A DNA stretch of 34,601 nucleotides from a virus (IMGVR_UViG_3300005843_000025:1-34601), one strand, 5' to 3'. Positions 1 through 34,601 are shown, numbered from the stretch's first letter. Numbers and translations: made by a program. Notes: a model not told the origin generated them from the letters alone.

Positions 1-489
1 AGGGATATCCCTGCCGGCGCCTGCGAATTCTTCGCTCAGAATATGCAGCCGATCATCATTGATCTCATTGATCAGGATCTCTGCATCGATTGCTTCGGAG
101 CTGTTTGCAAGCTCGCCGCTTCTTCCCTGCAGGATTCGGAAGAATTCCTCAGCTAAATAATCCGAGGCGAAAGCATTATCAATTCCGAGCTTCTCTTTGC
201 GGATGCTGATCAGGATCCGGATCGGGATGATCGCCTGCTCATATTGCGAATCGCAGACTTCGCGGCTCTCGATCGGCGATTTGCCGAAGCGCATCGGCGA
301 GAGCTTGCGCAAATAAGCCAGGCCGTTATTCTCCGAAATATTGATCGGCTTATAATTGCCTTGGCCGATATATTGAACCGGATAAGAGCCTTGCGCCGTA
401 TCATACAGCTCGGCGATATCGATCACGGTCTCGAATAATTTCGAGGCCCGGATTTTATCTGCGATGAAGAGGAATCCCTGGCGTATCAT
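1..489 (-). CDS. Hypothetical head-tail joining or tail protein (3' end beyond window)
   Basis: The frame is open from an ATG at 489 to the window edge (163 codons), so the C-terminus is missing. The start overlaps the stop of the preceding gene in an ATGA junction, the coupling used throughout this operon. It begins MIRQGFLFIADKIRASKLFE and has no membrane segment or cysteine cluster. I recognise no family. Its place after the capsid gene and after a tail-completion-like gene suggests a neck, connector or tail-terminator protein, but this is inference from position only. Confidence 0.7.
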   Translation of the reverse strand, partial: MIRQGFLFIADKIRASKLFETVIDIAELYDTAQGSYPVQYIGQGNYKPINISENNGLAYLRKLSPMRFGKSPIESREVCDSQYEQAIIPIRILISIRKEKLGIDNAFASDYLAEEFFRILQGRSGELANSSEAIDAEILINEINDDRLHILSEEFAGAGRDIP

Positions 490-1121
490 TTCGCTGCGAG
501 CGCTTTTCTAAAATTGAAATCGAGCGTCTTGAAAAATGCGGCCCGCTCAGAAGCCATAAGCCGGAACGTTGTTCCGAATTTTTTTTCTAATCCTTCGCGC
601 TTGCCGATGTTCGCTTCGCGTTTCAAAACGACGCGATATTCCTTCTCCGATATCTTTTTCGGAACAGCTCTTGCCGGCGTCTTCGCATTGCAGAAATCGC
701 GCATCAAATCTCCTGTCAAAGTATAATTCACGCGATCGATCCTGCGACCGATACGATTGCGAAAGTCTTTGTAGTTATTGACGTATGTCGTCCGATGGAT
801 TCTCCCGTTCTTGAAAATATGCTCGCCGGCCTTTCCTCTTGTTGGCTTCAATCCCTCGGCAACAATAACAGTCATTCCCTCCTGCTTCTTGCGAATCGCG
901 CCGGCCCGCGGAGAAGAAGTATCCGGGTTGATATACATCGGGCGCGTCGTATTGTATTGCCCGATCGGCGAGCCATCGCTTTTAATCCCGTCGACAAATA
1001 TCCGGACCGCCTGGCGCGCAACCGTTGTGCGGACTGAAAGCTCGAAAGGCCGATTCAAAGCAATGATTTGCTGAATGCGGCTGATAGCTTTATCGGTATA
1101 CTGAGCGACGGTGAGGGCCAT
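486..1121 (-). CDS. Putative tail completion / virion morphogenesis protein (211 aa)
   Basis: The start ATG at 1121 shares a base with the upstream stop (TAATG), and the stop overlaps the next start (ATGA). The protein is basic, with short motifs such as VRTTVARQAVRIFVDGI near residues 30-46 and a middle segment with YVNNYKDFRNRIGRRIDRV followed by LTGDLMRDF. This layout (helical N-terminus, then a central K/R-rich stretch ending in an L-x-G-x-L-x-x-D motif) resembles HK97 gp10-type or Mu gpG-type neck and tail-completion proteins. The location downstream of the capsid gene fits a head-tail joining role. The family assignment is tentative; being a virion-assembly gene is more secure. Confidence 0.6.
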   Translation of the reverse strand: MALTVAQYTDKAISRIQQIIALNRPFELSVRTTVARQAVRIFVDGIKSDGSPIGQYNTTRPMYINPDTSSPRAGAIRKKQEGMTVIVAEGLKPTRGKAGEHIFKNGRIHRTTYVNNYKDFRNRIGRRIDRVNYTLTGDLMRDFCNAKTPARAVPKKISEKEYRVVLKREANIGKREGLEKKFGTTFRLMASERAAFFKTLDFNFRKALAAK

Positions 1122-1237
1122 TAATTCGGGATGAAATCAAATGAGACGATATCGAAATCAAAACTATCTCCGGAGAAGAAAGAGAAATAATAATAGAGGC
1201 GATCATAACGCACGCCGTCTGTCAAGCGGTCCGGCAT
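1121..1237 (-). CDS. Small hypothetical protein in the head-tail joining cluster (38 or 69 aa)
   Basis: A short frame ends in TAA, whose last base is the A of the next gene's ATG, so it is probably translated and coupled. Two starts are possible. The ATG at 1237 gives 38 aa and lies clear of the upstream gene. The ATG at 1330 gives 69 aa and would overlap the upstream coding region by 56 bases. I prefer 1237. The protein is aromatic-rich (RYDRLYYYFSFFS) and acidic at the C-terminus (DSFDFDIVSFDF). No family is recognised; position suggests a small connector component. Confidence 0.5.
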   Translation of the reverse strand: MPDRLTDGVRYDRLYYYFSFFSGDSFDFDIVSFDFIPN

Positions 1238-1274
1238 CTTCGTTCCGAATCCTTTCTGCTTCGCAGCGGAAAAG

Positions 1275-2315
1275 CTACGGAATATAGACCGCTGTCCGGC
1301 TGGTTTGTCTGCAGGTGAAGCATGAAGCATCGGATGGAATATTCGAGGCGTTTAAAGCCTCAGTCATAAATTTTTGATACTTGCTTTCGTACATCAGGCG
1401 CCGCTCTTCGAGATCTTCTTTGCTCATCTGCGAGCCGGTCCGGATATTAATTTGAACCTTGCTTGCGGAGAAGATAGCATGCTCCATGATTTTTGCCGCG
1501 GTGCAATAAGCCAGCGGCAGCGCGAGCCGATTCGCGATCGTGCATATCCAATCGCGATGATTGCAGCTCAAAGAATAGAGAATCGATACGCCGCCCGTTT
1601 CCTGTGCGGGCTTGATGTTCGCATCGATCTTCTGATCCGCGATCGCCATCAAGGCGGGCCGGACGGTTAAGTATCGATTATTGAGCTCCCATTTCCCGCA
1701 GCAAGAAGCTCCGGGAGCGCTTAGCGTCCGATTAGAAGAAATCCCTTCGCATTCATAGCCGAGAAAGGCATTCAGGTATTTGCGATCGCTCGGAACCGTC
1801 AATGCAACAGCTTCCGTTCGGATCTCATTCGGCTCAACCGGTATTTTGAAAGAGCTGATCTGAATCCCCTGGATAAGATCATAGAGATAGAATGTGATTT
1901 CTCCGGAGAAATTTACCTGAATAGAAACTTGCGGAACATAAAGATCGAGAAAGCTCTCGCGATTATTCATTCGGAATTGAACGCCCTTCAGCATGCCGAC
2001 GGATCCGGCGATCTGCTCAAGATTGTTTTGGAAAATTCCGATGCGCTGATTCTCCAGGACGCTCATCGCTTTATATCGAGGCGAGAAATGATTATTCACG
2101 CCGGCGACGATATCCTGAAGAGCGGAATCGTAGCAATCGTTATAGATATCCTCCGCCGTCCGATACTCCGAAGTGAGATATGATTCGATTTCTGATCGCG
2201 AGACGCCGAGCTTGCGCAGATAAATCCCGCTCGTCGGCGATGATTCTCCGCACTGCCCGTCGATGGCGACAAGGCTCTTGAAGCAAGTTTTAAGTAATGA
2301 AGAAGAAGCGGACAT
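1275..2315 (-). CDS. Hypothetical virion / head-tail connector-region protein (346 aa)
   Basis: This is the first gene after the capsid terminator. Its ATG at 2315 is preceded by TCAAAAGC, a variant of the leader motif found before other free-standing starts here. The N-terminal 110 residues are mainly helical. Residues about 115-180 look beta-rich, and a cysteine-bearing middle (CEG, SCCGKW, SCNHRDWICT) follows. The C-terminal 60 residues are helical and end in a CFTC motif. I do not recognise the family. Size and place between capsid and tail-completion genes suggest a virion protein, such as an adaptor or connector. The number of cysteines is high for a phage structural protein. Confidence 0.6.
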   Translation of the reverse strand: MSASSSLLKTCFKSLVAIDGQCGESSPTSGIYLRKLGVSRSEIESYLTSEYRTAEDIYNDCYDSALQDIVAGVNNHFSPRYKAMSVLENQRIGIFQNNLEQIAGSVGMLKGVQFRMNNRESFLDLYVPQVSIQVNFSGEITFYLYDLIQGIQISSFKIPVEPNEIRTEAVALTVPSDRKYLNAFLGYECEGISSNRTLSAPGASCCGKWELNNRYLTVRPALMAIADQKIDANIKPAQETGGVSILYSLSCNHRDWICTIANRLALPLAYCTAAKIMEHAIFSASKVQINIRTGSQMSKEDLEERRLMYESKYQKFMTEALNASNIPSDASCFTCRQTSRTAVYIP

Positions 2316-2335
2316 CGATGAGCTTTTGAGATTTT

Positions 2336-2366
2336 AAAAATGAGCAGAGGACTTCTCCTCTGCTCA
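2336..2366 (-). terminator. Rho-independent terminator after the major capsid gene
   Basis: Bases 2341-2351 and 2356-2366 are perfect inverted repeats: an 11-bp stem (TGAGCAGAGGA) around a 4-base loop (GAAG on the minus strand). Read on the minus strand, the stem is followed at once by five T residues (2340-2336). It starts 15 bases past the capsid stop codon and ends before the next gene's start at 2315. This is a textbook intrinsic terminator for minus-strand transcription and probably sets a higher transcript level for the capsid and upstream genes than for the joining genes downstream. Confidence 0.85.
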
Positions 2367-2381
2367 TAAAATTTCAACAGC

Positions 2382-3473
2382 TTAGTTGTTCACTACTTTG
2401 ATGCCGGTGACGAATTTCACGCCTTCCATCGGATCGCCAGGAGCGAACATATCTGCAGGCATGCTTTTCAGCGCGACTGCAAGACGAAGAAGGACAGAGA
2501 TCTCGCCGCAGTTATCAGAGATCGTGATATCGAACGGCATTCCGCTCTGCGGATCCTGCATGACGCCTTTCCAGTAATTTGAACCGGTCGAGCCGCCTTG
2601 CTGCGTGAAGCGCGCAAGAGCTTCTTCTTTCAGGTCGTTGTTCTTGGTGTAATACACCGGCTGCAGCGCTTTCGGCTGCACAGCCCAGGCATAAGCAGCT
2701 CCGCCTGCAGCGCTTTGAACGCGCTTATCATAGAGGACAGCTTTACCGTAGTTTGCAACGATTTCTTCGAGATTGAAGCCCTGATTCGAGCAGCATCCCG
2801 CTTGCATCACGCGATAGTATTTCCGCAATGTTGCGCCGGAGAAGATGATCGGAGGCATGCAGAAGCTCGTCTGCTCGATCGCGAAATCGATATCCTCGAA
2901 AGCCGTCGGATTGATATCCTGCGATCCTGTGCGGAGCGTATTGACGGTGAGGTATTTTTTCGATCCCTCAGTCGTGATCGGAGAGACAGAAGAATCCCAT
3001 GGGCCGATCAGCGCTGCTGCGAGCGTTGTGAGACGCGTCGCGACCTTTGCCCAGAGAGCATCGATCATTCGCTGAATATGCTTTGCAAGAATCAAGTCGT
3101 TCGATTCGCAAGCATAGATCCAGTCGCCGAGATCAAAGAGTTCCTCGACCTTCAAGCCGGCCGTAGGATCCATTGAATATGTCGTCGAAAGGTTTCCGCG
3201 CTTGGTCGTCGCGACGCATTCCTGCGAAGTAAGATCCGCAGTCGTGACTTCTGATTCGAGCAATCGCTGATCATAAGTCAGCTCAATCGTCCGGAGTTTT
3301 CCTCCGCCCGGAACGAGCTTTTGCTGGATCCCGCCGCGGTTCATATCGGACCACATGAAATCTGCAAAAGGAGAAGGCGTCCGCAAAAATGACGGATCGC
3401 AATTTTGATAAAATGAAATGAGGTCAGCTTGCAGGTGAGGGCAGGCGACCAGGGTGGTGGGTGCGTATGACAT
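2382..3473 (-). CDS. Putative major capsid protein (363 aa)
   Basis: The likely shell subunit. I chose the ATG at 3473 (MSYAPTTLVACPHLQADL) over an in-frame start at 3554, because the extra 27 residues are arginine/cysteine-rich and unlike the rest, and TTCAAATG at 3473 resembles other leaders here. The protein has many short beta-prone segments, a central stretch with IDFAIEQTSFCMPPIIFSG, and a hydrophobic C-terminus (LLRLAVALKSMPADMF). The gene follows portal, head-morphogenesis and scaffold-like genes and is closed by a strong terminator. These context points are typical of the capsid gene. I see no diagnostic sequence motif, so the call rests on size, composition and order. Confidence 0.72.
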   Translation of the reverse strand: MSYAPTTLVACPHLQADLISFYQNCDPSFLRTPSPFADFMWSDMNRGGIQQKLVPGGGKLRTIELTYDQRLLESEVTTADLTSQECVATTKRGNLSTTYSMDPTAGLKVEELFDLGDWIYACESNDLILAKHIQRMIDALWAKVATRLTTLAAALIGPWDSSVSPITTEGSKKYLTVNTLRTGSQDINPTAFEDIDFAIEQTSFCMPPIIFSGATLRKYYRVMQAGCCSNQGFNLEEIVANYGKAVLYDKRVQSAAGGAAYAWAVQPKALQPVYYTKNNDLKEEALARFTQQGGSTGSNYWKGVMQDPQSGMPFDITISDNCGEISVLLRLAVALKSMPADMFAPGDPMEGVKFVTGIKVVNN

Positions 3474-3618
3474 TTGAAAAATAGACTTAGAAATGAGGGC
3501 GCCGTTAGAGCCGCGCCGATCGCATCTTAGCGAATATGCCTCGCAAGGCAACACATTTCCGGTCTATGCTCCCGGATGCAACATTCTCAGGATTCTTCCC
3601 CTGCCACGGAGCGCATGC

Positions 3619-4494
3619 TTATGTGCCTGCGTTCGGAATCGTTGAGGAAACGCGACGCACTCTTGCGCCAGGCGTTTCGGGGGTAAATGTACGGGATTGT
3701 TGATTATTTGCAACCTCCGTAGAAAATTGTTTTTGCTGCTGCTGCTTTTCATGCTTCATCGAAACGCCGGCACCGGCTTTCTCGATAAAGTCATTCAGCA
3801 ATTCTTCCGGCGTGAAAAACTTTCCGTGCGCTGCTCCGTTCGGAATCATCGAGCCCGTCTTCTTATCATAAGCGGCATATTCGCCTTTCTCATCGAGATC
3901 GAGCTTATAGATCTCATTGAATTTTGCAAGCACACCGGCACGCTTATATTCATCTGCCTGAGCATTGAATTTTGCACGCTTGATCAGATCGTCATGCTTC
4001 GAGTCGAGCTTCCAGGTTTTCTCTTTCTGCGCGAAGCCTTGAACGAGCTCTTCGTTCTTCTTGGTGCTAACCTCGAGGAGCGATTCATAATCTTTGATCT
4101 TCAGATTCACTTTCTCAAGATCGGCCTGCAGCGCCTTCAGCTTCTCGTCTCCGCCTTTTTTGCCTTGCTCTTCCAGATCTGCGATCTTCTTCTGCAGCTT
4201 CGTCTTTGTCTTCGAGAGCGCAAGCTCGACGACCTGCTCGACGCCTTTGTCTTTCATCTCATCTTCTGAAAGATCTTCGATTTCATTCTGCTTCAGGAAA
4301 GCGCGCGTCTTCGAGATCGTAGATCCGGCGATGGCGCCCTGCGCTTTTTTCTGGAATTCTTTAAAAACCGGCGAAGCCTGATCCTCGAGGACGTCGCGGC
4401 GCAGATAAGTTTTGTCGAATTCGGCTTTGAAATCTTTGATTTCTTTCGCCTTTTCAGGATCGATCCCGATATATTTTAGGAGTTCTTCGAGCAT
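3619..4494 (-). CDS. Putative scaffold / capsid assembly protein (291 aa)
   Basis: A highly charged helical protein. Residues about 95-165 form a strong coiled coil rich in K, E, L and Q. The C-terminal third has a Q-rich linker (KQQQQKQ) followed by a basic tail (ARVRRVSS). A coiled-coil protein of about 300 residues directly upstream of the capsid gene is the usual profile of a phage scaffold, with a basic C-terminus that can contact the shell. It is separated from the capsid gene by 145 bases without a supportable gene. The start at 4494 is preceded by an AT-rich gap with CTAAGCAAAATACA. Function is inferred from composition and position. Confidence 0.65.
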   Translation of the reverse strand: MLEELLKYIGIDPEKAKEIKDFKAEFDKTYLRRDVLEDQASPVFKEFQKKAQGAIAGSTISKTRAFLKQNEIEDLSEDEMKDKGVEQVVELALSKTKTKLQKKIADLEEQGKKGGDEKLKALQADLEKVNLKIKDYESLLEVSTKKNEELVQGFAQKEKTWKLDSKHDDLIKRAKFNAQADEYKRAGVLAKFNEIYKLDLDEKGEYAAYDKKTGSMIPNGAAHGKFFTPEELLNDFIEKAGAGVSMKHEKQQQQKQFSTEVANNQQSRTFTPETPGARVRRVSSTIPNAGT

Positions 4495-4531
4495 TGTATT
4501 TTGCTTAGATTGTTGATAAAGTTGTTAATAA

Positions 4532-5074
4532 TTAATCTCTGTTCACTCGGAGCCGCTCCTGCTTTCCCGATCCTTTTTTCGGAGTTGCTTCGGAGTTATG
4601 GTTATCCGCAGGATCGGCTTGTTCGTCTTCTTCGCGATGATCTTCATCGTTGATTTCGATCGGAAGCTCTTCTTGCTTAACAGGCGCAGGAGATTCAGTT
4701 TCATCTTCGGGATCCTTTTTGACTGATTCTTTTTCGATCAGCTTCTCTTGTTCTGTCAGCTCATCATGATTATCCTCCGGCCGATTCTTCTCGATGAATA
4801 AGGCGCATTCAGATTCGCTTCCGATGAAGCGGCATTCCTCTGGAGCCATGACATGAGAGAGATCGGTTTCATGAGAGCGAATCTTCCATTCCAGATCGAC
4901 GCCAAAAACATTTTTCGTATCCGATGCTGCTGCATCAGGATTATCTGCTTCTTCAAGCTCTTCGAGTTCATATCCGGAGATCCGTCTCCATTCAGGATCG
5001 TTCGCCATGTGCACGGGCGCGAACATTACTTCGCCGGAATCTTTATGCACGCATCTGAGTTTTTCTATTGCCAT
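4532..5074 (-). CDS. Acidic hypothetical protein in the head cluster (180 aa)
   Basis: The ATG at 5074 (MAIEKLRCVHKDSGEVMFAP) is preferred to a longer frame starting at 5239. The extra N-terminus would lie wholly over the upstream gene, whereas 5074 has AATCAAAAC just upstream, matching the local leader motif. Residues 1-105 look globular. Residues about 105-175 are low-complexity and very acidic (runs of E, D, K, P), ending in a basic tip (KKGSGKQERLRVNRD). No family is recognised. Between head morphogenesis and scaffold genes, it could be a capsid decoration or assembly factor. Confidence 0.65.
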   Translation of the reverse strand: MAIEKLRCVHKDSGEVMFAPVHMANDPEWRRISGYELEELEEADNPDAAASDTKNVFGVDLEWKIRSHETDLSHVMAPEECRFIGSESECALFIEKNRPEDNHDELTEQEKLIEKESVKKDPEDETESPAPVKQEELPIEINDEDHREEDEQADPADNHNSEATPKKGSGKQERLRVNRD

Positions 5075-5118
5075 GAAAGTTTTGATTATGCCACAAGAAA
5101 GGAAATTATCTGATACGC

Positions 5119-6048
5119 TCAAAGCCCGAGCTCTGCGCGCTCGAATTCGCTCGGCACGAAATTGCCTGAAGCGATATTCCGCATAATGACTTCCCGCGGA
5201 ACGGTATCGATCGTCACCGGCATGATCGAGTGCTGGCAATTCCAGCCGCCGGCATTGACAAAAATCGTCTGCTCATTCGTGCTGTCTTTCATCTTGCCAG
5301 CCCAGTCAAGCGCAGCCCAGGCTTCGATTTCTTTTTTATGATAATAATTGCCGTGCCGCTCGATGCAAAATTCTCTCGAGGAAGGCAGCTCATCGCCGGC
5401 ATAAAGAAACCATTCAGCCTCGAGATCCTCCGCGATCGCGAAGGTATAGCTGCGGTCGGCGACGGAAATAGCATCGGAAGCAACCTGCTTTGCGTATTGC
5501 AAAAGCTTGCCGCTGATCGGAGCTGCTCCTGCAGGACCTTCGCCTCCGATAGCGATCCGCCGAATAGTCGCGACAGTGTCCTTGATTGAAGCGCCGCTGC
5601 TGATCGCCTTATCGATTTCTGTATTGATCGCCTGCAGGAATCCTGTCTTCGGCGTCGCGCCGGTGAGCAATTCGACCGCATTTCGCTTCGATTGCAAAAA
5701 GACCTGATCAGCGATTTTTGAAGCCTCGAAAGCCGGAAAAGCTTTCTGAAAATACTGATCGGCGAGATCTTTCTGCTTATCGAATTCAGCGGCGAAGGAA
5801 GCGACTGCTGAGAGATAATCGCCGGAGCCGAGGATCTTCGATAAGGAGCGATTGATCTTTTCCGCCAGGCGGAAATTTGCAACCGTCGGACGGATCTTGC
5901 CCTCCGCCGTCCTGGAGAGATCGGCGAGCATCCCGAGGAGATCCTGATAGATATCGCGCTGAATGCGCTCGATATTCGTATAGAGCTCCTCGGGGATCCT
6001 CGAAAGCCTCGCCGCTTTCCGCTTTAAGATATCATTGATCGAAGGCAT
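5119..6048 (-). CDS. Phage head morphogenesis (minor head) protein, Mu gpF / SPP1 gp7-like (309 aa)
   Basis: A minor capsid protein expected to sit inside or near the portal vertex. The N-terminal 190 residues are helical. The C-terminal part carries the family pattern: DRSYTFAIAE, then WFLYAGDELPSSREFC, then HGNYYHKKEIEAW, and finally GGWNCQHSIMPV near residues 268-279. The conserved cysteine and histidine residues of this module are present. It begins in a TGATG junction with the portal stop, the usual portal-to-gpF order. Assignment rests on recognised motifs plus the neighbouring gene. Confidence 0.8.
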   Translation of the reverse strand: MPSINDILKRKAARLSRIPEELYTNIERIQRDIYQDLLGMLADLSRTAEGKIRPTVANFRLAEKINRSLSKILGSGDYLSAVASFAAEFDKQKDLADQYFQKAFPAFEASKIADQVFLQSKRNAVELLTGATPKTGFLQAINTEIDKAISSGASIKDTVATIRRIAIGGEGPAGAAPISGKLLQYAKQVASDAISVADRSYTFAIAEDLEAEWFLYAGDELPSSREFCIERHGNYYHKKEIEAWAALDWAGKMKDSTNEQTIFVNAGGWNCQHSIMPVTIDTVPREVIMRNIASGNFVPSEFERAELGL

Positions 6049-8183
6049 CAGAGAACGGGAGCTGCTCCCGCGGCTTCAGTCTTTATGCGCTCATTGAGAA
6101 CGCGGATGCTATCGGTCAAGGCTTTTGCTGTTTCGGCGTCTCCGGAAGCTTTTGCGGCCTGCTGAGCGCCTTGCAGCTGCCGGAGCTGCTGCATGAGTCC
6201 GCCTTGCGTTCCTGCCATCACCGAATCAACCTGATTGAGCGCAGAGAGGGCATCGGCGGCCTGCTTCGCCGCCTGGATCGAAGCGACTTTCTGCTGCGCC
6301 TTTTCCTGAAGCGCGAGAATCTGCGCATCGATCTTCTTGGTGAAAAACGCTTTATCAGCGCGGATCAATTCGTCGACGAACGTCAATGCGGAATCATGCA
6401 GGATGATTTCCCATTTCTCGATCAAGCCTTGCGCTTCTTTCAATTCAAGATCGGCGATCGGCGCCATGAGCAAGCGATCAGCTGCGATGATAAGCGTAAA
6501 GATCTGCGCCGTCTGCGTTTCGTTATAATACCGGGCCTTGACATATCGCTCGAGGATAGACTTGATGACGAAAGGAGGGAAATTTCCGGCGACAGCTTCG
6601 GAAATTTCGCGGACATAATCAGCCTCCGTCTTTAAATCATAATCGACAGGAGAAGAAACGACCGGTAGATGCTTCTCATATTCCTTCGCCGTAAAAATAT
6701 ACATCGCCGATGCGCGATACATAAAGCGAAGGAGATCGAAGATCTGATCCGCCGTCGGCTTGATGAAAGCTTTCAAGGCGCGATCATCCAGGACCATTCC
6801 CGTCGCCAGATCCGGAGCTCCTCCGCCGGCGCCACCGTTGGATTGAACCTCTGATTTGCTCGTGCCCAGATGCAGGATCCGCTTCGCCTTCGATGTATCG
6901 CGATCAATCTTCTTGAGCAGGAACTCGAGCGCATTCGTGCCTGGCTCGACGAACATCATCGGGTCGCGGAGCTGCGAGGATCCTTGCAGATCTTTATCGA
7001 GACCGGCGAGGCGCTTGATCAGCATCACGCCTTGCGGGCCGAGATTATTCTTCACGCCGAAGCCATTGCAAGCCGGGCAAGTGAAGCGGCTGTCTTCGGC
7101 GATATCATCGATAACGCCATCATTGCAGCGGATCTTATCTCCCGCTCTGTTCGTATGCTCGAAATCGCATTCGGGCCCTTCGAGGATCCTGTAAGGATAG
7201 ACGCAGTTATTAATTGATATCTGCAGATACATTTCATTGAGCAGCGCGAGATCAAGCGTATCGACGGCATAAAAGAAAGGAGAGATCCACATCGTACCTT
7301 CTTTCGTAATCCGCGGAACGCCCTGCAGGAAATGAACCGGTATTTCTCCCCATCCATGGTTGAGCACCATCCGGACCTCAAAAGTCTTGTCCTGATATTT
7401 GCCGACTTGCCGGATAAGGAAGATCTGATCCTCGTCATAAAACTCAAAGCATCTGCCGATCTGCTGCTTGCCTCCGCCGTAATCGACGATGCTTTTCTCG
7501 TCACTTTCATAGAGATAGTATTCTTGAGAACGGAAAGCGACGAGCTGATCGCAGCGAAAATAAATCGGATAAGGCTCAAGGTCCTGCGCATCATCAAGAA
7601 TCTCGCGCGCACCGGCAGAAGCAGCGGGATCGCTCCGATCGATTACATTATTCTGCTCATCGACGAGCAGCGTCTTGAATTCCTTCGGACGTACGACGAT
7701 CGAGCCGAAAGCATCCGTGAGCTTTATGTGCGGAACATAATAACGCCAGAAGTTTTCTAAGGATCCGTATTCCGGAACCTCTTCTTCGACATATTTCTGA
7801 AACTCCGCATCCTCCTCTTTGAACTTTACGCTCCAGGAATTATCATCAAAGACGCGATTGAGCGTAGATAAAAAATCAAGATAAACCGGGAGCGTCGTCT
7901 GCTTGAAGTTTCCTTTGATGTAATTATATTCATCATCGGTCATTCGAGGAGCCCGCGAGCGGAAAAGCATCTCGGGGAATTCGCATTCTTCGCTGTGCAC
8001 GCGAATGCGATCGCGCATTTCACAGACGGAGCGATAGATGCTATAATATTCAGGCCGCTTCGCTTCTTCCTTTTTCTTGCGGAAGACTCGGCCCATTAAT
8101 TCACGGACGCGATCAGCCTCGCTGTCACTGCTTATTTTGATAACAGAAGTTACGATCTTCTGAACGTCTTCGATGCTGTACAT
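6048..8183 (-). CDS. Phage portal protein (711 aa) with an internal cysteine cluster
   Basis: The likely dodecameric DNA gate. It is long and mainly helical in its second half. Residues 100-300 hold a mixed alpha/beta clip/stem-like region, and the C-terminal 100 residues are Q/A-rich coiled coil (KAQQKVASIQAAKQAADALS). Size, composition and direct coupling to the gpF-like gene support portal. Unusual are C339, C353, C369 and C372 (the last two in a CPAC motif followed by NGFG), which could form a zinc-ribbon-like knuckle. The start at 8183 is preceded by AATCAAAGCT. The 100-base gap upstream contains short hairpins but no clear terminator. Confidence 0.75.
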   Translation of the reverse strand: MYSIEDVQKIVTSVIKISSDSEADRVRELMGRVFRKKKEEAKRPEYYSIYRSVCEMRDRIRVHSEECEFPEMLFRSRAPRMTDDEYNYIKGNFKQTTLPVYLDFLSTLNRVFDDNSWSVKFKEEDAEFQKYVEEEVPEYGSLENFWRYYVPHIKLTDAFGSIVVRPKEFKTLLVDEQNNVIDRSDPAASAGAREILDDAQDLEPYPIYFRCDQLVAFRSQEYYLYESDEKSIVDYGGGKQQIGRCFEFYDEDQIFLIRQVGKYQDKTFEVRMVLNHGWGEIPVHFLQGVPRITKEGTMWISPFFYAVDTLDLALLNEMYLQISINNCVYPYRILEGPECDFEHTNRAGDKIRCNDGVIDDIAEDSRFTCPACNGFGVKNNLGPQGVMLIKRLAGLDKDLQGSSQLRDPMMFVEPGTNALEFLLKKIDRDTSKAKRILHLGTSKSEVQSNGGAGGGAPDLATGMVLDDRALKAFIKPTADQIFDLLRFMYRASAMYIFTAKEYEKHLPVVSSPVDYDLKTEADYVREISEAVAGNFPPFVIKSILERYVKARYYNETQTAQIFTLIIAADRLLMAPIADLELKEAQGLIEKWEIILHDSALTFVDELIRADKAFFTKKIDAQILALQEKAQQKVASIQAAKQAADALSALNQVDSVMAGTQGGLMQQLRQLQGAQQAAKASGDAETAKALTDSIRVLNERIKTEAAGAAPVL

Positions 8184-8283
8184 AGCTTTGATTAATTAAT
8201 AGATCCGAATCCTCGTCTGCATGCTTTCATGCGAAGAGGCCCATCTGCCGCAGCATCGACCGCGAGAGCGGGAAGCATGCGGA

Positions 8284-8592
8284 TTACTGCTTTTCGGAAG
8301 CCGGAGCTTCGATCTTGATTTTGCCGTTTTCATCGAGCGGGAGATTTTTAGTTATGAAATTTTTAAGTGAGCCGGGATCCTTGAAGTATCCTCGGAAATA
8401 TTTTCCTGCCGTCGGCCTGGTTCCGATCGGGTAAAGGATCATGAATCCGCAGCCGATGCAGACATGCAGAATCATATCATCGATTCGATAAAGATCTTGC
8501 GTGCCGCCTTCGTTGCGGCTGAAATATTTTACGCCGATATTTTCGACGATAGGCTGAGCCCAGGCGCAGGCCGGTTTAGTAGAGTCATTCAT
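8284..8592 (-). CDS. Small hypothetical CxxC protein at the end of the sugar cassette (102 aa)
   Basis: The start overlaps the stop of the upstream glycosyltransferase gene (ATGA, 8589-8592). A central segment HVCIGCGFMILYPIGTRP holds a single CxxC preceded by His, which could bind a metal. The C-terminus is charged and probably flexible (APASEKQ). I recognise no family. It is the last gene before the portal, so it may belong to either the sugar cassette or the head module; the tight coupling favours co-expression with the cassette. Confidence 0.65.
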   Translation of the reverse strand: MNDSTKPACAWAQPIVENIGVKYFSRNEGGTQDLYRIDDMILHVCIGCGFMILYPIGTRPTAGKYFRGYFKDPGSLKNFITKNLPLDENGKIKIEAPASEKQ

Positions 8593-9386
8593 GCTTCAAT
8601 TTTTTTTATGTAGGTTTTTGATTCGCCGATCCATCCCTTCTTGCCGAAGAGAAAAGAAATATGCAGCGGGAATTCGAGCTTCGATCTTTCGGCTTCGAGC
8701 TGCAGCTTGAGCCAGGGATGATAGATCATTTCATGCCCGCCGTAATATTGAGACTTAAAATAAACATCCCGCTCAAAGAGGAAAGCGAAATGCTTGAAGC
8801 GCTCTTCGATCAGAATCGTCTTCCCGTTTCCGCCTTCAAGCTCCGGCGGCTCATGCTTCGCAAATTGCTCGCCTCGCCAATGCCAGAGACGGCGATAAGG
8901 AATCAGATTGCCTTCGCCCCATTGTCCGACAGCAAGAAGATCATGCGAGAGATAATAATCGCAGAGGAACGTGCCGGTCTTTGCATTCTCCCTCAGCAGG
9001 CGCTCTTCGGCCCGCTCCATTTGCTCCGGCAGCCATTGCTCATCGGCATCGATTTCCCAGAGGAAGCATTCTTTATGCCCGGCAAGAATCAGCGCATCGA
9101 CGGCAGCGCGAACCATATCGTCTTTGCCTGCCCAAAACTTCTGAGCAAACCGGTATGAAACTTTCCCGGGATATTTCTTTGAGAGATCTTCGATGAATTC
9201 TCTCGTTCCGTCTTTTGAGGCATAGCTGCGATCGAGCATATTGCACCAAGAAGTTGAGCCTCCGTTGCCGGCGGCGCCTTCGATGATGATCCAGTGATCA
9301 AGCGCATTGCAAAGCCGCTCAGCATAAAGCTCGTGCTTGAGATGATGCAGGCCGTTGTAAATGATTGTATACGCGATTCGTTTCAT
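8589..9386 (-). CDS. Glycosyltransferase, GT-A fold (GT2/GT17-like) (265 aa)
   Basis: Predicted to transfer a sugar from a nucleotide-sugar donor. The ATG at 9386 (MKRIAYTIIYNGLHHLKHE) is chosen because it forms an ATGA overlap with the upstream stop; an earlier start at 9407 lies inside that gene. The N-terminal pattern, with an early beta strand followed by YNGLHHLKH, and the motif LWEIDADEQW (residues 109-118, with D113-A-D115) match metal-binding DxD sites of GT-A enzymes. Aromatic residues are abundant in the second half, as in acceptor-binding regions. There is no membrane segment, so it probably acts in the cytoplasm. Donor and acceptor are unknown. Confidence 0.72.
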   Translation of the reverse strand: MKRIAYTIIYNGLHHLKHELYAERLCNALDHWIIIEGAAGNGGSTSWCNMLDRSYASKDGTREFIEDLSKKYPGKVSYRFAQKFWAGKDDMVRAAVDALILAGHKECFLWEIDADEQWLPEQMERAEERLLRENAKTGTFLCDYYLSHDLLAVGQWGEGNLIPYRRLWHWRGEQFAKHEPPELEGGNGKTILIEERFKHFAFLFERDVYFKSQYYGGHEMIYHPWLKLQLEAERSKLEFPLHISFLFGKKGWIGESKTYIKKIEA

Positions 9387-10045
9387 AGCTTCTGGAATAT
9401 GCTCCATCCCTTTCCGGTCAGAAGATCCTCATTGATTTTTTTGTACTGCAGCGGGATCGCAAGCAATGCGGTGCGATTCGCCTTATTCTTGATATCGTTG
9501 CTGTCGAGCAATACGATATACTTTGATCCGCTTAAAGCGGCATAATCCGCGGCGCCTGAGAATTCGCTTCCGGAAAGGATCGCGATATCAGGAGCAGAAG
9601 AGAGCTCGTCTGCGATGATATCTTCTGCCCAGTCTTCATGCGCCGAAGAATTCGTAATGTATGCAAGCTCGGTCAATCTGCGCGCCTGGATCGATGCGAT
9701 ATCATTTGCATCAGGCAAGGAGGGATTCGCAAAATAAAAATCGCTGACGTCTTTTGCCGTCATGTAATCGGTATGCGCCGAAGCGATTCCCTTTTTTGGG
9801 AAACAAAGGACTGAGTTAATCATCCGCGCCGAGAGCTGAGAGAATAGCGAGGCAGAAAGCTCGATCGGGAAGAATTTATAATAAGCTTTTCCGAAGCTCA
9901 TCTTGCGATCGAATGCTTCCATGATCGCGGAGCTGAGGCCGGATCCGTCGCCGGCACCGGTATCAATAGCCGTCTTGATATCGATTTGCGAAGCAATTCC
10001 GTAGACGATATTCCATAAGCGCCCGCCTTTAGTAAATGGGTTCAT
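9383..10045 (-). CDS. SAM-dependent methyltransferase-like protein of glycan-cluster type (220 aa)
   Basis: Residues 26-38 (AIDTGAGDGSGLS) match motif I of class I SAM methyltransferases, and IELSASLF further on may correspond to the next strand. The C-terminus reads SKYIVLLDSNDIKNKANR and ends GKGWSIFQKL, a pattern I know from methyltransferase-like proteins in surface-polysaccharide clusters. It overlaps the FkbM gene by 17 bases and is coupled to the downstream glycosyltransferase. It probably methylates, or takes part in building, the same glycan. A binding protein without catalysis cannot be excluded. Confidence 0.6.
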   Translation of the reverse strand: MNPFTKGGRLWNIVYGIASQIDIKTAIDTGAGDGSGLSSAIMEAFDRKMSFGKAYYKFFPIELSASLFSQLSARMINSVLCFPKKGIASAHTDYMTAKDVSDFYFANPSLPDANDIASIQARRLTELAYITNSSAHEDWAEDIIADELSSAPDIAILSGSEFSGAADYAALSGSKYIVLLDSNDIKNKANRTALLAIPLQYKKINEDLLTGKGWSIFQKL

Positions 10046-10574
10046 GCTCCTTTTTTTTGAAAGTTAAATTCAAAGCTTTTGCGCCGCTCAGGCGGAATCC
10101 TGCCTGATCAAGCTTCATCGCTATCTCGTCGATCTCCTCATCGCTCATGTGAAAGTATTCAAAGCTGATCAGCTGGATATCGATCAGCGAGAAGTCAATC
10201 GTCCGGATGATCCTTGCATCATATCCTTCGGTATCGATTTTCAAATAATCGATTCTCGGATAAGGATGCTCTTTCAGCAAATCATTGAAAGAGATTCCGC
10301 GGACGCGAATTTTGCGGGCCGAAGAATTCTTGTCGACTTTTTTATGATGCGATTCCAGGAGCGAGGACCAGTCATCGTTCGTATCGACGACGAAGAAATC
10401 GAATTCGCCTGATTCTTCCGTGATCGCGGCATCGACGAACGTGATATTTTCATGCCTGATCTCCGGGCAAGCCGCAGCTCCGAGCGGATCGATCATCAAG
10501 CCTTGCCATCCGAGTCGGGCGAGATCGATTAGCGTATCATAGCGATTGCATCCTATTTCGATGAAGTATTTCAC
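10029..10574 (-). CDS. FkbM family methyltransferase (181 aa)
   Basis: An O-methyltransferase of the FkbM family, which commonly modifies sugars and polyketides. It starts with GTG at 10574 in a GTGA overlap with the upstream gene. Visible motifs are FIEIGCNRYDTLIDLARLGW (SAM-binding region, residues 4-23), MIDPLGAA (residues 27-34), and the signature DYLKIDTEGYDARII around residues 109-123. At 181 aa it is compact compared with many family members. Its setting between two glycosyltransferase genes indicates that it caps or modifies a sugar. Confidence 0.85.
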   Translation of the reverse strand: MKYFIEIGCNRYDTLIDLARLGWQGLMIDPLGAAACPEIRHENITFVDAAITEESGEFDFFVVDTNDDWSSLLESHHKKVDKNSSARKIRVRGISFNDLLKEHPYPRIDYLKIDTEGYDARIIRTIDFSLIDIQLISFEYFHMSDEEIDEIAMKLDQAGFRLSGAKALNLTFKKKEHEPIY

Positions 10575-12844
10575 TGCAAATCGTTTATGCGGTTCCAGTT
10601 ATTCTCGAGCAGCGTCTCATCCCATTGATTCGGCACCTTGTCCGTCTTGTGATAATATTTCGGAATATCATGCGCCTCCGGGATGAGATCGACGAAGCAA
10701 CAAAGCGAAGAATCGATGCAGTGAATCTCAGTTGCATTGAGAATCACCTGCAGCCAATCGAAAATTGTATACGATGCGCGCGGCTTGAAGTCTATTCTCT
10801 TCAGGCTTGTCTCAATGATGGCGGCGCTTCCGTAATCGCTGTTATCATGAATCAGGGCGAACTCTTGCCCATCAGCTTCTTCCAGGACATTGCGAAGCAA
10901 ATAATTCTCCGCATCTGCGTCTCTTCGATATTCAAGCTGCTTTCGCTTCTCGACCGGGATGCCGGCGAGCTCATATTTTGCTTCGATGAAAGAAGAGAAG
11001 CGCTTCTTCTCGCGCTGCCACCAAGCCTCGGGAGCTCCTCCCTGGCCGAAGCTCAGATCGAGGACGCGAGCATAATATCCTTGCTCAGAAGCGACGGGCC
11101 GCGCATAATCGAAATATTTAAAGAGCGAGTGATAAGAAGTCGGGCAGAGCCAATCGATCAGGAATTCATCGGCGTAATGCCGAGCGATCGGCATGCAGAT
11201 CAGGATATCGCCGACTTTTCCTTTTTGAATAAGCAGCATCCGCTTCTTGCGATAAGGATCCGCTTTCTCTGAAGGCAGAGGAGCGACTTCTCCCGGGATC
11301 CGGTCTGCTTCGGAATATCGCTTCGCTCCATGGTTATGGAGATGAAAGCTCTTGATTGAGAAGGAAGGATTCGCGACTCTGCGATAATGCTTGCGCATTT
11401 CAAAAGCAAGGCGGTTATCGCATGCCGGCCTTCCGAAAAAGAAATCGCAACTCATCTCGGGAATTTTCCCGCGGAAAATCCAGACGTCCTGCGACCATTC
11501 GTAATTGAAATGCTTCAGCGTTCCCTGGCTGTCGATTTCCCATCGAGAGAGCGCATAAGCAGACTCTTCATAATTCAGCTCCTTAATCCTTCTCAGGTTC
11601 TCGTCCGTGAAATAAATATCAGCATTAGCGATAATGCTGATGATATCTTTCCGCTCAGCCTGTGCATCATTCGCAAGAGCGAAAACATCCTTGAATGTCG
11701 GGCGCGAAGAGACTTCGATCATTCTTATTTTCGCGCTTATAACCGGCGAGCTGATCAGCTTCTCGCTGATCAAAAATATATTTTCAATTTCTTCGCAAGC
11801 CGAATTAAGCTTCAGGCACTTTATCAGCTCAGCATTGCGCAGCGGATCCGGATCCTCGAAATAAGAAAGGAAAAGATTTATCTTTTCATAATGCTGCATC
11901 TGCGGAATGCTCTCGGAGAGGTATTGCGCCGGCGGCTTGCGCAGCTGCGATCCGTTCGCATGCTTATCGCTCATGATCAAGTGATGCTTCAGATAGTGCG
12001 GCAAGCCCTTCGCGCGATGGAATTCATGCAGACGGCCGTCATAATATTCAAGCATCAGGACGCGCGGCATATTTTTATTTCCAAAGAGGCAGAGGATCGG
12101 AAATCTCCTTTCAAGCTCTTGATATCCGATATCGCTGCGATCATTCGCCATGAATAAATAAGGCCGGGCCGTTTCGCCCGTGATTTTCATCTGCGCAAGA
12201 GCGACATTCAGATAAAGCTCGTCGGGTTGCGTTCCGCCCCAGGTATATCTGAGCCGATCGAGCGGGATCGGGTATTTGTAATTCTCGCGGACCTTCCTCG
12301 AAAGCGCCTCCGCTTCCGGGCCGCGCTTCCAGTATTTAAAGCTACTGTTCGTCGCCGGCAAGACAGCATCTTCGGGAAGATTAAAATGACTCCAGATATC
12401 GTCGGCGAAAGCCCAGACCATATCATTAATCACGCGGCCCTGCGAGAGCTGATGCTTGCCGATGATATGAGAGTAGAAATATCCGCCGGCAGCTTCGAGC
12501 TCATCAAAAATGATTGAGAGGTCCTGCAGCGCGAGTGCATCGACATCGAGCTCGAGCGTATGCTCAAAAGGAAAATAATCATAGGCGCACATTTTGATAT
12601 AACCGGGATCGATCGATCCGCCGTGCCAGAGGATCTCATCCGGGATCTGAATCTTGTAATCGAATACGCCTGGCATGTAAGCATAAGAAAGCTCGCGTTC
12701 GATTCCGCCGTCATGAAAAATTGCGATCGGCATATCCGGATTGAAATGCTTGATGCTTCGGGCGAAATTATACGCAGCAAAATAATATCCGCGCTTGCCG
12801 AAGCATGAGAGGAAAATTCCTCGTTTAGGTCTTTGTATATCCAT
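10571..12844 (-). CDS. Three-domain glycosyltransferase fusion (757 aa)
   Basis: Three sugar-transfer-like modules in one chain. Residues 8-290 form a GT-A-like domain with a DVD metal site at 100-102 (HTLELDVDALAL). Residues about 320-510 form a second GT-like module with IIANADIYF, ALSRWE, SQDVWIFRG, FGRPACDNRLA and FHLHNHGAKRY. Residues about 534-757 resemble a GT-B fold of the GT9 heptosyltransferase type, with KGKVGDILICMPIARHY and CIDSSL near the C-terminus. The start at 12844 is preceded by TTCAAAGCA. It opens the sugar cassette and may assemble a short oligosaccharide by itself. Donors and acceptor are unknown. Domain boundaries are by eye. Confidence 0.75.
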   Translation of the reverse strand: MDIQRPKRGIFLSCFGKRGYYFAAYNFARSIKHFNPDMPIAIFHDGGIERELSYAYMPGVFDYKIQIPDEILWHGGSIDPGYIKMCAYDYFPFEHTLELDVDALALQDLSIIFDELEAAGGYFYSHIIGKHQLSQGRVINDMVWAFADDIWSHFNLPEDAVLPATNSSFKYWKRGPEAEALSRKVRENYKYPIPLDRLRYTWGGTQPDELYLNVALAQMKITGETARPYLFMANDRSDIGYQELERRFPILCLFGNKNMPRVLMLEYYDGRLHEFHRAKGLPHYLKHHLIMSDKHANGSQLRKPPAQYLSESIPQMQHYEKINLFLSYFEDPDPLRNAELIKCLKLNSACEEIENIFLISEKLISSPVISAKIRMIEVSSRPTFKDVFALANDAQAERKDIISIIANADIYFTDENLRRIKELNYEESAYALSRWEIDSQGTLKHFNYEWSQDVWIFRGKIPEMSCDFFFGRPACDNRLAFEMRKHYRRVANPSFSIKSFHLHNHGAKRYSEADRIPGEVAPLPSEKADPYRKKRMLLIQKGKVGDILICMPIARHYADEFLIDWLCPTSYHSLFKYFDYARPVASEQGYYARVLDLSFGQGGAPEAWWQREKKRFSSFIEAKYELAGIPVEKRKQLEYRRDADAENYLLRNVLEEADGQEFALIHDNSDYGSAAIIETSLKRIDFKPRASYTIFDWLQVILNATEIHCIDSSLCCFVDLIPEAHDIPKYYHKTDKVPNQWDETLLENNWNRINDLQ

Positions 12845-12910
12845 TGCTTTGAAGATTAAAAAAGCTCAGAAGCTTACGGGCCTCGAGCCTCAAATCTTTT
12901 GATTTGATTT
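12845..12910 (-). promoter_or_regulatory. Gap between tail gene and sugar cassette with weak hairpins
   Basis: This 66-base gap is one of the few untranslated stretches. On the minus strand it holds GGCTCGAGGCC and, a little further on, AAGCT-TCTG-AGCTT followed by a run of T. The second has only five base pairs, so it is at best a weak or attenuating terminator. The leader TTCAAAGCA precedes the next ATG. No clear promoter is seen. It may tune readthrough from tail genes into the sugar cassette. Confidence 0.3.
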
Positions 12911-13459
12911 TTAGAAAATGCCGACCGGAACGTTCCACATCGAAGGATTTTTCATTGAAGACCAGTCGAGCTCGCCCTCGAAACGCTGCATCTCTTTATT
13001 CCCTTTCGGAATAATCAAGCCGCCTTTCAATTTGAGAGGACTGTTAATCCATGAAACTTTTTCAATAACGCCTTCTTTTCCGCACTGCGCCAGGATTGCT
13101 CCGGCGAAAGTACGGCCGTCGAAAAGCTTATCGTGCTGCTCGATGTTATTCGGCGTCACATTCGGATTCACGTATGCGCCTTTACGCGTATAGTTCGTGA
13201 TGTTTGCCGATTCGCAAGGAACATCGGACTCAGTCTCGTCCGGCGTCGGAGCGTCGATCGTAAAGCTGCAGCGCAAGACGCGATGCGCCGTTCCTGCAAG
13301 CAGCGCCGCATTGATCTGTGCTGCATCGGAAGGGTTCGTAATTCCATGCCCGTCTTCAAGAAATAATCCGGCGGGCATTCCACCCACGAGATCATCCTTC
13401 GGGCATCGAATCGTATCAAAGGATCCAAGAGGATCCGTGCTACAATAGTCGATTGCCAT
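12911..13459 (-). CDS. Putative minor virion / tail protein (182 aa)
   Basis: The start ATG at 13459 is preceded by an AT-rich leader ending CTTAAATCA, with no Shine-Dalgarno sequence. The sequence has many Pro, Asn, Gly and short strands: TIRCPKDDLVGGMPAG, CSFTIDAPTPDE, INSPLKLKGGLIIPKG. That is typical of a beta-rich virion protein. Six cysteines are present, more than usual. It sits between tail-tip genes and the sugar cassette. A tail-tube role is possible by size but tube genes normally precede the tape measure, so I leave the function open. Confidence 0.6.
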   Translation of the reverse strand: MAIDYCSTDPLGSFDTIRCPKDDLVGGMPAGLFLEDGHGITNPSDAAQINAALLAGTAHRVLRCSFTIDAPTPDETESDVPCESANITNYTRKGAYVNPNVTPNNIEQHDKLFDGRTFAGAILAQCGKEGVIEKVSWINSPLKLKGGLIIPKGNKEMQRFEGELDWSSMKNPSMWNVPVGIF

Positions 13460-13541
13460 TGATTTAAGAAATTAAAATTTTTGCGATCCTTCTTTCGATA
13501 TGCCGCGCGGATCTATGCAGCAACAGGTGGCAAGGGAGAGA

Positions 13542-13549
13542 CAAATATA
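13542..13549 (-). promoter_or_regulatory. Candidate Bacteroidota -7 promoter element (TATATTTG)
   Basis: On the minus strand the gap 13553-13460 contains TATATTTG, an exact match to the Bacteroidota -7 consensus TAnnTTTG, about 82 bases before the start at 13459. I see no TTTG or TTG at the expected distance upstream, so only half of the promoter is supported. Presence in a non-coding gap raises its value a little. Confidence 0.3.
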
Positions 13550-13553
13550 CAGA

Positions 13554-15536
13554 TTAGAATGAATTATGGAAGAAGAGCGTTTCTTTCTCGCGGATCTGCA
13601 GCTCGAGGTCCGCATCGGCCCGATTGTTTTTTATTCCTCTCGGCCAGGAAGGAGACATATCCTTCGCCGGGCAATGATAAATATCGCCCGAATCAGGATC
13701 GCCGATCACATCTGTATAGACGCCGATCTGATCCGCTTTCGCGATCACCCTCAGCGCATCGAAGCTTCCTTCATCGAGCTGAGCGACGCTGAATGTCCAG
13801 CGCTTCTGCAGCTGCTCCGCCGTTCGTTTATGCGAGCCGGCATTATTGATATATTCATCACCGGCATCGGGATAATCAGCTTGATGAAATTCGGCGACAG
13901 CTCGGAGCATCGGCTTGAAGAAGCTCGTCCATTTAAAGCCGTATGCTGTCCTCCAGAGATTAAATCCCTGATCATCGATGATATCATCCATCTGCGCGAA
14001 GATCTGCTTGCCGCAAGGAACATTCGAGGAGATATTCAAGCACTGAGAGCAATAATCCGCATCAGGCTCAGGCGCTCCCAGGCATGCAGGATTAACAAAT
14101 ACGCGAACGTAATCGATGATGATATCCGTGCCGACGCCTCCGCTTTGAATCGTAAATATTGTATTTGCAAACGGGCCGGTGAAAGGAACGATGATTTGAT
14201 TCTGCGAATCAGGCGTCAAATCTGCATCGACGACGACGACTCCTCCGCCGAAGACGATCGTGACATGCCCTGTCGTGCTTTCATTCAAAGCGAATCCGAT
14301 CGCAAGAAAATAACAAGTCGTTCCGCTCGGCGGCAATATCACCGGCCCGAGATCAGCATCGATCTGTCCGTCTCCGATGATATGCAGAAATCCGCTGCCG
14401 ATATCCCATCCGAGCGAAGCAGGCGAAGGAGACCAGCCGGTCGCCGTGACGAATTCGCCGAAGCCCTGCAGCTTATCATTCGTCGGCCCGTAAAGATTGC
14501 CCTCATCGAAGACGCAGACTTTATAACAGCCTGCAGGAAGATTCAGATCTGCGAGCTCTTTATAACAGCTCAGCGAATCCTCGATCAAAACGACGTCATT
14601 TGAAAGATCGGCGACGAAATTATTATCATCATCATAAAGGCCGATGAAATGTCTCGCAAATTGTTTTCCGAATTGAATCACTTCGATGCAGCCATCGAAA
14701 TCCGTCGAAGGAACGAATGCAGGATTTGCCGAAGTCGAAGCATAGAACCATCGCGTATAATATCCATTCGCAGAAAAATTTTCGGAGAATCCTCCTGCAG
14801 CAAATTGAACATTCCCGGCCGTAGAATTGAAGATCCGGAAATTTACGCGATAGCGATATCCGATCGTCGGAATATAGCTATACATATCGAGGAAAAAAGT
14901 CGATCCGGGCGTATGGCAATACCAGGTCCGGAGCTGATCCTCGCTTTCATTTCCGATCCAGTCGAAGCTGCCCAGGGCGAAGCCGAAGACATACGCTTCG
15001 ATATCGTCGACTTTCCCTCCGATCGCGGCATTGAAAATTACTTTAAGCGGAGAGCCGTCGCTGACGTGCTTCCATTCAAGCCATCCGGCAGCGGAGGCAC
15101 GATCGCTCTCTGCTCCGGATGTCGTCTCTTGCATGTATATCTCTCCTGCCGGCAGATCAGAAATATTCAAGCGGAAGAAATACGTCTTGCCGGCGACGAG
15201 CGAAAGGCTCAGGAATTGAAGATCGCCAGTTCCGCTTGTGATGCCCTCGTATGTTCCAGGCACTCCGTCGTTATGCTGAATATCGCCGTTATAAGTGACA
15301 GGACTATCGATCGGATCCGAGAAGTCATCGCTGAAGATGAAATCCTTCGTCAGATCAAGCGAGCCGATCTCATTCAAAGAGCGATTCTTTATCTGGAAGC
15401 TGATCCAGTCTTTTGAAGAATCAAGCAGCAGGCAGAGCGGCTTAACCGGATCGCATTTCGGATTACAGGTCTCCGCTTCGCGCGGATCGCTGAATCGAAT
15501 AGGCTGATTTTTTATTTCTGAAAGATTCTGTGACAT
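13554..15536 (-). CDS. Putative tail protein with carbohydrate-binding-like beta domains (660 aa)
   Basis: The gene starts two bases after the stop of the upstream tail gene. Residues 1-60 include a CNPKCDPVKPLC segment. Residues about 70-480 look like two or three beta-sandwich modules, with strands such as GKTYFFRLNISDLPAGEIYM, GYRYRVNFRIFNSTAGNVQF and TGHVTIVFGGGVVVVDADL. These resemble jelly-roll carbohydrate-binding domains of tail-tip and adhesin proteins. The C-terminal 170 residues are different and helix-containing (FKWTSFFKPMLRAVAEF, QLQKRWTFSVAQLD), perhaps the tail-docking part. Its place after the tape measure and a tail-tip candidate supports a host-binding role at the tail end. 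Confidence 0.65.
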   Translation of the reverse strand: MSQNLSEIKNQPIRFSDPREAETCNPKCDPVKPLCLLLDSSKDWISFQIKNRSLNEIGSLDLTKDFIFSDDFSDPIDSPVTYNGDIQHNDGVPGTYEGITSGTGDLQFLSLSLVAGKTYFFRLNISDLPAGEIYMQETTSGAESDRASAAGWLEWKHVSDGSPLKVIFNAAIGGKVDDIEAYVFGFALGSFDWIGNESEDQLRTWYCHTPGSTFFLDMYSYIPTIGYRYRVNFRIFNSTAGNVQFAAGGFSENFSANGYYTRWFYASTSANPAFVPSTDFDGCIEVIQFGKQFARHFIGLYDDDNNFVADLSNDVVLIEDSLSCYKELADLNLPAGCYKVCVFDEGNLYGPTNDKLQGFGEFVTATGWSPSPASLGWDIGSGFLHIIGDGQIDADLGPVILPPSGTTCYFLAIGFALNESTTGHVTIVFGGGVVVVDADLTPDSQNQIIVPFTGPFANTIFTIQSGGVGTDIIIDYVRVFVNPACLGAPEPDADYCSQCLNISSNVPCGKQIFAQMDDIIDDQGFNLWRTAYGFKWTSFFKPMLRAVAEFHQADYPDAGDEYINNAGSHKRTAEQLQKRWTFSVAQLDEGSFDALRVIAKADQIGVYTDVIGDPDSGDIYHCPAKDMSPSWPRGIKNNRADADLELQIREKETLFFHNSF

Positions 15537-15538
15537 CG

Positions 15539-17503
15539 TTAAGGCTTTAAGCGCTGAGAAGAGATGAGGCTGAAATCGGCTTGCCCCTGGCCGCGGTTAT
15601 ACGTGATCGTATCGATCCATGATTTATAATTGCTCGTTCCGTCCGTATTGAATTCTATTGCAAGCGAGAGATCGCGCAGAATTTTTTTCCATTGCTTCCG
15701 CGTCATTTTAAACCGGAAGAGATAGAGAATGCACTTAAAGTCAAGATCCTCGACCGTCGCCCAGATGCCGCCGCCGAAAGTCGTGAACGTGCATGTGAAA
15801 TAAGAAGAAGGGAGGATCTCCCAGTCGATTGTATGATTCGAGGTGATGTTGAATTTCCAGAAGATGCGGACATAATCTGTCGCATTTAGATTGAATGCAA
15901 ATTCCTGCTCGTAATTGAGCGGAAGATTCACGCCGACGGCATTCGTTATTCCCCAGAAAAAGTTCTGAGAAGAGACGACGGCATCAGCTGCATTGAATCT
16001 CGTAACGGTTAATTCAATATTCCCTCCGGTGCCAAAGCTCAGCGTGTGCAGTAGCGTATTCAATCCCGCCTTAAAGCGGAAGAAGCCTCCGGAAGAAGCT
16101 GTATATCGCTGATTCGCTAAAATGCTAACAAGCGTTCCGGGAGCGGTTCCGTTACCGTAATTATTTCCGTCGTCGAAATTCGTCGGGCCAGAGAAATCAT
16201 CTCGCGCCGAGACGCCAAGATTATACGTTCCCGGTCCGCCGCCGCCCTGGATCCGCTGCGTCTTCGCATAGGTTCCATAAAATCTTCCATCGGCGCCGCC
16301 GAGAAAATTTGCGACCGATAGCGGAATACCATGAAGCCAGCGCTGCAGCTTATGATCATTATTCAATCCCTCGTTATAGAAATAAGGCGTCGGAGCTGAA
16401 AGCCAATTCGAGCGCTTCGCCTGCGAATTCACCCAGTCGACTTGAACAAGAACGATCTTATCGTCATAATCGGCGACGTTATTGACATAGATCTGCTCGA
16501 TAATATTCGATGAGATGATCCAGCTGTTCTGCGCATCGAGCTCCTGATCGAGATTGCACTGCCCGACGGTCGGATATTGCTCCGGCCTGAAGCCATAGAG
16601 CCGCGTCGTCTCCGGGAATTGAACAGCTCCGGAGCTATCGTCGATCGTCTCTGATCCTGCTTTGAAAGAAGCATACAATCGACTCGTATCGACTTTCTGC
16701 CTGATGTCTTTCACGAAATCTAATTGAACCGAACTATCGGCAGCATAAAGATCATCTTCGCGATCGACGCGCAGAATCGGTCCGGAGAGCGATTCCTCGA
16801 TCGTAATACTCAGGCTGTATTCTTTATTCAATTCAGAGAAGACTTCCTGCCAGGCGATTTCGGGCTGCTTATCATGCAGATTCAAGTATCCATCCCTGAG
16901 CTCCTTCGCGAGAATGATGCCCGCATCTTCACAGACTCCGCCGGTATCAAAAGCATCGGAGCGAAATCCGATCGCACCGTCGCTCATCCAGGCGACAAGG
17001 AATTTCATCGCATCGAATGCGCGATAGACATACCGGTTCGCCGTTCCGTATGTGCCGGTCGATGGCGTGAAAAATTTTATCGATGAATACGGGCAAGCCG
17101 CGATTCCTTTATCCGTCTTCGAGCGCGTGCTCGTGAATAATGCTTTGAGGTTTTTGTTTTGATTGATCCGGGCGTAATACGAATTATCATCCGTATTGCA
17201 TTTGACATAAAACGGCTCGATGCCGAATTCGCAGCCGCCGATCCGGATGATCCCTTCATGGATCTTTTCCCATTGCCCGATTTCGTCTTCATCCTCCTCG
17301 ATCAGGATCGCGACTTCGTTGCAAAAGCCATCATCATAGACGCGTTTAATATATCGATATCCGTCTTCGTAAAAAATCAGCGTCGCATCTTGCGTCAAGC
17401 TGCGCAGGCGAGTCGTCTGATCATATTTAACGGTATCCTTCAGATCATTTATCCCTGCAGGAGATTCTTCTAATAAACGGCCGTCGAGAAAGACTCTGAT
17501 CAT
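15539..17503 (-). CDS. Putative distal tail / tail-tip protein with beta-sandwich insert (654 aa)
   Basis: It starts in an ATGA overlap with the tape measure stop, where distal tail or tail-hub genes normally lie. The N-terminus (MIRVFLDGRLLEESPAGIND) and the next 260 residues form a mixed alpha/beta core with VFSELNKEYSLSITIEESLSG. Residues about 405-560 are a glycine/aromatic-rich beta segment (SGGFFRFKAGLNTLLHTLSF, GGNIELTVTRF, YVRIFWKFNITSNHTIDWEI) that looks like an inserted carbohydrate-binding-like sandwich. The C-terminal segment returns to a helix/strand pattern. I cannot name the family; tail-tip location is by synteny. Confidence 0.65.
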   Translation of the reverse strand: MIRVFLDGRLLEESPAGINDLKDTVKYDQTTRLRSLTQDATLIFYEDGYRYIKRVYDDGFCNEVAILIEEDEDEIGQWEKIHEGIIRIGGCEFGIEPFYVKCNTDDNSYYARINQNKNLKALFTSTRSKTDKGIAACPYSSIKFFTPSTGTYGTANRYVYRAFDAMKFLVAWMSDGAIGFRSDAFDTGGVCEDAGIILAKELRDGYLNLHDKQPEIAWQEVFSELNKEYSLSITIEESLSGPILRVDREDDLYAADSSVQLDFVKDIRQKVDTSRLYASFKAGSETIDDSSGAVQFPETTRLYGFRPEQYPTVGQCNLDQELDAQNSWIISSNIIEQIYVNNVADYDDKIVLVQVDWVNSQAKRSNWLSAPTPYFYNEGLNNDHKLQRWLHGIPLSVANFLGGADGRFYGTYAKTQRIQGGGGPGTYNLGVSARDDFSGPTNFDDGNNYGNGTAPGTLVSILANQRYTASSGGFFRFKAGLNTLLHTLSFGTGGNIELTVTRFNAADAVVSSQNFFWGITNAVGVNLPLNYEQEFAFNLNATDYVRIFWKFNITSNHTIDWEILPSSYFTCTFTTFGGGIWATVEDLDFKCILYLFRFKMTRKQWKKILRDLSLAIEFNTDGTSNYKSWIDTITYNRGQGQADFSLISSQRLKP

Positions 17504-20388
17504 CTTCTCCAGGGATTATCGAGGCGATCTTCTGCCTCGGGAAAATTCTTTATGCTGATGCCGCGGCTCCATAATTTTCGGAAAGTCTTTTCAGTTACGC
17601 CATCGGATCCGGCGGTCATCGTGACGAAGCTCTCAGAGATATTCTTTCCGAGCATCCTGCTTTTCTCTTTCTCGAATGCGCGCTGTTGCCGCGCAAGCGC
17701 CGGCGCCGTAAAGCGATGATAAATCAATTTATCAAGCGTTCCTGCTTCGATCGCCTCGAAGAGCTCATAATGCTTACGATTCGTCTCCGGATCCGTCACG
17801 CGCTCGCCATGCTTCAGGAGCGCGACCTTCTCATCCTTCTTCATCTTGATTCCCGGCCAGCGCTTGCCGTCAGCTCTGACAAAGCTCACGCCTTCGTGAT
17901 ATTTCGGAGGCTGCAGCGCAAGCGTCGCCGCAAGCTCTGATGCTGCGAGAGCTGAAGTAAGCGTGATCAAAATCCCTGCAGCGATTGGATTGCCGGCTTC
18001 TTTCGAGAGGATATCCATGATCGCTTGCGCCGTCTTCAGCCCGATATCGAAAACGGCTCGGCCTTTCGCGATGATATCTTCTCGCTGCCTGATCTTGTTG
18101 AGCTGAGACTGCAGCGCACGCTCATTGCCGACGCGCTTATCTTTGAGCTCCTTGCTGCGCTTTTCATATTCGGCCTGTCCGATGATGCGCTCGTCGAATT
18201 GTGCTTTCAGATCCGCCGTCTCCTGGTCTTGCGCTGCTTGATTAGCGGCGAGCTGAGCGTTGACGTTATCCTCATTCGACTTTGCAATATTGCTGAAGAC
18301 ATCAGCTGAGGCATCGCCGATTTGATTGATCAGATCGAGTTCTTCGCGATGAAGCGCCTGGAGTCGGCGCTGCTGCTTCTCTTCATCGCTGACTTCTTTT
18401 TCATTGAGCTTGATCTTCGCCTCGATGAATGCCTGCGCCGCTTTGAGCTTCTCTGCATCAGTCGATGCTGAGCTCTTGAGGATCTCTTCATTCTTCAGCG
18501 CCTCGGCCTGCAGCTCTTTCTGCATGATATCCTCAGCGAGCTTCTCCGAATCAGCTTTGCCGCGGTTCGCTTTCTCTTTCGCCGCTTCCGTCAGTGCGAG
18601 AATCTCCTTCGTCTTGGTTAAGTCGATATTCTGCAGCGTCGCCGCGAGATCTTCTTTCGCATTATTCTCATTGAGCTTCTTGCGCTCCTTCGCGATCTCC
18701 TGATCCGTCTTCAATCGATTGGTCCGGATGATCGCATCGGTCGCATTCTCTTCATGAATAACGAAGGTATTGAAATCTTCGACAGCTTTGCGATCGCCTT
18801 CGACCGCGATCGTGATCTTTTGATTTGTCGTCGAATCCGTGACCGTTGAAAATTTCGTCACGCCGGCATCTTTGAACGTCTGTTTATTCTGAGCGATTTT
18901 ATTCGCCAGGGCCTGCTGCTGCTCTTTGATGAATCCCTGATGCTTCGCCTCAAGGATCGCTTCGATATTCTGCTGCTCCTGCTCGAGCCTTTGCGCATCG
19001 AGCTTCGCGAGCGCATTCAATTCATCGGCGCCGGCATCGGTCCGCAGCTTATCTGCTTCCTTCAAAGCTTCGGCTTGCTTCTTCGCACGCTCTTTCGCTG
19101 AGGCACCGGTGATCTCATCGATCTGCTTTTCTCTGGCAGCGATTTCAGCCAGGATCTTTGCTTGCTGAGCTTTGCCGGTCGTGAGCGGATTCTCGACGCG
19201 CTCAAGCTCGGCCTGCAAATTTGCGACCTGCTGCTTGAGATGCTCAAGCGTGATCGTCGATCTTTCAGCGAGCCGGCGATCGCGATCTTCTGCTTGCCGG
19301 AGGAGATCCTCAGCTGCAGCGACTTCAGCTTCAAAATATATTCTTTGCGCGCCTTTCGCTGTCTGCAGGCGCAGCTGCGCATCCGCTTTCAGCTGATCGA
19401 GCGTCTCCTTATCTGCTTGTGCATAAATTTTCGTCAGTGCTTCCTGCTGCGTTGCAACGGCATCGCGTTGATTCTTCGCATCTTCTTCATCTGTCGTCGT
19501 CTTGCGGAATAATCCGAAAGGATTCAGGAGGACTGACCTGTTTTTATCGACGAGATCTTTCGCTCCCTGGAAAATCAAGCCGAGGCCCTCGAGCCAGGCC
19601 GAAGCATATTTCGCTGCAAAGACTTTCGCCGGAGCGATCTGCTCACCGATCCGAATCGTCGTCTCTTCAATCTCGACTTGCGTCCGCTGCAGCTCGCCTT
19701 GCACGCCGGCGAGACCTTTCTCGGCGAAGCCTTTATATTTCTCCGCGACGAGATCAATCACGGCGCCGTTCTCACGTTCGACCTGAGACGTATCGCGGAT
19801 CTTCGCATCGAGCTTGCCGAGCTTGCCGATATTTCCTTCAAGCGTCGCATCGAGGATCCGGACGGCTCCCTCCAGGCCGAGCTCAGGCTTCACAGCTGCA
19901 AGCTCCGTCGCGGCATTGATAATCTTCTTGATCTGTGCTTCGGATCTTCCTTGCACAGCAAGAAAGGCGCTCTGCGAATTAATAACGGCGGGAGGGATGG
20001 CGAGACGAACAGAGAGCTCTTCGGCAAACTTCAGGAGGCGCTCCTGCGCCGGTGCATTTCCTTGCAAGGCTCCGAGGAGCTGCAAGGCGCTCTTCTCTGA
20101 TTTAGCAAAAGCATCAACGGCTTCTTCGCCAAAATGGATAATGCGCTCGACGGCGAAAGCGGCGACGACGCGCTCAGCAAGAGATCGGAAACGATCAGAG
20201 ATCCGCTCGGCTTCTTTGCCGAGACCGGACATTTCTTCGGCGGCATGCTTTGCGCCTTGCCCCGCTGCATCGGTTGCTTTTTTTGCCGAAGCTTCGACGA
20301 TTCCGAATTGCTTGCGGAGCTCGGAGACATCTCCTTTAAGCTTATCAATCTCTAATCGATAGACGGCGACGATATCTTCTTCAGCCAT
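17500..20388 (-). CDS. Tape measure protein (962 aa)
   Basis: The longest gene in the window. It sets tail length and is threaded inside the tail tube. The N-terminal part is helical with hydrophobic patches (RVVAAFAVERIIHFGEEAVDAF). Residues about 320-760 are almost continuous coiled coil rich in A, K, E and Q. A hydrophobic segment follows (NPIAAGILITLTSALAASE, about residue 800). The C-terminal region contains PPKYHEGVSFVRADG and KKDEKVALLKHGERV, a pattern often seen at the ends of tape measure proteins. It lies just after a tail-chaperone-like gene pair, the standard order. No muralytic domain is visible. Confidence 0.9.
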   Translation of the reverse strand: MAEEDIVAVYRLEIDKLKGDVSELRKQFGIVEASAKKATDAAGQGAKHAAEEMSGLGKEAERISDRFRSLAERVVAAFAVERIIHFGEEAVDAFAKSEKSALQLLGALQGNAPAQERLLKFAEELSVRLAIPPAVINSQSAFLAVQGRSEAQIKKIINAATELAAVKPELGLEGAVRILDATLEGNIGKLGKLDAKIRDTSQVERENGAVIDLVAEKYKGFAEKGLAGVQGELQRTQVEIEETTIRIGEQIAPAKVFAAKYASAWLEGLGLIFQGAKDLVDKNRSVLLNPFGLFRKTTTDEEDAKNQRDAVATQQEALTKIYAQADKETLDQLKADAQLRLQTAKGAQRIYFEAEVAAAEDLLRQAEDRDRRLAERSTITLEHLKQQVANLQAELERVENPLTTGKAQQAKILAEIAAREKQIDEITGASAKERAKKQAEALKEADKLRTDAGADELNALAKLDAQRLEQEQQNIEAILEAKHQGFIKEQQQALANKIAQNKQTFKDAGVTKFSTVTDSTTNQKITIAVEGDRKAVEDFNTFVIHEENATDAIIRTNRLKTDQEIAKERKKLNENNAKEDLAATLQNIDLTKTKEILALTEAAKEKANRGKADSEKLAEDIMQKELQAEALKNEEILKSSASTDAEKLKAAQAFIEAKIKLNEKEVSDEEKQQRRLQALHREELDLINQIGDASADVFSNIAKSNEDNVNAQLAANQAAQDQETADLKAQFDERIIGQAEYEKRSKELKDKRVGNERALQSQLNKIRQREDIIAKGRAVFDIGLKTAQAIMDILSKEAGNPIAAGILITLTSALAASELAATLALQPPKYHEGVSFVRADGKRWPGIKMKKDEKVALLKHGERVTDPETNRKHYELFEAIEAGTLDKLIYHRFTAPALARQQRAFEKEKSRMLGKNISESFVTMTAGSDGVTEKTFRKLWSRGISIKNFPEAEDRLDNPWRR

Positions 20389-20454
20389 GCCAAGAAATTA
20401 AAAAGGTGAAATTCTTGCCGGTTGATATGCTGAGGCCCGCAGCAACATCGCGGA

Positions 20455-20568
20455 TTACTTGCGAAGAAGCATCCGGTCGACAAATATATCTAATTTCATG
20501 AGATATTCGCCGACGGTCATTTTTTTGAGCTCAGCGAACTCAACCATGCTGCCGGAGGCGAGCAGCAT
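20455..20568 (-). CDS. -1 frame extension of the tail-chaperone gene (gpGT-like) or coupled 37-aa ORF
   Basis: This frame lies -1 relative to the 245-aa gene and is open far upstream of that gene's stop. A -1 slip near 20601-20607 would replace the last ten or so residues with a tail reading RRSEQDFEQSLMLLASGS and ending in EYLMKLDIFVDRMLLRK. The fusion would be about 283 aa. As an alternative, an ATG at 20568 overlaps the stop (TGATG) and could give a separate 37-aa protein. A -1 extension directly before the tape measure is the hallmark of lambda gpG/gpGT-type tail assembly chaperones, so I favour the frameshift. Confidence 0.55.
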   Translation of the reverse strand: MLLASGSMVEFAELKKMTVGEYLMKLDIFVDRMLLRK

Positions 20569-21305
20569 CAAGCTTTGCTCGAAATCCTGCTCAGATCTTC
20601 TTTTTCTTCTTCCGATAAAGAGGCGATCCTCATCCTCAAAGCCTTCAGAAACTGCTGATTCTGCAGCGACTCGGTCCAGTATTTGTTCCACTCTTCGTCC
20701 GACATCCGATAGGAATCGTATATCCGCTTCAATTCTTTTTGCCGAAAAAAAAACAGGGGATTGCCGGTCTCGGCCTGCAGCGCATCGACTTTCTCGAGCT
20801 GTATCTGATTATTATAGACGAGCGGATCCTCATCCTGGCGAACCCATTGCACGGCAAGGAAATTCAAAAGCAGCTCCGTATGCAAGGTCATTTTCTCCCG
20901 CTGCCGGATCTCTTCGATCAAGACTCCGATCCGGGCCGCATTCTTCGGATTCGAGACGCCTTTCGCAAGCGCTTCGCTCATCGCATCGCAGAGGCCGCGC
21001 ATCTCCTCGGGAGAAATGGAGGAAGTCATCCACATGAGAAAATATTTCATCATGCCGTATCGCTGCACAGGCAAAGAGACATGGTCCGGGAAGCCGGAAT
21101 AATTATTCCCGAGCGCATCGATATATCTATGCTCGAGATTCGCCCGGTCGAATTTCAGCCGCGAGCTTTCGGCATGAACGATCGAGAGGATATCGGCCCG
21201 GCGGAGTTTATAAAGCTGCTCGCAGTCGATGAAAGGAATCAGCTCTTGCTGATTGTCGCGCGCGAAGCGCTTGTAGCTGAAGAAGTTTTTGAGAGAAAAT
21301 TTCAT
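20568..21305 (-). CDS. Putative tail assembly chaperone (245 aa)
   Basis: It starts at ATG 21305 in an ATGA overlap; CAAAGAACAAAGCAC lies just before the start. The protein is mostly helical, with LIPFIDCEQLYKLRRADIL and a central GMMKYFLMWMTSSISPEEMR. It has no membrane segment. It precedes the tape measure gene and has a -1 frame extension at its 3' end, the arrangement of lambda G/T. Chaperones of this type bind the tape measure and are not in the mature particle. Sequence families of these chaperones diverge greatly, so the call is by arrangement. Confidence 0.6.
   Translation of the reverse strand: MKFSLKNFFSYKRFARDNQQELIPFIDCEQLYKLRRADILSIVHAESSRLKFDRANLEHRYIDALGNNYSGFPDHVSLPVQRYGMMKYFLMWMTSSISPEEMRGLCDAMSEALAKGVSNPKNAARIGVLIEEIRQREKMTLHTELLLNFLAVQWVRQDEDPLVYNNQIQLEKVDALQAETGNPLFFFRQKELKRIYDSYRMSDEEWNKYWTESLQNQQFLKALRMRIASLSEEEKEDLSRISSKA
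20597..20612 (-). other. Candidate -1 ribosomal slippage site
   Basis: In frame zero the minus strand reads GAA GAA GAA AAA GAA GAT here. The A-rich run allows the lysine codon AAA (20603-20601) to re-pair perfectly one base back, and the neighbouring GAA codons to re-pair partly as AGA. It is not a canonical X XXY YYZ heptamer. About 6-12 bases downstream GAGCAG can pair with CTGCTC some 20 bases further on, a possible stimulatory stem. The site lies within the stretch where both frames are open. Confidence 0.4.
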
Positions 21306-21595
21306 GTGCTTTGTTCTTTGTAAATGCTTGGAATATGTGTGATGAATCCTTCGCCTTTCGGGCGATGGCCTTCAGCGTATGAGATGTGACAGTGCATGTC
21401 CTCTGCGCGATATTCAAAAACGGTATCGTATCCGAAGAAATAGCAAACGCGCGCTGCTTGTGCTTTATAATCGCCTTTCATTTCATCAGTAAAGAATCCG
21501 ATTTTTCTAAAAGTCGGATAATGGAAGAACTCCTGCATGAATCTTCGCAGGACGCCTTCATCTGAAGTATCGATCGGCTTGATTTTATTTTTCAT
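21302..21595 (-). CDS. Hypothetical protein (97 aa)
   Basis: The ATG at 21595 is preferred to an upstream in-frame start at 21622 because TTATCAAAGCAA stands directly before it, the best match to the recurrent leader. It ends in an ATGA overlap with the tail-chaperone-like gene. The protein has aromatic-rich stretches (RFMQEFFHYPTFRKIGFFTD, CYFFGYDTVFEYR) and HCHISYAEGH. I recognise no family. Possibly the first gene of the tail transcript or last of the accessory block. Confidence 0.65.
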   Translation of the reverse strand: MKNKIKPIDTSDEGVLRRFMQEFFHYPTFRKIGFFTDEMKGDYKAQAARVCYFFGYDTVFEYRAEDMHCHISYAEGHRPKGEGFITHIPSIYKEQST

Positions 21596-21878
21596 TTGCT
21601 TTGATAAGATCCCGGAGAGCAATCAGCCGGCGGACATAAGGCATCCAGGCTCGGCCTTTCTTCAATCCGTTGACGCATCCGAAATGCGAAGATATAAAGA
21701 GCGCGGGATCTCTGATCTCTGTATGCGCATTCAGCCGGATCGGGCCGGCAGGAATCGCTCTCCCCTGGAAGAAGGCGGCAAGCTCGGCGAGCTGCGTTTC
21801 ATACTTGAAAGGCTCAGCTTTGATCTGATCTCTTCCGCTGATTGATATCCTTCCAGTTCGATTGAATTCCTCTTTCAC
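21585..21878 (-). CDS. DUF6965-like protein (97 aa)
   Basis: The C-terminal 65 residues follow the DUF6965 pattern: LAELAAFFQGRAIPAGPIRL, then a TEIRDPALFISSHF segment and PYVRRLIALRDLI at the end. From memory this small family is found in Bacteroidota and their phages; its function is unknown. The start is GTG at 21878, since no in-frame ATG precedes the domain. The gene overlaps both neighbours (the upstream gene by 65 bases), which is more than usual here and leaves some doubt about the exact start. Confidence 0.7.
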   Translation of the reverse strand: MKEEFNRTGRISISGRDQIKAEPFKYETQLAELAAFFQGRAIPAGPIRLNAHTEIRDPALFISSHFGCVNGLKKGRAWMPYVRRLIALRDLIKANEK

Positions 21879-22104
21879 GCTCTTGTAGATTTATAAATGA
21901 TTGGCATTCTCGTCTCGTCTTGAACCATCGATAAGGCTCGCGCGGAATCTCCCATCGCTTTACTCGCTTCGGAAAGGGAGTACATCTTCCGAAATAATAC
22001 CAGCCTTTCCGATACTTCGGCTTGAATGAAAATCCGTTTCCGATATAAAACAGTGCGAGAAAGATTATCGCTATTTCAGCGGAAAATATGATTATGAATC
22101 CCAT
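21814..22104 (-). CDS. Hypothetical membrane-anchored protein (96 aa)
   Basis: The N-terminus is a hydrophobic helix (IIIFSAEIAIIFLALFYIG, residues 3-21) followed by a basic, aromatic region (KYRKGWYYFGRC, REPYRWFKTRREC). It would be a single-span inner-membrane protein with a cytoplasmic or periplasmic basic tail. The ATG at 22104 lies inside the last codons of a short upstream frame. The 3' end overlaps the DUF6965-like gene by 65 bases. No family is recognised. A lysis-related function is possible but unsupported. Confidence 0.5.
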   Translation of the reverse strand: MGFIIIFSAEIAIIFLALFYIGNGFSFKPKYRKGWYYFGRCTPFPKRVKRWEIPREPYRWFKTRRECQSFINLQERERGIQSNWKDINQRKRSDQS

Positions 22105-22250
22105 CGCTTCTTCCTGTTTTTATCGATGCGCATTAGCGCTGCTTTGACTTCGATCAATCGCATGAAATCCCGGAAGGGAATATAGGGCCTCGATCGGAAT
22201 TGATCTTCGAGCCGGCTGAGCTCGGCGCTGAGGACTTCAGATGAATTCAC
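22092..22250 (-). CDS. Micro-protein with GTG start (52 aa)
   Basis: A short frame starts at GTG 22250, 14 bases before the end of the upstream gene, and ends in TAA at 22092 just inside the next gene. The product begins (V/M)NSSEVLSAELSRLEDQF, has RSRPYIPFRDFMRLIEVK in the middle and a basic end (DKNRKKRWDS). It fills what would otherwise be a 130-base gap in a region of overlapping genes, the main argument for it. It is helical, with no membrane span. Function unknown. Confidence 0.5.
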   Translation of the reverse strand: MNSSEVLSAELSRLEDQFRSRPYIPFRDFMRLIEVKAALMRIDKNRKKRWDS

Positions 22251-22749
22251 GACTCAAATATTTAACAGGCTTATTGATTGATTCTGCGTATTCGATTTCG
22301 CTTCGTGTTGAATCTCCGATATAGCCGCCGACATCAAGGATATGAACTTCGTCAGCCATATCAATTTTCCTTTTATGTAAATCGTCAGCTTTAATTTTGT
22401 ACTCGCTCGTTTTTCCGAATTCGCGTTCAATATCAACGAACATACAGCAGGGAAGAAGCGCAATTTCTCCTTTAATGACAGCTTCATATTCAGCCCTCTT
22501 AAAAGCCTCCTTTGCTACTCGGAGAGAACCACAATAACAAATCACTCTCTGTCGAGTCAATTTCATGGGATTCAAAGATTCGAGTAGAATCATTGCTTCA
22601 TTTACAGTTATTAAAATCCCTTTCTCGTCGCCCCATGACGCTTCGTCTAATTCTTCGCTATTGTCAAGCGCATAGTTAATTTTGTTTCTGAAAATGCCGA
22701 CAGCATTGCGCAAATTTTGATTCTGAATTTTGTTGAGTTCGATCTCCAT
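22237..22749 (-). CDS. Nucleoside 2-deoxyribosyltransferase / SLOG-like protein (170 aa)
   Basis: The second half has the nucleoside-deoxyribosyltransferase-like (SLOG-related) pattern found in many phages. CYCGSLRVAKEAFKRAEYEA (residues 71-90) is the nucleotide-binding loop region, LHKRKIDMADEVHILDVGG (124-142) follows, and IGDSTRSEIEYAESINKPV (144-162) carries the conserved serine and glutamate. It may bind or hydrolyse a nucleotide or NAD-like ligand. Residues 1-62 form a separate helical extension. By eye the gene is richer in A+T than its neighbours and lacks their many GATC sites, suggesting more recent acquisition. Real catalytic activity is unknown. Confidence 0.72.
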   Translation of the reverse strand: MEIELNKIQNQNLRNAVGIFRNKINYALDNSEELDEASWGDEKGILITVNEAMILLESLNPMKLTRQRVICYCGSLRVAKEAFKRAEYEAVIKGEIALLPCCMFVDIEREFGKTSEYKIKADDLHKRKIDMADEVHILDVGGYIGDSTRSEIEYAESINKPVKYLSREFI

Positions 22750-22756
22750 GAGAATT

Positions 22757-23269
22757 TTATTTTAATGTAATTATCAAGCCATCCTTCCCTGCGCGGATCC
22801 GGCCCGCTTTGCCGAGCTGCGATCGGCTATCGATCTCAAGGATGATCGCAATGACGCAAGCGATCCCTCCGAAGCCGATCAGCGCCGGCTTGAAGAGATT
22901 CTGCTTCGGCTCGCGCATATCTCCAGGATGCCGCTCATCTTTCATCAAGCAGCCGCCGATGATCGCCAGGGATCCGCCGGCACCGAAAGCGAGGCCCTGC
23001 TTCCATTCGCGATCGCTCAGGCGAATCTGCGAGCTCATGTAGAGAATCGCTTTATCCGAGCTGTCGCGCGCCTGAGCGCCTGCAGGCTTCGCCCAAAAGA
23101 GCAGGATCGCAAACCATACAAGGAGCGCGAAGAAAGCGAAGATCCATCGGCGCTCGCGCGCATACTTGATCTCGTGCCGATTCCTGTAAGGATGGCCGTA
23201 ATGTTCGCGATGAGCAATCTCGCTCGCGGAAATGCCTTCCGGATAGTCCGGATCATAAGTCTTTTTCAT
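22757..23269 (-). CDS. Hypothetical membrane protein with two or three spans (170 aa)
   Basis: The ATG at 23269 (MKKTYDPDYPEGISASEIAH) forms an ATGA overlap; a longer frame to 23317 would overlap the previous gene. A strong span lies at about residues 42-62 (WIFAFFALLVWFAILLFWA) and is followed by KPAGAQA, which looks like a signal-peptidase site but comes after a long cytoplasmic region. Two weaker spans are near residues 96-108 and 126-142 (FGGIACVIAIILEI). It could be holin- or envelope-related, but there is no family match. Confidence 0.6.
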   Translation of the reverse strand: MKKTYDPDYPEGISASEIAHREHYGHPYRNRHEIKYARERRWIFAFFALLVWFAILLFWAKPAGAQARDSSDKAILYMSSQIRLSDREWKQGLAFGAGGSLAIIGGCLMKDERHPGDMREPKQNLFKPALIGFGGIACVIAIILEIDSRSQLGKAGRIRAGKDGLIITLK

Positions 23270-23490
23270 TTTAGGTCTGATTTGATTTCGCACATATTGC
23301 AGCCGGGATGATCGCACTCGAAATAAGTGTAGCCCAAGCTATGCTTTTCAATCGTGAATCGATGCTCATGCTTCTCGAGGCCCTTCTTGACAAGATGCCA
23401 GGATTTGCGCTTCGCCGGATCCGCATTCACCCAAAAGAAGAAGAGCGGGATCAGCTGCAAGCGCTGAAGAAAGGTAAGATTATATTTCAT
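23266..23490 (-). CDS. Small protein with a C-terminal His/Cys cluster (74 aa)
   Basis: ATGA overlaps join it to both neighbours. The N-terminus has a short hydrophobic stretch (LQLIPLFFFWV). The C-terminal half contains KHEHRFTIEKH, then YTYFECDHPGCNMCEIKSD with three cysteines and a histidine arranged like a small zinc knuckle (C-x-H-x2-C-x2-C). It may bind zinc and possibly nucleic acid or a protein partner. No family is recognised. Confidence 0.65.
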   Translation of the reverse strand: MKYNLTFLQRLQLIPLFFFWVNADPAKRKSWHLVKKGLEKHEHRFTIEKHSLGYTYFECDHPGCNMCEIKSDLK

Positions 23491-23933
23491 GAATTAACCT
23501 CAAGCGAATTGCGACGATATTTGAGCTGAGTCTCTTTGTATGCGGGCCATTCTCCCTCGGAAAGATAGCTCATCAAAAGCTCCTTCGCGCGCTTCTCCGC
23601 TTCTTCATGATTCTTCGCCCACAAAGTCACCTCAGCCGGCACGCTCCGGATCCAGGTAATAAAGCGAAGCCGAACGGTATCGATATCGAGAAGGCGTGAG
23701 AGCGCATCATCTTTGCTGAAATTCGGATGTGCCTCTGCGACAAATTTCTGATCGATGCGGACGCGAAAGAAATACTTTCCGTCTTCGTAAAGACCGCTCG
23801 GCAGCAGCTCGATCTTCATTTCAGTATCGCATGCCGACTGATAGATTGCGACGAATTCTTCTGCGAGCTTTCGCGAAGGAAGGTATGCGAGATTCTCGCA
23901 CCCTTGCCGGTATTCAATTTTTACGACAAACAT
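23487..23933 (-). CDS. Hypothetical protein (148 aa)
   Basis: It follows a 103-base gap and has a clear leader, AATCAAAGCAAA, before its ATG at 23933, so it is probably the first gene of a translation unit. The N-terminal half is beta-rich (MFVVKIEYRQGCENLAYLPS, YEDGKYFFRVRIDQKFV). The C-terminal half contains helices (NHEEAEKRAKELLMSYL). No membrane span or catalytic motif is visible. I do not recognise the family. Confidence 0.65.
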   Translation of the reverse strand: MFVVKIEYRQGCENLAYLPSRKLAEEFVAIYQSACDTEMKIELLPSGLYEDGKYFFRVRIDQKFVAEAHPNFSKDDALSRLLDIDTVRLRFITWIRSVPAEVTLWAKNHEEAEKRAKELLMSYLSEGEWPAYKETQLKYRRNSLEVNS

Positions 23934-23973
23934 TTTGCTTTGATTAGGAAGCGGTCGAGCCCGAGAAGCTGAT

Positions 23974-24022
23974 GAGGCGCCTCGTTAAGTTATCAACTCG
24001 GCCCGAACGCGTTGCAAATATA
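23974..24022 (-). promoter_or_regulatory. Gap with candidate TATATTTG promoter element and GAGGCGCCTC palindrome
   Basis: The gap 23934-24036 contains, on the minus strand, TATATTTG (24022-24015), an exact match to the Bacteroidota -7 consensus TAnnTTTG. A perfect 10-base palindrome GAGGCGCCTC (23974-23983) follows about 30 bases downstream and could be an operator or a small transcript hairpin. No TTG lies at the normal -33 distance. It is one of the longer non-coding stretches in an otherwise overlapping block, so a promoter here is plausible. Confidence 0.35.
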
Positions 24023-24036
24023 AAAAAGTAATTGAT

Positions 24037-24444
24037 TTAATGATCAGAGGCAAGGACCGGCTCGAGCGCCTTATTCAGCGCAGAGAGCGCACACATGTAA
24101 TAAGGATAAGCGACGAGATATCGCCAGTCGAAATGCCAGGGGAAAACAAAGAAGACGAGCGCATAAGGAATCAGACTATGCACTGAAGCCATGCAGCGCG
24201 GGCAGCTGATCAGCGGTTTCGCCCAAAAGAGGCCGACGCGATTCTCGATCCGGATCCGAAGCCAGGAGAGCGCCTCGATGCTACTCTCGCGGAGCATGCT
24301 CATATCTACCTTGTCCGGCTCCTGCATGATATCGGGCCGGAGCTCATATCTGCCGGCATTATAAAGCCCGAAGATGTAAAGCGAATTGAGGACGATCAGC
24401 GAAAGAAAGGTGAGCATAATTTCAGGAAGTATCGGTTCATTCAT
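24037..24444 (-). CDS. Conserved phage-type membrane protein with CPRC motif (135 aa)
   Basis: The ATG at 24444 (MNEPILPEIMLTFLSLIVLN) is used; it overlaps the end of the upstream micro-gene. Hydrophobic segments lie at about residues 8-28 and 90-112 (LIPYALVFFVFPWHF, YLVAYPYYMCALSAL). Between them is WAKPLISCPRCMASVHSLIP, a CxxC next to the second membrane region. This arrangement resembles DUF1360-like small membrane proteins found in phages and bacilli. Function is unknown. A role at the envelope, for example superinfection exclusion or lysis, is conceivable but only inferred. Confidence 0.65.
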   Translation of the reverse strand: MNEPILPEIMLTFLSLIVLNSLYIFGLYNAGRYELRPDIMQEPDKVDMSMLRESSIEALSWLRIRIENRVGLFWAKPLISCPRCMASVHSLIPYALVFFVFPWHFDWRYLVAYPYYMCALSALNKALEPVLASDH

Positions 24445-24568
24445 GCGGAGGAGTTTTAAAGACAAAGAGCGCGATCGTCACGAGGACCATTAGAACGATG
24501 AAGGCGATCGCTGCAAAATAAGTATTTCGGGCGACGACATACTGCTGCCGGCGTTGGCGAGAATTCAT
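24437..24568 (-). CDS. Single-span micro-protein (43 aa)
   Basis: The start at 24568 overlaps the upstream stop (ATGA), and its own TGA overlaps the next start region, so it is framed on both sides by coupled genes. The sequence is MNSRQRRQQYVVARNTYF, then a hydrophobic span AAIAFIVLMVLVTIALFVF, then a short polar tail. A basic N-terminus followed by one span predicts an N-in membrane protein. Such micro-proteins in phage accessory blocks include spanin-like, holin-like and exclusion proteins, but nothing here decides between them. Confidence 0.6.
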   Translation of the reverse strand: MNSRQRRQQYVVARNTYFAAIAFIVLMVLVTIALFVFKTPPHE

Positions 24569-24801
24569 GATTCGATTTTTCGTTTATAATATTCAGCCTT
24601 CGCCTCAGCGCGATATTGCCCGCGACGATAAATTTTTCGATTATACTCGGCAAGGCGCTCTCCTCGAAAGAAGTCAGAGCATTCAAAGCGATAGAAGTCA
24701 TGCCATCGCTGCAGCTCTTTGCAAAGAGACAGATATCTCGCCTGATAATATCCGAGAGATTTTATTCGCCGGCGATATCGCCTGATGCAGATTCCGAACA
24801 T
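24565..24801 (-). CDS. Small basic Tyr/Arg-rich protein (78 aa)
   Basis: The start at 24801 lies two bases after the upstream stop, and the stop overlaps the next start. The protein is strongly basic and aromatic (CIRRYRRRIKSLGYYQARYL, NRKIYRRGQYRAEAKAEYYK). It probably forms helices and could bind nucleic acid. No family is recognised. A competing frame over the same bases (24456-24701) has no coupling to neighbours and was dismissed. Confidence 0.6.
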   Translation of the reverse strand: MFGICIRRYRRRIKSLGYYQARYLSLCKELQRWHDFYRFECSDFFRGERLAEYNRKIYRRGQYRAEAKAEYYKRKIES

Positions 24802-24803
24802 CG

Positions 24804-24989
24804 CTATGATTTAAGGTATTCGATTAGCTCCTCGATGAGCTTCTTTTTGTCATTCTTTGAGAGCGGCGAATTCCCGATCATCGCGCGTAGGTTCCGGCAT
24901 TTCGCCTGGATCCGGTTCCGGAAAGCAGATTTGTTGCGCTTATATTGCGCCGCGCTGTCCTCGCCTTGCATATCGAAAGGAATATTCAT
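24804..24989 (-). CDS. Small helical hypothetical protein (61 aa)
   Basis: It starts in an ATGA overlap with the kinase-like gene. The N-terminus is MNIPFDMQGEDSAAQYKRNK and the C-terminus is a charged helix (SKNDKKKLIEELIEYLKS). The protein is basic and has no membrane span. Its coupling to the kinase-like gene suggests co-expression, and perhaps a substrate or partner, which is inference. Function unknown. Confidence 0.6.
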   Translation of the reverse strand: MNIPFDMQGEDSAAQYKRNKSAFRNRIQAKCRNLRAMIGNSPLSKNDKKKLIEELIEYLKS

Positions 24990-25462
24990 TTATAAATCCC
25001 GTGCTTATCCCAGTTCGCACGCTTCATCTTGCCTTTATTCCAGGCAGGGATCAATGAATAATCGATGCAGACAAACTGCTTGCCGATCCATCCGAAGTTA
25101 TCAATCTTGACGTCCGTGAACATGCCGGGGATAAATATAGGATATTCTTCCCGCTTGCGCAGCTCGGCCCGCTGCTGAATCAAGATCGTGCCTGAGTCAT
25201 TGATCAGGAAGCAGGGCGCGAGATATTTCGCAAACCAGCGCCAGGATTTATAATCGTTCCAGTTATTATACTCGCGAATGTTCGTGAAATTCTGCGCCGA
25301 GATGTCGCGCTCGACTTTCACGACATATTTATCGTTATCGCGCGCGGCATAGACGTTCCGGTGAATACCATGGCCGAGAAAATCGCCGCAGAGCAGATCC
25401 ATCGTCTTGTCAATCCCGTATCTGGAATTCAGGATCCGCATTATCTCAAAGCCGTCCATCAT
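24986..25462 (-). CDS. Minimal protein-kinase-like protein (158 aa)
   Basis: Start ATG 25462 lies inside the upstream stop (TGATG); the frame further upstream overlaps that gene and is not used. Kinase-like landmarks occur in order. A glycine-rich loop reads GDFLGHGIHRNVYAA (26-40), VVKV follows with K49, and REYNNW with E64 matches helix C. ILIQQRAEL is hinge-like, DVKIDN (D117, N122) matches the catalytic loop D-x4-N, and CIDYS (D134) takes the place of DFG. At 158 residues it is about half a normal kinase domain and lacks most of the C-lobe. It may phosphorylate a small molecule or protein, or be a pseudokinase. This type occurs in other phages with unknown role. Confidence 0.6.
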   Translation of the reverse strand: MMDGFEIMRILNSRYGIDKTMDLLCGDFLGHGIHRNVYAARDNDKYVVKVERDISAQNFTNIREYNNWNDYKSWRWFAKYLAPCFLINDSGTILIQQRAELRKREEYPIFIPGMFTDVKIDNFGWIGKQFVCIDYSLIPAWNKGKMKRANWDKHGIYK

Positions 25463-25734
25463 CAGCAAACCTTTCCGTTCGTGATATGAAAATGCGACTT
25501 GCACCCTTCAATCTTATGAATCGAAGGCGTAATCGTCCGGCTTTCTTTGTCGACTTTCCAGCAAGGCTTGACTCCTTCCATTAAGGAGAGCATCAGCTTG
25601 TCGCCGCATCCGCAGGGGCAAATCAGAATAGCCCATTTATCGTATCGGGAAAAATATACGACGCCTTCTTTCGGCTCGATGTCATAAGGACCTTCGGCGG
25701 CTGTTTCCGAGAAAGAATATTCCGTCGTCTTCAT
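25462..25734 (-). CDS. DUF6527-like protein (90 aa)
   Basis: The family pattern is clear: an early strand GVVYFSRYDKWAILICPCGCGD (parts of residues 24-45) with a CPCGCG knuckle, then LSLMEGVKPCW, TITPSIHKIEGCKSHFHITN and GKVC at the end. The conserved Cys, Ser and His residues of the CKSHFHI segment are present. From memory, DUF6527 proteins occur in phages and in bacterial ubiquitin-like (Bub) operons, where a peptidase role has been proposed. Here there is no E1, E2 or ubiquitin-like gene in the window. It is tightly coupled (ATGA upstream, TGATG downstream) to a kinase-like gene. Confidence 0.72.
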   Translation of the reverse strand: MKTTEYSFSETAAEGPYDIEPKEGVVYFSRYDKWAILICPCGCGDKLMLSLMEGVKPCWKVDKESRTITPSIHKIEGCKSHFHITNGKVC

Positions 25735-26096
25735 ATCAGCACGAGCTCTGCTTGAAGAACTTCGGCCTCGTTGCCGGCAGCATCGAAGAAGCGCTCGAAG
25801 CGCGTCTCGACTCGCTGAAGAGCCTGAGATCCGACAGAGAATTCAATCGAATCAAATATCGAAGAGAGGCTCCGGCAGAGATGAATAGAATAAGGCTGCT
25901 TTGTCGGGAAGCCTGATTCCGGAAGATCGACGGTCACGAGACCAGATCCATCGCTGCTTGCCTGCAGCGCGAAAATGTTCGTCGAAGATTCATTCTTGAA
26001 TACGGCCCAGACGATTCCAGGAACGGCGATCGTTCCGATCTTCAGCGACTTCGCGCAGCAGTGCAGCGCTTTCGCGCGAAATACTTCACAGCTCAT
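25731..26096 (-). CDS. Hypothetical beta-rich protein (121 aa)
   Basis: ATGA overlaps join it to the genes on both sides. The sequence alternates short strands (KIGTIAVPGIVWAVFKNESS, GLVTVDLPES) with a helix-poor middle, and the C-terminus has VETRFERFFDAAGNEAEVLQ. The N-terminal segment has four cysteines (SCEVFRAKALHCCAKSL includes three). It might be a small virion or binding protein. I recognise no family. Confidence 0.6.
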   Translation of the reverse strand: MSCEVFRAKALHCCAKSLKIGTIAVPGIVWAVFKNESSTNIFALQASSDGSGLVTVDLPESGFPTKQPYSIHLCRSLSSIFDSIEFSVGSQALQRVETRFERFFDAAGNEAEVLQAELVLI

Positions 26097-26386
26097 TTTC
26101 TTCTTTTTTTAGGCGGTGTATAATTGCTCGCATGCTTTCGATGCGGCTTGCCGGAGCCTCCGCGCTGAATGCGCTCATGCTTCTCGAGCACTTTTTCTTT
26201 GCGAAGCAGCTCTTCTTGATAAAGCTGATCTTTGTGTGCCTGCAGCTCCGGCGAAGAGTATGGCTCATTTGTCGGATCCTTCATCTTTTGCTGAAAATCT
26301 TCTTCCGAAAGATGGCAATATTTGCCGAAGCCGACCGGATAAGGAGGACAGCCGCAAGCGGGATATCTATGACAGTGAGAGCTCAT
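26093..26386 (-). CDS. Cys/His-rich basic protein (97 aa)
   Basis: It starts in an ATGA overlap with a micro-gene. The N-terminus has MSSHCHRYPACGCPPYPVGF with three cysteines and two histidines, then KYCHLSEEDF, a likely metal-binding cluster. The remainder is a charged helix (YQEELLRKEKVLEKHERIQR) ending in a very basic tail (PPKKRRK). Nucleic-acid binding is plausible. No known family is recognised. Confidence 0.6.
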   Translation of the reverse strand: MSSHCHRYPACGCPPYPVGFGKYCHLSEEDFQQKMKDPTNEPYSSPELQAHKDQLYQEELLRKEKVLEKHERIQRGGSGKPHRKHASNYTPPKKRRK

Positions 26387-26487
26387 CCTTTCCAGTTATT
26401 CATTGCCTTGCAAAGCAGCCAGTAGATCAGAAAAAATAATCCGACCAGGATTGCAAGCGCGCCGAGCACAAACATAAGAATCTTCAT
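26383..26487 (-). CDS. Single-span micro-protein (34 aa)
   Basis: ATG at 26487 overlaps the upstream stop and its TGA overlaps the next ATG, so both ends fit the operon's coupling. The product is MKILMFVLGALAILVGLFFL followed by IYWLLCKAMNNWKG, almost entirely one membrane helix. GGAGG stands eight bases before the start but is also codons of the upstream gene. A holin-like or exclusion micro-protein is possible; nothing decides it. Confidence 0.6.
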   Translation of the reverse strand: MKILMFVLGALAILVGLFFLIYWLLCKAMNNWKG

Positions 26488-26795
26488 CGATTTGCCTCCA
26501 GTTTTAGAGCGGTCGGAACATGCGACGAGTAAAACTCCTCCTCCTTCTTTATAATCCCGGCTTTCAGTATTTCTACGAGCGCATAATTCAAGATATAATC
26601 CGGATTCTTGTTTTCAGCTGCGAGCGTCAAAACATGAACTCGCTCAATCCCTCTGTGCATAGCAATTTCAATATAATCAGTATCGAGCAAGGAATATTCT
26701 CTTATACGATATTCACGCTTCGGACCTTTTGATTCGCCTTGCAAAATATTACAGACGAACTCCAATAACTTTCTCGAATCAGCTGCTGAAATCAT
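26484..26795 (-). CDS. Hypothetical protein (103 aa)
   Basis: The ATG at 26795 (MISAADSRKLLEFVCNILQG) is chosen because it overlaps the upstream stop in ATGA; a longer frame to 26867 would lie inside the upstream gene. The protein has a beta-rich middle (YRIREYSLLDTDYIEIAMH, VHVLTLAAENKNPD) and helices after it. No family is recognised. By eye it is more A+T-rich than its neighbours. Confidence 0.6.
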   Translation of the reverse strand: MISAADSRKLLEFVCNILQGESKGPKREYRIREYSLLDTDYIEIAMHRGIERVHVLTLAAENKNPDYILNYALVEILKAGIIKKEEEFYSSHVPTALKLEANR

Positions 26796-27175
26796 CGCCT
26801 CTCCTCCTTCTGAATAGGCTTTCCCTTCAATCCTTTCTTGATGAACTTCTTCAGGCGCCGGCGGCATTCGCTGTAATCTGAATAGTTCATCTCCGGAGGC
26901 CGCTCATTGAGAACATATTTCCCGGCCCGGGCGAGCTGAGCCATCCAGTAATTGATTCGCTGCTCGTCGCTCATGGCGGAGAGATCGAGCGGAGGCTCTG
27001 ACTTATTAACAGGCTTTTCAACAATAACGATTCGCTCCGCCTGATCGAGCTTGCGATCCATTGCCTGAAGATCGCGCAGCTCCCGGACGAGCTCCGAGGT
27101 CGGCTTGCCTCCTCCGACGTGCGCGATACGCATTGCTTGATTTAATTGCTTCTCGTCTTCTGCGCTCATGCTCAT
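26792..27175 (-). CDS. Hypothetical charged helical protein (127 aa)
   Basis: Start and stop both lie in ATGA overlaps. The N-terminal part (EDEKQLNQAMRIAHVGGGK) is followed by ELVRELRDLQAMDRKLDQAE, a likely helix, and a basic C-terminus (CRRRLKKFIKKGLKGKPIQK). Nucleic-acid contact is possible because of the basic tail. No family is recognised. Confidence 0.62.
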   Translation of the reverse strand: MSMSAEDEKQLNQAMRIAHVGGGKPTSELVRELRDLQAMDRKLDQAERIVIVEKPVNKSEPPLDLSAMSDEQRINYWMAQLARAGKYVLNERPPEMNYSDYSECRRRLKKFIKKGLKGKPIQKEERR

Positions 27176-27345
27176 TTCGCATCCTCCAGGAGCCGCGGCT
27201 CGTAAGTCAATTCGATGCTTTTAAGATTCCGCTTGCGATCAGGCAAATGCAAGACGGGCTTTCTTCCGAAGAGAATCAGGAATCGCTCCCGGAGCGAGAA
27301 GCGCAGCTGCAGCGGCTCGCCTTCTTTGTAGGTTAATGTTTTCAT
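27172..27345 (-). CDS. Micro-protein (57 aa)
   Basis: ATG at 27345 overlaps the upstream stop and TGA at 27172 overlaps the next ATG, so this frame bridges two coupled genes with no gap. The product has MKTLTYKEGEPLQLRFSLRE at the start and RNLKSIELTYEPRLLEDAK at the end, with a basic, beta-prone character. The pattern of a short strand, LRFSLRERFLILFGRKPVLH, then a second strand recalls small phage proteins of unknown function. It is not membrane-bound. Confidence 0.65.
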   Translation of the reverse strand: MKTLTYKEGEPLQLRFSLRERFLILFGRKPVLHLPDRKRNLKSIELTYEPRLLEDAK

Positions 27346-27584
27346 GATCCGTATTTTATAAATTCAAGTATGATATCATCCATCTGCTCAAGCTGCTCCT
27401 TCTTCGCCTGCAGCCGGCCTTCATTCTCTCCCATCGATTGAACTTCGTCAATCATTCCAGAGAAAGGAAGCTTTGCTCTTTCTGTGCATCGCTGAATCTC
27501 AGACTGCACGCAAAGCCTCTGATAATATAAATAATCAAGCATCTTCTTGCGCCGGATCGCTTCCTTGATTTCAGCTTCGCTCAT
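27342..27584 (-). CDS. Small coiled-coil protein (80 aa)
   Basis: ATGA overlaps stand at both ends. Almost the whole sequence is helical, with MSEAEIKEAIRRKKMLDYLY at the N-terminus and RLQAKKEQLEQMDDIILEFI near the C-terminus, a probable two-helix hairpin. It may pair with the coiled-coil protein encoded upstream. No family is recognised. Confidence 0.62.
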   Translation of the reverse strand: MSEAEIKEAIRRKKMLDYLYYQRLCVQSEIQRCTERAKLPFSGMIDEVQSMGENEGRLQAKKEQLEQMDDIILEFIKYGS

Positions 27585-28486
27585 TCCGCCATCTCCTTTC
27601 CAGCATAATAATCCCTCAGCTCATTCTGCAGTCCTGCGAGCTTCTCATCTTCACGATCGAGCTCATGCAGGAAAGGCGTCTGCTGGATTCGCTCCCAAAA
27701 GAAATTTATTCGCTTGTTAAATTCACGATGCCGGGCGGCGTATTTCTTATTCGATTCGCCTTTCTTCTGCTCCGGCATCAGCGGAAGAAGGAACTTCGCA
27801 TGAACGGACCGGCCTTTCGGCTCAGTGAGATTCGGACGCTTCAGCGCTATAGTGTGCCAGCCTGGCGTGCGTTCCTTGCAGAAATCTCTCGTCTCTTTTT
27901 TCGCCGGCTCTTCTTTCGCACAATCGAATGAGATCACGCCGGTCATTCCCTTATCGCAAAGATCAGGCGGAATCTTTGTAATCAATGCACCATCGCGAAC
28001 AGCCTGAACAGTTTTATTCCAATCCTGCTCCTTCTCTTTATCGCCGGCGATACGCTTCTGTTGCGCCTCAATTTCGCGCTGAAGAAACCATCGAGCATAA
28101 AGCAAAGCCTTGAGGCTAAACGCATCCTTGAGCCGATAGCCGTCAATGTCTCTCTTCGCAAATCGCTCGATGTGACCGATACAATTAGCCAGGCGATAGT
28201 TAAGATTCCAGTTTTCGATGATGTTGACTGCGGCAAATGGATCATTCGCAAAAGTCATTTGATCATGAATCTCATGATCATGAAACTTCTCGACAAGCCT
28301 CCGCTGAATAGTCAGATCGTTCTGCAAGGATGCGGCATAGAGCGTTTTGCTCTCGAGATCTTTCCGGAGCCGGTTGCGGTCCTCCGCCGTCGATTCGTAT
28401 TGAGCTTTAAGGATTCGGAATTGCTCAGCGGCAACTCTCGCTTCGCGCAGGAGCGCTGCGCGGCTTTTGGTTTTTTGTTTCTTCAT
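27581..28486 (-). CDS. Coiled-coil protein with a DUF3310-like segment (301 aa)
   Basis: The start at 28486 is preceded by ATTCAAAGCAAC. Residues 1-70 are a coiled coil. Residues about 83-140 read AAVNIIENWNLNYRLANCIG, then HIERFAKRDIDGYRLKDAFS and LLYARWFLQREIE. This resembles DUF3310 (small phage proteins of the MazG-like nucleotide-pyrophosphatase neighbourhood), which has the pattern W-x-L-x-x-x-L-x-N-x-I-x-x-I-x-R and a final helix before R-E-I. The last 150 residues, with VISFDCAKEEPAKKETRDFC, are unassigned. The domain call is by eye and tentative. Confidence 0.6.
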   Translation of the reverse strand: MKKQKTKSRAALLREARVAAEQFRILKAQYESTAEDRNRLRKDLESKTLYAASLQNDLTIQRRLVEKFHDHEIHDQMTFANDPFAAVNIIENWNLNYRLANCIGHIERFAKRDIDGYRLKDAFSLKALLYARWFLQREIEAQQKRIAGDKEKEQDWNKTVQAVRDGALITKIPPDLCDKGMTGVISFDCAKEEPAKKETRDFCKERTPGWHTIALKRPNLTEPKGRSVHAKFLLPLMPEQKKGESNKKYAARHREFNKRINFFWERIQQTPFLHELDREDEKLAGLQNELRDYYAGKEMAE

Positions 28487-28504
28487 GTTGCTTTGAATTA
28501 TTTT

Positions 28505-29092
28505 CTAATCAAATTTATTATAAAATTTAATCGCCTGATCCCATCCGAATTCAGACCAGATCCAGACGAAAATCTCCTGCAGCTTTTCCTTGCTTATTCC
28601 CTTCTCTTCGCGCGGAGATTGCGAATTCTCGTAAATAGATCGGGTTCGGAAGACGCTGAGCTCTGCTGCATGCTCGCGCAGGAGCTTGACCTGAGATGCG
28701 ATCCGCATCACGAGACGGCCGTTTTGCGCCTCCTGCGCTTCTAACTTGCTTTGAAGACTGTCGCGCTCGGCATTCGCATCCTGCAGAGCTCGATCATTCT
28801 TATTAGCATTCTTTGCATACTTGTCATTCAGCTCCCGAGCATCGGCAAGCTCCTTGCTGAGCTGCTCGACTTGCGCACGATATTGCCGGAAGCGCTGAGT
28901 CAGCCTTGCATTCTCATATTTTTTATCATCAAGCTTGCCGCGAATCTTTTTATGATCAGCATGGGCCTTCTTCAGCTCGCGCTGCATGTCAGCTCGAGTC
29001 GCAGGCTCTTTGCGGAGTTCGGCCTGATTCATAATTGCCTTTCTGAATTCGCGCTTAACCAGCGCGCGGGTGCTTAGTTGCTTTGTCTTCAT
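28505..29092 (-). CDS. Coiled-coil hypothetical protein (195 aa)
   Basis: The ATG at 29092 is chosen over 29125 because CATCAAAGC lies upstream and the 29125 start falls in a hairpin. Residues 30-150 form a long coiled coil rich in K, E, A and R (AQVEQLSKELADARELND, NAERDSLQSKLEAQEAQNGR). The C-terminal 35 residues form a compact part with LQEIFVWIWSEFGWDQAIKF. It is the first gene after the terminase large subunit and a 115-base gap. No family is recognised. Confidence 0.65.
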   Translation of the reverse strand: MKTKQLSTRALVKREFRKAIMNQAELRKEPATRADMQRELKKAHADHKKIRGKLDDKKYENARLTQRFRQYRAQVEQLSKELADARELNDKYAKNANKNDRALQDANAERDSLQSKLEAQEAQNGRLVMRIASQVKLLREHAAELSVFRTRSIYENSQSPREEKGISKEKLQEIFVWIWSEFGWDQAIKFYNKFD

Positions 29093-29112
29093 GAAAAATT
29101 TGCTTTGATGCG

Positions 29113-29132
29113 CGAAAGATAGCAATCTTTCG
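29113..29132. other. Perfect 8-bp hairpin upstream of the 29092 start
   Basis: Bases 29113-29120 (CGAAAGAT) and 29125-29132 (ATCTTTCG) are perfect inverted repeats around a 4-base loop. On the minus strand the structure ends about 20 bases before the ATG at 29092 and directly before the CATCAAAGC leader. It could be a 5' transcript structure, a processing site or an operator. No T-run follows, so it is not a typical terminator. Confidence 0.5.
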
Positions 29133-29173
29133 TATCATTGAGCCGCGATTCCAAGTCTGCTTTTCACCTGACC

Positions 29174-29208
29174 GCCTCGAAGTTACTCACAGAGCTTCGA
29201 GGCTTTTT
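29174..29208 (+). terminator. Terminator-like hairpin oriented on the plus strand at the 3' end of terL
   Basis: Bases 29174-29182 (GCCTCGAAG) pair perfectly with 29195-29203 (CTTCGAGGC) around a 12-base loop, and five T residues follow on the plus strand (29204-29208). Read on the minus strand the stem starts two bases after the terminase stop codon and is preceded by A residues but followed by GGTCAGG. It therefore fits a plus-strand terminator better than one for the phage genes, although it may still slow or protect the minus-strand transcript. Confidence 0.55.
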
Positions 29209-30581
29209 CATTTCGATCCCGGATTGAGCTTATTCCGCTTCATGTGCTGCAGGATCCATTTCTTCCAGAAAGTATTGATCTTGTATCGATACGCATCGAG
29301 GAAATCGGCGCGCTGCGCAACGTCTTTCCGGTCCTTCTTGATGATCTGCCCGAAGGCGTCGCATTGAACGATCTCGAGATCCCGGCACGTCAACGGGCAG
29401 CGCTTCTGCGAGACGATGATCTCCAGGTCCGGCTTCTCCTTCGCCGAATGATAAAGAAGATAGTTGCAATCCTGCCGGCTGATCGCATGCGTCGGCGGGC
29501 GCGGAGCTGCGATCTGCCAATCTTTCAAGCCGAGGCCGCTCTGCATCTGCTTGAAGAAAGAAGCGCGATCCCTCAGCGAGAGCTGCGAGTTATTTCCTGA
29601 GCCGGCATCACCGGTGAGATAGCAGTTCGGGATCTGCGCCGAATAGCGCTCTTTGATCAGATCGATCATCGCCGGCACGGATCCGTTCTTGATTTCAGCT
29701 TCATCGAAAGTATGATCATGAATGCCTTTCTGATCGCTGAAGAGATGGCCGAAGATCACGGCGAACGGATTCAGGTTGAAATCCGTCGAGATGATCAGTC
29801 GCTTGCGCGGATCGAAGACGGCCCGCTCCGAGAAATGGATCTTCTGATTCAGATTGTAGAGGAAAGGATTCTCGCCGGCCATCTCGACGAATTCGCCTTC
29901 GATCTCCTGCTCCCTCTCTTTCGGCGAGAGCTGAGCCTTGATCTCTTCGATGTCGGAGACTTCATTCAGCGGATTATCATAGCTCGTGAATTCCAGGAGG
30001 CGATATCCCGGCTCTTTCTTCCGCGCCTTCTCGCAAAGCGTATAGAATCGATGCGGGCTGCCGTCCTTATTCGTCTTTCCTTTCGGAACGCCGGCAGCGA
30101 TCAGCCTCGAGTCTTCATAATCAATCATCATCGGCAGGATTGCCTGCGTATAGATGTAATCATTCTTGAGAATGATCCCTGCCTCGTTGATTATTATGAG
30201 CTTATATCCGAAGCCCTCGAGCGTCTCCGGGCGATCCGCCGAGCGGAAATCCATGTAGCTATTTCGGACGTAAAGAATGCGCTTCTGCTGATTCCATTGC
30301 CACCAGCCTTTCGGCAGGCGCTTGAGGTCCGGCTTGAAGTATCGCTCGACATACCGGTCGATATCGCCGTTCACTTTATCGACCCACAGGATCGGGAAAT
30401 GCCCATCGATAAGCTGCTCGATGCAATATTTCTCGGCGCCTTGCGTGAATCCGAAGCGGCGCCCCTTCTTGATCATCGTGAAGCGAGCCGATTGATCGCC
30501 TTCAAAAAAAATCTTCATTTGCTGCGGCGTATATTCCAGCTGCAGCTTAAAAGGTGCCGGCTCAGCCTTTTGTTCGCTCAT
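29208..30581 (-). CDS. Terminase large subunit (457 aa)
   Basis: The DNA-packaging ATPase and nuclease. In the ATPase domain, residues 37-46 (IKKGRRFGFT) occupy the Walker A position and LIIINEAG (128-135) is Walker B with the catalytic glutamate. The nuclease domain shows D267 (STDFNLNPF), D325 (GDAGSGN) and D427/D429 (RADFLDAYRY), the usual acidic set. The Walker A lacks the normal GK[S/T]; lysines K38/K39 lie earlier in the loop, as in some other terminases. The gene overlaps the small subunit by 20 bases. Length is normal for the family. Confidence 0.9.
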   Translation of the reverse strand: MSEQKAEPAPFKLQLEYTPQQMKIFFEGDQSARFTMIKKGRRFGFTQGAEKYCIEQLIDGHFPILWVDKVNGDIDRYVERYFKPDLKRLPKGWWQWNQQKRILYVRNSYMDFRSADRPETLEGFGYKLIIINEAGIILKNDYIYTQAILPMMIDYEDSRLIAAGVPKGKTNKDGSPHRFYTLCEKARKKEPGYRLLEFTSYDNPLNEVSDIEEIKAQLSPKEREQEIEGEFVEMAGENPFLYNLNQKIHFSERAVFDPRKRLIISTDFNLNPFAVIFGHLFSDQKGIHDHTFDEAEIKNGSVPAMIDLIKERYSAQIPNCYLTGDAGSGNNSQLSLRDRASFFKQMQSGLGLKDWQIAAPRPPTHAISRQDCNYLLYHSAKEKPDLEIIVSQKRCPLTCRDLEIVQCDAFGQIIKKDRKDVAQRADFLDAYRYKINTFWKKWILQHMKRNKLNPGSK

Positions 30582-31104
30582 CCTTTGCCTCCTTGAGCTC
30601 AGCCTTGCTTGAGACGACGCGCCTGGTCACTTCAATCTTCCCGATCTCCTCCGGCATGTCGATCTCCGTGATGCGCTTATATCCGCGATCACGACCTTTC
30701 CGCTCAAGATAAAACCGGACCGATTCGCCGTCCGGAGGATAATTCTTGATGCTCGGAACGATCGTCTTATGCACCGTCTTCTTCTCCGTCCGCTTGCCGT
30801 TCTTATCGATCGAGACTTCTGTCGTCGTATGAAAATAGATCTTATCCTCGGGCACCTGAGCTCCCTTCATCAGCTTCATCAGCTGCGATTCTCCGAAGTC
30901 AAGACCGATATCATCGATCGCCTTGACAGCTTTGGCGAATTCCGGATCATCGGCGAGCCAGCGATAATAAGCCGACCGGGCAACTTTAGCAAGGCGGAGC
31001 GCATTGCTGACGATGCCGAGAGATTTCTCCATCGCGGCGAGCATTCGCGCCTTCGCGATTTCGGTCCTTTTCTGTGTCTTTTTCTCCTTTTCTTCCTCTT
31101 TCAT
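30562..31104 (-). CDS. Terminase small subunit-like DNA-binding protein (180 aa)
   Basis: ATG at 31104 (MKEEEKEKKTQKRTEIAKAR) overlaps the upstream stop (ATGA). A helix-turn-helix-like segment lies at about residues 22-62 (AAMEKSLGIVSNALRLAKVA, then RSAYYRWLADDPEFAKAV), the pattern of phBC6A51-type and related small terminase proteins. The middle carries a hairpin with many K/T residues, and the C-terminus (GYKRITEIDMPEEIGKI) is charged, as expected for contact with the large subunit. It directly precedes the large subunit. It should recognise the packaging start site. Confidence 0.78.
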   Translation of the reverse strand: MKEEEKEKKTQKRTEIAKARMLAAMEKSLGIVSNALRLAKVARSAYYRWLADDPEFAKAVKAIDDIGLDFGESQLMKLMKGAQVPEDKIYFHTTTEVSIDKNGKRTEKKTVHKTIVPSIKNYPPDGESVRFYLERKGRDRGYKRITEIDMPEEIGKIEVTRRVVSSKAELKEAKDERTKG

Positions 31105-31814
31105 AATACGTTCCAAAATAAGACTTTATGGTCTTGCGGGATCTCTCCGCGGTATTTGCGCATCAAGTACTCCCATGCTTTCGCATCATAATTCGCCGAG
31201 CTCTTGAAGGGAGGCCTGATCCTGCATTCCTGCTCGAATCGATATGGGCAAGGAATCAGCTGAAGATTCGGCGGAAATTTCTGCTTTTCGTACCTGCTCT
31301 TCAATCCGACAGCGACAGCTGATATTTGCGATTCGCTGAAGACCTCGGCAAGGCATCTGCTGAGCATTCCTGAGCCCGCTGCGCAGCAGACCTCATCGAT
31401 TGAAGGAAGAGCAGCCTTGACGGATCGGATGAAGCTCAGGAAGGGCTCTCTTGCTTCAGGAAGATCAAATCCGAGCGGGAACATCCAGGCACCGGTCTTC
31501 TCGCAATATGCCCGGGCCTTGGCTTGGACATTTGACATGAAGCCGAGCGGAACTTCGATGATCCGGGCTCCGTTATTCCGGACGATCTTCTGCATCCAAT
31601 GAAGCTCTTTCCGCTTAGCATAGAAAATCGTCACCGGGATATTCATCTTCTTTCCGACATAACTCATCGCCAGAGCTGCTCCGCCGAAGACGGGCGAGCC
31701 GTAAACGACCTCAGCTTTGCCTTCCATCAAATAAGGAAGAAAGCGAGCCTTGCTGCCGCCTTCATAGCGATCATCTCTCAGGACGAATGCTCCGCTTATT
31801 TTTTCGATGATCAT
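31101..31814 (-). CDS. PLP-dependent enzyme, fold-type II (cysteine synthase / ACC deaminase-like), short (237 aa)
   Basis: Landmarks of the tryptophan-synthase-beta superfamily occur in order. EGGSKAR (18-24) has K22 as the likely Schiff-base lysine. GSPVFGGAALAMSYVGKKMN (39-58) matches the S-G-N-H-type loop plus helix, and IPVTIFYAKR and NGARIIEVPLGF resemble the following strands. AAGSGMLSR (145-153) matches the glycine-rich phosphate-binding loop. At 237 residues it is shorter than usual enzymes (about 300-340), so the C-terminal part is reduced. It sits between a DNA methyltransferase gene and the terminase genes, coupled to both. A role in making a DNA-modifying group is a hypothesis; simple amino-acid metabolism is the alternative. 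Confidence 0.72.
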   Translation of the reverse strand: MIIEKISGAFVLRDDRYEGGSKARFLPYLMEGKAEVVYGSPVFGGAALAMSYVGKKMNIPVTIFYAKRKELHWMQKIVRNNGARIIEVPLGFMSNVQAKARAYCEKTGAWMFPLGFDLPEAREPFLSFIRSVKAALPSIDEVCCAAGSGMLSRCLAEVFSESQISAVAVGLKSRYEKQKFPPNLQLIPCPYRFEQECRIRPPFKSSANYDAKAWEYLMRKYRGEIPQDHKVLFWNVL

Positions 31815-33244
31815 CAGTCAAGAGCAAGTTCAGCCCGGTTTGATTGAGCCGATTCCTCCGGAATCAAATCATCAAGCTCGATCTTCGGAAAATTCTTCTT
31901 TATGCTGCGCGGATCTCCTTTGAAAAAGACGAGAACGTTCTGATGCACCTTGACGATCTTGCGCAGGGAGCCGAAGATCTTATCTGCTCTGATCGCGGCG
32001 CCGGCGATCGTGTTGTAAAGAATGATATCGTTATAATAGCTCGCGCCGGCATCGGAGAAGGCTGAGATCGTATCGCTTACGAAATTTTTATAGATGCCTT
32101 TTTTATCGCGGATCTCCCCGACGACGAAGACGGCGAACCGGTCCTGCTTCAAATGAGCCAGCGATTCGGCGATGATCCGGCGCATCGATTCCCGGAATTC
32201 CGAATAGGAAAGATTCGAGAGGTCATTCGGATCCTGGCTGTATTTCTCCAGATCATGATAAGGCGGGCAGGAGAAGAGCAGATCGAATCCTTCACGCTTC
32301 GGCCCGAGCGTCTCGAGGACGACTTGATCGATATTGCGCGCATCGCCTTCGATCCATATCGGCTTGATATCCTTCTTCTTGAGGACTTCCCGTGCATTTT
32401 TCAGATTCGCCTCAATCTGCTCTTCCCGGATATCGATGCCGAAGTATTTCAGACCACAAAGCGATGCGACGAGGCCGCGGACGGATCCGCCGGCGAACGG
32501 ATCGAGGACAGATCCTGCCGGAGGGCAGAACCATTTATAAGCGATTTCGCAAAGAACAGGGTCGAAGATGCTCGTTCCGGATCTTGTATCCGCTGCCTGC
32601 TTTCCTTTTTTTGATCCTTCCTGCTCACGATAATAATCCGGATTACTGGCAGCGACAGACATGCTGAGCAGGTTATCTTCCCGGCTTACTTCTGATCGGA
32701 TTCCCAAGTCGAGCCAGATGCGACGGCGATCTTGCCAGTATCCCTGCGAAGTATTTAAAATTGAAAAAGGAGGCACGATGAAGCGCTCCTGCAGCTTAGC
32801 CCTGGCTTCTTTCTTCTGCGAAGCTTTCGCCGTCTTCTCTTCGCCTGGAATATCATCGCCGGTATTCGCCTCGAAATCCGGAATGAATATTCCTGATTCC
32901 TGCAGCTGCTCAGGTGTGTAAAGATTCGAGAGCATATCATAATCCCATTCGCCTTCATGCTGATTATCCCAGAGAACGAAATCATCCCATTCTTCGCGGC
33001 TGAAGTCTTCTTGCCGGCGCGTCCATTCTTCCGGGATCTCTTTATGCCCGAGATCAAGCAGCGCGGCATGCCGGCGATTGCCCGCCATGATGATCATCTT
33101 CTCGTTATAAACGATCGGCTTGAGCCGCAGGAATTGCGGGCGCTTCTTCAGCTTCTTCTTGAGATTTGCAAATGCCTCGTCCTTGATGATGCGAGGATTC
33201 TCCGGATTCGGCTGCAGGTCCGCGAGCATTATCATTTTTTCCAT
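31814..33244 (-). CDS. ParB-like domain fused to a DNA (amino) methyltransferase (476 aa)
   Basis: ATG at 33244 is chosen because AATCAAAGCTTT stands directly before it; an alternative start at 33301 overlaps the previous gene. Residues 6-75 form a ParB/Srx-like domain (LQPNPENPRI, then MAGNRRHAALLDLG with the box GNRRHA at 55-60). The methyltransferase shows motif I LDPFAGGSVRG (247-257), a following YFGIDI acidic strand (267-272), and motif IV SCPPYHDLEKYS (325-336). The CPPY form recurs in phage proteins of this architecture. The product should methylate an exocyclic amino group of adenine or cytosine. The stop overlaps the PLP enzyme start (TGATG). Confidence 0.85.
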   Translation of the reverse strand: MEKMIMLADLQPNPENPRIIKDEAFANLKKKLKKRPQFLRLKPIVYNEKMIIMAGNRRHAALLDLGHKEIPEEWTRRQEDFSREEWDDFVLWDNQHEGEWDYDMLSNLYTPEQLQESGIFIPDFEANTGDDIPGEEKTAKASQKKEARAKLQERFIVPPFSILNTSQGYWQDRRRIWLDLGIRSEVSREDNLLSMSVAASNPDYYREQEGSKKGKQAADTRSGTSIFDPVLCEIAYKWFCPPAGSVLDPFAGGSVRGLVASLCGLKYFGIDIREEQIEANLKNAREVLKKKDIKPIWIEGDARNIDQVVLETLGPKREGFDLLFSCPPYHDLEKYSQDPNDLSNLSYSEFRESMRRIIAESLAHLKQDRFAVFVVGEIRDKKGIYKNFVSDTISAFSDAGASYYNDIILYNTIAGAAIRADKIFGSLRKIVKVHQNVLVFFKGDPRSIKKNFPKIELDDLIPEESAQSNRAELALD

Positions 33245-33281
33245 AAAGCTTTGATTGAGCAGCGAATCTACAAAAAAGGTT

Positions 33282-33908
33282 TCACGTGGAACCTTCAGCA
33301 TCGATGAGCCACAGCTCGCCGCCGCCGATATCGACTCCTTTTATAACACCGCGCCGGATCCATTGATAAATATTTGATCGGAATTGTTTCGGCGTTTTGT
33401 AAAAGTACTGCGTCTCGAAAATTTCGGAAACGAGCGCTTTGCGACCTCTCCGATGAAGCTCTCCTTTCATATCGCGAACCATCAAACCAAACGGCGTTAT
33501 GCCTCCGGCTTGTGATCCAGGGATCTCTTTGCGATTCTCTTCATAAAGTGTTATTTTTTGCGGCTTTCGGAATATCCGCGGAGGAGAGACTTCGCGAAGA
33601 CGACCGTTTTCCGGAACGATGATGCCGATGCCGAAATGAACAAAAAGGCCGCGAATAAAATCTTGCCGGCGCAGCAGCTTCGGCACAACAGCATAGACAT
33701 AATGCGCCGAAACTTTCCGCGCGACGCATTGCTCGAGAAGCGTCGCATTCAAAGCGAGCTTCGCTTCGTATATCGTGACGATACCTCCTTCGCTATGCAC
33801 AACATCGCATCTGCCGCTCGGAACATACACCTCGAAATATAAATGCTCGGGCCGCGGATGAGCCTTAACAAATCGCCGGCAGAGATCGACTTCGGTTTCT
33901 TTTTTCAT
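33282..33908 (-). CDS. PD-(D/E)XK-like nuclease-family protein (208 aa)
   Basis: The N-terminal 65 residues have the expected core: FEVYVPSGRCDVV (E26, D35), then VTIYEAKLAL (E48-x-K50) and LLEQ with Q60. This resembles restriction-endonuclease-like or MmcB-like DNA repair proteins. Residues about 160-205 (KTPKQFRSNIYQWIRRGVIK) look like a DNA-binding winged helix. The start is ATGA-coupled to the NinG-like gene. Together they suggest a recombination or DNA-processing unit. Nuclease activity is not proven by the motifs alone. Confidence 0.65.
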   Translation of the reverse strand: MKKETEVDLCRRFVKAHPRPEHLYFEVYVPSGRCDVVHSEGGIVTIYEAKLALNATLLEQCVARKVSAHYVYAVVPKLLRRQDFIRGLFVHFGIGIIVPENGRLREVSPPRIFRKPQKITLYEENRKEIPGSQAGGITPFGLMVRDMKGELHRRGRKALVSEIFETQYFYKTPKQFRSNIYQWIRRGVIKGVDIGGGELWLIDAEGST

Positions 33909-34330
33909 AACGCTGCGAGCTTCTGCTTGTATTCTTCGATCATGATGCCGAGCTCGAAGCGGCCGTACTTCGCGATATTATTTTTCTTGAGCTCGAGCAG
34001 CTCCAAGATCTGCCCTCCGTATCTCCTTTGCAGATAGAGCATGAAAGCCGGCTTGTTTCCTTCCTGGAAGATATTGCACGCGGTGCACTGAGGCCCGCAG
34101 TTCTGATCATGCCAGCGCGTCGCGCGATGACGTCGGCTCCAAAAATGCCCGCAGTCCATCTCTTTCCAATGAGAGATAGCAGGGCAGGTGCAGCATTTCA
34201 CATTTCCGTTCTGATCCGCGTCTCTCTGCCGGATGTATAAACTGAAAATTCGATCGAGCTCTTTCTCAAGCCTGGGAAGGCTCTGCTTTTTTATTGCTCG
34301 ATCGAATATCTTTTTCCCGTCAGGCTTCAT
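33905..34330 (-). CDS. ninG: NinG/Rap-like recombination protein (141 aa)
   Basis: The signature of the lambda NinG (Rap) family is present: CCTCPAISHWKEMDCGHFWS (C46, C47, C49, C60, H62), RHRATRWHDQN, then CGPQCTACN (C78, C82, C85) and NIFQEGN. These form the zinc-binding, HNH-like core. In lambda the protein cuts recombination junctions with host recombinases. At 141 residues it is shorter than lambda Rap (about 200), lacking part of the N-terminus. The start is coupled to the repeat protein gene (ATGA) and the stop to the nuclease-like gene. Confidence 0.85.
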   Translation of the reverse strand: MKPDGKKIFDRAIKKQSLPRLEKELDRIFSLYIRQRDADQNGNVKCCTCPAISHWKEMDCGHFWSRRHRATRWHDQNCGPQCTACNIFQEGNKPAFMLYLQRRYGGQILELLELKKNNIAKYGRFELGIMIEEYKQKLAAL

Positions 34331-34601
34331 GCCGCAGCAAGAAGCTCGAGCAGCTTGTCGGCCATTAATTTGTAGTGCTTTTTTCGTGAAGCTGCGTAAG
34401 CTGCGTCAGCTGCGGAAGCTGCGGAAGCTGCGTAAGCTGCGGAAGCTGAGTAAGCTGAGTAAGCTGAGTAAGCTGAGTAAGCTGCGGAAGCTGCGGAAGC
34501 TGCGGAAGCTGCGGAAGCTGAGTCAGCTGCGTCAGCTGCGTCAGCTGCGGAAGCTGAGTAAGCTGCGGAAGCTGCGGAAGCTGCGGAAGCTGAGTCAGCT
34601 G
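34327..34601 (-). CDS. Alanine/serine/tyrosine/aspartate tandem-repeat protein (5' end beyond window)
   Basis: The frame is open from the right edge to a TGA at 34327, which overlaps the next ATG. Its visible part is 23 complete tripeptide units of form [S/Y/D]-[A/S]-A (eleven SAA, five YSA, three DAA, two YAA, two DSA), followed by SRKKHYKLMADKLLELLAAA. The periodic A/S/Y/D pattern would make a helix or solenoid-like rod, ended by a charged amphipathic helix. Alanine-rich phage proteins of this look are sometimes annotated as Imm-5-like; I suggest that only as a possibility. The N-terminus is missing from the window. Confidence 0.7.
   Translation of the reverse strand, partial: ADSASAASAASAAYSASAADAADAADSASAASAASAASAAYSAYSAYSAYSASAAYAASAASAADAAYAASRKKHYKLMADKLLELLAAA
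34390..34601. repeat. 9-bp in-frame tandem repeat array (23 copies plus a partial copy)
   Basis: From 34390 the plus strand is a head-to-tail series of 9-mers of form AGCTG[C/A]G[G/T][A/C]. Only three of nine positions vary. Five of the eight possible variants occur: ending CGGA (11 copies), AGTA (5), CGTC (3), CGTA (2) and AGTC (2). The array continues to the right edge. On the minus strand each unit is three codons, so copy-number change keeps the frame. Confidence 0.95.

Follow-up and report, generated by a model that had tools for sequence, protein, structure and literature searches.

The window analysed here, the entire 34,601-nt (34.6-kb) IMG/VR record IMGVR_UViG_3300005843_000025, carries its likely genes on the minus strand. 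Transcription runs from a Rap/NinG-like nuclease through a ParB-N/DNA methyltransferase, TerL (PHROG_2, E 2.6e-30), several small genes and a tape-measure-like protein (17500-20388) to the tail proteins (15539-17503 and 13554-15536), and from there through a 182-aa gene here called g14 (12911..13459, minus strand), an enzyme cassette (12844-8284, minus strand) and the portal gene g08 (6048..8183, minus strand) to the head morphogenesis, scaffold-like and capsid genes. A number of these assignments rest on gene order and related loci rather than on library matches, and the PHROG match of the head morphogenesis gene is weak. The portal, which forms the downstream border of the island, shares 28-35% identity with those of 80 kin loci, and the kin portal has matches among the portals annotated in phages of Croceibacter, Polaribacter and Bacteroides. 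Within it, residues 339-376 hold four cysteines (C339, C353, C369 and C372, with the pattern CPxCxGxG) that are invariant in five aligned portals and look like a zinc-ribbon insert, which would be unusual in a portal protein. Farther upstream, the ParB-N/DNA methyltransferase fusion lies beside a PLP-enzyme-like ORF (PALP above the Pfam cut-off; PHROG_7093) just before the terminase genes (31101-33301), and a 9-nt tandem repeat array (34352-34601) that reaches the right end of the record probably marks an assembly break.

An earlier note, made from the sequence by itself, had described five ORFs set between tail and head genes, and both the ORFs and their placement hold: all five are found on the minus strand, between the tail-tube-like g14 and the portal gene, and the enzyme cassette itself is confirmed as real. 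Head-to-tail overlaps join its four enzyme genes. At the junction of the first two (g13 and g12) a GTG start overlaps a TGA stop as GTGA, g12 and g11 overlap by 17 nt with a ribosome-binding-site-like AAGGAG, and both the g11/g10 and the g10/g09 junctions are formed by ATGA. The cassette genes resemble their neighbours in base composition, and recent horizontal arrival, as judged by that measure, was rejected on this ground. A promoter search with a simple Bacteroidota pattern gave no matches, and a hairpin between g14 and the glycosyltransferase gene was no better than in shuffled sequences (z -0.86).

The first and largest gene, g13 (10571..12844, minus strand), encodes a 757-aa three-domain glycosyltransferase that matches no Pfam family at cut-off. 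Residues 3-235, 322-530 and 617-721 match separate phage proteins by tblastn, and g13 is therefore modular; the same three-domain architecture occurs in three related loci (L106, L107 and L111). Domain 1 (11945..12844), hereafter GT1, is predicted to be a GT8/glycogenin-like GT-A domain. A profile built from 26 relatives retrieves glycogenin (E 1.7e-5) and the Skp1 alpha-galactosyltransferase (9e-5) from the PDB, and Foldseek matches the AlphaFold2 model (pLDDT 92) to glycogenin (6.5e-9), at 11-14% identity in the fold alignments, and also to UGGT, LARGE1 and two enzymes of LPS synthesis, LgtC and WbbM. The nearest solved relatives thus include protein glycosylators, namely glycogenin, UGGT and the Skp1 galactosyltransferase. 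Both the DxD motif (D100, D102) and a WG..PDE motif (W202-G203/P207-D208-E209) are invariant in the 26 sequences, and alignment, model and Foldseek search agree in pointing to the GT-A fold with DxD expected of the GT8 family. Library matches among these relatives are sparse: three of the 26 match Pfam Glyco_transf_8 (best E 0.0061) and ten match PHROG_1903 (best 2.8e-7), a family without assigned function, while the window copy matches neither.

Domain 2 (11210..11929) is a glycosyltransferase-like domain with 29-39% identity to SWZG_00036 of cyanophage S-SKS1, to a huge-phage ORF and to L107; it has the invariant motifs N.D, SRW, QD.W and CDN, its S-SKS1 relative adjoins a nucleotide-sugar epimerase, and its profile has no hit in the PDB. 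Domain 3 (10571..11209) shares 42-44% identity with domain 3 of L106 and L107, with HCIDSSL invariant, and its profile returned nothing significant from the PDB; the motifs GKVGDIL..P and IDSSL, recognized by eye, suggest a GT-B/GT9-like domain by motif only.

Downstream of g13, membership of g12 (10029..10574, minus strand) in the FkbM methyltransferase family is secure, as the earlier note had proposed, with scores above the curated cut-offs for both PF05050 (E 2.5e-14, 54.2 bits against 22.7) and TIGR01444 (3.2e-12, 47.1 against 37.7) and a further match to PHROG_8156 (1.4e-7). The window thus combines phage-encoded glycosyltransferases with a tailoring methyltransferase. No tblastn match was obtained between the window gene and the FkbM genes of kin, and g12 was therefore probably acquired separately. 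The second methyltransferase-like protein of that note, g11 (220 aa; 9383..10045, minus strand), contains a SAM motif-I-like sequence, AIDTGAGDGSG, but matches no family in Pfam, PHROGs or NCBIfam, class I SAM methyltransferase profiles included. It is collinear with a 212-aa methyltransferase-like gene of L107 (hhalign E only 0.15), a correspondence that is suggestive only, and we regard a second methyltransferase as its probable though unproven identity.

The GT-A assignment of g10 (8589..9386, minus strand) is likewise upheld, not by Glycos_transf_2, whose match (E 0.0014) is below cut-off, but by homologues at the same place in seven kin loci that keep its DADE motif. In the L106/L107 clade the tblastn match reaches 1.5e-52, and the L107 homologue has 38% identity to the GT2-like window protein with DADE invariant. 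The start at 9407 is probably to be replaced by 9386, because the kin homologues begin at the internal ATG of the window sequence there. Less can be retained of the last member of the set, a 102-aa ORF with a single CxxC (g09; 8284..8592, minus strand) joined to g10 by the ATGA overlap. It has no kin by tblastn in any locus searched and no family in Pfam, PHROGs or NCBIfam, and it was rejected as an established part of the island for want of kin. It also bears on the claim that the cassette is free of membrane anchors. By the criterion of a 19-residue window above 1.6 on the Kyte-Doolittle scale, no membrane span is found in the window's four enzymes or in 195 island proteins, but a hydrophobic stretch of g09 reaches 1.76 and makes its case uncertain.

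Searches for related loci with single proteins (the 757-aa protein, portal and TerL) found nothing. Kin were reached by aligning TerL with that of a Campylobacter phage and then by alignment of the kin portals, which yielded 80 kin loci in 17 clusters besides the window (70% identity); as many of the loci are close relatives, counting by cluster is fairer. GT1 is carried by all 17 of the 18 portal clusters that could be assessed, the remaining one (L103) having too little sequence to judge. Recurrence of the cassette at the same place in related phages, suggested earlier as a check, is thereby borne out: such genes occupy this place in all assessable kin clusters, and their placement is therefore not due to chance. 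The L106/L107 clade repeats the window's arrangement minus the FkbM gene and the 102-aa ORF. Portals of the lineage match only phages of Bacteroides, Parabacteroides, Alistipes, Polaribacter and Croceibacter, from which its hosts are probably Bacteroidota. No prophage turned up in GTDB genomes scanned with the portal alignment and the 220-aa protein, and three distant Bacteroidota phage isolates that we inspected have no glycosyltransferase annotated in the late region.

The genetic partner of GT1 is g14. GT1 lies in the same stretch in 51 of the 52 loci that have g14, the exception (L110) having it elsewhere in the record, and it begins within 150 nt after g14 in 47 of the 52, with stop/start overlaps (TAATG, ATGA) in several clades. 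In one clade without GT1 near the portal, the gene was found when whole records were searched. In the kin G008-G010 the pair is intact, overlapping by a few bases, far from the portal, and the linkage of GT1 is therefore to g14. This adjacency, preserved even where the pair lies elsewhere, constitutes a genetic link to the gene of a putative virion protein. In Mantel tests the pairwise distances between GT1 sequences follow those of the structural proteins (g14, portal, capsid, scaffold and head morphogenesis) at r 0.90-0.94, and both GT1 and the cargo around it are under purifying selection, with dN/dS of about 0.02-0.15, like the structural genes.

The cargo itself differs by clade and consists of functions for making and decorating glycans. 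It includes a Methyltransf_24 enzyme in 36 loci, FkbM in 17 and GDP-mannose 4,6-dehydratase in 13 (match at E 1e-114), in addition to an asparagine-synthase-like amidotransferase (AsnB), a hexapeptide acyltransferase, further glycosyltransferases and a weakly matched sulfotransferase. In one locus (L156 6308-8158, G002) the core glycosyltransferase is fused to a GH130-like domain (PF04041, 2.3e-10), possibly a build-and-trim enzyme. In another (L164, G001) HNH homing-type ORFs lie inside and beside the island (8683-9216 and 12638-13192), a possible route for cargo exchange.

What g14 encodes is indicated by its predicted fold. The AlphaFold2 model, from an alignment of five sequences, has pLDDT 71 and pTM 0.71; its leading Foldseek hits in the PDB are phage tail tubes and Hcp (9occ, E 8e-4, probability 1.0, TM 0.43), and in BFVD it matches several proteins that carry a tail tube or major tail protein name. 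Tail tubes make up most of the top PDB hits and of the named hits in BFVD, at TM ~0.4-0.5, a similarity that makes the case for a tail tube good but not conclusive. No sequence match was found to structural or virion proteins of Bacteroidota isolates, and nothing else in the kin records stood out as a tail-tube candidate. Two cysteines (C6 and C19), perhaps a disulfide or metal site, and a C-terminal PxG[IV]F are conserved in 25 relatives. No Ser, Thr, Tyr or Asn of g14 is conserved in all relatives; the best Ser/Thr columns reach 92-96%, and one of these is Lys in the window. With no universally conserved hydroxyl, the capsid or a fibre may be the acceptor instead, or the site may lie elsewhere on g14.

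Glycosylation of a virion protein is the best reading of this arrangement, because a glycosyltransferase moves with a tail-tube-like gene among interchangeable sugar and methyl genes that lack membrane parts. We consider it likely that these genes form a virion-glycosylation island, acting late in infection and in the cytosol, with the tail tube as the leading acceptor. The tail-tube gene and the glycosyltransferases would be made together, late in infection. The GT8-like domain 1 would most likely place the first sugar on a virion protein in the cytoplasm, for which the abundant tail-tube protein is the leading candidate; the other glycosyltransferase domains and the GT-A enzyme would lengthen the glycan, and the FkbM enzyme and the probable second methyltransferase would O-methylate it. 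By retaining the first glycosyltransferase and exchanging the tailoring genes, the lineage could give each phage type a different coat, which might serve in shielding, adhesion or tail stability. The earlier proposal of a dedicated virion-glycan system with a soluble target, in preference to host LPS, keeps its conclusion on other grounds: the glycosyltransferase locked to a tail-tube-like gene, the variable cargo, the lack of any membrane protein and a phylogeny in agreement with the one seen for structural genes. Its own argument from missing anchors is weak, because many LPS glycosyltransferases are soluble.

That solubility also serves the competing view that the enzymes alter the LPS or capsule of the host during infection, excluding competitors or keeping progeny off debris. 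GT8-, GT2- and GT9-like enzymes, FkbM and GDP-mannose dehydratase are characteristic of loci for surface polysaccharides, and the GT8-like folds predicted for GT1 extend to LPS enzymes, with LgtC and WbbM among its hits. We nevertheless judge this view improbable, since the first glycosyltransferase is tied to the tail-tube-like gene and goes where that gene goes, none of the islands contains a flippase, a lipid-linked transferase or any further membrane protein, and no integrase is present among the window proteins scanned. Nearer to the preferred reading, and a sub-case of it rather than an addition, is the idea that the capsid or a tail fibre is the true acceptor and that adjacency to g14 reflects merely a convenient late operon, as it may. 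Some kin have cargo beside the portal or scaffold instead of g14, g14 itself offers no universally conserved hydroxyl residue, and mycobacteriophage capsids are glycosylated (PMC11600133). However, g14 is the only gene that accompanies GT1 in almost every kin cluster, and the codons of the two frequently overlap; we hold this sub-case to be unlikely, though it is the likeliest of the alternatives.

Two further alternatives remain. Mobile cargo, or morons, lodged in a permissive site and of no use to the virion would account for the variation of cargo between clades, for the homing-type HNH ORFs of one island (G001) and for window FkbM and 102-aa genes that are without kin in place. Such cargo is hard to reconcile with a GT1 that is universal in assessable kin, congruent with the structural genes and under strong purifying selection, or with window genes whose base composition is that of their neighbours, and we give it very little credence. 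Least probable of all, and rejected, is decoration of phage DNA through hypermodified bases. DNA is the substrate of some phage glycosyltransferases (Pyle et al. 2024, as cited in PMC12619734), and this genome encodes a DNA methyltransferase (31814-33301), but no base-hypermodification gene is found among the window proteins scanned, the genes sit among structural genes, tailoring by FkbM and hexapeptide enzymes fits glycans, and the closest relatives of known structure transfer sugars to proteins or lipids.

If virion glycosylation is correct, protein glycosylation would be a built-in part of tail morphogenesis across a whole phage lineage and not a sporadic addition, and in the variable islands nature would have provided a collection of glycan coats whose acceptor is defined. 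What had been a vague guess as to whether phage glycosyltransferases target the host surface, DNA or the virion becomes a directly testable two-gene hypothesis involving g14 and GT1. A more specific version, which we put forward only tentatively although it is a serious possibility, is that a widespread lineage of uncultured phages, with probable Bacteroidota hosts, encodes a tail-tube glycosyltransferase that is obligatory and coupled to the gene of the tail tube. A swappable tailoring island would then provide every phage type with a tail coat of its own, methylated or decorated in some other way, and the whole would be the viral equivalent of a flagellin glycosylation island.

Comparison with known systems helps to place the island. 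Glycogenin is a eukaryotic self-glucosylating enzyme, and it shares with domain 1 the predicted fold, the sequence-profile match and the DxD motif of GT8-type enzymes; unlike glycogenin, domain 1 offers no evidence of self-modification. PHROG_1903 is common to some GT1 relatives but not to the window copy. The gtrABC seroconversion cassettes of temperate phages are also phage-borne glycosyltransferases; the present island differs in having no membrane components, no integrase seen and a position embedded among structural genes. Seroconversion of the gtr type was rejected as an explanation, there being no membrane flippase or translocase component among the 195 island proteins and the four enzymes here. 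A closer parallel is virion glycosylation in mycobacteriophages, where glycosyltransferases encoded beside an O-methyltransferase modify capsid and tail tube, the acceptors reported in PMC11600133 and PMC12619734 (from Freeman et al. 2023). To speak of a new system is therefore an overstatement, since virion glycosylation by phage glycosyltransferases and methyltransferases is already known there; the organization of the island and its lineage look new. The mycobacteriophage system is experimentally shown, whereas the present one is proposed from gene content, homology and synteny, with a GT8-like core glycosyltransferase locked to a tail-tube-like gene, swappable cargo and an uncultured, probably Bacteroidota-phage lineage. 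The flagellin glycosylation islands of Enterobacteriaceae, present in 15% of strains and highly variable in cargo (PMC4875605), similarly bring together genes for glycosyltransferases, SAM/FkbM methyltransferases, sugar biosynthesis and acyltransferases, inserted next to one that encodes an abundant tubular polymer. Those islands belong to the bacterial chromosome and to flagellin, and their presence varies; the island described here would serve the virion, and its core glycosyltransferase is universal among assessable kin.
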